Assembly (NCBI GenBank): GCA_032622095.1
Contig: CP136064.1
Span: 6,875,512-6,939,511 of the forward strand
Direction: 5' to 3'
Length of the DNA: 64,000 bases
Origin: Siphonodentalium dalli
Lineage: Eukaryota; Mollusca; Scaphopoda; Gadilida; Siphonodentaliidae
Part shown: positions 1 to 64,000 of the stretch, in pieces
Position numbering within the stretch: the stretch's first letter is position 1
How the letters are laid out: every line of letters starts with the position of its first letter
Notes under the pieces: generated by a model
Databases searched by the model: none
What the model saw: the letters and a program-made list of their open reading frames with translations, nothing else
Told to the model about the DNA's origin: nothing
Translations under genes and position numbers: made by a program

Positions 1-144
1 GATGTGTTCCAGTTCAATTTTGTTGTCGATAAGTGGCCGTTCCTCCGTGGCAGACTTCTTTTTAATGCGAGATTAGTACATAATTGTTTGGAAATTCATA
101 TCTTTTGATGTTTTCCAGAATGCATTGTTTAAGGACATATTATG

Positions 145-535
145 ACAACACTTTACCCAACAGTTATACCCTGTGCCAATGCATTCTCTTATATATGCGA
201 GTCGACCATAGGTCGCCTCGCATATATAAGAGAATGCATTGGCTTAACACATTAAAAATTATAAAATCGTTAAAGAATGTAAGAAAAAATGGTAAAAAAA
301 AGATTTGTTTTAGGCCAATGCATTCTCTTATATATGCGAGGTGACCTATGGTCGACTCGCATATATAAGAGAATGCATTGGCACAGGGCATAACTATAAC
401 CACCACAATGTGGTCAATGAGCCGGTTCCAATGATATCCATATTTGTATGGTTTTATTGAGACAGACCGAAGATAATTTAGGCTGTTGAAGCTTTATTTG
501 GCCGGTTTTGGCCGGTTTGTTGGGTAAATGGTTAA
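145..535. mobile_element. TTAA-type MITE carrying two HP-A hairpins, copy 1
   Basis: A 391-bp non-autonomous element. Its ends read CACTTTACCCAACA and, inverted, CCATTTACCCAACA. The right flank is TTAA; the left flank is ACAA, a decayed TTAA. TTAA targets with CCC-starting termini are typical of piggyBac-like elements, so that superfamily is inferred. Inside are two near-perfect hairpins of the HP-A family (175-243 and 314-382) in opposite orientation around an AT-rich spacer. There is no coding capacity. The closely related copy at 1300-1684 has intact ends and defines the termini. Confidence 0.8.
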
Positions 536-775
536 ACTAATAAGTTAGTACTCAGGCGCTATGCCAACTGGTGGAATGTAGCATTCTACTAACATCGCCG
601 AAAATCTCAAGCAAATCGACCGTAACACTCCAAAGAAAAAATCGTCTGAACTACGCTCAATTGTAAATATTTACCTCTCGATTCGTGACGCAACTACCGA
701 TGATAAACTAACGAACGCGCGTTCATCGTCGAGAGTCGCTACATTTAATTAATGTATAACAATGATGGTGTGTCA
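536..775 (+). repeat. Dispersed repeat D, copy 1 (interrupted by the MITE)
   Basis: This stretch resembles the reverse complement of about 56525-56766. Shared words include AATCTCAAGCAAATCGACC-like and CATTTAATTAAT strings. Homology appears to resume upstream of the MITE at about 115-144, around CATATTATG, so the MITE seems to have landed inside this repeat. No reading frame is conserved. It could be a SINE or other dispersed repeat; its class is unknown. Confidence 0.6.
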
Positions 776-1299
776 TGTCAATTTGCATTTGTAAAATATA
801 ACTACTGTTAGCAAGATTATTCTCCAGTTCTATTTGATCACCGACCGGAGGCACCACATCACTTTAATAATATCTTGTACGATATTGTTGTTAATTGCTG
901 AATTGTACAAAATATCTTCATTCAATGAAGGTATACACAAATGTAAATGTTAAGCATAACTGTAAATTTGTGAAACATCTGTGATATGCATTTTAAAATT
1001 TCTGCTCGCTATTTATCTCCCATTCCTCACGCAGAGACACATTGCTTCACGAGAACTAAACATCGCAAAATTAAAAACGCAATTGGGGAACTGTCTTAAT
1101 ACGCATGGAATTAATATAAGTAGATACATGCAGTGAGATCATATCAATAAAATACTACGTGCATGATATGTGAGTGAATGAGGGATTGCCACGGTCAAAC
1201 ACAATTCTGGACGATCGATCGTGCAATTATATGTATCGCAGAGAATACAATGTAACAAAACGTAATGAGCAGAGGTCAACCTTGGTGAAACGCAATGGG
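776..1299. other. No feature recognised
   Basis: AT-rich sequence between two MITEs. I see no convincing reading frame, repeat or RNA gene. Confidence 0.5.
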
Positions 1300-1684
1300 T
1301 TAACCCTTTACCCAACAGAACCACCCTGTGCCAATGCATTCTCTTATATATGCGAGTCGACCATAGGTCGCCTCGCATATATAAGAGAATGCATTGGATT
1401 AACACATTAAAAATTATAAAATTGTTAAAGAATGTAAGGAAAAATGGTAAAAAGTGTTTTAGGCCAATGCATTCTCTTATATATGCGAGGCGACCTATGG
1501 TCGACTCGCATATATAAGAGAATGCATTGGCACAGGGCATAACTGTAACCATCACAATGTGGTCAATGAGCCGGTTCCAATGATATCCATATTTGTATGT
1601 TTTTATTGAGACAGACCCAAGATAATTTAGGCTGTTGCAGCTTTATTTGGCCGTTTTTGGCCGGTTTGTTGGGTAAAGGGTTAA
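1300..1684. mobile_element. TTAA-flanked piggyBac-like MITE with two HP-A hairpins, copy 2
   Basis: A 385-bp element with perfect 18-bp ends TTAACCCTTTACCCAACA and their reverse complement, including the TTAA target duplication. It holds HP-A hairpins at 1330-1397 and 1463-1531 in opposite orientation, and the internal sequence matches copy 1 at 145-535. The TTAA target and CCC start fit the piggyBac superfamily (family knowledge). No transposase is encoded. Confidence 0.88.
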
Positions 1685-2558
1685 TTGGTCCAGTCAACTC
1701 ATTGCGCGGAAACTCAGTCGGCAACATGGCTTGCTATGGCACAGAATTATGACGACCAATTGTCACCAAACTCCACCATAATAAATTGTCACACCTACTA
1801 TGTTGTAAAATATAGAGATCCGGGGGGGGGGGGCTGGGAACACCACAGAATACAAGGGTAAACCTGTCTTCGGTAACATGGACAAAGGTGATCATTATCT
1901 AGGTACACATTCCGAAGCGCCACTTGGACAATTCCATAGTCAGTAAAATTAAAAACAGGAGCATAATAGAGGTATGCCTGGTGTTTTGAAATTTGGAAAA
2001 TATAGGTATACATATGACAGAGTATGCGTACCATGCAGTATCGTAGAATCACGCACTATCATAAATGAACTAGTTATACGTAGAGTATTAAAATATTCTT
2101 AAGTTTCATGATTGTCCCATACCGGTAGTTTCAGTAAAACATGGGAGCGTGGTACATAGTTCGGTGTTACAAATTTAGAAATTAGGAACGTAAGCATAGG
2201 CCGCGAGTTTTCGAAAGGGTTAATTTTGAAATTTATAGTTATGTACATGAGTAAGCAGTTGTGGAATGTAAGTGTAGGTGCTAAATTTCACTGGAATCGT
2301 CGTCAGTTATGTACCTGGTGATGGAGTGTTTAAACAACAGACCACCGCTTTTCGACACTTTTTTTTACATCGCTACTGTTGTACATGTTATTAGAATCAA
2401 TTAATTACACAAACATAATGCTAACCGCTATGATATATAAAACTATGGCATAAAATTTCCCAAAACGAGTTATTTATCAACATGTTGTTCAACGAAATAT
2501 GGCCGTAGTATCACTGGCATATCACGAAATTTGGTCATCCATCTTCATCCGCAATTTT
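1685..2558. other. No gene recognised; G12 run
   Basis: No supported gene. A run of twelve G residues lies at 1822-1833. Short open frames here have no recognisable domain. Confidence 0.45.
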
Positions 2559-2740
2559 GTCCAAGAAAATAGATTTGACGACTCATTTCTGGGCCACAAA
2601 TAATTTTACATTTCGAGTAATAACAAATTTCAAAAAACGATATCTGATCACTCTGAGCTTTGATGGGTGGGTTCCTCGATTCGAATCAAATATTTTTCAC
2701 CCCAGAAACGAAAGAAATAGTAATTTGGGATAATAACAAT
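2559..2740 (+). repeat. Segmental/dispersed repeat, copy 1, ending in an element-E arm
   Basis: About 180 bp shared with 4627-4803, including ATTTTACATTTCGAG and CTGATCACTCTGAGCTTT. The last 90 bp are one arm of the inverted-repeat element seen complete at 10009-10466, with the GGGTTCCTCG and AAATAGTAATTT words, so this is probably a solo or truncated arm. Confidence 0.65.
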
Positions 2741-3299
2741 TATATACATAAAACTCCTGTAATCTGGGTTGTGATCGTACTATATAGTGTTATATACGTT
2801 TCAAGCTGGAATAAAATATGCATATTTATGCCCAACTACATGGAATTGAACCCTCTATTTCTAATTATAATTAGCTAGATATAATTGTGTCCTCAAAACT
2901 TATGTCATTTTGATGGCACGGCTCGTTATACTCAACTTATACCTGAGTAAATCTAACTGAGCATATATAGGCCTGTATGTGGTCATCCCAACCGAAAGTA
3001 CTTTATCATCCTCCAACCTACCCTAGACCTGTGTATGAATGTGTTCGTCAGACCCCACCCCTATTGGGGGAACTCTTAGCAGTGGGAGGAAGGAATGCCA
3101 TCGAACACACATATAGAGCCGCTCGACCTTAAAAAAAACGCTGCGATTAATCGCACGCGCGTGTGCAATGAGAATAGACCTGTAAAGCGGACACGATTTT
3201 TGCTCACACGAACTAATACCGTTTTATTTCTGTGTGCATGTCTATATCAACCCGTTTACACTAGTCTGCGTGTAGATCTGTGTACATTTCTATAGCAAT
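2741..3299. other. No feature recognised
   Basis: Unique-looking AT-rich sequence lying between two duplicated blocks. It has no counterpart between the same blocks at 4804-4814, so it was inserted here or deleted there. Confidence 0.45.
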
Positions 3300-3690
3300 G
3301 TAAATGCACCCTTAGTCAGAAACTGCTTAACAAAGGTCTCGCACGTGCGTTGAAAATAGAAAATGGAAAATAAATTGGCAAAATGGCAGCATAGATTACT
3401 AATACCTCTGAGGAGTGTTGTGATAAAATCGCAGATTGTGTACAATGTGCGACCAGGCATATCATTTTTTTTTATCGAGTGTAATGCATACTCTGATCTC
3501 AGGGCAAGACTATTTAGATATAACAAGAAAATAAGGGTGAATTTTTAAGAATGGGCGATAGTGAAAAATTTCAAACGATTATGAGAAATGATGATGCAAA
3601 GATTATATATACCATATATATGCAACATGATCCGGTTGTTCTTTCTCAGAAGTGGATCTTTGAAAGTTTATTGATTATTATTATATAGAG
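3300..3690 (+). repeat. Duplicated segment G, copy 1 (lacks the hairpin insertion)
   Basis: Matches 4815-5250 with scattered differences, including GGCAAAATGGCAGCATA and TTACTAATACCTCT. Here the sequence runs through from GTGATAAAAT to TACAATGTGCGACCAGG, whereas the other copy has an HP-B/HP-A element between the same landmarks. It is therefore an approximate pre-insertion site. Confidence 0.7.
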
Positions 3691-3847
3691 AGTAATCAAT
3701 TGGTTTCGATGATTACGTGACATAATTCACGAGGGGAGCCGGGCCTGGTAAAAACCAGAGTGAGCGGAGCGAACGAGGGTTTTACCAATAGGACCGGCTA
3801 CCCGAGTGAATTATGTCACGTAATCATCGAAACCAGTTGATTATTCT
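3689..3847. repeat. Long hairpin MITE-like element
   Basis: An inverted repeat with arms of about 40 bp (left arm with GATGATTACGTGACATAATT and its complement on the right), an inner stem GGTAAAAACC/GGGTTTTACC, and a purine-rich loop. The corresponding place in the duplicate near 5240 lacks it, which supports a mobile origin. There is no coding capacity. Confidence 0.75.
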
Positions 3848-4626
3848 GTTTATTACACACTTTCAACCACTAAAAGTTGCTAATTCTAAAGAGAAGATGT
3901 GACAAAATAAGCCCAGAACAGCTGATTATCCCATTTTGAACCCCAACGTACAGTTGCGCGTGCAGTTACGCGGATGGACACATAATTTAAATAATTGTGA
4001 CGTAACCATTGACCTCACTGTTTTGATTCACTTTGGTGCGATTCATTTTTTAAAGTTTCGTAAATTACAGGACATTTTCTGTCAAAATTGTGTTTATTCT
4101 GACCGAACAAGCATGGCACTTGGAACGGGATATTGTGAAGATTCTGGTGGTGTGTGTAAATAATGTTGGTTCATACAGGAAATGTTTGGAAATCGTGCTA
4201 AAAGTAGAAAACTAAGCTTCGAATTGACGATAGTTTAATCATCGACGTAAACAAACACTCGAAGAGCAACAACCTGTGGAAATTCAGCTCGGAACTGGTT
4301 AAATTTATTGTTCACATGGAATTTTCTATAGTTCATTTGACTAGAATATGACATCATCCGGATCATCACAGGTAAGATTCGTCTTCATTTTACCGGTTTA
4401 TTGACTGCTTCTCCTTCATCGTTGGCAGTTCGTTTCTGTTCAAGTGCAACCATGTTTGACCCGTAGAAAGTGAAAATAGTTCCGGCGTAGGGGCGGAACT
4501 GCCAGATCTCACCGGTGACGTAATTCACAGGTGTGAAATTATCACTTTTAATTCTCCAAGAAATCCCTATAAATCACGGCTAAGTGTGTAATACATTATA
4601 GTGATAAACATGAGAAGTTATTGGTT
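3848..4626. other. No feature recognised
   Basis: Mixed-composition sequence with short open frames only, such as one at 3936-4163 with no recognisable domain or splice context. Confidence 0.45.
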
Positions 4627-4803
4627 ATTTTGTCCAAGACAATCAATTTGACGACTTGTTTATGGGCGACAAATAATTTTACATTTCGAGAAATAATATT
4701 TTTCAAAAATCCTGATCACTCTGAGCTTTTATAGATGGGTTCCTCGACTGGAATGACATATGTTTCACCACCGAAGCCAAATAAATAATGATTTGGGAGC
4801 GTT
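4627..4803 (+). repeat. Segmental/dispersed repeat, copy 2
   Basis: Diverged copy of 2559-2740. It shares TTTTGTCCAAGA, ATTTTACATTTCGAG and the element-E arm with GGGTTCCTCGACT and GAAGCCAAATAAAT words. Confidence 0.65.
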
Positions 4804-4814
4804 AATTCGGATTG

Positions 4815-5250
4815 TCCTCGATTAGCAGGAAATTGCTGAACAAAGGTCACTCACGTGCGATTAAAATATAAAATGGAAAATCAATCGGCAAAATGGCAGC
4901 ATATATTACTAATACCTCTCGGAAGAGTTGTGATAAACATTTCCCTGCAGGGAGCCCCACACATATATAGAAGCATATAGAAGAGTGTCGTCTGCTCGTG
5001 TTTGTATGGGGCTCTGTATGGGTGAAATTATAAAATTGTTAAAGAATACAAGAAAAAATTATTAAAATTGTACAAAATTGTTAGGCCAATGCATTCTCTT
5101 ATATAAGCGAGGCGACCTATGGTCGACTCGCATATATTAGAGAATGCATTGGCACAGGGTACAATCGTACGACCAGGCACGTGTTGAAACTCAATATCAT
5201 TTTTTCTTTCTCAGAAGGGGGTCTTTTGGTGTTTAGTATATTATAGAGAT
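4815..5250 (+). repeat. Duplicated segment G, copy 2 (occupied site)
   Basis: Copy of 3300-3690 interrupted by the hairpin element at 4943-5159. Homology resumes at TACAATCGTACGACCAGG immediately after the element. The long hairpin that ends copy 1 is absent here. Confidence 0.7.
4943..5159 (-). mobile_element. Solo HP-B/HP-A hairpin element
   Basis: A 217-bp element running from CCCTGCAGGGAGCCCC (HP-B, 4943-5024) through an AT-rich spacer to an HP-A hairpin (5085-5153) and a terminal GGCACAGGG. It is the mirror image of the element at 9221-9457. The right flank starts TA. Comparison with segment G copy 1 supports insertion at or next to a TA. No protein is encoded. Confidence 0.8.
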
Positions 5251-5885
5251 AAACCTGATAAGTTATTGGTGGTCGTTGAATGACGATGCATTGCATCAAA
5301 CAGTTAATTGAACACAATTTATGTTCGTTTGTATTTACATGTTTTAAGTTTTAATTCATTATGTAACTTGCAAATGCCTATATATCTGGTGTTATGCAAT
5401 AAATATTTTATTACATTCTATTCTACCTTATACCGAAATTTGTCCGATTATTCTTATCATAGCCAAACCCTGATAAGAAATTCATAGATTAACTTAATAC
5501 TATATTGTTCCGTTTTGTGCGGATTGGGAAATGTCACAGAATAATACGTGCACAAATGTGTCAAGATTATAGACATGGTGGCCTGAGAATTATTCACCTG
5601 AAATTATTCCTATATTCAATGAAGATAACCTGGGTCCGTAGATGTATTACTAGCAATGCATGCTGGACATATTTAGTACCACCATAGTTAACGATCGATA
5701 CCCTATTCCCAACATAAGGTTCAACATATGTAAAGAATTGTGAAAGAAAAGTGAAAATACCCGTTTTGGCAGGACGTTTCTGCGGCCTGTCTACAATTTA
5801 GAAGTGATAGAACATGAATCAATAAAACTCATTTCACAAACAATTTTGAATGATAACGTATGAGAAATTAATGAGGCAGCGATGG
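5251..5885. other. No feature recognised
   Basis: AT-rich sequence. An AATAAATATTTTATTACA string near 5398-5415 could be an old retroposon tail, but nothing upstream confirms that. Confidence 0.35.
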
Positions 5886-6007
5886 ACATCAATGAGTGGA
5901 AACTAAATGGAATAACAGTAAGGATCTATACACAGAGAATAACGAAATATACCATAGATTCGCTCAATGATACATTCAATCTAACCACTAATTTCCTGAC
6001 CGTGGAC
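5886..6007 (+). repeat. 122-bp direct repeat, left copy
   Basis: Essentially identical to 6511-6632, from ACATCAATGAGTGG to GACCGTGGAC. The pair flanks about 0.5 kb containing an inverted-repeat element, so the duplication is far longer than an ordinary target-site duplication. Confidence 0.85.
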
Positions 6008-6101
6008 GGAATAAATACACAGTTTCTCGGTTTGTCCCGTCGCCTTATTTGTTGCATTGAAAGTATCCAATGCCCAATAATTCCTGAAAACTTCGCCTTA
6101 A

Positions 6102-6507
6102 GCCCCGGTTCCATATCCCCGATTTTCCACCCAAAATTCGGCATCGATTCGGGACGTTCGGCAGCAATTGAATACCAATTCGGTATTTATTCGGCATCAA
6201 TTCGGTACCAGTTCGGCATTGATTCGGGATATTCGGCAACAAGTCGGTAGTAATCTGGGCAATTCGGCAGCTACTCGCCCGAAATTTCGGTATCAGTTCG
6301 GGATAATTCTTTATCATTCGGAAGAAATTCGGAAGCATTCTGGAATACTCGGCAATGTTCGGGACGATTAAATTTTGTCATCAGTTCGGCGGCTTTTGGA
6401 ATAAAACTCGTCCAGAATTCTCTCGAATGCTGCCGATTTGGTCTGGTCCCGAATTGGTGCCGAATATACTAATTCGGGACAGAAAATCGGGAATATGGAA
6501 CCGGGGC
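6102..6507. mobile_element. TIR element with internal TTCGGCA-type repeats
   Basis: A 406-bp element ending in GCCCCGGTTCCATAT and its reverse complement, followed inward by CCCGATTTTC on both sides. The interior is built from short irregular repeats around ATTCGGCATC and ATTCGGGA. No target duplication is clear. It encodes nothing recognisable; superfamily unknown. Confidence 0.7.
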
Positions 6508-6510
6508 ATT

Positions 6511-6632
6511 ACATCAATGAGTGGAAACTAAATGGAATAACAGTAAGGATCTATACACAGAGAATAACGAAATATACCATAGATTCGCTCAATGATACAT
6601 TCAATCTAACCACTAATTTCCTGACCGTGGAC
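6511..6632 (+). repeat. 122-bp direct repeat, right copy
   Basis: Second copy of 5886-6007. Only this copy continues into the LINE-like reading frame (WSETKNVGRIF and onward), so it is probably the original position. Confidence 0.85.
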
Positions 6633-7310
6633 TGGTCAGAAACAAAAAACGTCGGAAGAATTTTTTTATGACAAACTTCTTGTCTTCAAAAGAGAGAACA
6701 TCCAAAAATATATAATTTGGTGGGAAAGAGAATATAACAAATCCCTTCCATACCTCGTATACTCTCTTGTCCTTTCAAATTGTTAACAGAGATTAAATTT
6801 CGAATTCTTGAAACAAACAGCCTCCTACATAAAATTAAAATAATAGAAAGTGGGACTTTGCAAAAGGTGTAATATATATAGCCGGAGAATCGACTAGGCA
6901 TATATTTGAAGACTGTCCGCATGTAAAAGCACTCATCAACCACATGAAAACAAGTGTCACCCGCTTGTGGGAGACGACCTCGTTCTCCCATCAAACACAA
7001 ACAGTCAAAACGAAACTAAAATACGTATTTGCTATTAACATTACTGAATTACTGCTTATGCAAACCCAAGTTCAATCCAGATTTGAAACACACCAACTTA
7101 GCTTCGGGTGTTAACCAAATAAGTCGAATAAAACCACCTCACATGCACAAAATACCACAATATGTACCCCATAACGTCACTCTCGTATGATCGTCTGAAC
7201 CGGAGTGTATACATTAATTGGTCGCCTGATCACGAGCACAAGGTATGATAATACAGAATCTTGATATACATGTATTATATAAGTTGGATGCATGAGCACG
7301 CATCGAGCTA

Positions 7311-7746
7311 CTAAGGCCAAACAAATATATTCCTGTGTTTCTGGTGACATGCAAGAAAAAAAAATAGGGGCAGGGGATAGCTTTTCGTTTTATTTTATTT
7401 TTTCATTTTATTTTCAACTTTGCTCAAAATAGACATGAATACACCCCAGACTGCTTATCCTTGTTTTAATGGATTATAAAATAATATAACTAAGTACATA
7501 ATATTAGAATATAGTGTAATTTATTGTTTTATTGATAAAACATGAAAAAATATGTTTGATTCAGCTATGACGTAATTGACGTGTGGTATAATTTCCGGTT
7601 TAACAGTCATGCGATGTGTCCGTTTACATGGAAAATAAAATGGGATGCGTACTAATTTTTCAAAATCAATAAAATGAAAACGGTCGGGGCGCGGGCATAG
7701 GGGCGGGCTGATCACCAGAAACACAGGTCTTTTTTATTTTGGCCTA
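7311..7746. mobile_element. TIR element just upstream of the saposin-like gene
   Basis: An inverted repeat of about 35 bp: AGGCCAAA followed by CCTGTGTTTCTGGTGA on the left, and TCACCAGAAACACAGG followed by TTTTGGCCT on the right. The interior is AT-rich with no protein. It ends about 30 bp before a TATA-like sequence and 83 bp before the start codon, so it lies in the presumptive promoter. Superfamily unknown. Confidence 0.65.
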
Positions 7747-7775
7747 ATACATTTTAATCCGATTTAGCACGAGGG

Positions 7776-7780
7776 TATAA
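7776..7780 (+). promoter_or_regulatory. Possible TATA box of the saposin-like gene
   Basis: TATAA lies 50 bp upstream of the proposed ATG at 7830. A start site about 25-30 bp downstream would leave a very short 5' leader. The context is the only support. Confidence 0.3.
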
Positions 7781-7829
7781 GGTAGCTCACACCAAGGCAC
7801 ACCGTATCATTGAAGTTGGATGAAGCAGA

Positions 7830-7928
7830 ATGTTTGCGCTGTTCATATTTGCGCTGATAGGGTATATTCACACAGCCGAGTCATTCGTGGAAACTACAAT
7901 CAACACAAAACTGTCGACTCAGCACCAG
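7830..7928 (+). CDS. Exon 1: signal peptide exon
   Basis: Thirty-three codons ending CACCAG, followed by the donor GTATGT at 7929. The hydrophobic stretch LFIFALIGYIHTA is followed by a polar segment, as expected for a cleaved secretion signal. Joined to exon 2 without frame change. Confidence 0.72.
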
Positions 7929-9930
7929 GTATGTATTATGGGTAACCAATAAGTGGTAAGTGGGTGTCTGACCAGGTAACACATCATGTAGGTTTAGCGA
8001 AAATCACACCTAGCATCCCGGGATGACAGTAAAAAGTTAAAATGAAATGCTGGCTGACGGCCTGAAGGCTTTTTGATATGTCAAATTAGGATAACTTGAA
8101 AGAAAAATTGCCTGAAACCAATTATTCATATACATTTAATCACAAAGTGAAGTTGGTACCAAATTTATGAATAACAAGAGCAAGAAGAGGGAATCTGCAG
8201 AGCATATGAAAATAGGGGGGGGGGTAAAATAAGGGAGCAGTGACCCAATTTTGTGCAGAAACCTGATTCCTGGTTCACTTGTTATAAATTTAGGATGGAG
8301 AGCAGTGGCCCCGGGGCGGTTTTACTAAATTTGGAAAATAATTTAGAACGTACGCGCCAAAATATCTCAGTTAATCAAATCCAAAAGTTAAAATTTATAT
8401 TTTATAAATGAGATTATCAAAGAAGGAAGAGAGAAACAAGCCAATAAGATCTTCATCAGTTGCAAGTTGCTAACCCGTGCCATACTAAACGTATTCTGCT
8501 TAGGCCTCACATTCTCTGGAAAGATTATCAATTTAATCATTGTGTTAGTTTCTTTAGAAAGTTTCTTTTTCTTTTTTAATTTAGCTTCTCTATATCCCCA
8601 ATTGGCAGATGAAACAATGCATAATCGAGGAGCCCAATGGGTGCACATCACCATCTTTACCATCTGGGAACTTAAATCAGTGTTTAGGTCTCAACATAGC
8701 AGATGAGGCCATGCATAATGAGGTCCCCAGAGGGTGAATTTAGTGATGTTAGTGGCGCAAAATCATGTAAAAAGTAAAAACTTTTCGACCTTTACTTGCA
8801 GGACCAGGTATGTTTTGGCTGTAACGTCTTATTCGAGTCCTTTTCTAACAACGTCACTGATGCCTCGATTCAAGAATATGTCGCCAAGATTGCTCAAACT
8901 CTCAGCGTCGGGGAACGTCTATCGCGACTCGAAATACTTTTAATAGAAGGAACGATACCCGACGTAGCCAAGTCAATCCAAGATTTTCTCGAGCCGAATC
9001 ATGCTTGTTCGAATTTGGGAATGTGCCAAGCTGTACCAATCGTCAACGAACACACACTCAGAACATGTGGGGTTTGCATCGAAAGCGTCTTGAATTCCCT
9101 ACAGTATGTTCAGGAGAATGCAGAAATCATGGCGCCACTAATAGATGAGTACGTACGACGGTCGGTTCATTACAAGGTGAGCCACTACTTGTATAAGAAT
9201 ATATATATTATAGAGTAATACCCTGTGCCAATGCATTCTCTTATATATGCGAGTCGACCATAGGTCGCCTCGCATATATAAGAGAATGCATTGGCCTAAC
9301 AAATTTTATATTATTTTTATAACTGCTAAAAAATGTAAAAAAAAATGAACATATCGTGATTTTATACAATCTAATTACCCGTATGGAGCCTCTCACATAC
9401 ATGAGCAGACGACACTCAGCTATACAAGCTGCCACCTGTATGGGGCTCCCTACAGGGTGTTTTATCATTTTGTTTTCATTTTTTAGCCTCACACAGACAA
9501 TCCGACTTACCCAACCTTAGTGGCTAAAATTCTTCCGGACATTCTGACTCGTGTGTGGCGGGCAGATGATCCACAAGAAAATTGCCTTTCAGTAGACATA
9601 TGCCTGGAAACAACAAAAAAGGACAACGAAGAAAGTCAGATTAACGCAGACGACAAACAGACGCATAACAACGGTATTATGAAGAAGGAAACTTCCGGTC
9701 GTAACATCAATCTTGATTGGCTGTTGAGACCAAATATATTTATAGATGTTTGCTCAAGTTGTCGAGTGGCGATAGAACTAATTCAAATTCCAATTATTGT
9801 TGTGCTTTCTACACCGTGTTTATTAGCGCCTAATGCAATGGCCTGCTTCAATTCTGTTTTGAGCTTTTATTTTCCAAATTTCGGTCCGTTCTTTGTCAGT
9901 ATTTGTCCTGGCCTGGGTCTGTGTGATTGA
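7830..9930 (+). CDS. Secreted triple saposin-B-domain protein, three exons
   Basis: Exons 7830-7928, 8802-9176 and 9487-9930, all joined in phase 0, give 305 residues. Residues 1-16 form a hydrophobic signal peptide (MFALFIFALIGYIHTA). Three saposin-like domains follow. Domain 1 has C37/C40 and C102/C108 (ACSNLGMC). Domain 2 has C122/C125 and C191/C197. Domain 3 has the full six-cysteine pattern C247, C250, C269, C278, C298, C304, ending CPGLGLC. Domains 1 and 2 lack the inner C3-C4 pair. NVT at residue 50 is a possible glycosylation site. Saposin-like proteins are secreted or lysosomal lipid-binding or membrane-active helical bundles (family knowledge); this one's target is unknown. ATG 7830 is preferred over the out-of-frame ATG at 7819 because only it gives a signal peptide and joins exon 2. 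Introns carry repeats, and intron 2, which splits domain 2, carries a hairpin element. An AATAAA lies 64 bp after the stop. Confidence 0.8.
7951..8125 (+). repeat. Dispersed repeat H, copy 1 (in intron 1)
   Basis: About 170 bp resembling 60548-60710. Both contain GTAAGTGGGT, AGCGAAAATCACA, CTGACGG and TGTCAAATTAGG in the same order. There is no coding frame. Probably an old SINE- or MITE-like repeat. Confidence 0.6.
8700..8757 (+). repeat. Half copy of the 21.6-kb hairpin MITE
   Basis: ATAATGAGGTCCCCAGAGGG and GAATTTAGTGATG match one arm of the inverted repeat at 21634-21877. Only one arm is recognisable here, inside intron 1. Confidence 0.5.
8802..9176 (+). CDS. Exon 2: saposin domain 1 and first half of domain 2
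   Basis: It follows the acceptor TTACTTGCAG (8792-8801) and ends AAG before the donor GTGAGC (9177). It encodes 125 residues including CFGC, ACSNLGMC and TCGVC. Reading continues open past the donor for a few codons, but the next exon restores the expected ENCLSVDIC closure of domain 2. Confidence 0.8.
9221..9457 (+). mobile_element. Solo HP-A/HP-B hairpin element in intron 2
   Basis: A 237-bp element starting CCCTGTGCC. HP-A lies at 9227-9295, then an AT-rich spacer, then a diverged HP-B (9378-9457) ending CTACAGGG. It occupies most of intron 2 (9177-9486), leaving about 44 bp at the donor side and 29 bp at the acceptor side. The left flank is TA. Confidence 0.8.
9487..9930 (+). CDS. Exon 3: end of saposin domain 2, linker, domain 3 and stop
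   Basis: The acceptor ends at 9486 (TTTTTTAG). It encodes 147 residues plus TGA. After NCLSVDIC there is an acidic, Asn/Gln/Lys-rich linker (residues about 200-235), then domain 3 with CSSC and CPGLGLC. The protein stops one residue after the last cysteine. Confidence 0.8.
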   Translation, partial: PHTDNPTYPTLVAKILPDILTRVWRADDPQENCLSVDICLETTKKDNEESQINADDKQTHNNGIMKKETSGRNINLDWLLRPNIFIDVCSSCRVAIELIQIPIIVVLSTPCLLAPNAMACFNSVLSFYFPNFGPFFVSICPGLGLCD

Positions 9931-9993
9931 CATTGTCTTCACATCATAGTGCAGGATATTTGGAGAAGAGGAAGCACCATTACAAAGTAAACC

Positions 9994-9999
9994 AATAAA
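9994..9999 (+). terminator. Polyadenylation signal AATAAA
   Basis: Canonical hexamer 64 bp after the stop codon of the saposin-like gene. The TTAA border of the next element is at 10009-10012, so the expected cleavage site would fall at or inside that element's first bases. Confidence 0.6.
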
Positions 10000-10008
10000 G
10001 TATTTGTT

Positions 10009-10466
10009 TTAAAGGTACGTACTCAATCCGATTAGACGCTCCTAAATTACTATTTCGTTGCCTTCGGGGGTAAAACATATTTGATTCGAGTCGAGGAACC
10101 CACCCATCAAAGCTCAGTGTAATTATATATCGATGTTTGATGTTTGCTGTTTCTATTTTGGACAAGAATCTGTCAAGAACCACGTGGTCAAACGGACAAA
10201 TTGCGGTTGTAAGATGAATAACTCTAACATCAAGTGGTTATTATTGTTAATAGTAACAACTTGGTGTTCGAGTTATCCATTTTACAACTTGGTTCGGGAA
10301 GAAAGTTCTGGTCCATAAAAATATAGAAACATCAAACTTCAAACATCGGTATCTAATCACACAGAGCTTTGATGTGTGGGTTCCTCGGCTCGAATAAAAT
10401 ATGTTTTACACCCGAAGCCAAATAAATAGTAATTTAGGAGCGTCTGATCGGACTGAGTACCTTTAA
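10009..10466. mobile_element. Element E: TTAA-flanked long-TIR element
   Basis: A 458-bp element between TTAA (10009-10012) and TTAA (10463-10466). Ends read AGGTAC...ACTCAATCC and GGACTGAGTACCT. Arms of about 120 bp contain GACGCTCCTAAATTACTATT and GAGGAACCCACCCATCAAAG with their complements. The left end has an extra GTAC. The 200-bp centre has an open frame but no recognisable product. TTAA targeting suggests a piggyBac-like superfamily. Related copies or arms lie at 2559-2740, 4627-4803, 21101-21457 and 22837-24091. Confidence 0.8.
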
Positions 10467-10857
10467 GAATCAGGGGACGTCGATTGCAAACAAAAAATAT
10501 TCAACTGGCTGGTGGAAGGTCAGCACAACATGCGACTCAGGTTGTAACTTTTGTGTCAAAATGCTGTAAGCAAGATTGATTCGGCGACTGGACAGGTCAG
10601 TGGCAGCTATCTCGTTAGGTGGAATGAGCTATTTCCCCCACCAAACTGGGAGTAATCATGAGTAATCTCATAGTATCCACCTGTATTCTTTGACAGTTGG
10701 GTTGGGATTTGCTGTGGGTGTTGTGTGGTGATGTTATTGGGCATGGTTCGGTGGAGAATATATGTAAATATGAAACTCCGGTGCAACTTAAATCCTGTTT
10801 TTTAGAAGATGATTTGTTTGACAAATTTCTGAAAAATCGACGTCCCCAGATCCTTAA
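10463..10857. mobile_element. Second TTAA-flanked TIR element sharing a TTAA with element E
   Basis: The ends are TTAAGAATCAGGGGACGTCG and AATCGACGTCCCCAGATC plus CTTAA, an inverted repeat of about 23 bp bounded by TTAA at both sides (10463-10466 and 10854-10857). It abuts element E so that one TTAA serves both. No protein recognised. Confidence 0.65.
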
Positions 10858-10998
10858 GATGTATTCATGGTTCCATGTTATTTAAGATGTATTCATGGTT
10901 CCATGTTATTTAAGATGTATTCATGCTTCCATGTTATTTAAGATGTATTCATGCTTCCATGTTATTTAAGATGTATTCATGGTTCCATGTTATTTGTC
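10854..10998 (+). repeat. 28-bp tandem repeat, about five copies
   Basis: Units begin TTAAGATGTATTCATG at 10854, 10882, 10910, 10938 and 10966. Two internal units carry a GGTTCC to GCTTCC change. The first unit includes the TTAA that closes the preceding element. Confidence 0.9.
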
Positions 10999-11640
10999 TA
11001 AACCTACTTTTAATTTAGATTCTGGTTTATAAAATATATTTTTTGAAGCCAAAAAGTATACACTAATTTGTTTTGATAATGAATTTTCTGTGCATTTATT
11101 TTATATCGTTTCCCATGTGTTAGGGGAACACTAAAACAATGTAATTAATATTTCAAATTTCGATTGTTTGGGTTGTTGTTGTAACTGGAGTTTTGGAACA
11201 ATACATACATCTTTAACATTCGCTTATATTCTTTGAAGACGAGGAGATGTAATTTTAACTATCTAACTAATATATATATTAAAGATTAAGAGATAAATTT
11301 TGTATTGATTCGAGGATATGAATATAATAGTTTTCAGTCAGGGATCCTAATATATGCATAATGTGAATTGAATGTAAAATTTAAAACAAATTCAGAGTGT
11401 TGTATGCTAAATTTTAATAATTGGAGGATGATTCCAGGCAAATGTCAGTGATATTTTAGGATAACTATAGGGTTGGTGTTTATTTGCAATATTCATGAAT
11501 TGTTTATGAATTGTGATTTATTGTTATAGAATTAAAACAATGGTGCATCATGTGTTTTGTCAAGTTTAATACAGTGAAGACGTCTGTCAGATGAATATGA
11601 ATTTATAGTATTCATGTAGATACTTATCTATGGCATATCA
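10999..11640. other. No feature recognised
   Basis: Very AT-rich sequence with no supported gene. Confidence 0.5.
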
Positions 11641-12793
11641 TAAATAGAGGATCTACAACGAGTCCTCAGTTTATAGCGGAATTTACAAAACGAGTCCAGT
11701 AAATTAGGTCTGGACCGAGCCTTTGGCGAGGTCCAGACCTAATTTACTGGACGTGTTTTGTAAATTCCGCTGTAAACTGGGGACGAGTTGTAGATTCTAT
11801 TTATTACATGATCCAAAACCTCGACAAAACATACTTAAATCAACAAACGGGATGCGAAACTAATAACGGCTTCTATATGACATGCGATGACGTTTTACGT
11901 AATTATGCTCCGCGTTTGTCCGCGTAAACAAATAGTCCCATGTAAATAAAGACCCTTTGTCATATTTAATGGCTTATATTTAATGAAATAACTTTTCAAT
12001 CTCTTCATTCATTAGAGTTTATTGGAAAATATTGGAAGCCCTGGTATTTTTTAGATATAACGTACTGGAATTTAAACAGACATCAAACCGAAGTCAAAGG
12101 TCACCTGGCACTATTTCCTGTTATTAAACGAACGTTTAATATCACAATTTATAGAATGGGTTTATTGAATGGAATAAGGGTAGGATCATGTAATAAATAG
12201 AGGATCTACAACGAATCCCCAGTTTATATCGGAATTTACAAAACGAGTCGAGTAAATTTGGTCTCATTTACTGGACACCCCCTTACCTTATATGGTTACA
12301 CATAAAATCATTTACTGGACGAGTCATTTACTGGACGAGTCATTTACTGGACGAGTTTTGTAATTTCCGCTATAAACTGGTGACGAGTTGTAGATTATAT
12401 TTGTTACATTATCCAAAACATCGACAAAACATACATAAATCAAGAAATGGGACGCGAAACTAACATCGGCTTATATAAGGCTTGCGATGACGTTTCACGT
12501 AACTGTTCTTGTTAGCCCGCTCAAAGAAATAGTCCCAGATAAATAAAGACACTCTAAGGCGTATACAATGGCGTATATTTAATGACATAACTTTTCAAAC
12601 TCTTCATTTGTGATAGTTTGTTGGAAAAATATTGGAAGTCATAGTATTTTGAGACATAGCGTAAGGAATGTTAACAGACGACAAACCGGAAGTCAAATGT
12701 CACCTGGCACTATTTCCTGTTATTAAACGAAAGTTTATTATCAAAATTTATGGAATGGGTTTATTGGATGGAATAATGGTAGGATCATGTAAT
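11641..12793. repeat. Tandemly duplicated 0.55-0.6 kb unit with terminal hairpin
   Basis: The word ATAAATAGAGGATCTACAAC starts both units (11641 and 12194), which then match through ATAACTTTTCAA and CACCTGGCACTATTTCCTG to GGATCATGTAATAAA. Unit 1 opens with a hairpin (about 11643-11805) whose arms read GTTTATAGCGGAATTTACAA and GTAAATTCCGCTGTAAAC. In unit 2 the hairpin is disrupted and contains a three-fold CATTTACTGGACGAGT repeat. Non-coding. Confidence 0.75.
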
Positions 12794-12966
12794 AAACTTA
12801 GTTATGGTATATCATAAATATGCTTGAGAAGATCTAGATATCACTCGCGATAAAACAGGGGTGCGAACCCTGGCCACAGGGCCTGAAATATTGCCAGAAA
12901 ATATGCCAGTATCTGAAAACACATAATCCTTTTAGAACGGGAGCTGCGCTGGTACAGCAATAAAGA

Positions 12967-13024
12967 CCCTGTGCCAATGCATTATCATATATACGGTCGA
13001 CTTGCATCAATTCATCAGCCTAAC
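12967..13024 (+). repeat. Decayed HP-A hairpin
   Basis: CCCTGTGCCAATGCATTATC begins a diverged HP-A copy. The right arm is eroded, but the following CCTAACAATTTT spacer is still recognisable. Confidence 0.65.
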
Positions 13025-13175
13025 AATTTTATATAAATTTTTTTATCAATCTTTATTACATTCTTTAACAATCGTAATAATTTTTTTAAACATTTTTTCT
13101 TACATATCTTACGTCGTAGCTGAATAGACGGGTATGAGATGAACCTAACTGCAATTGTGACTATGCATTTAATTT

Positions 13176-13679
13176 AAAGGCCCACTTAATTTTCGAGTCA
13201 CCGATTTTATTGTTTATAATGCCTTGATATACGGTTTTAATAACATTCTATGTCATACAGTATGATTAAAATACTATAATTGATCACAATTTGAAACGAC
13301 TGTGTCTCAGAAGATGCCCATAGAGAAATAGAAAACAGCTGAAATCATAAATATATTTTCCCCGTTATGGCTCCCAGAATGCAACATAATTCAAACTAAA
13401 TGTGTATTTTCAATGGAAGGGGAATAACTCTATCTTTAAAATAGATAGTTATCCCTCCATTGAAAATAATACACTTTGCGCAACAAAACCAGATGAAACA
13501 TAAGCACAAAAACACTTCGGTAACTCAAAAAACAACATGTTCACAGTCTATTACACCGGATAAGTTGATAATACAATGTTTTGGAGCTTCCTATTCCAAA
13601 TGGCATATGTTATGGCATATGTATTTATATATATATATATATATATGACCTGGGGTTTCGAAAATTAAGTGGGCCTTTT
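13176..13679. mobile_element. TIR element with inner palindrome
   Basis: The ends AAAGGCCCACTTAATTTTCG and the reverse complement (13658-13679) bound 504 bp. Inside, 13397-13480 is a second inverted repeat with stems GTGTATTTTCAATGGA and CCATTGAAAATAATACAC. A TA microsatellite lies near the right end (about 13625-13646). Non-coding; superfamily unknown. Confidence 0.7.
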
Positions 13680-13982
13680 ATGTTGATGTTTCTTTGAAAT
13701 ACAGATTGCCAGTTCTGATAGACTGTATCACTTAGACGCTTACATGTAGCTTATTTCAGTCATGCAGTCATCGTGTTTTCAACTTTCCATAATAAACGAT
13801 AAACTGATATTGTCTTCTTCCTATTAATAACCGACATCTGGGACAATTTGGGAATTATAATAGGGTGTATAAATGTACTATATGTGAATACTAGCGTAAT
13901 AGTATTTTTCATTCCTCATGTGGTTTTTGTTGGGGTGCACATTTTGATTCATTTCCTGGTTAAATACGCCCAGAATATAACA

Positions 13983-14283
13983 CTTTCTGAATAGCGAACC
14001 TTCGGAATAGCGAACCTTCGGAATAGCGAAACTTCGGAATAATAAACATTCGGAATAGGGAACATTCGTAATAATGAACCTTCGGAATAGCAAACCTTCG
14101 GAACATTGGACCTTCGGAATAATAACACTTCGGAATAGGGAACCTTCGGAATAATGAGCCCCCGGAATAGCGAACCCTCGGAACAGCGGACCTTCGAAAT
14201 AATAAACCTTCGGAATAGGGAACCTTCGGAATAATGAACCTTCGGAATAGCGAACCTTCGGAACAGCGGACCTTCGGATTAGA
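13983..14283. repeat. About 16-bp minisatellite (GAACCTTCGGAATAGC type)
   Basis: About 19 irregular units of 16-17 bp built on GAACCTTCGGAATA with variants. The minus-strand open frames repeating YSEGSLFRRF are a by-product of this periodicity. Confidence 0.9.
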
Positions 14284-14493
14284 GAACACCTACCCATTTC
14301 TCGATAACCTAAAATTCTTGATTACATTCCGGCTACAACAGTGCTGCTGCGTCGGGTGACCACGCCTATATATATATGTCGTGCCGTTAATAATGTGGGG
14401 GCAAATGTATGTCTTGTAGAAGCAAGCCACTGTGATTTCCTTAACCTATTCAGTTCGTAGGGATTTTAAGACTGTATTTCAAATTGTTATCCA

Positions 14494-14643
14494 GCCGCAA
14501 GTAGAAACATATGAGAGTGTACCGATATGGTGGAAAACGGCATGCCGCAAGTAGAAACATATGAGAGTGTACCGATATGGTGGAAAACGGCATGCCGCAA
14601 GTAGAAACATATGAGAGTATACCGATATGGTGGAAAACGGCAT
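14494..14643. repeat. 50-bp tandem repeat, three copies
   Basis: Units start GCCGCAAGTAGAAACATATG at 14494, 14544 and 14594 and end AACGGCAT. Copies are almost identical, with one G/A difference in the third. Confidence 0.95.
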
Positions 14644-14949
14644 GTAAATCAGCCCTAGCATTTTAAACGAAAATCGCCAAACAACCCGTAATGTTAACTC
14701 TGATCTTCCTGCGCTTAAATGCTGCCTCGCACGAACCAGTAAACCACAAAGCCAAGTGGATCGGATGATTTGGGGACATACCAAATGGGGTAGATTTGGT
14801 CAAAAACATGAGCAAAAATCCTCTAAATTATTCTGATTTTTGCTTATGAGGGCAGCCATCTTCGATTTCATCACGAGACATAAACAATTGGAAAAGAGTC
14901 CAACTATGTAGCATACTCCATCCCGACGTTGAACATACACATCCCATAT

Positions 14950-15270
14950 AGGAGAGTGTCGTCTGCTCATGTTTGTCTGGGGCTCTGTATGGGTGAAATT
15001 ACTCGACCAAAAAATTCAATCTATTATCTCTTTTAACTGTGGTTTGTAGTGTTTGTTCTACTTCTTACAAATTCTTTTTTACCATTTTTTCTTACATTCT
15101 TTAACAATTTTATAATTTTTTCTTACATTTTTAAATATTTTTTATAATATTTTTCTACATTCTTTGACAATTTTATCATTTTTAATATGTTTTAAGCCAA
15201 TGCATTCTCTTATATATGCGAGGCGACCTATGGTCGACTCGCATATATAAGAGAATGCATTGGCACAGGG
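14950..15270 (-). mobile_element. Truncated HP-B plus HP-A element, long-spacer subfamily
   Basis: It starts inside HP-B (14950-14995), then an AT-rich spacer of about 200 bp, then HP-A (15196-15264) and GGCACAGGG. The spacer carries an extra segment with ACTCGACCAAAAAATTC that other copies lack but 15815-16289 shares, so these two form a subfamily. Confidence 0.75.
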
Positions 15271-15405
15271 CACATATACTATAAAGTATACAAAGGAACA
15301 AGTTTTTGAATAGTTGCCCCTCACTATAAGGTATATGGACATTATACGACACTTCTTGCGATTTAAGATGGAATTTCGATGTTGCATCAGAATAAGCGTG
15401 ATCAC

Positions 15406-15573
15406 TGAGTCGCGGTCGTATTGGATTCATCCAGCTCCTTTCCGTGCATTTAGTGTGCTACAGGTCAAGGTTATGGAGTAGCATTTCCATATATAGAATT
15501 TCTACTCCAAAACTTTGACCTGTAGCACTAAAACCACAGAACCGGGCCTTGTGGATCCAATATGGTCGCGAGT
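15406..15573. repeat. Imperfect hairpin element
   Basis: Nested inverted repeats. The outer arms are TCGCGGTCGTATTGGAT and ATCCAATATGGTCGCGA. The inner arms are GTGCTACAGGTCAAGGTTAT and the matching TTTGACCTGTAGCAC around TCCATATATAGA. Non-coding. Confidence 0.7.
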
Positions 15574-15814
15574 TAGTGACAGGGCGTATTCTTTCAGACT
15601 ACCCTGCGAATAACATTACCGCTAAATATAAACATCAGTACTTCACTGCGTAAGTACCAATATAAATCCACAAAACTTGACCGTGCTAACATTTGCGAAT
15701 AAAATGAAGTTTCAGTAACCAACAACTCGTTATCGTATAAGTTCATAAACCGGCACGTTTGCACCGCATTTTATTTCAATTTTAAGCCATTTTCTCACCG
15801 AAATATATATTTTT

Positions 15815-16289
15815 ACCCTGTGCCAATGCATTCTCTTATATATGCGAGTCGACCATAGGTCGCCTCGCATATATAAGAGAATGCATTGGCCTAACAATTT
15901 GTTATCATGTTTTTTAAATAAATGTTTCTTACAATTTTTAGGACATAAAATAAAAAAAACATCCATTACCATGCAGAGAACCCCACACACATATAGAAGC
16001 ATATAGAAGAGTGTCGTCTGCTCATGTTTGTCTGGGGCTCTGTATGGGTGAAATTACTCGACCAAAAAATTCAATCTATTATCTCTTTTAAATGTGGTTT
16101 GTAGTGTTTGTTCTACTTCTTACAAATTCTTTTTTACCATTTTTTCTTACATTCTTTAACAATTTTATAATTTTTTCTTACATTTGTTTTACATTTTTTA
16201 TAATATTTTTCTACATTCTTTGACAATTTTATCATTTTTAATATGTTTTAAGCCAATGCATTCTATTATATATGCGAGTCGACCATAGG
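15815..16289. mobile_element. HP-A/HP-B/partial HP-A composite element
   Basis: Starts TACCCTGTGCC with HP-A at 15822-15890, an AT-rich spacer, HP-B at 15969-16050, the same long spacer as in 14950-15270, and then a half HP-A (16252-16289) broken at its centre. The right half of the last hairpin is missing. Confidence 0.75.
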
Positions 16290-17750
16290 GTCATTGTGGC
16301 ATTTTGATGAACGGTGGGCGAGGATTCATACGATGCCATGCAAACAGGAATCAAAGCAAAATTCACTCACAATATGGTGACAGAATATGAACGGCAACAT
16401 GAATTTTAAAAGCATAACTATTTACTAAAAGCTAACGGCGTGAGACGTAACATGTCGGTACTCCCATGTGTAACGGTGCTACCAACACATTGCCTACGGG
16501 ACTTTGCTAACCCATTTCCCAAAATTTTGATGGAGTTAAAATAAAGGATTATGTTCACTTTTATTACAAATCACAAACCAGACACATTGATGCATGAATG
16601 TTAAGAGTATAATCCACGATGGATAACGTTGGAAATACTAAATGTGAAATTTATAAAGGTTTTTAAAATCTATTTTTTCGAATCCAAATCCAACAAACAC
16701 AAAGTCCATATCTAAGAACAATATTGGAATGTTCTGAACACTGTGAACAATAAACACATATTCATATTTACTCAGAACCACTTATTTACAAACTGTTAAT
16801 TTACTTTCTCAGAAATGCTGTCCAGAAGGTGACACTTGATGGGTTGATTATGGGTCACCTTGTGTCCAGTGCAGCTGGAATTGTTATCAGCCTGTGTGGC
16901 CACTGGACCATAAGGGATTATTCCACTATCGGTGACCTATTTACAAGGTGGTCTGCTAAATCACTGTGTACATACGACACCGGAAGCAGTTAGCATCCCG
17001 AGTGTTTTATGCTACACTGGGTGCATATATCAGGCTTTTTCTCATAGACTTTGACACTTTCCAAATACGAACCTCCGCATGTGCACGGCCGATATGTTGT
17101 AGTTAATGGTAGTTATTGTCACTTTGACATAAATTGAAAGGTTCATTAATCAATTGACAATTTAGGCGAATACTCGCACGAAAAGTCATCACCTAATTTT
17201 GTTTTAAAATAGGAAAAAATAGAATAGCGCATAAATCTAACAAACAAATGGGTATAATATACATATGATGATTTGATGTGCGTTATATACAACGTATCTG
17301 CTATCAATAAGGCAGTTTCTTGGCAAAAAAATCCGATTAAAAAAAAGCCAGGTGTACGGCAGTATGCAAATGTATAGCCAGTGGACAAGTGTACTGCAGT
17401 ATGCGAGTTCGGTGTACGGCATCATGTTTTAAAAACACAAATCTAGGCCTTGCGCACTGATTTGGGCATGTACCTGTGTATTGAACTTCCCTCTAACGCG
17501 AGTGGTGTGAATTTTGAACATATTTGAGCACAATTTTGCTCTATTTGCACATATAAATCGTTCGTTTTTTCCATGATTAATAAGACTTTGTGGCACAAAA
17601 GAGGTGAATGAATTGGCATGCGACTGGTTATTAGATTGACCACTGCCGATTCTCACAGAAAGATGTGTCTGACACCAGAATGTGAAAGAAATTATATAAT
17701 TAATATATGTTCGTGTTTGATGGGGTGGGTGGGATTGCTGTGTGTGCGAC
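16290..17750. other. No gene recognised; weak inverted similarity to 30.4-31.3 kb
   Basis: Short words of this region recur in reverse complement near 30460-31265: CGAAAAAA...AACCTCTATAAA-like words around 16640-16690 and GTACGGCAGTATGC-like words around 17345-17420. This suggests an old dispersed repeat. No convincing gene. Confidence 0.35.
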
Positions 17751-18165
17751 TACATGCATTTGCATGTATGTATAACAAGATATAACATGCTATCGGAATG
17801 TACGAAAAGCACAACCAGACTGTATAATCTGAGACGACACGTAAAAACACATACTATTACACCACCAATCGCAGCAGATAATGCGGATCAAGATAAAGAA
17901 CGACGAAGCTCCCACTTGTGTGACTATTGTGGCAGATCTTTCTGCAGGCTGTTTGCACTAAAGCTGCATGCGAAATCGCAAAAGCAGTTGAGTACACGTG
18001 CAACGTATGTGGTAAGGAGTTCTGCCAACCGCCAAAGTTACGTTATCTCAAAGCGACACATGCTGGAATCGCCATCGACCAATGTAAAAGATGTAAAAAA
18101 AAACTTCAAGGCACCGGGGTCTTTGAATAGACACAACAAAACATGCCATGCACTCTTAAACATTT
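17742..18165 (+). pseudogene. Decayed C2H2 zinc-finger gene fragment
   Basis: Plus-strand frames contain four C2H2-like units. The first is a damaged finger ending LRRHVKTH. The second, HLCDYCGRSFCRLFALKLH, is good up to its first histidine. The third, YTCNVCGKEFCQPPKLRYLK, lies in another frame. The fourth, CKRCKKNFKAPGSLNRHNK, is split by a frame change at a poly-A run near 18093-18103. A one-base loss near 17975 separates fingers 2 and 3. C2H2 fingers bind DNA or RNA (family knowledge). The frame changes indicate a pseudogene, unless small introns or sequence errors are involved. GGTTTTGATCAAAACC repeats follow directly. Confidence 0.6.
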
Positions 18166-18166
18166 T

Positions 18167-18718
18167 GTTTTTTTTTAAAAACCAAATTTGGTTTTGAACT
18201 TTGTCCCATATATGTAACCAAATTAGGTTTTGATCAAAACCAAATACCAAGCGCCAACTGGTTTTGATAAAAACCAAAATTGGTTTTGATAAAAACCCAA
18301 TAACAAGAGTATTTGGTTTTGATCAAAACCCAAATTGGTTTTGAACTTTTGTCCCATATATGTAACCAATTGGTATTGAGCACTTGATCAATATATGAAA
18401 CCAATTTTGGTTTTGATCAAAACCAAATGGTATTGAGCACTTGATCAATATATGAAACCAATTTTGGTTTTGATCAAAACCAAATGGTATTGAGCACTTG
18501 ATCAATATATGAAACCAATTTTGGTTTTGATCAAAACCAAATGGTATTGAGCAATTGGTTTCATTCAAAACCCAAATTGGTATTGAACTTTTGTCCCATA
18601 TATGTAACCAAATTAGGTTTTGATCAAAACCAAATACCAAGCGCCAACTGGTTTTGATCAAAACCCAAACTGGTTTTATATATGAAACCAATTTTGGTTT
18701 TGTTTGGTTTTGACCAAA
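18167..18718. repeat. Palindromic satellite built on GGTTTTGATCAAAACC
   Basis: The 16-bp palindrome GGTTTTGATCAAAACC and its shorter TTGGTATTGATC-type variants recur across 550 bp. A 57-bp unit starting TGGTATTGAGCACTTGATCA repeats at 18371, 18428 and 18485, with a degraded fourth at 18542. A longer unit with TTTGTCCCATATATGTAACC is present near 18200 and 18590. Confidence 0.9.
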
Positions 18719-19898
18719 AAGTTACTTTTTTGCACAATTTATTGATAAATGTGCCATACAACATACTTATGCAACCTTTAAGGGTACTGTACACTAAATC
18801 CACCCATTTATTGTACCATATCCATACTCAACAAAATATATGCAACACATGAATGAATTTGGTTTTCCAAGTTCGACATGTAAAATTATAATGAAAATTA
18901 ATTTATGACCCAAGTCATAAATTGATTTTTATTATAATTACCAATCCATTGATATATTAAAGGGCTAATTATAAAAAGGCTTTAGACAGTCTGAAACAGA
19001 TGCCACCAGATTCCATTTCCAGTACAAAAATTCAGCTGATCACTTGCATGCTACAGGCTATCAAATTTCTATATTATGCCTTTCATACCCTCCCACAAAC
19101 ATACACGTACATGTATATGGGTTCTTTTTGCCAATTGGTCAAATCTTAAATTATACGAAAACCCATTATTTTTGATGGTTTCTACCATAATAATGTTGGT
19201 TGCCAAGTATTAAACAGAAAATAAACGGTGACCATGTAATTTTTTTGTTTACGGTTATCACTTATTTACTGTTTACACAGTCCTGACATTATTATGATAG
19301 AAACAGTTGGTACGCAAACAGTCAAGTGTTTCTCACATAATTTTGTGATTAATTTTTCAAGTGTGCATGCTGGCATAGAACTAAATTCCACAAGATGCTG
19401 CAAGATGTGGCAAATTACATGTAAAATTTCCTGAAATCACAAACCTCTGAGGACTATTCTACCATTTAAGTGCTGTCAGTAACCTTAAATTGAGGCATGT
19501 AATTTGCCTGCACATGTGAGGGCCACCCCATTCATGAATCATATCATAAGCAACCAAAATTAATAGTCGAAGATGAAGTAAATTGTCCAAATGACATAAT
19601 TGGTTGCATCAATGTTGAATGAAGTTTTAAGATAAACATCAATGAAGACACAGTGAGATTTTGAAAATTTAACTTTAATTCAAACATATCCAGCAGGAAT
19701 AATTGTCATCCTAGCCATTCTTCCACAGCAGTGTATATTCCTGATGTATGTGCACACCTCACCATTGCAACAATTGCAATGAATTAACACTTAATATATA
19801 GTTCATCACACCCTTCTTATATTGAACATTCCCAAGAATGACAGCTCATCTGTTTTACACCTGTCATGCAGTAGAAATTTAAAGATCAGCAAACTCCT
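18719..19898. other. No feature recognised
   Basis: AT-rich sequence without supported genes or strong repeats. Confidence 0.45.
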
Positions 19899-20113
19899 TT
19901 ATATTCGCATCTGATGAATATAGCAGCACTTGACAGCATAGCATGTTACTAACTTCCCACAGGCTGCACCACACTTGTATATTGTGGTGCAATATTTATT
20001 AATGAAAAGTTGACGAATAACATATTGTATCTGCACAGATAACACACATGCCTCCTCTGTATGCTGTGCACATTCTGGTACTAAAGTTTCCAATGCCAGT
20101 GAACGAACATACT
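19899..20113 (-). CDS. Possible cysteine-rich 3'-terminal exon
   Basis: On the minus strand a good acceptor (TTTCTTTTCAG, 20114-20124) precedes 215 bp open to a TAA at 19899. It encodes about 71 residues with nine cysteines (ECAQH, EEACV, KYCTTIYKCGAACGKLVTCY and KCCY). I do not recognise a family and found no matching upstream exon, so this could be chance. Confidence 0.22.
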
Positions 20114-20129
20114 CTGAAAAGAAATGCAT

Positions 20130-21100
20130 AAAATACTATGTTTAGGAAATGTCAGATTTAAAGACATATATTGCAGACTTATTTCATTGAATATTAAAAG
20201 CATTGTTAGGACATGGCAAAATATGCCCATGGCAATTCCAACAAAAGGCCTTTAACTCTGGTGAAATTGACGTGCTGAACCAAAACTCAAACTTGACCTG
20301 TATTTTGTACATTAAAACACACACATTTCAAATTTCATTCAACTCAGTTGAGACTATCTAAAGTTATCATCTGACATCTGGAATCCAAAAGCGAACTAAC
20401 AGACAGACATGCAGCATAATACATCCCCTTTTTTAAAACAGGCATATATGGGTGCATATAAACAATCAGTTAGTATCCAAACACTATCCCCACTGGAATT
20501 ATGTAGCAAAAACCTGAGATTAAGAACTAAAATTCCAACCATATCCACTGTAGCATTTCAGAGAATACAACTGTTGAACCACGCACAAATGTAAACATTT
20601 ACTACTTTATTCAGGGCACCTTATTGAGTATAAACATTACTGAAATGATTGTCCCACAACTATTATACTAGTCACTGACTTTAATTGTTGTTTTCTGACT
20701 ATTTGGATAAATTATTTTGGCATGATTGTTTATTATTCCATCAGCAGGTCCGGGAACACCTCACTGGATTGTTTCACATCACTTTAATTTGTCTTTAAAA
20801 GCACATCAGGTTATTGAATATTTACCAGGCCATTTATAAGGCTATCATGGCTATGGTTTATATAGTGTCATCAGTATTCTGTGAATTAAAGTGCAAAATG
20901 CAGTGATTATTCACCCCCCCCCAATTGCCCCTGTTATTTGAATCTCCAGTTACCCTTCACAGGTATTATTTTATTTAGTCTTATTCCATACCATGACACT
21001 TAGAAGTACACAATCTGCTAGACATTATTTGTTTGGACTCTTTTCCATAGGTAGGGAATTTAGACCTAAATTCAACAAACATACAACATAAGGCTTTTTG
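20130..21100. other. No feature recognised; short C-run
   Basis: No supported gene. A run of about nine to ten C residues lies near 20913-20922. Confidence 0.45.
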
Positions 21101-21457
21101 TTAAAGGTGCACAATCTGATCTGATTGTCCCCGGATCATCCAGTTACAACATGAACAACAACGGAAATTTACACCGAAAGCCAATAGTCATCCAACATTA
21201 CTTTTCATAATGTTATCTTCCGAAATTGATTTGCGATGACCTTGCGAGACCTCTCAATATCTTGTATATCTGCATATTTCTAGAAGAAGTCAGTGGAATG
21301 TTTGGTAGGCTGATAAATAATCGAGGTGGATAAAATTAACAAATTTGATAACTCAGAGCTTTGAGGGATAGGATCCTCAACTCAAATAAAATATTATTTA
21401 AACACGAAGCTGAAGAAATAGTTATTTAGGGGGCGTCAAATCAGATTATACATATTC
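21101..21457. mobile_element. Diverged element-E copy
   Basis: The right arm at about 21349-21457 carries CAGAGCTTTGAGGGATAGGA and AAATAGTTATTTAGG, diverged from element E. A matching left end begins GTTAAAGGTGCACAATCTGA near 21101-21125. The copy is old; its borders are approximate. Confidence 0.5.
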
Positions 21458-21633
21458 TAAGTGATGCGTATTTATATAAAAACTTACATGTACAGTTGTA
21501 AATTGAATACATCCAAGTTCCAACTTTGGTCCAGTGTATGTCTTCCAGTCAATTTACTTCCACAGCAAGACTTCTAGCTGACAGTCCTCTATAAAATATA
21601 ACATACAGGTCTTATAAAATGATACCAACAAGC

Positions 21634-21877
21634 CTTGAAATAGTGTGTCTGTCATTTGCAGAATGAGGTCCCCGGAGAAAGAATTTAGTTATGGTACCCC
21701 ACATAGTGGGCTAGCATCACCAAATTCACCCTCTGTGAACCTCCTTCTGCTGAGGTGTAAGCAGCATGAGCTCTCCAGAGGGTGTATTTGGTGATGCTAG
21801 CCCACTGTGCAGGGTACCATCACTAAACTCACCCTCTGGGGACATCATTCTGCAAATGACAGGCACACCATTTCAAG
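21634..21877. mobile_element. 244-bp hairpin MITE
   Basis: A long inverted repeat from CTTGAAATAGTGTGTCTGTC to GACAGGCACACCATTTCAAG with arms of about 110 bp. The arms contain GAATGAGGTCCCC and GGGGACATCATTC, and GGGCTAGCATCACCAAATTC against its complement. The small loop lies near 21750. One arm also occurs at 8700-8757. Non-coding. Confidence 0.85.
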
Positions 21878-22836
21878 ACTTGGACATGCACTAGTATATG
21901 AAATGACATGTACATCTATAGATTAACTTAAAATATCACATATTGTTCTGGATATAAATCTTTTCAATGTACTGGCCACGACATATAGGATTTCAAAAAA
22001 GAAAACATTATTGCAGGCATGTCATACATGTAGCATGGTTTGATGACAGGTGAAATACCCATCATGGGTGGGGTGTTAGTAATCACATTCTTCATGACTT
22101 CGGGGCGGGCGGCCTTCATTTATGTTATAGTTTAGAAATAACATTTATCAAATTATGATAATTTCCTCAAGAAGATACTATTATATAGTATAGCATAATT
22201 ATTATATGAATGTGATATTATTCACAAAACACGCTTTGTGTCAGAGAAAATGCAAGTCGAACAAAAGAGCAGTGAATTGTTTATAAGCAGAGTCACGATA
22301 ATGCATCATTTCCTTATATTTGGATTTGTGTTTGGTGCATCTACAACTTACAACTCACAATACTATCATAGTAAATTCCTTATTTGGTCTGTATTACCAT
22401 ATTTTAGTTAAGAGAGAATCCTAACTGGATAAGGGGGTGAGCTCGGAAAATAATTCAGCCACGTATGCTGATTTTTACATTTCGACCCTAGTTGGGACTC
22501 ACTCATCCCCACATCCAAATTGTTTTTCTGTTTTCGGCAGTTTTTTCAACCATATTTGGACACCCAACCCCCATTTTATCACTAAAACAGAGATTTGCGA
22601 GGGTGGGGGGGGGGGGGGAATTCACTGTAAACAGCTGTATATGAATTACTGTGCATTCATGGATGTTAACATAACATGTAAATAGGAATGTGTCATTTTG
22701 GGGTCATTCGGCTAAAAAAAACATGGCTGCCAGTGGCCATCTTGGATTTCAAAATTTGCAACAAAATACAACACGATAACTGCCTGCAGCCAGTTTAGCA
22801 GTTAGAATTACATTATTTCTCTTATTCTAAGGTGTT
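21878..22836. other. No gene recognised; G-run
   Basis: No supported gene. A G-rich run is present near 22604-22617. Confidence 0.45.
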
Positions 22837-24091
22837 TTAAAGGTACTCAATCCGATCAGACGCTCCTAAATTACTATTTCTTTGGCTTCGGGGTTAAAAT
22901 ATATTTGAATCGTGTCAAGGAACCTACCTGTCAAAGCTCAGCGTGATCAGATATAGATTTTTCAAGTTAGTTATTTAAATTCTTTCTGGGCCAGAAACTA
23001 GAGTTGAGTGGTAAATTATTACCGCTTGAGTTTTCTGTTTAAACCAATTAATAACCCCGAAGCCAAAGAAATAGTAATTTAGGAGCGTCTGATTACAGAG
23101 GCGAACTGGCCGATCGGGAGTCAGGAAATTTCCCGATGGGCCGGAGGCCGGAAAAATTCTGATTCCACGTGATTTTCTATCAAGCGAGAATCCGAGGGTT
23201 TTTTTACGGTTTGGGGGGGGGGGGGTATATGTGGTTGGGCCGCAAATGAAACCGACGTGGGCCGCCACATGTGTTGTTTAACCAGCCGTGTATCCAATAA
23301 GATGGTACTCTTCTCACATAAATTCATGAGGGCAGAGGCGGACTGCATGGCCGATCGGGAGACCGGGAAAATTCCGGACGTGGGCCGCCACATGTGTTGT
23401 TTAACCAGCCGAATTGGCTCATCGTAATTTTGACATTAAATGAACTTGTCGGCATCATATAACACCACGTAAAGACCCCATTAATCTCGAGATTTTAACG
23501 GTAACTCCCAGCTGTAAATCCCAAAACAATTCTTACCCACCCCTCCCCCAATTGAAATTTACAAGAAAATAGGAACGCTTCAGTTGATGCCAGTCTAGTT
23601 TATCGGATTCGAGATTTTCTTGTATAGTTTTCAAAATGTTCTCACCCCGGGCCGAACAACCATGAACAGCCCGGTGTGTCCTGGTCTCTTGTCCGTAGCC
23701 GCGTGCATTTGTCTGGAGTTAGACCGCTAGATGTTAGATTTTATGCAATTTTTCAGGTAAAAATATCTGAATGGTCTCATACCGGGAATATATAGAACCA
23801 TGGTTTATGAATATATATGATATTAGACCAGAGATGCAAATGGAATTATGCAAAAACATGTATTTGGTCTGCATCTGATTCAAGGGGGGGGGGGGGGTGT
23901 AAATGGAATTATGCAAAAATATGTATTTGGTCTGATTCTGATTCAAGGGGGGGGGGTGCAGTTGGAATTTTCCAAGGTGGACTGTGGACGCCCCCCCCCC
24001 CCCCCAAACAGATGGGCCGGTATTATATTAATTTCCCGGGCCGGTTTCTTGGCCCAGTCCGCCTCTGTCTAATTGGATTGAGTACCTTTAA
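22837..24091. mobile_element. Element-E copy split by an hAT-like insertion
   Basis: TTAA at 22837-22840 and AGGTACTCAATCC start the left arm (to about 22965). GGATTGAGTACCT plus TTAA (24088-24091) closes the element. The right arm is interrupted after GGAGCGTC by the insertion at 23096-24067. Without it the element is about 275 bp, and its right arm lacks the inner part. Confidence 0.75.
23096..24067. mobile_element. hAT-like non-autonomous element
   Basis: A 972-bp insertion with ends CAGAGGCGAACTGGCC and GGCCCAGTCCGCCTCTG. The flanking octamers TCTGATTA (23088-23095) and TCTAATTG (24068-24075) look like an 8-bp target duplication with two mismatches. CAGNG termini with 8-bp duplications are typical of hAT elements (family knowledge). 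An internal second copy of the left end begins at about 23334, and GACGTGGGCCGCCACATGTG occurs twice (about 23253 and 23377). G- or C-runs of 9-14 lie near 23215, 23885, 23947 and 23991. No transposase. Confidence 0.7.
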
Positions 24092-24681
24092 GCCAAACTC
24101 ATTGCTAAAACAGTAAAAAAAACATGCAGGAAATTTTTTTTGGAGTTGCGGAAAAATAAATTTGGTCCCGTCGACCACACATCCACCCCGGCATACATGC
24201 CCTGAACCCCCCCCCCCCCCCCACTAACTGGATTGAGAAATATTCAATTCTTTGCAAGAACAATTACATTATTTTTATCTGATGATTTCCCAATCATGAA
24301 GTAATGTGGATTAGCTAGATTATGAACTGACAGCGGGTTGAGTGGGTCAATTACAATAAAATTTGGTGTGATTTCAATGCGATTATTGATTGCGCCAATA
24401 ATTTTATCTTCGCCTTCCAGCGCAACGGAACATTTTCATTGAACGATCCGATAGTTCCGAGTGTCCATTCGGAAGTAATGTAGTTTTCCATTGAAATTGA
24501 TGTTTGTAAATAAATCACTGTTTAATTGTTATATATTCATCAAGAATTTGCTTGTGAAAAATCATTGTAAATGTGTTAAATATTGATGAATGCGTAGTTC
24601 CCAAATTGCAAACTAGAATCAAGCTTGATGTGGTCATTTTTCCAAGAATTCTTTGAGCGCCCTGTAGGCCTATGTATTTAG
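24092..24681. other. No gene recognised; C-run
   Basis: A run of about fourteen C residues lies near 24208-24222. Nothing else recognised. Confidence 0.45.
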
Positions 24682-25399
24682 GGGCTTGTTACATGAGCGG
24701 GACAACTCGGTTAGCCGGGACAACCCGGTCTACCGGGTGCCTAGGTCCTCTGTGCTGACTGACTAAAATAATGGTGTGCTGTTACAAGAGCCGCATCAAC
24801 TCGTCAAACCGAGTTCGCTGGGACAACTCGGTTAGCTAGCTGGGACAACTCGGTTAGCTAGCTGGAACAACTCGGTTAGCTAGTTGGGACAACTCGGTTG
24901 ACGTTGACTACGGAGTTGTCCCAGCTAACCGAGTTGTCTCAGCTCACATAACAGCATGATTGATTTGTCCCCGCAGACTGTGTTGTCTCGGCTAAGTGTA
25001 CATTCAGACGACCACGATACACATCGTAAGTGGAGGGATCGGGCCCGACGAGATCGTGGATAGTTTGTTCAGACGATTGCGATGTCACGTGCATTATTCT
25101 ACCGTAGGTTGTTCTAAAGCATGTGATTGACTACCCTACGACCATTTCCAGCTACGATTTTTACATACACACGACTGCGATTACGTCGCAAGTGGAAGTA
25201 ACCAAGGATACGCCACGATATCGTATCTAAAATCAAACACTGTCTGATATTATTTTTTGTTCTACGATTTAGACGTGAGCATGCGCACTCCATCTTCCTG
25301 TTACTTCCTACGACGAAAATCCTTCCACTTACGATTGAATCGTGGTCGTCTGAAGGTTCACTAACCGAGATGTCCCGGCTCATGTAACATAACAAGCCC
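24682..25399. mobile_element. Nested TIR element with GACAACTCGGTTAGC repeats
   Basis: Outer ends GGGCTTGTTACATGAGC and GGCTCATGTAACATAACAAGCCC-type complement, with CTCGGTTAG inside each, bound 718 bp. Within lie a second inverted pair at 24778-24956 (TGCTGTTACAAGAGC and GCTCACATAACAGCA), tandem GGGACAACTCGGTTAGCTAG units, and a third complete inverted repeat at 25000-25357. No protein. Confidence 0.7.
25000..25357. mobile_element. Inner TIR element
   Basis: The left end TTCAGACGACCACGATAC with CGTAAGTGGA pairs with the right end TCCACTTACG followed by ATCGTGGTCGTCTGAA. The interior has further partial copies such as GTCGCAAGTGGAAGT. It appears inserted in, or captured by, the outer 24682-25399 element. 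Confidence 0.65.
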
Positions 25400-26060
25400 A
25401 CGCGAGGAAATTCTTAATTTAAGTCAACAAGACAGGTAGAAAAATTGCTATCATGACTTCATTGTGTTAACAGTAGACACTGATAGAACCACATGAATAG
25501 TGGTCATTATATCAATGTGAAGACAAATATTTTGGGAATATATGTCTGCCGAAAGATCATGAGGGAAACTAAAAGCTGCCTCGAGGTAATTTATTTTTTT
25601 AGGAAAATTATACGGGTAATCAGTTTGTATGCCGTAATTTTCTGCCTATATGACCTTACCTGTTTGGGTCCGTGGGCAGCAAGTAGACACAAGTGAGGCT
25701 CAGTGGTCGTGCAGCATGTGCTAATTTCATAATTTTCAATAATTCGAAGATACGAATACATGCAAATAATTTTTTGATTTGTAATTTGTGCATGATTAAA
25801 ATAGGTCGTAAATATCGGGTCCATTTATTGAACGACGTATAGTCATGTCCATATAAATAAAACATCATACAACTGTTGTTAGCATTAAGTTTTTATATTT
25901 AAAACAATAATTATTCAGTGGGTGCGGGTGGAAAAAAGTAACCCCTTAGCCTTAGTAAGCCCATAAAAAAATTTGTCTATGTTGTGACATAATTATCTTC
26001 ATTTTGATTATATGATTAATTAATGAAATATTATAAAATTCAAACAGGTCTGGGTGATCC
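25400..26060. other. No feature recognised
   Basis: AT-rich sequence with no supported gene or clear repeat. Confidence 0.5.
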
Positions 26061-26069
26061 ATTTGTCAA

Positions 26070-27310
26070 TTTTGTGCTTAAGAATAAATGATAATGATTT
26101 GTGCTCATTTGTAAATAATTTCGCGCTTAAGTGTAAATAATTTGTGCTTAAGAGTAAATAATTTGCACTTTTGCGCAAATAATGAATAAATGTGAAAATG
26201 CTTTCCTACTCTTACAATTTAGTTAGACCGGTGTCAGAGAAGGTACTGACAGGAAGACTTTAGACCAATTGGTCTAGACGTTTCAGACCGATCGGTCAAA
26301 TAAAGAACATTCGATGGTTCACCAATATGGGATGCGATTTTAACATTTGTACCTTATTTGCGCTTGAGCATAAATATGATCCATAATTTTTTGATTCTAA
26401 AGTTTAAGTAATTTGCGCATGGCCTCCCATACACCTATTCACCTAGACCTGATAAATTCCCATGAATCATGATAATTTTCAAACGGAACGACAACTTTTT
26501 ATCAAATAAACTGCCAAATGTCTTTTTCAACTTTAAGATTTTTTTTATGAAAATTTTATGTCTTATCTATTGGCAAATTGTCAACATTCAATCTGTTTAG
26601 ACTGATTGCCCAACACATTTAGACAGATCGGTCTAAATGAAGATTGATTTGTGGTTCACCCATATTGGTATGGGAGGCCAAATTCATATTTAATAGCTAC
26701 TTATGCTTAAGGGTTCAAAATAGATTTAATATTGAGAGAATCCAATTAGTCATAAAGCACTGAAAATTTAAAAATACACTTAAGCGCACTGCCATTACGC
26801 TTAAGCATAACATATTTTTATAGCCTTATTACCTTACATATAATGATATAATCTAAGCTCGATATTTGTCAAAAGTTACTAGCATCAGGAATTGGCTGCA
26901 TCCATTTCAGCTTCAGGGGAGTTTTCACATATGGAATATGAATTACGCTTAAGCGTATTGACATTACGCTTAAGCATAACAACATTACGCTTAAGCGTAA
27001 TGGTTTTACGCTTAAGTTTAATAGATGATGCTTTGAAAAACATATTAAATGGAAATCTGAATTACGCTCATGCGTAATGTCTTAATGCATTACACTTCAG
27101 CGTAATTGGCTATTAAATGTGAATTTGAACTCCCATACAATATGGGACATGGTTTTAATATTTACTTCTTATTTGCACTTAACTTAAGCATATATATGAA
27201 AATTATGATCTTTTCGTGCTTAAGCGTAAATGATTTGCATTTGAGCAAAATAATTTGCATTTACGCGTAAGTGATTTAAGCTTAAGCGCAAATAAGGAAT
27301 AAATGTAAAA
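26070..27310. repeat. Region dense in GCTTAAGC-type palindromes
   Basis: Variants of TTACGCTTAAGCGTAAT and GCTTAAGNGTAAAT occur repeatedly over 1.2 kb. A cluster at 26940-27020 has four copies in about 75 bp. Also present are four GACCGATCGGTC-like words near 26235-26295 and 26600-26640. No gene recognised. Confidence 0.7.
26448..26581 (+). repeat. Diverged 130-bp direct repeat, left copy (right copy 27352-27480)
   Basis: CTGATAAATT, TTTTTATCAAAT, TTTTTCAACTT and GATGAAAATTT-type words occur in the same order at both places. They bracket the GCTTAAGC-rich block, so the whole region may be a duplicated unit. Confidence 0.55.
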
Positions 27311-27756
27311 GTACATGCCATTCCATAAACATGACCTAAAGTTCTAAACCTGATAAATTACTGTGAACATGATCAATTTGAAACAGCTTTACCAATTTTT
27401 TATCAAATTTACTGAGAAATTTATTTTTCAACTTGAAGTCTTTTTGATGAAAATTTGTTATCTCTTATCCATTGACAAAGGCATAATCTTATTTGTTGAG
27501 TTTGAAATGTTCTGTCACTTCTCTATCGTGTTGGTGCCCATATTATGGCATATATGAGCTTTTGTGCTGATACAAAATATGTGTGAAGATTTCGTGTAAA
27601 GTTGAAGTCGAAACCGAAAGCATCCTATAATTAAAAGTTTGTAGATACATACATGTCAAGATTCCCGAAGATAAGATTGTCCGGCCATCAGGAAACATAT
27701 CTGTGATCACCCATTGAACCAGTCTAAGTTATTTGCTGTGATTTTAACACTAGAAT

Positions 27757-28140
27757 GTGTTTCAGTCGCTTCGAAATAAAATGGCGACCTCCAATCTGGC
27801 CGTGTGCTCCACGGAAACAGTAACGATAACTCTTGAAGACTATCGGTCAAAACCAATATATGGTATTGAACATGTCCTCAAAACCAAGGGATTCAGATTT
27901 GGTTTTGATCAAAACCAAGGGAATCAGATTTGGTATTGATCAATACCAATAAAAACCGAATTTATTGTCAGTGTGCAGATGCACCAGAATTCCCTTATGA
28001 TGTTTGTTCTAGGACGTTTTCCACCAAATTCAATATGGAAGACCACAAGAAGGGGATGCACTAACTTTCACGATGCCAGTGCAGATGTACGAAATGTTAC
28101 AAATGGCGATCAAGTCTGAATAAACACGAAACGTAAAATG
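27757..28140 (+). pseudogene. Second decayed C2H2 zinc-finger locus
   Basis: An ATG at 27781 opens MATSNLAVCSTETVTITLED, then GGTTTTGATCAAAACC repeats (about 27880-27965). After these, PYDVCSRTFSTKFNMEDHKK is a C2H2 finger lacking its first cysteine. A stop and a frame change follow, then CRCTKCYKWRSSLNKHET, a shortened finger. The gene is broken by stops and missing ligands. The fingers and the adjoining palindromic repeat parallel the 17.7-18.7 kb locus. Confidence 0.5.
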
Positions 28141-29000
28141 TAAAAACTGATACACAAATACAGTGTTTCCATTTGATAGTATTTATTCTTTTTATCTCTC
28201 AATTGAAAGTCACGAGCATGCTCATGCACGGGATTGACTGACAGAAGGATTGTCTCTTATTTCAACACATATCCAGGAACGCGGATTCGTTTATTTTATT
28301 TTGGTGTTCAATCCTGATTTTTATACCCTACCCCCTTGAACACCAAAATTTCAAACCAAGAGAATAGCTCAATATATAATTTTTTCCAACCATAGTCAGT
28401 CTAATTGTGGTTTAGTTTGAATATTTCGACAAATATAGGTACATGTATAAACCAGTAGCAAAAAAGATGCCTCTAATTGTCGAAATATTCCAACTAAACT
28501 CACTTACACTGTTGCTGGAAAACAAAAACAGTAGTCGGTTTCAGTTTACTGTCTAAAATATGACTGATGGCTGAATTACTGTTGTAAAAGCCATTTTAAC
28601 ATTACATTTTGGATGGACAATTTGTTGGGGTTACAACAAAGTTATTTATTTAAAAAGTAATGCTATATTTTTCATACAGTTCCCATCAAAATCATCCTGA
28701 CCATGGCATGGCTTTAACGAGCATCAGGGACGTGGCGATAGGGATTTGGGGTGCCTCACCCCCTAATTTTAATAAAACAAATTCAACAGTTGGAAATTCA
28801 TACCAGACACATCATTTGTTTGACATTTTACACCACGTATAGGTTGAAATAGTTCTCATTTAATTTCCAACCAGTAATATTAGTGGGGAATATGTTTTTA
28901 GACCGCTGTTGAAGTTGACCAACAGCAAATGTTTCTATATTTGATCAAAGTTCTGTCTAACATTGTCATCTTGGTGGGCGAATCTTATGGTTCAGCGTCA
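28141..29000. other. No gene recognised; small hairpin inside
   Basis: A hairpin lies at 28410-28499 with arms GTTTAGTTTGAATATTTCG and CGAAATATTCCAACTAAAC. No supported gene. Confidence 0.5.
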
Positions 29001-29737
29001 GCTCGGGACACGTGGATAGTTACGTTGTCCTCGTTTACAGTAATTCGTCGACCCTGCTCACGACACAGCTCGGGACACGTGGATAGTTACGTTGTCCTCG
29101 TTTACAGTAATTCGTCGACCCTGCTCACGACACAGCTCGGGACACGTGGATAGTTACGTTGTCCTCGTTTACAGTAATTCGTCGACCCTGCTCACGACAC
29201 AGCTCGGGACACGTGGATAGTTACGTTGTTCTCGTTTACAGTGATTCGTCGACCCTGCTCACGACACAGCTCGGGATACGTGGATAGTTACGTTGTCCTC
29301 GTTTACAGTAATTCGTCGACCCTGCTCACGACACAGCTCGGGACACGTGGATAGTTACGTTGTTCTCGTGTACAGTGATTCGTCGACCCTGCTCACGACA
29401 CAGCTCGGGATACGTGGATAGTTACGTTGTCCTCGTTTACAGTAATTCGTCGACCCTGCTCACGACACAGCTCGGGACACGTGGATAGTTACGTTGTCCT
29501 CGTTTACAGTAATTCGTCGACCCTGCTCACGACACAGCTCGGGACACGTGGATAGTTATGTTGTCCTCGTTTACAGTAATTCGTCGACCCTGCTCACGAC
29601 ACAGCTCGGGACACGTGGATAGTTACGTTGTCCTCGTTTACAGTAATTCGTCGACCCTGCTCACGACACAGCTCGGGACACGTGGATAGTTACGTTGTCC
29701 TCGTTTACAGTAATTCGTCGATAGTGCTCACGATCAA
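29001..29737. repeat. 67-bp minisatellite, 11 copies
   Basis: Units start GCTCGGGACACGTGGATAG at 29001, 29068, 29135 and every 67 bp onward for eleven units. Each carries CACGTG and GTCGAC. Units differ at few positions, such as TTGTCCTCG to TTGTTCTCG in a subset that alternates in the middle of the array, suggesting amplification of multi-unit blocks. Confidence 0.95.
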
Positions 29738-29957
29738 GCTCGGGAATCATGGACAATGTTAGTACTGTGATTGCTTATCATTGTTTTATCTCGATGTTTC
29801 ATTTTGATGTTTCCTTGTGGAGTGCCCAACAGCTTCGCCAAATTTATTTCCCTCGTATTCACAGTAACAGCATTTGCACAACGTTGGATATCTTTCAGGC
29901 TGAAATGAGAAACAATGCGGTGTTTACTCATCATGCATACCTCATTAGGAACAATTA

Positions 29958-30422
29958 TTGTGACCCGCCATATCAAATCCAGTCGGAAGTCGGGATTTTT
30001 TTTACCCTGTGCCAATGCATTCTCTTATATATGCGAGTCGACCATAGGTCGCCTCGCATATATAAGAGAATGCATTGGCTTAACAATTTTTTATCATGTT
30101 TTTTAAATAAATGTTTCGTACAATTTTTAGGACATAAACTAAAAAAAAACATCCATTACCCTGCAGGGAGCCCCACACATATATAGAAGCACATAGAAGA
30201 GTGTCGTCTGCTCATGTTTGTCTGGGGCTCTGTATGGGTGAAATTATAAAATTGTTAAAGGATACAAGAACAAATTATTAAAATTGTAAAAAATTGTTAG
30301 GCCAATTGATTCTCTTATATATGCGAGGCGACCTATGGTCGACTCGCATATATAAGAGAATGCATTGGCACAGGGTAAAAAAAATCCCGACTTCCGACTG
30401 GATTTGATATGGCGGGTCACAA
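29958..30422. mobile_element. Full composite hairpin element: TIR/HP-A/HP-B/HP-A/TIR
   Basis: A 465-bp element. Terminal repeats start TTGTGACCCGCCATATC and continue through AGTCGGAAGTCGGGA into HP-A, so each inverted end spans about 120 bp including the hairpin. HP-A hairpins are at 30011-30079 and 30301-30369 in opposite orientation. HP-B is at 30159-30240. The flanks do not show an unambiguous target duplication. No protein is encoded. It is the most complete reference copy of this architecture in the window; related ends occur at 35796 and 61469. Confidence 0.85.
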
Positions 30423-31330
30423 ATAAGCGCCCATATTGTTTGTATTGCAACTATTAGAACATGCTGCAGTACACTTGGTAATTGACTAAACTCGCATACT
30501 GCTGTACACTTCCCAGCATACTGCCGTACACCAACATGCTAAGAAAAACTCGATATTTAGTGACAAGTGTCGCCAAATTGGCAACATGTTATATACGTAT
30601 ATAACCGCTAGAGCAGTGGGAAAATACACCACGTGCAAAACGTGTGTAAATATCAGTTATTATATGTGAACGTACACAGTGAAGTGGAAGAGAACATTAT
30701 TTACATGTGAGTTTTTATACATTCGATTTCCTTTTCTCGACAACATAAAATCATCCGATAAAACTCGTCTGCTCTATGTGATTGGAAATATATATGCCAT
30801 GGAAAATACCATCTCGTAACATTTTTATAGTACTGAGAGAATAATTAGAAGCCAAAACACTTACCCTGGTGTATATTTTGAGTCGTATATTCCACTTTGT
30901 CCGATTCCACTTCCGCCGGTTATCGAATGTACACAATGTAAATTGAATCTTAAGAAATTATATTATCAACTCACCGCTGTCAATAGTTAACTCACCGCTG
31001 CCAGTTCCCAGTCATCCAAGTTTGGGAGGTGCATCTATCATTTGTAAACAGCTGGTTTTAATTCAGTTTTTCAAAGAACATGTGGTAAATATGAATAAAA
31101 CTGTATTGTTCATCGTTCTTCATAGTATTCAGTACACATTTCCATATATTTTTCTTAGAAATTGATGTTGTGTTTTGGGTTTTGGATTTGGGTTCGAAAA
31201 AAATATTTTTTAAAACCTCTATAAAGATCACATTTTGTATTTCTAGAATAAACGATCATGACCTATACTGTTAAAATGGTGAATCTATGAGTTTGGTTAC
31301 TGTGATTACTAATACAATTGAAAATAATAT
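30423..31330. other. No gene recognised
   Basis: Contains words resembling the reverse complement of 16.6-17.4 kb, such as ATACTGCCGTACAC near 30520 and AAAACCTCTATAAAGATC near 31210. No supported gene. Confidence 0.4.
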
Positions 31331-31332
31331 AG

Positions 31333-31600
31333 ATTTGGGTATCTAGGAGGGTTTCTGACGTTGATTTTGGTATCTGGGAGGGTGTCTGATGTTGATTTTG
31401 GTATCTGGGAGGGTGTCTGATGTTGATTTTGGTATCTGGGAGGGTTTCTGACGTTGATTTTGGTATCTGGGAGGGTGTCTGATGTTGATTTGGGTATCTA
31501 GGATGGTGTCTGACGTTGATTTGGGTATCTGTGACATCTGACGTTGATTTCGGTATCTAGAATCTCTTAATTTGATTTGGGTATCTTGTGTATCTGACGT
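31333..31600. repeat. About 31-bp minisatellite, 8-9 units
   Basis: Units read TTTGGTATCTGGGAGGGT followed by GTCTGATGTTGAT with substitutions and length variation toward the 3' end. Confidence 0.9.
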
Positions 31601-31609
31601 TGAATTTTG

Positions 31610-31699
31610 CTCGCGGAAGAAGATACATTTGTCGGGGTGACAAGATATGTTAGTGTTCCTCGAGATATGTCAATGAAATTACGAGCAGACGACAAATAT
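31610..31699 (+). repeat. Unique-flank module also found at 34947
   Basis: The 90 bp just before the 33/39-bp array, with GTGACAAGATATGTTAGTG and GAAATTACGAGCAGACGAC, recur at 34947-35034 without length change. Both run into a GACAGAC...CAGTG motif, but only the first has expanded into an array. Confidence 0.8.
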
Positions 31700-34108
31700 T
31701 GTGATAGGGACAGACACAGTGCACCGCGACAGACTCACAGGGACAGACACAGTGCACCGCGACAGACTCACAGGGACAGACACAGTGCACCGCGACAGAC
31801 TCACAGGGACAGACACAGTGCACCGCGACAGACTCACAGGGACAGACACAGTGCACCGCGACAGACTCACAGGGACAGACACAGTGCACCGCGACAGACT
31901 CACAGGGACAGACACAGTGCACCGCGACAGACTCACAGGGACAGACACAGTGCACCGCGACAGACTCACAGGGACAGACACAGTGCACCGCGACAGACTC
32001 ATAGGGACAGACACAGTGCACCGCGACAGACTCACACGGACAGACACAGTGCACCGCGACAGACTCACAGGGACAGACACAGTGCACCGCGACAGACTCA
32101 CACTGATAGGGACAGACACAGTGCACCGCGACAGACTCACACGGACAGACACAGTGCACCGCGACAGACTCATAGGGACAGACACAGTGCACCGCGACAG
32201 ACTCACAGGGACAGACACAGTGCACCGCGACAGACTCACAGGGACAGACACAGTGCACCGCGACAGACTCACAGGGACAGACACAGTGCACCGCGACAGA
32301 CTCACAGGGACAGACACATTGCACCGCGACAGACTCACAGGGACAGACACAGTGCACCGCGACAGACTCACAGGGACAGACACAGTGCACCGCGACAGAC
32401 TCACAGGGACAGACACAGTGCACCGCGACAGACTCACAGGGACAGACACAGTGCACCGCGACAGACTCACAGGGACAGACACAGTGCACCGCGACAGACT
32501 CACACTGATAGGGACAGACACAGTGCACCGCGACAGACTCACACTGATAGGGACAGACACAGTGCACCGCGACAGACACACACGGACAGACACAGTGCAC
32601 CGCGGCAGACTCACACTGACAGACACAGTGCACCGCGACCGACTCACACTGATAGGGACAGACACAGTGCACCGCGACAGACTCACACGGACAGACACAG
32701 TGCACCGCGACAGACTCACACTGATAGGGACAGACACAGTGCACCGCGACAGACTCACACGGACAGACACAGTGCACCGCGACAGACTCACACTGATAGG
32801 GACAGACACAGTGCACCGCGACAGACTCACACTGATAGGGACAGACACAGTGCACCGCGACAGACTCACACTGATAGGGACAGACACAGTGCACCGCGAC
32901 AGACTCACACGGACAGCCACAGTGCACCGCGACAGACTCACACTGATAGGGACAGACACAGTGCACCGCGACAGACTCACACGGACAGACACAGTGCACC
33001 GCGACAGACTCACACTGATAGGGACAGACACAGTGCACCGCGACAGACTCACACTGATAGGGACAGACACAGTGCACCGCGACAGACTCACACTGATAGG
33101 GACAGACACAGTGCACCGCGACAGACTCACACTGATAGGGACAGACACAGTGCACCGCGACAGACAAGGTGCACCGCGACAGACTCACACTGATAGGGAC
33201 AGACACAGTGCACCGCGACAGACTCACACTGATAGGGACAGACACAGTGCACCGCGACAGACTCACACGGACAGACACAGTGCACCGCGACAGACTCACA
33301 GGGACAGACACAGTGCACCGCGACAGACTCACACTGATAGGGACAGACACAGTGCACCGCGACAGACTCACAGGGACAGACACAGTGCACCGCGACAGAC
33401 TCACAGGGACAGACACAGTGCACCGCGACAGACTCACACTGATATGGACAAACACAGTGCACCGCGACAGACTCACAGGGACAGACACAGTGCACCGCGA
33501 CAGACTCACAGGGACAGACACAGTGCACCGCGACAGACTCACACTGATAGGGACAGACACAGTGCACCGCGACAGACTCACAGGGACAGACACAGTGCAC
33601 CGCGACAGACTCACACTGATAGGGACAGACACAGTGCACCGCGACAGACTCACAGGGACAGACACAGTGCACCGCGACAGACTCACAGGGACAGACACAG
33701 TGCACCGCGACAGACTCACACTGATAGGGACAGACACAGTGCACCGCGACAGACTCACAGGGACAGACACAGTGCACCGCGACAGACTCACAGGGACAGA
33801 CACAGTGCACCGCGACAGACTCACACTGATAGGGACAGACACAGTGCACCGCGACAGACTCACAGGGACAGACACAGTGCACCGCGACAGACTCACAGGG
33901 ACAGACACAGTGCACCGCGACAGACTCACACTGATAGGGACAGACACAGTGCACCGCGACAGACTCACAGGGACAGACACAGTGCACCGCGACAGACTCA
34001 CAGGGACAGACACAGTGCACCGCGACAGACTCACACTGATAGGGACAGACACAGTGCACCGCGACAGACTCACAGGGACAGACACAGTGCACCGCGACAG
34101 ACTCACAC
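31700..34108. repeat. 33/39-bp minisatellite, about 2.4 kb
   Basis: Roughly 70 units around CACAGTGCACCGCGACAGAC. The basic unit is 33 bp; a variant with ACTGATAG is 39 bp. The 5' part is mostly 33-mers and the middle mixes both. From about 33470 on, a 39+33+33 pattern gives a 105-bp higher-order unit repeated about six times. Since 33 and 39 are multiples of three, frames on both strands stay open for up to 822 codons, none with an independent sign of coding. Confidence 0.95.
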
Positions 34109-34946
34109 GGACTCGCATGGACGCTCACGTTGAAAAGAGCATAGCAAAAGAGTTATATAATGTACTGTTGTTGTTGTTGTTGTTGTTGGAACTGCTGCCG
34201 GGACTAGACAGAGTGTGTACTTTTGCCACTTCTCATATCTTCTTAGACTCCCAGAAATCTCAAGCAGTGTCGTGGCTGAGACACTCCATTGGAGAGGAGT
34301 ATTCAACGTGGAATTCACAACTGCAATGTTGTTGTATGAAGTCCTACAGCGGGGAGATAGATCGTCTTAAGACGGGGGTAAAGTGGGAACATTTAAATGG
34401 GGAATTCAGTGTTAATTTTCAAGACAAGATTACTCAATATTTACAAACCGTAGAATAATACGTTATGTCTTGTTGGAATGATTGAACATATATATAATGA
34501 CAAAGCAGAATTTTTATATTTTGTTTTGTTTTGTGACATATAAACAATGATAAACACTGGTGACCTACTTTTTAATAATGTCCAATAATATCCAATCTGG
34601 GATGAAAATCAAAATTCCGCTTCGCGTTGTCACTAGATAAGTCTTCAAACTTTCCAAAATGGTATGATATGGTCTCCTGCGCTTTGTAAGGTTTGATCAA
34701 TCTTTTCTAAAAAATTAACAATGAATTCCCGATTCAAATGTTTCCACTTTACCTCCCTCTTAAAATAATAACCAATTATAGACAACCCATAGGTGGACAA
34801 AATTCAAGCGCAGACCATCTGGTTACATTTATGGTACTACTCGATCTCAGACAAGACATATTTATCAGCGGTCAAACAAGATGACCTTCAGCAATAGGAA
34901 CTTGACATTAGTGCGTTCCGTTCTGGCTTGCGGCGAATGACAAAAA
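34109..34946. other. No gene recognised; TTG microsatellite
   Basis: TTG repeats near 34165-34190. One frame from the array stays open to 34458 but enters a leucine run and then unrecognisable sequence, so it is not called. Confidence 0.4.
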
Positions 34947-35075
34947 GATAAAATTGTCGGTGTGACAAGATATGTTAGTGATCCTCCAGATCTGTCAATG
35001 AAATTACCAGCAGACGACAAATTCTGTGATAGGGACAGACCCAGTGGACCGCGGCAGACACCGCTGGACGCCGTG
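34947..35075 (+). repeat. Second copy of the array-flanking module, unexpanded
   Basis: Matches 31610-31720: GTGACAAGATATGTTAGTG then GACAGACCCAGTGGACCGCG, a single diverged unit of the array. Differences are substitutions only. It looks like the sequence state before the tandem expansion. Confidence 0.75.
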
Positions 35076-35354
35076 AGACGCCCAAACCGACCAACCGCGC
35101 ATCCATCAAATAAAACGTATTAACGGACATCACACGAAAGAAATTAAAACGGCATTTGCCGTCGTCATGGGAACACTATCGTGCATCTAGCTGAGGAAAT
35201 TAAAACAATGTCTGGGGACGCACGTTGATATACAACGACTCATAGGGCCTTCATTCTGGGAAAACAATTAACTACTCGCAGAAACGATTGGTGTCCTTGG
35301 AGAAGTTGTTTAATAGATCTGCTGCCTTACGCGGAAAGGCACGACCAGCTTATT

Positions 35355-35796
35355 TGTGACCCTGTGCCAATGCATTTTCTTATATATGCGAGTCGACCAT
35401 AGGTCGCCTCGTATATATAAGAGAATGCATTGGCCTAACAATTTTTTACAATTTTAATAATTGTTTCTTGTATTCTTTAACAATTTTATAATTTCACCCA
35501 TACAGAGCCCCAGACAAACATGAGCAGACGACACTCTTCTATATGCTTCTATATATGTGTGGGGCTCCCTGCAGGGTAATGGATGTTTTTTATTTGATGT
35601 CCTAAAAATTGTAAGAAACATTTATTTAAAAAAAATGATAAATTTATTTTAGGCCAATGCCAATATACAAGAGAAGGCCAATGCATTCTCTTATATATGC
35701 GATGCGACCTATGGTCGACTCGCATATATAAGAGAATGCATTGGCACAGGGTAAAAAATTCCCGACTTACGACTGGATTTTATATGGCGGGTCACA
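35355..35796. mobile_element. Composite hairpin element, TGTGACC-ended
   Basis: Left end TGTGACC joined directly to CCTGTGCC (the rest of the outer repeat is deleted). HP-A at 35365-35433, HP-B at 35495-35576, second HP-A at 35677-35745, then the full right outer repeat ending GGCGGGTCACA at 35796. A partial duplication of the HP-A start (GGCCAATGCCAATATAC) precedes the second hairpin. Confidence 0.8.
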
Positions 35797-35849
35797 TTTG
35801 AGTTCGCATATCTCAGTGATTTCAAGATCCACACTCTCGCTACAATCTC

Positions 35850-35890
35850 ATGTATAGACCATGTATAGACCATGTATAGACCATGTATAG
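35850..35890. repeat. 11-bp tandem repeat, nearly four copies
   Basis: ATGTATAGACC repeated head to tail. Confidence 0.95.
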
Positions 35891-35927
35891 AAACTTCCGC
35901 TTTTCTTCCCTTTCATTTCTTTAAATG

Positions 35928-36262
35928 TTTTGTTTACTTTCTACGAATATAATATCACGTTGGTGTAATTTTTTCAGCCATATGCTTGTGACATTCAACA
36001 GGACATGTGTCTCAGTAAAAATTATGTTTACTAAATACTCTCCCGCAGGGGGGAGATTTTTTATTTATTTTTTATCCCCCCCCCCCTCTTTTCCTCTTTT
36101 TCTTTAAATTTGATTGTTTTTTTGTTTGTTTTTGTTTGTTTTGTTTTGTATATAATAATATCACATATTGGTATCATTTGTTCAACCACATGCTTGTGAC
36201 ATTCATGCTATCTGTTTTTGTAAATAATGTTGTATATAATATACTCTCCCCAGATGGAGGCA
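35928..36262 (+). repeat. Diverged direct repeat of about 125 bp, two copies
   Basis: 35928-36057 and 36138-36262 share ATAATATCAC, CATATGCTTGTGACATTCA-like and TACTCTCCC words in order, each ending in a G-rich or GGAGG stretch. The encoded peptides HMLVTF and YSPAGG/LSPDGG are similar, but no family is recognised. Confidence 0.6.
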
Positions 36263-36408
36263 ATAAAGAAATAACGAAATATTGGGTCTCTACTTTAGCT
36301 ACGCCCGTAGACATTATACTCAACCAGTACAAAACACAAAGCTGGGAACTTTTTGATGTTATGTGTCCCGTGGCCTACAATAAATAAATGTGCGTGAACC
36401 AAAGAACA

Positions 36409-36520
36409 ACCTCATTTATAATTGCCTTTCTCTTCCAGATTATATACGTGATGCAATAAGAACCACCTCATTTATAATCGCCTTTCTCTTCCAGATTATA
36501 TACGTGATGCAATAAGAACC
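36409..36520 (+). repeat. 56-bp tandem duplication
   Basis: ACCTCATTTATAAT begins at 36409 and 36465. Both copies continue CTTTCTCTTCCAGATTATAT and GATGCAATAAGAACC. The copies differ at about one position. The TTCTCTTCCAG in each resembles a splice acceptor, but no exon follows. Confidence 0.9.
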
Positions 36521-37640
36521 AATGCCTGAGATACGTGTGTAAAATAACAGCACATCAACAATATAAGAGAACGACATTGAAACTGTTTTGAAAGCGCTCT
36601 TGGTGAGGCTCCATGCTACATATCATTGAGATTTGATAACCCATATATTAGATACATGCCTGGTTGTACAACAAATATTTAACAAGACGAAAGTGTCAAT
36701 GGCACTGTAGCTCAATTTGGAGGAAAGGGGATGTCATTCATTACAGTCAGTGGAGCAATAATTAATACAGAAAGTTTAAATGTGGAATACAGACAGTTTT
36801 AATGCTTAAAGTATTTAGTGATGCAATTGGTAAAATCTAAGATGGCTGCCAGCAACCATGTTTTTTTATTGAATATCGTTTAAATTTGATAGCTTCCATC
36901 TAAAGATGAAGCTCAACATGCCTATTATGTCCCGTAGTGTTCAGAAGATTCGATAACTTTTATATTCTTAAGTAATTCTCTGTCGATAAGCATAGTATAG
37001 GAGTTGGTGGATCGGTGGTCTAAGTGGGAGTGTCTCTGTATTCCTCGACACGAGTAGTTATTCCATCATATGGTGTATCATGCGTCCAAATAAGGTCTGA
37101 GATACCATGATACCCTTGTCTAGCATGTGTACCATACTATTGTTTACTATATAATAATACTGGTTTGATCCTCCCTCACTTATACAATGGGTGCTACCAG
37201 TCATAACCAATTAAGAATATGATCTTGTTAATTATGCTTCTGTGTTCTTATACTATAACATTTACATTTACCATTACATGTACTGTGCTTATCTATACAA
37301 TTAACCCTACCATTACAATCACTGGGGGAAGGAAGTGTATCCTGGATCCGGGAACACATCTAACAATAACTATTATCTTACTATCGGACATATGACAGGG
37401 ACGTGTATACCATTGAAAACAAAGTGAACGTACTATATTCCTTAGTTATTACAAGGTTACTTAATAATGTACTTCATTGAAAGTGAAGGTTCCTAAGTTT
37501 TTAACGATTTAAGTGACTTGTGAGCGAATTTGCTTTTCGTCGCTTACAATTATGAAATTTCTACCGGGCAATTAATTCAGTGTTTATTGCGACATCGGCT
37601 CACAAAAGTTGCACAAAAAAATGCAATCTCGAGCTGGGAA
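36521..37640. other. No feature recognised
   Basis: About 1.1 kb with no supported gene or clear repeat. Confidence 0.5.
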
Positions 37641-37644
37641 CAAT

Positions 37645-38574
37645 TATATATCCCCCTAATGTTAATTATATATCCCCCTAATGTTAATTATATATCCCCC
37701 CAATGTTAATTATATATCCCCCTGATGTTAATTATATATCCCCCTAATGTTAATTATATATCCCCCTAATGTTAATTATATATCCCGACTAATGTTAATT
37801 ATATATCCCCCTAATGTTAATTATATATCCCCCTAATGTTAATTATATATCCCGACTAATGTTAATTATATATCCCCCTAATGTTAATTATATATCCCCA
37901 TAATGTTAATTATATATCCCGCCTAATGTTAATTATATATCCCCCTAATGTTAATTATTTATCCCCTAATGTTAATTATATATCCCGACTAATGTTAATT
38001 ATATATTCCCCTAATGTTAATTATATATCCCCCTAATGTTAATTATATATCCCGACTAATGTTAGTTATATATCCCCTAAAGTTAATTATATATCCCCCT
38101 AATGTTAATTATATATCCCCCTAATGTTAATTATATATCCCCCTAATGTTAATTATATATCCCCCTAATGTTAATTATATATCACCCTAATGTTAATTAT
38201 ATATCCCCCTAATGTTAATTATATATCCCCCTAATGTTAATTATATATCTCACTAATGTTAATTATATATTCCCCCTAATGTTAATTATATATCCCCCTA
38301 ATGTTAATTATATATCCCCCTAATGTTAATTATATATCCCCCTAATGTTAATTATATATCCCCCCTAATGTTAATTATATATCCCCCTAATGTTAATTAT
38401 ATATTCCCCTAATGTTAATTATATATCCCCCTAATGTTAATTATATATCCCCCTAATGTTAATTATATATCCCCCTAAGGTTAATTATATATCCCCCTAA
38501 TGTTAATTATATATCCCCCTAATGTTAATTACATATCCCCCTAATGTTAATTATATATCCCCCTAATGTTAAGT
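37645..38574. repeat. 22-bp satellite, about 42 copies
   Basis: Units read TTAATTATATATCCCCCTA plus ATG. Variants include CCCGACTA, recurring about every three units in the 5' half, and single-base indels in the C-run. Non-coding. Confidence 0.97.
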
Positions 38575-38699
38575 TGATTATTGGGAAAAATATTAATAAA
38601 GATATATATTCCCTGCATTGTTTGTTCAATGTTCTCAGATTTGTTCTGGTGGAATATGATCTCTACGAAAGTAGCTAGAGAAGAGATTCATGGCATAAT

Positions 38700-41600
38700 C
38701 TACCCTCTCAATGTGAAATGTGTGTCCATACCTTCTCATGGTGCCATTTATATATATACCCTCTCATGGTACCATTTGTGTCGCTACCCTCTCATGTTGT
38801 CACTTGTGTAGCTACCTTCTCGTGGTGTCATTAGTGTAGCTACGATCGCATTGTAACATTTGAGTCGCTACCCTCTCGATGTGGCATTTGTGTCGCTACC
38901 TTCTCATGGTGCCATTTTTTATATCTACCCTCTCATGGTATCATTTGCGTTGCTACCCCCTCATGGCGCCATTTGTGTCGCTACCCTTTCATGGTACCAT
39001 TTGTGTTGCTACCCTCTCACGGTACCATTTGTGTCGCTACCCTCTCATTGTGCCATGTGTGTTGTTACCCTCTCATGGTGCCATTTGTGTCGTTGCCCTC
39101 TGATGGTACAATTTTTGTCGCTACCCTCTCATGGTACCATTTGTGTCGTTGCCCTCTGATGGTACAATTTGTGTCGCTACGCTATCATTGTGCCATTTGT
39201 GTCGCTACCCTCTCATTGTACCATTTGTGTTGTTACCCTCTCGTGGTGCCATTTGTGTCGTTGCCCTCTGATGGTACAATTTGTGTCGCTACCCTCTCAT
39301 GGTGCCATTTGTGTCACAATCCTCTCATTGTAACATTTGTGTTGTTACCCTCTCATGGTGCCATTTGTGTCGTTGCCCTCTGATGGTACAATTTGTGTCG
39401 CTACGCTCTCATGGTGCCATTTGTGTCGCTACCCTCTCATGGTACAATTTGTGTCGCTACGCTCTCATGGTACCATTTGTGTTGTTACCCTCTCGTGGTG
39501 CCATTTGTGTCGTTGCCCTCTCATGGTACAATTTGTGTCGCTAGGCTCTCATGGTGCCATTTGTATCGCTACTCTCTCATAGTGACATTTGTGTCGCTAC
39601 CCTCTCATGGTGACATTTGTGTCGCTACCCTCTCATGGTGACATTTGCGTCGCTACCCTGTCATGGTACCATTTGCGTCGCTACCCACTCATGGTACCAT
39701 TTGTGTCGCTACCCTCTCATGGTGACTTTTGCGTCGCTACCCTCTCATCGCGACATTTGTATCGCTACCCTCTTATGGTACCATTTGTGTATCTACCCTC
39801 TCATGGTATCATTTGTGTCGCTATCCTCTCATGGTATCATTTGTGTCGCTACCTTCTCATGGTGCAATTTGTGTCGCTACCCTCTCATGGTACCATTTGT
39901 GTCGCTACCCTCTCATGGTACCAATTGTGTCGCTACCCTCTCATGGTACCAATTGTGTCGCTACCCTCTCATCGTACCAATTGTGTCGTTACCCTCTCAT
40001 GGTACCATTTGTGTCGCTACCCTCTCATGGTACCAATTGTGTCGCTACCCTCTCATCGTACCAATTGTGTCGCTACCCTCTCATGGTACCATTTGTGTCG
40101 CTACCCTCTTATGTAGCCATTTGTGTCGCTACCTTCTCATGTTACCATTTGGTCCATACCCTCTCATAGTACCATTTGTGTCGCTACCCTCTCATGCTGC
40201 TATTTGCGTCCCTACCCTCTCATGGTGACATTTGTGTCGCTACCCTCTAATGGTGATATTTGTGTCGCTACCTCTCATGGTGACATTTGCGTCGCTACCG
40301 TCTCATGGTGCAATTTGTATCGCTACCCTCTCATGGTGACATTTGTATCGCTACCCTCTCATGGTGCCGTATATGTAGCTACCCTCTCATGCTGCCATTT
40401 ATGTCGCTACCCTCTCATGTTACCATTTGTGTCGCTACCATCTCATGGTGCCATTCGTGTCGCTACCCTCGCATTGTACAATTTGTGTTGTTACCCTCTC
40501 GTGGTGTCATTTGTGTCGTTGCCCTCTGATGGTACAATTTGTGTCGCTACCATCTCATGGTACCATTTGTGTCGTTACCTTCTCATGGTGCAATTTGTGT
40601 CGCTACCCACTCATGGTGCCATTTATGTAGCTACCCTCTCATGGTGATATTTGTGTCGCTACCTCTCATGGTGACATTTGCGTCGCTACCCTCTTATGTA
40701 GCCATTTGTGTCGCTACCTTCTCATGTTACCATTTGTGTCCATACCCTCTCATGGTACAATTTGTGTCGCTACCCTCTCATGCTGCCATTTGCGTCGCTA
40801 CCCTCTCATGGTGACATTTGTGTCGCTACCCTCTCATGGTGATATTTGTGTCGCTACCTCTCATGGTGACATTTGCGTCGCTACCCACTCATGGTGCAAT
40901 TTGTATCGCTACCTTTTCATGCTGCCATTTGTGTCGCTAACCTCTCATGGTGACATTTGTGTCGCTACCCTCTCATGGTGACATTTGTGTCGCTACCCTC
41001 TCATGGTGACATTTGTATCGCTACCCTCTCATGCTGCCATTTGTGTCCTACCCTATCATGCTGCCATTTGTGTCGCTACCCTCTGATGGTGCCGTATATG
41101 TAGCTACCGTCTCATGTTACCATTTGTGTCCCTACCCTCTCATGTTACCATTTGTGTCCCTACCCTCTCATGGTACCATTTGTGTCGCTACCCTCTCATG
41201 GTACCATTTGTGTCGCTATCCTCTCATGGTGTCATTTGTGTCCCTACCATCTCATGGTACCATTTGTGTCGCTACCCTCTCATTGTACAATTTGTGTTGT
41301 TACCCTCTCATGGTGCAATTTGTATCGCTACCCTCTCATGGTACCATTTGTGTCGCTACCCTCTCATGGTACCATTTGTGTCGCTACCCTCTCATGTTAC
41401 CATTTGTGTCCCTATCCTCTCATGGTACCATTTGTGTCGCTACCCTATAATGGTACCATTTGTGTCGCTACCCTCTAATGGTACAATTTGTGTCGCTACC
41501 CTCTCATGTTACCATTTATGTCCCTACCCTATCATGTTACCATTTGTGTCCCTACCCTCTCATGTTAACATTTGTGTCCCTACCCTCTCATGGTACCATT

Positions 41601-44600
41601 TGTGTCGCTACCCTATCACGGTACCATTTGTGTCGCTACCCTCTAATGGTATCATTTGTGTCGCTACCCTCTCATGTTACCATTTGTGTCGCTACCCTAT
41701 AATGGTACCATTTGTGTCCCTACCCTCTAATGGTACCATTTGTGTCGCTACCCTCTCATGGTGCAATTTGTGTCGCTACCCTCTCATGGTACCATTTGTG
41801 TCTCTAACCTCTCATGGTACCATTTGTGTCGCTACCCTCTAATGGTACCATTTGTGTCGCTACCCTCTCATGGTACCATTTGTCTCGCTACCCTCTCATG
41901 TTACCATTTGTGTCCCTACCCTCTCATGGTACCATTTGTGTCGCTACCCTCTCATGGTACCATTTGTGTCGCTACCCTCTAATGGTACCATTTGTGTCGC
42001 TACCCTCTCATGTTACCATTTGTGTCGCTACCCTCTAATTGTACCATTTGTGTCCCTACCCTCTAATGGTACCATTTGTGTCGCTACCCTCTCATGGTGC
42101 AATTTGTGTCGCTACCCTCTCATGGTACCATTTGTGTCGCTACCCTCTCATGGTACCATTTGTGTCGCTACCCTCTCATGGTACCATTTGTGTCGCTACG
42201 CTCTCATATGACCATTTGTGTCCCTACCCTCTCATGTTAACATTTGTGTCCCTACCCTATCATGGTACCATTTGTGTCCCTACCCTCTCATGGTACCATT
42301 TGTGTCGCTACCCTCTCATTGTTCAATTTGTGATGTTACCCTCTCATGGTGCAATTTGTGTCGCTACCCTCTCATGGTACCATTTGTGTCGCTACCCTCT
42401 CATTGTACCATTTGTGTTCCTACCCTCTCATGGTACCATTTGTGTCCCTACTCTCTCATGGTGCCATTTGTGTCGCTACCCTCTCATTGTACAATTCGTG
42501 TTGTTACCCTCTCATGGTGCCATTTGTGTCGTTGCCCTCTGATGGTACAATTTGTGTCGCTACCCTCTCATGGTGTCATTTGTGTCACTACCCTCTCATG
42601 GTACCATTTGTGTCGCTACCCTCTCATGGTATCATTTGCGTTGCTACCCCCTCATGGCGCCATTTGTGTCGCTACCCTTTCATGGTACCATTTGTGTTGC
42701 TACCCTCTCACGGTATTATTTGTGTCGCTACCCTCTCATTGTGCCATGTGTGTTGTTACCCTCTCATGGTGCCATTTGTGTCGTTGCCCTCTGATGGTAC
42801 AATTTTTGTCGCTACCCTCTCATGGTACCATTTGTGTCGTTGCCCTCTGATGGTACAATTTGTGTCGCTACGCTCTCATTGTGTCATTTGTGTCGCTACC
42901 CTCTCATTGTACCATTTGTGTTGTTACCCTCTCGTGGTGCCATTTGTGTCGTTGCCCTCTGATGGTACAATTTGTGTCGCTACCCTCTCATGGTGCCATT
43001 TGTGTCACTATCCTCTCATTGTAACATTTGTGTTGTTACCCTCTCGTGGTGCCATTTGTGTCGTTGCCCTCTGATGGTACAATTTGTGTCGCTACGCTCT
43101 CATGGTGCCATTTGTGTCGCTACCCTCTCATGGTACAATTTGTGTCGCTACGCTCTCATGGTACCATTTGTGTTGTTACCCTCTCGTGGTGCCATTTGTG
43201 TCGTTGCCCTCTCATGGTACAATTTGTGTCGCTACGCTCTCATGGTGCCATTTGTATCGCTACTCTCTCATAGTGACATTTGTGTCGCTACCCTCTCATG
43301 GTGACGTTTGTGTCGCTACCCTCTCATGGTGACATTTGCGTCGCTACCCTTTCATGGTACAATTTGCGTCGCTACCCACTCATGGTACCATTTGTGTCGC
43401 TACCCTCTCATGGTGACTTTTGCGTCGCTACCCTCTCATCGCGACATTTGTATCGCTACCCTCTTATGGTACCATTTGTGTATCTACCCTCTCATGGTAT
43501 CATTTGTGTCGCTATCCTCTCATGGTATCATTTGTGTCGCTACCTTCTCATGGTGCAATTTGTGTCGCTACCCTCTCATGGTACCATTTGTGTCGCTACC
43601 CTCTCATGGTACCAATTGTGTCGCTACCCTCTCATCGTACCAATTGTGTCGCTACCCTCTCATGGTACCATTTGTGTCGCTACCCTCTTATTTAGCCATT
43701 TGTGTCGCTACCTTCTCATGTTACCATTTGGTCCATACCCTCTCATAGTACCATTTGTGTCGCAACCCTCTCATGCTGCCATTTGCGTCCCTACCCTCTC
43801 ATGGTGACATTTGTGTCGCTACCCTCTAATGGTGATATTTGTGTCGCTACCTCTCATGGTGACATTTGCGTCGCTACCGTCTCATGGTGCAATTTGTATC
43901 GCTACCCTCTCATGCTGCCATTTATGTCGCTACCCTCTCATGGTGCCGTATATGTAGCTACCCTCTCATGGTACCATTTATGTCGCTACCCTCTCATGTT
44001 ACCATTTGTGTCGCTACCCTCTCATGCTGCCATTTATGTCGCTACCCTCTCATGTTACCATTTGTGTCGCTACCATCTCATGGTGCCATTCGTGTCGCTA
44101 CCCTCGCATTGTACAATTTGTGTTGTTACCCTCTCGTGGTGTCATTTGTGTCGTTGCCCTCTGATGGTACAATTTGTGTCGCTACCATCTCATGGTACCA
44201 TTTGTGTCGTTACCTTCTCATGGTGCAATTTGTGTCGCTACCCACTCATGGTGCCATTTATGTAGCTACCCTCTCATGGTGATATTTGTGTCGCTACCTC
44301 TCATGGTGACATTTGCGTCGCTACCCTCTTATGTAGCCATTTGTGTCGCTACCTTCTCATGTTACCATTTGTGTCCATACCCTCTCATGGTACAATTTGT
44401 GTCGCTACCCTCTCATGCTGCCATTTGCGTCGCTACCCTCTCATGGTGACATTTGTGTCGCTACCCTCTCATGGTGATATTTGTGTCGCTACCTCTCATG
44501 GTGACATTTGCGTCGCTACCCACTCATGGTGCAATTTGTATCGCTACCTTTTCATGCTGCCATTTGTGTCGCTAACCTCTCATGGTGACATTTGTGTCGC

Positions 44601-47600
44601 TACCCTCTCATGGTGACATTTGTGTCGCTACCCTCTCATGGTGACATTTGTATCGCTACCCTCTCATGCTGCCATTTGTGTCCTACCCTATCATGCTGCC
44701 ATTTGTGTCGCTACCCTCTGATGGTGCCGTATATGTAGCTACCGTCTCATGTTACCATTTGTGTCCCTACCCTCTCATGTTACCATTTGTGTCCCTACCC
44801 TCTCATGGTACCATTTGTGTCGCTACCCTCTCATGGTACCATTTGTGTCGCTATCCTCTCATGGTGTCATTTGTGTCCCTACCATCTCATGGTACCATTT
44901 GTGTCGCTACCCTCTCATTGTACAATTTGTGTTGTTACCCTCTCATGGTGCAATTTGTATCGCTACCCTCTCATGGTACCATTTGTGTCGCTACCCTCTC
45001 ATGGTACCATTTGTGTCGCTACCCTCTCATGTTACCATTTGTGTCCCTATCCTCTCATGGTACCATTTGTGTCGCTACCCTATAATGGTACCATTTGTGT
45101 CGCTACCCTCTAATGGTACAATTTGTGTCGCTACCCTCTCATGTTACCATTTATGTCCCTACCCTCTCATGTTACCATTTGTGTCCCTACCCTCTCATGT
45201 TAACATTTGTGTCCCTACCCTCTCATGGTACCATTTGTGTCGCTACCCTATCACGGTACCATTTGTGTCGCTACCCTCTAATGGTATCATTTGTGTCGCT
45301 ACCCTCTCATGTTACCATTTGTGTCGCTACCCTATAATGGTACCATTTGTGTCCCTACCCTCTAATGGTACCATTTGTGTCGCTACCCTCTCATGGTGCA
45401 ATTTGTGTCGCTACCCTCTCATGGTACCATTTGTGTCTCTAACCTCTCATGGTACCATTTGTGTCGCTACCCTCTAATGGTACCATTTGTGTCGCTACCC
45501 TCTCATGGTACCATTTGTCTCGCTACCCTCTCATGTTACCATTTGTGTCCCTACCCTCTCATGGTACCATTTGTGTCGCTACCCTCTCATGGTACCATTT
45601 GTGTCGCTACCCTCTAATGGTACCATTTGTGTCGCTACCCTCTCATGTTACCATTTGTGTCGCTACCCTCTAATTGTACCATTTGTGTCCCTACCCTCTA
45701 ATGGTACCATTTGTGTTGCTACCCTCTCATGGTGCAATTTGTGTCGCTACCCTCTCATGGTACCATTTGTGTCGCTACCCTCTCATGGTACCATTTGTGT
45801 CGCTACCCTCTCATGGTACCATTTGTGTCGCTACGCTCTCATATGACCATTTGTGTCCCTACCCTCTCATGTTAACATTTGTGTCCCTACCCTATCATGG
45901 TACCATTTGTGTCCCTACCCTCTCATGGTACCATTTGTGTCGCTACCCTCTCATTGTTCAATTTGTGATGTTACCCTCTCATGGTGCAATTTGTGTCGCT
46001 ACCCTCTCATGGTACCATTTGTGTCGCTACCCTCTCATTGTACCATTTGTGTTCCTACCCTCTCATGGTACCATTTGTGTCCCTACTCTCTCATGGTGCC
46101 ATTTGTGTCGCTACCCTCTCATTGTACAATTCGTGTTGTTACCCTCTCATGGTGCCATTTGTGTCGTTGCCCTCTGATGGTACAATTTGTGTCGCTACCC
46201 TCTCATGGTGTCATTTGTGTCACTACCCTCTCATGGTACCATTTGTGTCGCTACCCTCTCATGGTATCATTTGCGTTGCTACCCCCTCATGGCGCCATTT
46301 GTGTCGCTACCCTTTCATGGTACCATTTGTGTTGCTACCCTCTCACGGTATTATTTGTGTCGCTACCCTCTCATTGTGCCATGTGTGTTGTTACCCTCTC
46401 ATGGTGCCATTTGTGTCGTTGCCCTCTGATGGTACAATTTTTGTCGCTACCCTCTCATGGTACCATTTGTGTCGTTGCCCTCTGATGGTACAATTTGTGT
46501 CGCTACGCTCTCATTGTGCCATTTGTGTCGCTATCCTCTCATTGTACCATTTGTGTTGTTACCCTCTCGTGGTGCCATTTGTGTCGTTGCCCTCTGATGG
46601 TACAATTTGTGTCGCTACCCTCTCATGGTGCCATTTGTGTCACTATCCTCTCATTGTAACATTTGTGTTGTTACCCTCTCGTGGTGCCATTTGTGTCGTT
46701 GCCCTCTGATGGTACAATTTGTGTCGCTACGCTCTCATGGTGCCATTTGTGTCGCTACCCTCTCATGGTACAATTTGTGTCGCTACGCTCTCATGGTACC
46801 ATTTGTGTTGTTACCCTCTCGTGGTGCCATTTGTGTCGTTGCCCTCTCATGGTACAATTTGTGTCGCTACGCTCTCATGGTGCCATTTGTATCGCTACTC
46901 TCTCATAGTGACATTTGTGTCGCTACCCTCTCATGGTGACGTTTGTGTCGCTACCCTCTCATGGTGACATTTGCGTCGCTACCCTTTCATGGTACAATTT
47001 GCGTCGCTACCCACTCATGGTACCATTTGTGTCGCTACCCTCTCATGGTGACTTTTGCGTCGCTACCCTCTCATCGCGACATTTGTATCGCTACCCTCTT
47101 ATGGTACCATTTGTGTATCTACCCTCTCATGGTATCATTTGTGTCGCTATCCTCTCATGGTATCATTTGTGTCGCTACCTTCTCATTGTGCAATTTGTGT
47201 CGCTACCCTCTCATGGTACCATTTGTGTCGCTACCCTCTCATGGTACCAATTGTGTCGCTACCCTCTCATCGTACCAATTGTGTCGCTACCCTCTCATGG
47301 TACCATTTGTGTCGCTACCCTCTTATTTAGCCATTTGTGTCGCTACCTTCTCATGTTACCATTTGGTCCATACCCTCTCATAGTACCATTTGTGTCGCAA
47401 CCCTCTCATGCTGCCATTTGCGTCCCTACCCTCTCATGGTGACATTTGTGTCGCTACCCTCTAATGGTGATATTTGTGTCGCTACCTCTCATGGTGACAT
47501 TTGCGTCGCTACCGTTTCATGGTGCAATTTGTATCGCTACCCTCTCATGGTGCCGTATATGTAGCTACCCTCTCATGGTACCATTTATGTCGCTACCCTC

Positions 47601-50600
47601 TCATGGTGACATTTGTGTCGCTACCCTCTAATGGTGATATTTGTGTCGCTACCTCTCATGGTGACATTTGCGTCGCTACCGTTTCATGGTGCAATTTGTA
47701 TCGCTACCCTCTCATGCTGCCATTTATGTCGCTACCCTCTCATGGTGCCGTATATGTAGCTACCCTCTCATGGTACCATTTATGTCGCTACCCTCTCATG
47801 TTACCATTTGTGTCGCTACCATCTCATGCTGCCATTTATGTCGCTAACCTCTCATGTTACCATTTGTGTCGCTACCATCTCATGGTGCCATTCGTGTCGC
47901 TACCCTCGCATTGTACAATTTGTGTTGTTACCCTCTCGTGGTGTCATTTGTGTCGTTGCCCTCTGATGGTACAATTTGTGTCGCTACCATCTCATGGTAC
48001 CATTTGTGTCGTTACCTTCTCATGGTGCAATTTGTGTCGCTACCCACTCATGGTGCCATTTATGTAGCTACCCTCTCATGGTGATATTTGTGTCGCTACC
48101 TCTCATGGTGACATTTGCGTCGCTACCCTCTTATGTAGCCATTTGTGTCGCTACCTTCTCATGTTACCATTTGTGTCCATACCCTCTCATGGTACCATTT
48201 GTGTCGCTACCCTCCCATGCTGCCATTTGCGTCGCTACCCTCTCATGGTGACATTTGTGTCGCTACCCTCTCATGGTGATATTTGTGTCGCTACCTCTCA
48301 TGGTGACATTTGCGTCGCTACCCACTCATGGTGCAATTTGTATCGCTACCTTCTCATGCTGCCATTTGTGTCGCTAACCTCTCATGGTGACATTTGTGTC
48401 GCTACCCTCTCATGGTGACATTTGTGTCGCTACCCTCTCATGGTGACATTTGTATCGCTACCCTCTCATGGTGCAATTTGTGTCGCTACCCTCTCATGGT
48501 ACCATTTGTGTCGCTACCCTCTCATGGTACCATTTGTGTCGCTACCCTCTCATGGTACCATTTGTGTCGCTACCCTCTCATATGACCATTTGTGTCCCTA
48601 CCCTCTCATGTTAACATTTGTGTCCCTACCCTATCATGGTACCATTTGTGTCCCTACCCTCTCATGGTACCATTTGTGTCGCTACCCTCTCATTGTTCAA
48701 TTTGTGATGTTACCCTCTCATGGTGCAATTTGTGTAGCTACCCTCTCATGGTACCATTTGTGTCGCTACCCTCTCATTGTACCATTTGTGTCCCTACCCT
48801 CTCATGGTACTATTTGTGTCCCTACTCTCTCATGGTGCCATTTGTGTCGCTACCCTCTCATTGTACAATTCGTGTTGTTACCCTCTCATGGTGCCATTTG
48901 TGTCTTTGCCCTCTGATGGTACAATTTGTGTCGCTACCCTCTCATGGTGTCATTTGTGTCACTACCCTCTCATGGTACCATTTGTGTCGCTACACTCTCA
49001 TGGTACAATTTGTGTCGCTACCCTCTCATGGTGCCATTTGAGTCGCTACCCTCTCATGGTATCATTTGTGTTGTTAACCTCTCATGGTGCCATTTCTGTC
49101 GCTACCCTCTGATGGTACAATTTGTGTCTCTACCCTCTCGTGGTGCCATTTGTGTCGCTACCCTCTCATCGTGCCATTTGTGTCGCTACCCTCTCATGGT
49201 ACAATTTGTGTCGCTACACTCTCATGCTGCCATTTGTGTCGCTACGCTCGCATGGTACCATTTGTGTTGTTACCCTCTCGTGGTGTCATTTGTGTCGTTG
49301 CCCTCTCATGGTGCCATTTATGTAGCTACCCTCTCATGGTGATATTTGTGTCGTTACCCTCTCATGGTGCCATTTATGTAGCTACCCATTCATGGTGATA
49401 TTTGTGTCGCTACGTCTCATGGTGACATTTGCGTCGCTACCCTCTCATGGTACCATTTGTGTATCCACCCTCTCATGCTGCCATTTGTGTCGCTACCTTC
49501 TCATGGTGCAATTTGTGTCGCTACCCTCTCATGCTGCCATTTGTGTCGCTACCCACTCATGGTACCATTTGTGTCGCTACCCTCTCATGGTACCAATTGT
49601 GTCGCTACCCTCTCATCGTACCAATTGTGTCGCTACCCTCTCATGGTACCATTTGTGTCGCTACCCTCTTATGTAGCCATTTGTGTCGCTACCTTCTCAT
49701 GTTACCATTTGGTCCATACCCTCTCATAGTACCATTTGTGTCGCTACCCTCTCATGCTGCCATTTGCGTCCCTACCCTCTCATTGTGACATTTGTGTCGC
49801 TACCCTCTAATGGTGATATTTGTGTCGCTACCTCTCATGGTGACATTTGCGTCGCTACCGTCTCATGGTGCAATTTGTATCGCTACCATCTCATGCTGCC
49901 ATTTGTGTCGCTACCCTTTCATGGTGACATTTGTATCGCTACCCTCTCATGCTGCCATATATGTCGCTACCCTCTCATGTTACCATTTGTGTCGCTACCA
50001 TCTCATGGTGCCATTCGTGTCGCTACCCTCGCATTGTACAATTTGTGTCGTCACCCTCTCGTGGTGTCATTTGTGTCGTTGCCCTCTGATGGTACAATTT
50101 GTGTCGCTACCATCTCATGGTACCATTTGTGTCGTTACCTTCTCATGGTGAAATTTGTGTCGCTACCCACTCATGGTGCCATTTATGTAGCTACCCTCTC
50201 ATGGTGATATTTGTGTCGCTACCTCTCATGGTGACATTTGCGTCGCTACCCTCTTATGTAGCCATCTGTGTCGCTACCTTCTCATGTTACCATTTGTGTC
50301 CATACCCTCTCATGGTACCATTTGTGTCGCTACCCTCTCATGCTGCCATTTGCGCGCTACCCTCTCATGGTGACATTTGTGTCGCTACCCTCTCATGGTG
50401 ATATTTGTGTCGCTACCTCTCATGGTGACATTTGCGTCGCTACCCACTCATGGTGCAATTTGTATCGCTACCTTCTCATGCTGCCATTTGTGTCGCTAAC
50501 CTCTCATGGTGACATTTGTGTCGCTACCCTCTCATGGTGACATTTGTGTCGCTACCCTCTCATGGTGACATTTGTATCGCTACCCTCTCATGCTGCCATT

Positions 50601-53600
50601 TGTGTCCTACCCTCTCATGCTGCCGTATATGTAGCTACCGTCTCATGCTGCCATTTGTGTCCCTACCCTCTCATGGTACCATTTGTGTCGCTACCCTCTC
50701 ATGGTGCCGTATATGTAGCTACCGTCTCATGCTGCCATTTGTGTCCCTACCCTCTCATGGTACCATTTGTGTCGCTACCCTCTCATGGTACCTTTTGTGT
50801 CGCTATCCTCTCATGGTGTCATTTGTGTCCCTACCCTCTCATGGTACCAATTGTGTCGCTACCCTCTCATTGTACAATTTGTGTTGTTACCCTCTCATGG
50901 TGCAATTTGTATCGCTACCCTCTCATGGTACCATTTGTGTCGCTACCCTCTCATGGTACCATTTGTGTCCCTATCCTCTCATGGTAACATTTGTGTCGCT
51001 ACCCTCTCATGGTACCATTTGTGTCGCTACCCTATAATGGTACCATTTGTGTCGCTACCCTCTAATGGTACAATTTGTGTCGCTACCCTCTCATGTTACC
51101 ATTTATGTCCCTACCCTCTCATGTTACCATTTGTGTCCCTACCCTCTCATGTTAACATTTGTGTCCCTACCCTCTCATGGTACCATTTGTGTCGCAACCC
51201 TCTCATGGTACCATTTGTGTCGCTACCCTCTCATTGTACCATTTGTGTCCCTGCCCTCTCATGGTACCATTTGTGTCCCTACCCTCTCATGGTGCCATTT
51301 GTGTCGCTACCCTCTCATTGTACAATTCGTGTTGTTACCCTCTCATGGTGCCATTTGTGTCGTTGCCCTCTGATGGTACAATTTGTGTCGCTACCCTCTC
51401 ATGGTGCCATTTGTGTCGTTGCCCTCTCATGGTACAATTTGTGTCGCTACCCTCTCATGGTGCCATTTGTGTCGCTACCCTGTCATGGTGCCATTTGGTG
51501 TCACTACCCTCTCATGGTACCATTTGTGTCGCTACCCTCTCATGGTGCCATTTGAGTAGCTACCCTCTCATGGTATCATTTGTGTTGTTACACTCTCATG
51601 CTGCCATTTGTGTCGCTACGCTCTCATGGTGCCATTTGTGTCGTTGCCCTCTCATGGTGCCATTTATGTAGCTACCCTCTCATGGTGATATTTGTGTCGT
51701 TGCCCTCTCATGGTGCCATTTATGTAGCTACCCATTCATGGTGATATTTGTGTCGCTACCTCCCATGGTGACATTTGCGTCGCTACCCTCTCATGGTACC
51801 ATTTGTGTATCAACCCTCTCATGCTGCCATTTGTGTCGCTACCTTCTCATGGTGCAATTTGTGTCGCTACCCTCTCATGCTGCCATTTGTGTCGCTACCC
51901 ACTCATGGTACCATTTGTGTCGCTACCCTCTCATGTTACCATTTGTGTCGCTACCCTCTCATGCTGCCATTTGTTTCGCTACCCTCGTATGTAGCCATTT
52001 GTGTCGCTACCCTCTCATGGTACCATTTGTGTCGCTACCCTCTCATGCTGCCATTTGTGTCGCTACCCTCTTATGTAGCCATTTGTGTCGCTACCTTCTC
52101 ATGGTGCAATATGTATCGCTACCCTCTCATGGTACCATTTGTGTCCCTACCCTCTCATGCTGCCATTTGTTTCGCTACCCTCTTATGTAGCAATTTGTGT
52201 CGCTACCCTCTCATGGTGCCATTTGTGTCGCTACCCTCTCATGTTACCATTTGTGTCCCTACCCTCTCATGGTACCATTTGTGTCGCTACCCTCTCATTG
52301 TACAATTTGTGTTGTTACCCTCTCATGGTGCCATTTGTGTCGTTGCCCTCTGATGGTACAATTTGTGTCGCTACCCTCTCATGGTGCCATTTGTGTCGTT
52401 GCCCTCTGATGGTACAATTTGTGTCGCTACCCTCTCATGGTGCCATTTGTGTCGTTGCCCTCTGATGGTACAATTTGTGTCGCTACCCTCTCATGGTGCC
52501 ATTTGTGTCGCTACCCTCTGATGGTACAATTTGTGTCGCTACGCTCTCATGGTGCCATTTGTGTCGCTACCCTCTCATGGTACCATTTGTGTCGCTACCC
52601 TCTGATGGTACAATTTTTGTCGATACGCTCTCATGGTACAATTTGTGTCGCTACCCTCTCATGGTGCCATTTGTGTCGCTACCCTCTCATTGTACAATTT
52701 GTGTCGATACGCTCTCATTGTACAATTTGTGTCGATACCCTCTCATTGTACAATTTGTGTCGATACCTTCTCATGGTGCCATTTGTGACGTTGCCCTCTC
52801 ATGGTGCCATTTATGTAGCTACCCTCTCATGGTGATATTTGTGTTGTGGCCCACTCATGGTGACATTTGTGTCGTTACCCTCTCATGGTGATATTTGTGT
52901 CGTTGCCCTCTCATGGTGACATTTGCGTCGCTACCCTCTCATGGTGACATTTGTGTCGCTACCCTCTCATGGTGATATTTGTGTCGTTGCCCTCTCATGG
53001 TGACATTTGCGCGCTACTCTCTCATGGTACCATTTGTGTATCAACCCTCTCATGCTGACATTTGTATCGCTACCCTCTCATGGAACCATTTATGTAGCTA
53101 ACCTCTCATGGTGATATTTGCGGCGCTACTCTCTCATGGTGCCATTTATGTAGCTACCCTCTCATGGTGATATTTGTGTCGCTACCCTCTCATGGTGACA
53201 TTTGTGTCGCTATCCTCTCATGGTACCATTTGTGTCGCTACCCTCTTATGTAGCCATTTGTATCGCTACCCTCTCATATTACCATTTGTGTCGCCACCCT
53301 CTCATGGTGCCATTTGCGTCGCTACCCTCTCATTGTGCAATTTGTGTTGTTACCCTCTCATAGTGCCATTTGTGTCGTTTCCCACTGATGGTACAATTTG
53401 TGTCGCTACGCTCTCGTGGTGCCATTTATGTCGCTACCCTCTCATGGTACCATTTATGTCGCTACCCTTTCATGGTGCCATTTGTGTCGGCTACCCTCTC
53501 ATGGTACAATTTATGTCGCTACCCTCTCATGGTGCCATTTGTGTATCTACCCTCTCATGGTGATATTTATGTCGCTACCCTCTCATGGTGCCATTTGTGT

Positions 53601-56035
53601 CGCTACCTTCTCATGGTGATATTTATGTCGCTACCCTCTCATGGTGCCATTTGTCTCGCTACCCTCCCATGGTGCCATTTGTGTATCTACCCTCTCATGG
53701 TACAATTTATGTTGCTACGCTCTCATGGTGCCATTTGTCTCGCTACCCTCCCATGGTGCCATTTGTGTATCTACCCTCTCATGGTACAATTTATGTTGCT
53801 ACGCTCTCATGGTGCCATTTGTCTCGCTACCCTCCCATGGTGTCATTTGTTGTAGCTACCCTCTCCTGGCGCCATTTGTGTATCTACCCTCTCATTGTAC
53901 AATTTATGTCGCTACCCTCTCATGGTGCCATTTGTCTCGCTAGCCTCTCATGGCGCCATTTGTGTCGCTACCCTCTCATGGTGCCATTTGTGTCGCTACC
54001 CTCTCATGGTACAATTTTTGTCGCTATCCTCTCATGTCGCCATTTGTGTCGCTACCCTCTCATGGTGCCATTTGTGTCGCTAACATATCATGGTGCCATA
54101 TGTGTCGCTACCCTCTCATGGTGCCATTTGTCTCGCTAGCCTCTTATGGTGCCATTTATGTAGCTACCCTCTCGTGGTACAATTTGTGTCACTACCCTCT
54201 TATGGTGCCATTTGTGTCGCTACCTTCTCATGGTGCAATTGGTGTCGCTACCCTCTCATGGTGCCATTTGTGTCGATACCCTCTCGTGGTGCCATATGTG
54301 TCGCTACCCTCTCATGGTGTCATTTGTGTAGCTACCTTATCAAGGTGCCATTTGTGTCGCAACTATCTTATGGTGCCATTGAGTAGCTACGCTCTCGTGG
54401 TGCCATTTGTGTCGCTACCCTCTCATGGTGTCATTTGCGTCGCTACCATTTCATGGTGTCATTTGTGTAGCTACTATCTCATGGTGCCATTTGTGTAGTT
54501 ACCCTCTCATGGTACCATTTGTGTCGCTACCTTCTCGTGGTGCCATTTTTTATATCTACCCTCTCATGGTACCATTTGTGTCGCTTCCTTCTCATTGTGC
54601 CATTTTTTATATATACCATTTGATGGCACCATTTGTGTTGCTACCCTCTCATGGTGCCATTTGTGTATCTACCCTCTCATGGTACAAGTTATGTCGCTAC
54701 CCACTCATGATGCCATTTGTGTATCTACCCTCTCATGGCACAATTTATGTCGCTACCCTCTCATGGCGCCATTTGTGTATCTACCCTCTCATGGTACCAT
54801 TTGTGTCACTACCCTCTCATGGTACCATTTGTGTCGCTACCCTCTCATGGTACCATTTGTGTCGCTACCCTCTCATGGTACCATTTGTGTGGTTACCCTC
54901 TCGTGGTGCCATTTGTGTCACTACCCTATCATGGTACCATTTCTGTCGCTACCCTCTCATGCTGCCATTTGTGTCGTTACCCTCTTATGTAGCCATTTGT
55001 GTCGCTACCCTCTCATGGTGCCATTTGTGTCGATACCCTCGCATTGTACAATTTGTGTTGTTACCCTCTCATGTTGCCATTTGTGTATCTACCCTCGCAT
55101 GGTACAATTTATGTCACTACCCTCTCATGATGCCATTTGTGTATCTACCCTCTCATGGCACAATTTATGTCGCTACCCTCTCATGGCGCCATTTGTGTAT
55201 CTTTGTGTCGCTACCCTCTCATTGTACAATTTGTGTCGCTACCTGTCATGGTGCCATTTGTGTCGCTACCCTCCCATGGTGTCATTTGTTGTAGCTACCC
55301 TCTCATGGTACAATTTTTGTCGCTACCCTCTCATGGCGCCATTTGTGTCGCTTCCCTCTCATGGTGCCATTTGTGTATCTACACTCTCGTGGTACAATTT
55401 GTGTCACTACCCTCTCATGGTGCCATTTGTGTCGCTATCTTCTCATGGTGCCATTTGTGTAGCTACCCTCTCATGTTACCATTTGTGTCGCTACCCTCTC
55501 ATGTTACCATTTGTGTCGCTACCCTCTCATGTTACCATTTGTGTAGCTACCCTCTCATGTTACCATTTGTGTCGCTACCCTCTCATGTTACCATTTGTGT
55601 CGCTACCCTCTTATGTTGCCATTTGTGTTGCTACCCTTTCATGGTACCATTTGTGACGCTACCCTCTCATGGTACCATTTGTGTCGCTACCCATTCATGG
55701 TACCATTTGTGTCGCTACCCTCTCATCGTGCCATATGTGTCGCTACCCTATCATGGTGTCATTTGCGTCGCTGCCTTATCATGGTGCCATTTGTGTCGCA
55801 ACTATATTATGGTGCCATTGAGTAGCTACGCTCTCATGGTGTCATTTGTGTCGCTACCCTCTCATGGTGTCATTTGTGTCGCTACCATTTCATGGTGTCA
55901 TTTGTGTAGCTACTATCTTATGGTGCCGTTTGTGTAGTTACCCTCTCATGGTACCATTTGTTTCGCTACCCTTTCATGGTACCATTTATGTTGCAACTAT
56001 CTTATGGAACCGTTGCCACCATCGCATGATGCGAT
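38700..56035. repeat. 28-bp satellite array, about 17.3 kb, with higher-order structure
   Basis: About 620 units of 28 bp: a CTACCCTCTC half followed by a variable ATGGTACCATTTGTG half. The second half contains the 10-bp palindrome ATGGTACCAT in the commonest type, alternating with GTGCCAT, GTACAAT, GTTACCAT, CTGCCAT and GTGACAT types. Short-unit landmarks repeat at a spacing of 3,635 bp (40.7-43.9 kb against 44.3-47.5 kb) and 3,691 bp (38.97-39.6 against 42.66-43.3 kb); later copies at 48-52 kb are rearranged. As 28 leaves remainder one on division by three, apparent proteins repeat every 28 residues in all three plus frames; these are not genes. Edges are diverged units. Confidence 0.97.
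40706..47500. repeat. Two adjacent higher-order units of 3,635 bp in the satellite
   Basis: 40706-43900 and 44341-47535 carry the same succession of monomer variants and the same irregular-length units at constant offset 3,635 bp. They differ by scattered substitutions, such as CCTATCATG at 41529 against CCTCTCATG at 45164. 3,635 is five bases short of 130 x 28, which reflects shared short monomers. Confidence 0.85.
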
Positions 56036-56524
56036 TTTAATCATCAACAAATCTGCAGTGTGGCAGAAAATGGGGGTCGAACCACACATGAAATGGCAGG
56101 TTGATAACATTATTTGTAGGTGGCTCTATTTTGTCTACAATTCAAATCCAATTATGATGGTCAATTATGCGAACCATACTACCATATAAAACATCGACAA
56201 GAGGCAAACCTTCATCAACAGTGTTTTCAGAAATCTCGTGCATTGAATATTTATAGAAGCCAGATAACTCGATTTTGTGATAGGGATGCATGAACTGAGC
56301 CGCTATGTATTCACACTGTGGAATCGTTTATTCGATTCTCTGAGCACGCATGTCATCATAAGAATTCACGTATATACGACTCATCGGGGACACATCATGC
56401 AAATGCTAACCACCGGTAACAATTTAAAGTGACGTGAAACACTCCGGTAGGGTGATCAAATAGAAATGGAGAATAATCTTGTTCAAATTAATAATTTTTT
56501 CAAATATTATATCCAACTTGGCAA
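56036..56524. other. No feature recognised
   Basis: First non-satellite sequence after the array. No gene recognised. Confidence 0.45.
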
Positions 56525-56835
56525 CGCACGCTGTTATTCTTATATATTAATTAAATGCAGTGACTACAGACGGCGAAATGGTTTTCGTTAGTTTATCGCC
56601 AATAAATGCGTCCCGAATCGATTAGTAAATATTTACAATTCAGAGTAGTTCAGACGATGATTTCTATGGAGTGGTACGGCCGATTTGCTTGAGATTTTCG
56701 CGATGTTAGTAGAATATCACATTTCTCCAGTTGACATAGCGCCTACATACTAATTTATCAGTTTAACACTCCAAACAAGTGCATAATATGTATTTAAGGA
56801 TTGCAAGATCACAGCAAGGTAATGCCCAATCGTTC
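56525..56835 (-). repeat. Dispersed repeat D, copy 2 (no MITE)
   Basis: Reverse complement resembles 536-775 and the flank near 115-144. It holds TTAA at the point where copy 1 carries the TTAA-type MITE. Divergence is considerable. Confidence 0.6.
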
Positions 56836-56999
56836 GCATGCGGTTTTTGGAAACCAGACACAAAAACACCTATATCTATGGTAACAACAGTTTATTCGAA
56901 ATTTAGGCAGGCAGTCCAAAATTTCATGAAATCAAATATGATAGCAGATGTGTAAACCTGATTGCCATCGCATAAATCTCCTCCACATAGCTAAGTCGA

Positions 57000-57255
57000 T
57001 TAATGAAGATAGCTAAGTTAGTTAATCACAATATCTAAGTTGATTAACGAAGATAGCTAAGTTGATTAATCAAGAGTGTAGATTGATTAATCAAGAGAGC
57101 TAAGTTGATTAATCAAGATAGTAAGTTGAATAAGCAAATAGCTAAGTTGATTAATCAAGATAGCTAAGTCGATTAATCAAGATAGCTAAGTCGATTAATC
57201 AAGATAGCTAAGTTGATTAATCAAGATAGCTAAGTTGATTAATCAAGATAGTAAA
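57000..57255. repeat. 22-bp tandem repeat, about 11 copies
   Basis: Units read GATTAATCAAGATAGCTAAG plus TT with substitutions (GTCGATTAATC types). The 5' copies are diverged. Confidence 0.93.
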
Positions 57256-57298
57256 TAAAAGTGGTGTGGAGAACTTATCCTGAATTTTTGCGAAAACA

Positions 57299-57457
57299 CT
57301 GTGCCAATGCATTGTTTTATAAGGCGCCTCGCATATATAAGAAAACGCATTGGCCTAACAATACTTACATTGACCATGTAAGCCAGTGCATTATATTATA
57401 TATGCGACCGCTCCCTATGGGAGACTCGCATATATAAAAGACTGCACTGGCATAGGG
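57299..57457. mobile_element. Diverged short HP-A pair
   Basis: An HP-A with a deleted left arm (57303-57353) and a strongly diverged HP-A (57382-57451, with GACCGCTCCCTATGGGAGAC at its centre) form a 159-bp inverted pair with a short spacer and no HP-B. Probably an older subfamily member. Confidence 0.65.
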
Positions 57458-58001
57458 TATTTAATGATGCACTATCGCAGCTCCCGTCATGAAAATGTTA
57501 ACATGTGGATATCATAGCAGTTAGGTAATAACAACCAAAGCGGTACAAATGTTATTTCCAGGATTTAGTAACGTGTTTCCAGGATTTAGTAACGTGGGTA
57601 TACGCGTGTCTCGGATTTGTCATAAATGATCACGTGACACTATTGTATATATTCTCTGTATGTCTAAATGTTGCATGATATTATTGGACAATACAGTCTG
57701 TGTCTATGTGTCGCATGCTATTATTGGACAATACAATCTATGTCGATGGGTCTGGCTCAAGGGGTATATCTATAGATATTACACGTTGGGCACATTAATG
57801 GGGACTATATTACTTTGAATGTGTAGGGAAATTGTAAAAATAAACATTTTATAAATAGTTTGCTTCTAACATTTTGGAAATATCAACGGTTGGAAACCTT
57901 CCTATAGCAATTAGAAAAAGTACAACACAGGCAAATAGAACTTCGCCGTCTTGGGAATTCAATGGGTCCAGTGAGAAATTGAAAACACACCAGCATAAAC
58001 C
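57458..58001. other. Small direct duplications; no gene
   Basis: TTTCCAGGATTTAGTAACGTG occurs in two adjacent copies (about 57553-57595), and a roughly 47-bp segment ending TATTATTGGACAATACA is duplicated (about 57656-57740). No supported gene. Confidence 0.6.
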
Positions 58002-59708
58002 CAACGGCTCGGCCATTTCCGCTTTCGCGTGAAACAACATGAAACAACATGGAAATAACACGCGAAGGCAGTGGAATAACACTTGAAATGCATAGAAATA
58101 ACACGCTATACGCATTGAAATAACAATCGAAAGGAGTGGAAATAACACGCGGAAGGAGTGGAAATAACACGGGAAAGGAGTGGAAATAACACGCGAAAGG
58201 CATTGAAATAATACGCGAAAGGAGTGGAAATAACACTCGAAAGGCATGGAAATAAAACGCGAAAGGAGTGGAAATAACACGCGAAAGGAATGGAAATAAC
58301 ACGTGAAAGGCATGTAAATAATACGTGAAAGACGTTGAAATAATACGCGAAAGGAATGGAAATAACACTTGAAAGGCATGGAAATAACACGTGAAAGGCA
58401 TTGAAATAATACGCGAAAGGAGTGGAAATAACACTCGAAAGGCATGGAAATAAAACGCGAAAGGAGTGGAAATAACACTCGAAAGGTATGGAAATAAAAC
58501 GCGAAAGGAGTGGAAATAACACGCGAAAGGAATGGAAATAACACGCCAAAGGTATGGAAATAACACTCGAAATGCATGGAAATAACACTCGAAATGCATG
58601 GAAATAATACGCGAAGAAATGGAAATAACACTCGAAATGCATGGAAATAACACTCGAAATGCGTGGAAATAACACGCGAAATGCGTGGAAATAACACTCG
58701 AAATGCATGGAAATAACACGCGAAAGGTATGGAAATAACACTCGAAATGCATTTAAATAACATGCGAAATGTATAGAAATACCACTCGAAAGGCATGGAA
58801 ATAACACGCGAAGACATGGAAACAACACTCGAAATGCATGTAAATAACACGAGAAATGCATGGAAATAACACGCCAAATGCATGGAAATAACACGCGAAA
58901 TGCATGGCAATAACACGCGAAATGCATGGAAATAACACGCGAAATGCATGGCAATAACACGCGAAATGCATGGAAATAACACGCGAAATGCATGTAAATA
59001 ACACGAGAAATGCATGGAAATAACACGCGAAATGTATGGAAATAACACGCGAAAGACATTGAAATAACACACGAAAGGCATTTAAAAAACACGCGAAATG
59101 CATGTAAATAACACGCGAAATACATGTAAATAACACGCGGAAGGAATGGAAAGACACGCGTAAGACATGGAAATACCACTCGAAATGCGTGGAAATAACA
59201 CACGAAAGACATAGAAATAACACGCGAAATGCATGTAAATTAACACGCGAAATGCATGTAAATAACACGCGAAATGCATGTAAATTACACGCGAAATGCA
59301 CGGAAATAACATTCGAAAGGTATTGAAATAACACACGAAAGTCATGGAAATAACTCGTGAAAAGCATTGAAATAACATGGAAATAACATGGAAATAACAC
59401 TCGAAAAGCATTGAAATAATATGCGAAATGCATGTGAATAACACGCGAAAGGCATTGGAATAACACACGAAAGGTATGGAAATAAGACGCGAAAAGCATT
59501 GAAATAACACATAAATAACATGGAAATGACGCTCGAAAGACTTGGAAATAACACGCGAAAAGCATTAACACGAAAATAACGTGGAAATGATGCTCGAAAG
59601 GCATGGAAATAACACGCGAAAAACATTGAAATAACACGTAAATAACGTGGAAATGACACTCGTAAGGAATGGAAATAACACGCTAAAGCGGAAATGGCCG
59701 AGTCGTTG
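58002..59708. mobile_element. Inverted repeats enclosing a 22-bp satellite
   Basis: CAACGGCTCGGCCATTTCCG plus CTTTCGCGTG at 58002-58031 is matched in reverse complement at 59679-59708 with two or three differences. Everything between is about 75 units of a 22-bp repeat, GGAAATAACACGCGAAATGC plus AT, with AGGAGTGG, AGGCATGG and other variants. Minus-strand frames repeating RVLFPCISRVIS-type peptides are products of the period. Some mobile elements carry internal minisatellites (general knowledge); assignment to a class is not possible here. Confidence 0.75.
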
Positions 59709-60547
59709 AGATTGCCCTCATCGGAGGCCTTTTATCGACGTCCCTGTCTGGATACTCCCGGATAATGAAAGCATCTGCTTGGTCTCCATGGGAGATGGAA
59801 TTATCGCCCGTTTACGGCCCCATGTTTACTGCACAGACGAACGATGATCTCCAATTTGACGATTTCAAAGCCAATGTTTTATCAGCATGTCAATTATTTA
59901 TCAATTGTTTAGTATCCAGGTATTTGACTATTTGCCATTCGTGATTATTTGTGGGATTCTTTGCAAAATCGTTTTGCCGCAATAAATTCGATGACGGCGA
60001 TCGGCAAGCGCCATTAATAATTAATCGTCAAATATTCGTAATGCTTTCTCTGCCGATACGTCTAAAATTACCCTCACGAGACAGAAGAGTGTTGTGTTAT
60101 GATCAGACAGAATAGTGGTCTCTTGGGACGGTGCGAACACCATTGGCAGAGTGCGGGAGAGTGGTTCAAACGGTGCTGTGTGCCGCTCAGTCAGCGGAAA
60201 CAAATGGTGTGCATCTCAATGCCGGTGGTGGGTCCGTAGTTACGAATGTAATTTCTTCATCGCTGCACAATTAGTCGCACAATTTCGCGCAGTAATATTC
60301 TGTAACAACCCCTGGCAATATAGTGCATGTGAACGTAATTCGCATGACAGAAACCACGGGACCCGGGGAGATAGAGCTCGAGCTGTGTTCCGTTAATTAC
60401 ATTTATTATGCCTCCGTGAAGGTTTGGGGCATACAGTCGATGGCAACGTCCGTCCGTCCGGTCATCAAACATATATCACATTGTAACTTGATCGGTTTAT
60501 GGAGTATCGATTGTTTTTTTATTTTTTTTTTATGTTAACCAGCATAG
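59709..60547. other. No gene recognised
   Basis: About 0.8 kb of higher-GC sequence. Open frames such as a 60-codon minus-strand frame at 60021-60203 and a 93-codon plus-strand frame at 60115-60396 show no domain. Confidence 0.4.
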
Positions 60548-60710
60548 GTAAGTGGGTTTCTGACCGATAACTTATCTGACAGGGTCAGCGAAAATCACAT
60601 CTATCCTCTCCGGAATGATAGTAACAAGTCAGAATGGATGAGTAGCTGACGGACTATAAAGCCTTTCCGTTTGTCAAATTAGGTATACATGTAGTGAAAG
60701 AATAATGGCT
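60548..60710 (+). repeat. Dispersed repeat H, copy 2
   Basis: Diverged copy of the repeat in intron 1 of the saposin-like gene (7951-8125): GTAAGTGGGTTTCTGACC, AGCGAAAATCACATC and TTGTCAAATTAGG in order. Confidence 0.6.
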
Positions 60711-60809
60711 TACAACCTATCCGTCATATAACGTCCCCATTCAAATGTATCCCGGATGTCACGAGAAAGGGTCGGAAGACGCTGAATTGATTGTCCCTGA
60801 CAGTGGTTT

Positions 60810-60840
60810 CATGAAATGACACATTTTTGTCATTTCACGA
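60810..60840. repeat. Short palindrome
   Basis: TCATGAAATGACA and TGTCATTTCACGA around a short T-rich loop. Possibly a decayed small MITE. Confidence 0.55.
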
Positions 60841-61110
60841 AATGACTGATTTCACAATCTGACTGTAACATATATATGATTGAGCCGGGTCAACTCAACC
60901 ACCCGCATTAAAGCAACGCAGAAACAATGTACCATGATCTGAGACATACATCTGCAGGTCAATGCCACACGTGATACTAATGCCCTGGTACCACCAGGAA
61001 TCGTACCACACATACCACGTGTAGCACGCAGCCCACCGCAAACAGGGTGCCACATTATGGGATTCTTACTTCTCGCGGTAGGCAATAGGCCTATTCTACA
61101 CGCGCAGGCC

Positions 61111-61207
61111 CACATGGGGCGGAAACGAGCTGAGAGAATCGTATCCCGGAAAAAGAAGGCCGATCACATAATACCAATCCTGCGAAAGCTGCACTTCCTC
61201 TCCATTA
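61111..61207 (+). pseudogene. CR1/L2-type LINE ORF2 fragment
   Basis: Plus-strand reading ERIVSRKKKADHIIPILRKL followed by HFLSI matches the remembered pattern (ARxVTRTxKxxHITPVLxxLHWLPV) near the C-terminal end of the reverse transcriptase of CR1/L2-like LINEs. The similarity stops where the hairpin element begins at 61208. About 90 residues usually lie between this motif and the tail found at 62465, and they are absent. Dead fragment. Confidence 0.55.
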
Positions 61208-61469
61208 CCCTGCAGGGAGCCCCACACATATATAGAAGCATATAGAAGATTGTCGTCTGCTCATGTTTGTCTGGGGCTCTGTATGGGTGAAATTATAAAA
61301 TTGTTAAAGAATACAAGAACAAATTATTAAAATTGTAAAAAATTGTTAGGCCAATGCATTCTCTTATATATGCGAGGCGACCTATGGTCGACTCGCATAT
61401 ATAAGAGAATGCATTGGCACAGGGTAAAAAAATCCCGACTTCCGACTGGATTTGATATGGCGGGTCACA
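61208..61469 (-). mobile_element. HP-B/HP-A element with right TGTGACCC end
   Basis: HP-B (61208-61289) directly follows the LINE fragment; HP-A is at 61350-61418; the outer repeat ends GGCGGGTCACA at 61469. The left HP-A and left outer repeat are missing, making this the truncated half of the 29958-30422 architecture. Confidence 0.8.
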
Positions 61470-61986
61470 TACTCTCTTCTATCAACGGAACAAGACTTAA
61501 TTTCCAACATACCTATCTGAACTACTTGTATAAATATGTATATATGTATATTTGTGTATATATTTGCATATATATGTACAGGTATGTATATATATGTATA
61601 TATATGTATGTGTGCATTTATTATACTGGAAGGTTATCCCTTAACATCATCCTAATTATACTGCTCGACACCCAGAATTAAAATTAATTGTCCTTTAAAC
61701 GACTACGTCGAGTAATAACACTTCTTACACGATATGCCCATCAAATTATACCTGGTCGCACACGGCTCATCCTATAGCGATCTAATATTGATTACACTCA
61801 TCAAACAGGGGATGGCAGGAAGACAGTCTATATTGGACTAAGCCGCCCCTCTAAATATACCACATACATGTGTAATTGTTTATCTTGTTCTTTCTATGTT
61901 ATGAATGACTACATGTATGTGTATATTGGAAATAAATTATCCTATCCTGTCCTAGCCGTGTACCATACGAGCCAGCTAGACCTTTA
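61470..61986. other. No gene recognised; TATG-rich microsatellite
   Basis: TATATGTATA-type microsatellite at about 61530-61620. GGAAATAAATTATCCTATCC near 61928-61948 resembles a LINE-like tail. No gene. Confidence 0.4.
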
Positions 61987-62191
61987 CCCTGTGCCAATGC
62001 ATTCTCTTATATATGCGAGTCGACCATACGTCGCCTCGCATATATAAGAGAATGCATTGGCCTAACAATATTTTACAATTTTAATAATTTTTTCTTGTAT
62101 TCTTTAACAATTTTATAATTTCACCCATACAGAGCCCCAGACAAACATGAGCAGACGACACTCTTATATATGCTTATATATGCTTATATAG

Positions 62192-62286
<95 letters not shown>

Positions 62287-62451
62287 GGGCTCCCTGCAGG
62301 GTCATGGATGTTTTTTATTTTATGTCCTAAAATTAGTAAGAAACATTTATTTTAAAAAAATGATAAAAAATTGTTAGGCCAATGCATTCTCTTATATATG
62401 CGAGGCGACCTATGGTCGACTCGCATATATAAGAGAATGCATTGGCACAGG
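61987..62451. mobile_element. HP-A/HP-B/HP-A element with TA expansion in HP-B
   Basis: Starts CCCTGTGCC after TTTA and ends GGCACAGGG before TAAA, so it looks TA-flanked without the TGTGACCC outer repeats. HP-A at 61993-62061 and 62378-62446. HP-B spans 62124-62301, enlarged from about 82 to 178 bp by a TA array (about 62180-62283) with GCTATATA interruptions. Confidence 0.85.
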
Positions 62452-62464
62452 GTAAACATGGCGA

Positions 62465-62800
62465 ATCGGCGTGCGGGGAAAATATACATTGCGCTCCAGC
62501 AATTCTGGAATTCTGAAGCAGCCTTCGGGCAATCTGAAGACTGTCGACGATCGGGCGTTCGCAGTTAGCGGTCCGGAAGTGTGGATTCCCCCCCAGAAGT
62601 ACATCTGGGAGGCAGAATCGTTGTCTACATTCAAAACAGCTCTGAAAACTTTGAGAAGTTTCCCTCTGATTGACTCAAAGACCTGTTGATATTCACATAC
62701 ATGTACCATTTTAAATCGTTCACTTGTATGAATGCCAAGCGCTTAGGGTCCTTGTGGGGGTGGGGAATAGGCGCTATACAAATCCCATTATTATTATTAA
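62465..62800 (+). pseudogene. CR1/L2-type LINE 3' end
   Basis: The frame 62471-62689 reads LKTVDDRAFAVSGPEVW then SLSTFKTALKTLRSF, matching the remembered C-terminal signature of CR1/L2-like LINE ORF2 (YGDRAFSVAAPKLWNSLP and SFKxxLKTxLF). A noncoding tail follows with AAGCGCTTAGGGTCC, GGCGCTATACAAATCCC and a short ATT repeat, typical of such 3' ends. The 5' part is missing, cut near the hairpin element ending 62451. Confidence 0.65.
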
Positions 62801-63238
62801 GAAAGTGTGTCAAACAATATAATAATGGCACAGCGTTGATAAGGTAGCACTATACATAGGTCAGACACATCATGAATTTATCTGTTATAGATAAATATGA
62901 AATTAGTGAATTCGATACAACAGGCTTAAACCAATATCATATTAAAAAACAATATTAAAAAACGGTGTCATGCTAAATCGGTACCATGTTTGTTTATGAG
63001 ATGAAATAACATATATCGATCCGTCTGAAAGATTAACCACGAAGGAGCGATTGGTTGAGTGTTCATGTTATTATCATTTAGAAAGGCAACATTGCGTCAT
63101 TTTAAACTAAAATAAGCCAGCGCAAATGTTCGCAAAACATATTTTATCGGGAGACCGAACATTTGCTTTATGTTATTACGAGTGCAATTTGGCTTGCACT
63201 GGCGAGCGCGATCCCATAGTTTCCACAAACAAATGATA
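62801..63238. other. No feature recognised
   Basis: AT-rich sequence between the LINE tail and the next hairpin element. No gene recognised. Confidence 0.5.
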
Positions 63239-63750
63239 TAACCCATAGAGAACCCCACATAGACAGGAGCAGACGACACTCTTCTATATGCCTCTATATA
63301 TGTGTGGGGCTCCCTGCAGGGTTATTGACACTCTGGATGTTTTTTTTTTAATTTATGTAAGTTGGAAGAGTAGTAATACCCTGTACCAATGCATTCACTT
63401 ATATATGCGAGTCGACCATAGGTCGCCTCGCATATATAAGAGAATGCATTGGCCAAACAATGTTTTATCATTTTGTTTAAATTGTTAAAGAATGAAAGAA
63501 ACTTTTATATAAAAAAAATGATAAAACATTGTTAGGCCAATGTATTCTCTTATATATGCGAGGCGACCTATGGTCGACTCTTATATATAAGAGAATGCAT
63601 TGGCACAGGGTATTACTACTCTTCAAACTTACATAAAATAAAATAAAAACATCCAGAGTGTCAATAACCCTACAGGGAGCCCCACACATATATAGAAGCA
63701 TATAGAAGAGTGTCGTCTGCTCCTGTCTGTGTGGGGTTCTCTATGGGTTA
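63239..63750. mobile_element. 512-bp nested palindrome: HP-B/HP-A/HP-A/HP-B
   Basis: Outer ends TAACCCATAGAGAACCCC and complement. HP-B at 63241-63321 and 63668-63749; then an inverted pair with GACACTCTGGATG and CTTACATAAA-type arms; then HP-A at 63385-63453 and 63536-63604 around an AT-rich 82-bp centre. The whole is one inverted repeat, and each HP module can also fold on itself. The right flank continues GGGTTAAA, which would fit a TTAA target, but the left flank is ATAA. No protein. Confidence 0.85.
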
Positions 63751-64000
63751 AATTCATCTATAATATATAAATATAACTATAATAGTTGAATTCAGGATGT
63801 GCCTGATCTGATGAACTTCATCCGGCTAACGTTATAAACGGGTATGTTGCTTGCTAAACGAATGAAAGCGTGGCACGATCGACGTTCAATAATCGGATCC
63901 GTTCGTCGGATCCGTTCGTTGTGCCATTGGGGTCATGCGAACGTTGTCCGATAGTGATCGTTTCAGTCACTTCACCATGGATTTACATGCGAACGCAAAC
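63751..64000. other. No gene recognised
   Basis: Ends with a short doublet CGGATCCGTTCGT at about 63893-63920. No gene recognised in the last 250 bp. Confidence 0.45.

Follow-up and report, generated by a model that had tools for sequence, protein, structure and literature searches.

The Galileo elements of Drosophila (P superfamily) carry long inverted repeats which, in the excerpted text of two reports, grow by uptake of sequence into both ends, a growth proposed as the seed of new subfamilies (PMC4168063, PMC3573991); in D. willistoni they are given target duplications of 7-8 bp (PMC4168063). Tm1, a Mutator/Foldback element of root-knot nematodes, is described in the excerpt of its report as having composite modular inverted repeats, 9-bp target duplications and tandem internal motifs (PMC3169594). 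At induced DNA breaks in yeast, foldback priming leads to templated inverted insertions of adjacent sequence that, as excerpted, are mostly 5-34 bp long (PMC11724301). How MITEs come by matching ends has long been an open question, and among the matches listed in a search of open-licence PubMed Central none described such ends as arising through inverted copying of a flank. Here we describe hairpin-bearing elements from a window of 64,000 nt (the whole stretch of DNA analysed, G000:C4:6875512-6939511) and from the genome that contains it (2.23 Gb in 9 contigs), which its size and gene remains suggest to be animal-like.

The GTGACCC-type element and its recurrence

The feature at 29960-30420 (+ strand, 461 bp) is a full-length element of the GTGACCC type (class iv), which can be written GTGACCC-A-B-A'-GGGTCAC and whose parts follow one another as outer arm, HP-A, spacer, HP-B, spacer, HP-A' and outer arm. 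The left outer arm, GTGACCC...GGGATTTTTTTT, occupies 29960-30003 (+ strand) and is followed by the HP-A1 palindrome at 30011-30079 (+ strand), by the weakly self-complementary HP-B module, which was located by profile search in the middle of the element at 30158-30239 (+ strand), by HP-A2 at 30301-30369 (- strand) and by the right outer arm at 30377-30420 (- strand). Inverted-repeat comparison, profile search and DNA folding identify HP-A2 as the reverse complement of HP-A1. The stretch 29958-30422 as a whole has inverted arms of 143 nt, 96% complementary, around two 69-nt HP-A palindromes. By its structure the element is a MITE, being short, bounded by terminal inverted repeats and without coding capacity; the nested palindromes within its inverted arms also give it the structure of the foldback-like class. 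Among the listed frames of at least 110 aa a single one crosses it (29725-30186), running from stop to stop and starting outside the element. The window copy has no clear target duplication at its ends, such a duplication having been either lost or never present. Rfam at the gathering score gave no RNA-family match in the 64,000-nt window, close copies of the element had no exact match among viral contigs and bacterial and archaeal genomes, and six core sequence strings of the element occurred in no paper of open-licence PubMed Central.

The initial annotation described HP-A and HP-B as self-complementary modules that recur about 21 and 10 times in the window. These counts are correct, as nhmmer located 20 HP-A places, of which the one at 16252 is a half hairpin, and 10 HP-B places, of which two are partial; an HP-A arm fragment at 12966-12993 can be added. 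Allowing up to 3 mismatches, we found the HP-A arm GCCAATGCATTCTCTTATAT 40 times in the window, compared with 0.01 expected by chance. Self-complementarity is strong for HP-A, which forms a near-perfect hairpin when its DNA folding is compared with 200 shuffles (z -15.6 for HP-A1 and -12.7), but only weak for HP-B (z -1.4), for which 17 of 200 shuffles fold equally well.

The whole class iv unit recurs in the genome: with 40 places scored of 582 candidates, 39 non-window copies are 94-98% identical to the window copy. We took these 39 copies with 200-bp flanks and recognised both ends in 36 of them, dropping L024, L030 and L047, in which the ends were not recognised; the length from GTGACCC to GGGTCAC is 450-468 bp in the 36. 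Exact 4-bp target duplications flank 23 of the 36 (ATAT in 19, ATTT in 2, AAAT in 1 and AATT in 1) and 16 of a second set of 20, drawn from 39 new places found in a second genome search, 13 of the 16 being ATAT. An exact 4-bp duplication, mostly ATAT, is thus present in 39 of the 56 copies inspected. That these are true direct duplications follows from the existence of non-palindromic cases (ATTT, AAAT, TTAT). The class iv target is not TTAA, the exact duplications being ATAT, ATTT, AAAT, AATT or TTAT. In three of the 56 copies (L028, L029 and L106) the flanks carry direct duplications of 43, 36 and 13 bp and not a plain 4-bp duplication. Class iv units are mobile or formerly mobile.

A 28-mer of the outer arm has 17,320 exact matches in the genome, up to two per element, and hence at least 8,660 elements carry it. 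The 27-base arm of HP-A is matched exactly 270,224 times, each intact hairpin accounting for two of the matches. A random sample of 20 stretches of 10 kb (200 kb; the first 20 of 60 drawn) contained 25 HP-A modules, 3 HP-B modules and 4 outer arms. In the random stretches we also observed palindromes without HP-A, 217-246 bp long (L052:1483-1707, L059:2237-2453 and L054:1999-2244). Unpaired outer arms, which number 62 among the first 100 listed of the 17,320 matches, were examined for another element with the GTGACCC end; all 20 arms drawn from these 62 adjoin HP-A, and the idea was rejected.

One hairpin core within several element types

The arrangements named earlier for the window were found: A-A' pairs within TTAA MITEs, triplets with TGTGACCC ends and a 518-bp palindrome. 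A TTAA-type MITE of class i with CCCTTTACCCAACA ends and an A-A' pair lies at 149-531 (+ strand), where TTAA is seen on the right only, and another of the same class at 1304-1680 (+ strand) is flanked by TTAA on both sides. A diverged A-A' pair at 57303-57459 (+ strand) is a relic of TTAA class ii. At 35356-35795 (- strand) there is another GTGACCC-type copy, with ATTT flanking both sides and a left arm reduced to GTGACCC that abuts TGTGCC, and at 61983-62456 (- strand) an A-B-A' unit occurs without outer arms and with no target duplication seen; its HP-B contains a 99-bp TA-repeat expansion (62185-62283). A partial B joined by a long spacer to A' (14935-15270, + strand) and an A-B-long spacer-A' form recognised from sequence and profile search, whose A' is cut near its tip (15815-16290, + strand), represent a separate subtype, since a 220-bp spacer, 97.7% identical between them, is common to both and absent from the class iv unit. 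The window also holds a 17-kb satellite (38700-55991) with a 28-bp unit in about 618 copies.

Three further forms look like truncations of one unit: B-A' at 4938-5164 (+ strand), the more diverged A-B' at 9219-9458 (- strand) and a left-truncated GTGACCC-type copy at 61201-61468 (+ strand) that reads HP-B - HP-A' - outer arm. The copy at 9219-9458 sits between two open stretches, 8778-9218 and 9487-9930, which resemble neighbouring exons and in which no Pfam family was found at E 0.001. Since HP-A1 and HP-A2 are reverse complements, A-B-A' in either apparent order is one element lying on either strand. For this reason, and because several B-A' and A-B' forms appear truncated, reading nearly every arrangement in the window as a separate cassette event is not supported.

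What does vary is the sequence outside HP-A. Among 21 outer junctions of HP-A in the 200 kb of random genome, 10 are of TTAA class i (both sides counted), 3 of class ii, 1 of class iii and 4 of the GTGACCC type, leaving 3 unclassified, among them a GTGACCC arm that carries a deletion. Class i junctions have CCCAACA on one side and a CAGTTAT-like sequence on the other; class ii has GCGAAAA before the core and, where the ends are seen, CCCTTTCATGAC-like ends; the class iii junction, CCCTTTGAGTGCCAG, was clearly seen once. Exact junctions number 42,722 for class i and 3,588 for class ii genome-wide. TTAA flanks and ends beginning with CCC are found for classes i-iii, as in TTAACCCTTT...GGGTTAA at 1304-1680, and one or both TTAA/CCC-type ends are present in L049, L052, L059 and L063. 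In their flanks and ends the TTAA MITEs of classes i-iii are like elements of the piggyBac kind. Class ii hairpins tend toward lower profile scores, that is, they are more diverged, which suggests, without proving it, that a TTAA element is the older home of HP-A.

HP-A is best described as a palindrome located close to the ends of gene-less, MITE-like and foldback-like elements of the cut-and-paste sort, within their inverted repeats. It is found inside at least four element types, three with TTAA targets and one, GTGACCC, with 4-bp AT-rich targets, all of them mobile or formerly mobile. The proposal that HP-A is joined to different outer ends is thus borne out beyond the window, with four types among the 21 randomly sampled junctions. 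Deletion from one full-length parent does not account for all of the arrangements, given their differing outer ends.

The variety of arrangements might still come from ordinary MITEs, with random nesting, truncation and strand choice giving a cassette look and with the inverted flanks described below being unrelated local rearrangements. The three forms that fit truncation of one unit agree with this account, as does the fact that 54 of the 56 GTGACCC copies have no inverted flank. We nevertheless regard it as doubtful, because the same core stands behind four outer ends, three of which have thousands of exact junctions or arms, and because all three of the inverted copies start at or near the end of a hairpin unit.

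HP-A also reaches into larger relatives. Two neighbouring loci, L073 and L074 (G000:C1, 4.50 and 4.55 Mb), have GTGACCC arms and half an HP-A around a 1.2-kb interior. In L074 this includes an open 177-aa frame of the Bcl-2 family (positions 638-1171 of that locus; PF00452, E 1.7e-13), of which L073 has a broken version, and in both loci the sequence directly outside GTGACCC is likewise inverted. A pattern across this outer junction has 268 exact genome matches, the first 100 listed of which include 39 outward-facing pairs, 17 of them at 5.2-5.8 kb, 18 closer and 4 at more than 10 kb. One of the stretches between such pairs, L138 (G000:C1:90443300-90449140), is a 5.8-kb palindrome with 2.7-kb arms that are 99.6% identical; each arm holds a frame matching a Pox_A32-type packaging ATPase (28.8 bits, cut-off 22.8) and a second frame, a search of viral contigs giving no relative for that frame. 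A GTGACCC arm and half an HP-A lie in the inverted repeats of L138, and in L073, L074 and L138 alike the junction is at the tip of HP-A. The half hairpin is thus part of the long inverted repeats in a family of virus-like character, which may either move the small elements or merely have acquired one of their ends.

Flanking DNA copied in inverted form at three loci

The palindrome in the window, B-x-A-A'-x'-B' at 63236-63753 (no strand assigned), measures 518 bp where 512 bp had been given earlier and is 91% self-complementary. No other place among the 40 scored of 4,441 candidates has both arms. In the same comparison the four paralogues nearest to it match query positions 1-379 only and, when taken with their flanks, all read B-x-A-A' and run into the same right flank. 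They contain the left flank B-x (63240-63374, + strand), which is the source of the inverted copy, and lack the inverted copy itself (63615-63749, - strand), which has been added outside A'. Compared with L068, the inverted B-x is inserted in the window copy directly after GGCACAGGGTATT, and the right flank restarts at AAATTC with a loss of about 10 bp. Because TTTAGCACTGTC-AAATTC, interrupted in the window copy, is contiguous in L068, and because L069-L071 have the same arrangement with one base changed, the window palindrome is the derived state. Its arms are 95.6% identical to each other and each about 95-97% identical to the paralogues; microhomology at the junction, judged by eye, is about 1 bp. 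In L069-L071 the B-x-A-A' unit is flanked by direct repeats of about 50 bp (TTTAGCAYTGTC...).

Inverted local flank was also found beside two of the 56 GTGACCC copies, and the process is therefore uncommon. L018 has 172-bp arms that are 99.4% identical, and L025 has 193-bp arms that are 97.4% identical. The other 34 of the 36 copies in the first set gave a mean of 9.1 matches out of 30 in the inverted-flank comparison versus a null of 8.6, and the 20 further copies showed no inverted flank over the roughly 30 bases compared. With 40 scored of 198 candidates, a complete L018 arm was met twice, both times at its own locus; elsewhere only its first part is matched, over at most 94 bases and at no more than 93% identity. 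The sequence of the L025 arm is that of an old, dispersed repeat, and the nearest copy besides the two local ones is 84% identical (40 scored of 2,716 candidates). In both elements the two ends read ATTT and AAAT, the inverted form of the target duplication, as expected if one flank, together with its half of the duplication, was copied inverted. At L018, L025 and the window palindrome, then, the DNA beside the element has been copied in inverted form onto the other side, and the copy begins no more than a few bases from where a hairpin unit ends. Of the earlier proposal that modules are captured by different outer ends, the mechanism is shown for the window palindrome only, and there as an inverted flank copy rather than as capture by a mobile element.

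Palindromic flanks would also result if elements inserted into the centres of pre-existing palindromes, the tips of hairpins or cruciforms being preferred targets, an explanation first suggested by the inverted flanks in the window. The targets of the GTGACCC type are indeed AT-rich and mostly self-complementary (ATAT), the genome contains many other palindromes and several A-A' units lie between inverted flanks. A core-less palindrome of outer arms, with at most 30 bases between exact arm pieces, was nevertheless matched only twice genome-wide by a pattern that the arms of 25 of 37 known copies could have matched, and both matches are internal-deletion forms that retain a remnant of the core spacer (L072) or of HP-A (L077). 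No complete L018 arm turned up elsewhere (40 scored of 198 candidates), the two L025 arms resemble one another far more than either resembles the other scored copies (40 of 2,716 candidates), the ends of both elements are inverted (ATTT/AAAT) and not directly duplicated, and the four closest paralogues of the window palindrome are one-armed. These empty-site, arm and paralogue comparisons largely refute the explanation for the three loci, and we judge it quite improbable.

Long-read data are known to contain chimeras of reads folded back on themselves, which can yield false palindromes in an assembly. With arms that differ at about 1 of 172 positions, L018 by itself could not exclude this. The arm differences of 4.4% in the window palindrome and 2.6% in L025 are larger than one molecule read twice should leave once an assembly is finished, however, and the right flank of the window palindrome resumes as in its paralogues, so that an assembly artefact is a very remote explanation.

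Growth of the inverted repeats through exchange between copies, whether by conversion or by ectopic recombination, as in Galileo, which in the excerpted reports takes neighbouring sequence into both inverted repeats (PMC3573991, PMC4168063), is possible but in our estimate unlikely. It has some support from linkage between the arms of class iv elements: at column 28 of the arm alignment, which is G or T, both arms have the same base in 36 of 37 copies compared with 18.5 expected, which fits conversion. The G and T subtypes therefore had both arms changed at founding, as expected if one arm was copied from the other. Linkage of this order is absent from the other 22 variable columns, in three of which a minor base is shared in one copy, and arm identity is 96.0% within a copy versus 95.6-96.1% between copies; together these observations indicate that arms are not continuously corrected. 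Against Galileo-like growth at the three loci, what was copied is the flank outside the element and not its interior, and, as no second locus with the complete L018 arm was found (40 scored of 198 candidates), the copy calls for no outside donor. In L041 (G000:C4:79699515-79700375) the right flank repeats 79 bp of the flank of L025, 6 kb away, and the left flank differs; this is possibly a templated insertion from the neighbouring copy.

A possible origin of new ends and its nearest parallels

We think it rather probable, judging by the structure of the products, that hairpin-primed template switching builds new outer ends and that the enlarged units may seed new types. In such an event a strand that stalls or breaks would use the inverted repeats of the element to fold back or to change template, would copy 130-200 bp of one flank and would then rejoin the other flank, and the product of this one step would be a longer element with new matching outer ends. 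Were the copied flank to include an end recognised by a transposase, the enlarged unit could go on to move and found a new type. Flank copying followed by mobilisation, if true, would explain how one hairpin core comes to stand behind several unrelated ends. The shared base at column 28 in both arms and the junctions at the HP-A tip in L073, L074 and L138 count in favour of this account; the rarity of inverted flanks (2 of 56 GTGACCC copies) and the lack of continuing correction between arms weigh against it. The template-switch step is read from product structure, and a product of this kind could also come from conversion or from ectopic recombination. Between flank copying and the emergence of the GTGACCC type no intermediate was found, the 20 sampled unpaired outer arms all being next to HP-A already.

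More tentatively, palindrome-bearing mini-transposons may seed their own termini in a repeated cycle, in which the hairpin breaks or stalls, a flank is copied inverted to the other side and the larger palindrome is at times mobilised by any transposase able to read the doubled end; this would have produced several types from one core and placed a half hairpin in a virus-like family; we hold this wider scheme to be possible and somewhat unlikely. If true, it would link the fragility of palindromes to the birth of new transposon families. What the window offers is a snapshot in which a one-sided end has been made two-sided around a hairpin core, with the one-sided state preserved in four paralogues. 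Two further loci have a doubled local flank, and thousands of copies would allow the rate to be measured.

The elements of classes i-iii resemble piggyBac-kind TTAA MITEs in their TTAA flanks and CCCTTT ends and differ from them in having the palindromic HP-A core near one or both ends. Tm1, as far as its excerpted description goes, likewise has composite inverted repeats built of modules, but with 9-bp duplications and tandem internal motifs, whereas the elements here have 4-bp or TTAA targets and a palindromic module; the 4-bp duplication of the GTGACCC type is thus not that of the Tm1/Mutator foldback elements, nor is it the 7-8 bp of Galileo and the P superfamily. Galileo, in the text excerpted, is alike in that its inverted repeats are enlarged by adjacent sequence at both ends, and unlike in that internal or inserted sequence is recruited, whereas beside the GTGACCC type the outside flank is copied across. 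The yeast insertions are alike in being inverted copies of adjacent sequence; those in the excerpt are mostly 5-34 bp and arise at induced breaks, whereas the copies described here are 130-200 bp long and lie beside mobile elements in an assembled, animal-like genome. Within the excerpted literature, recruitment into both inverted repeats of Galileo is the nearest published idea, and foldback-primed insertion in yeast is the nearest biochemical parallel.
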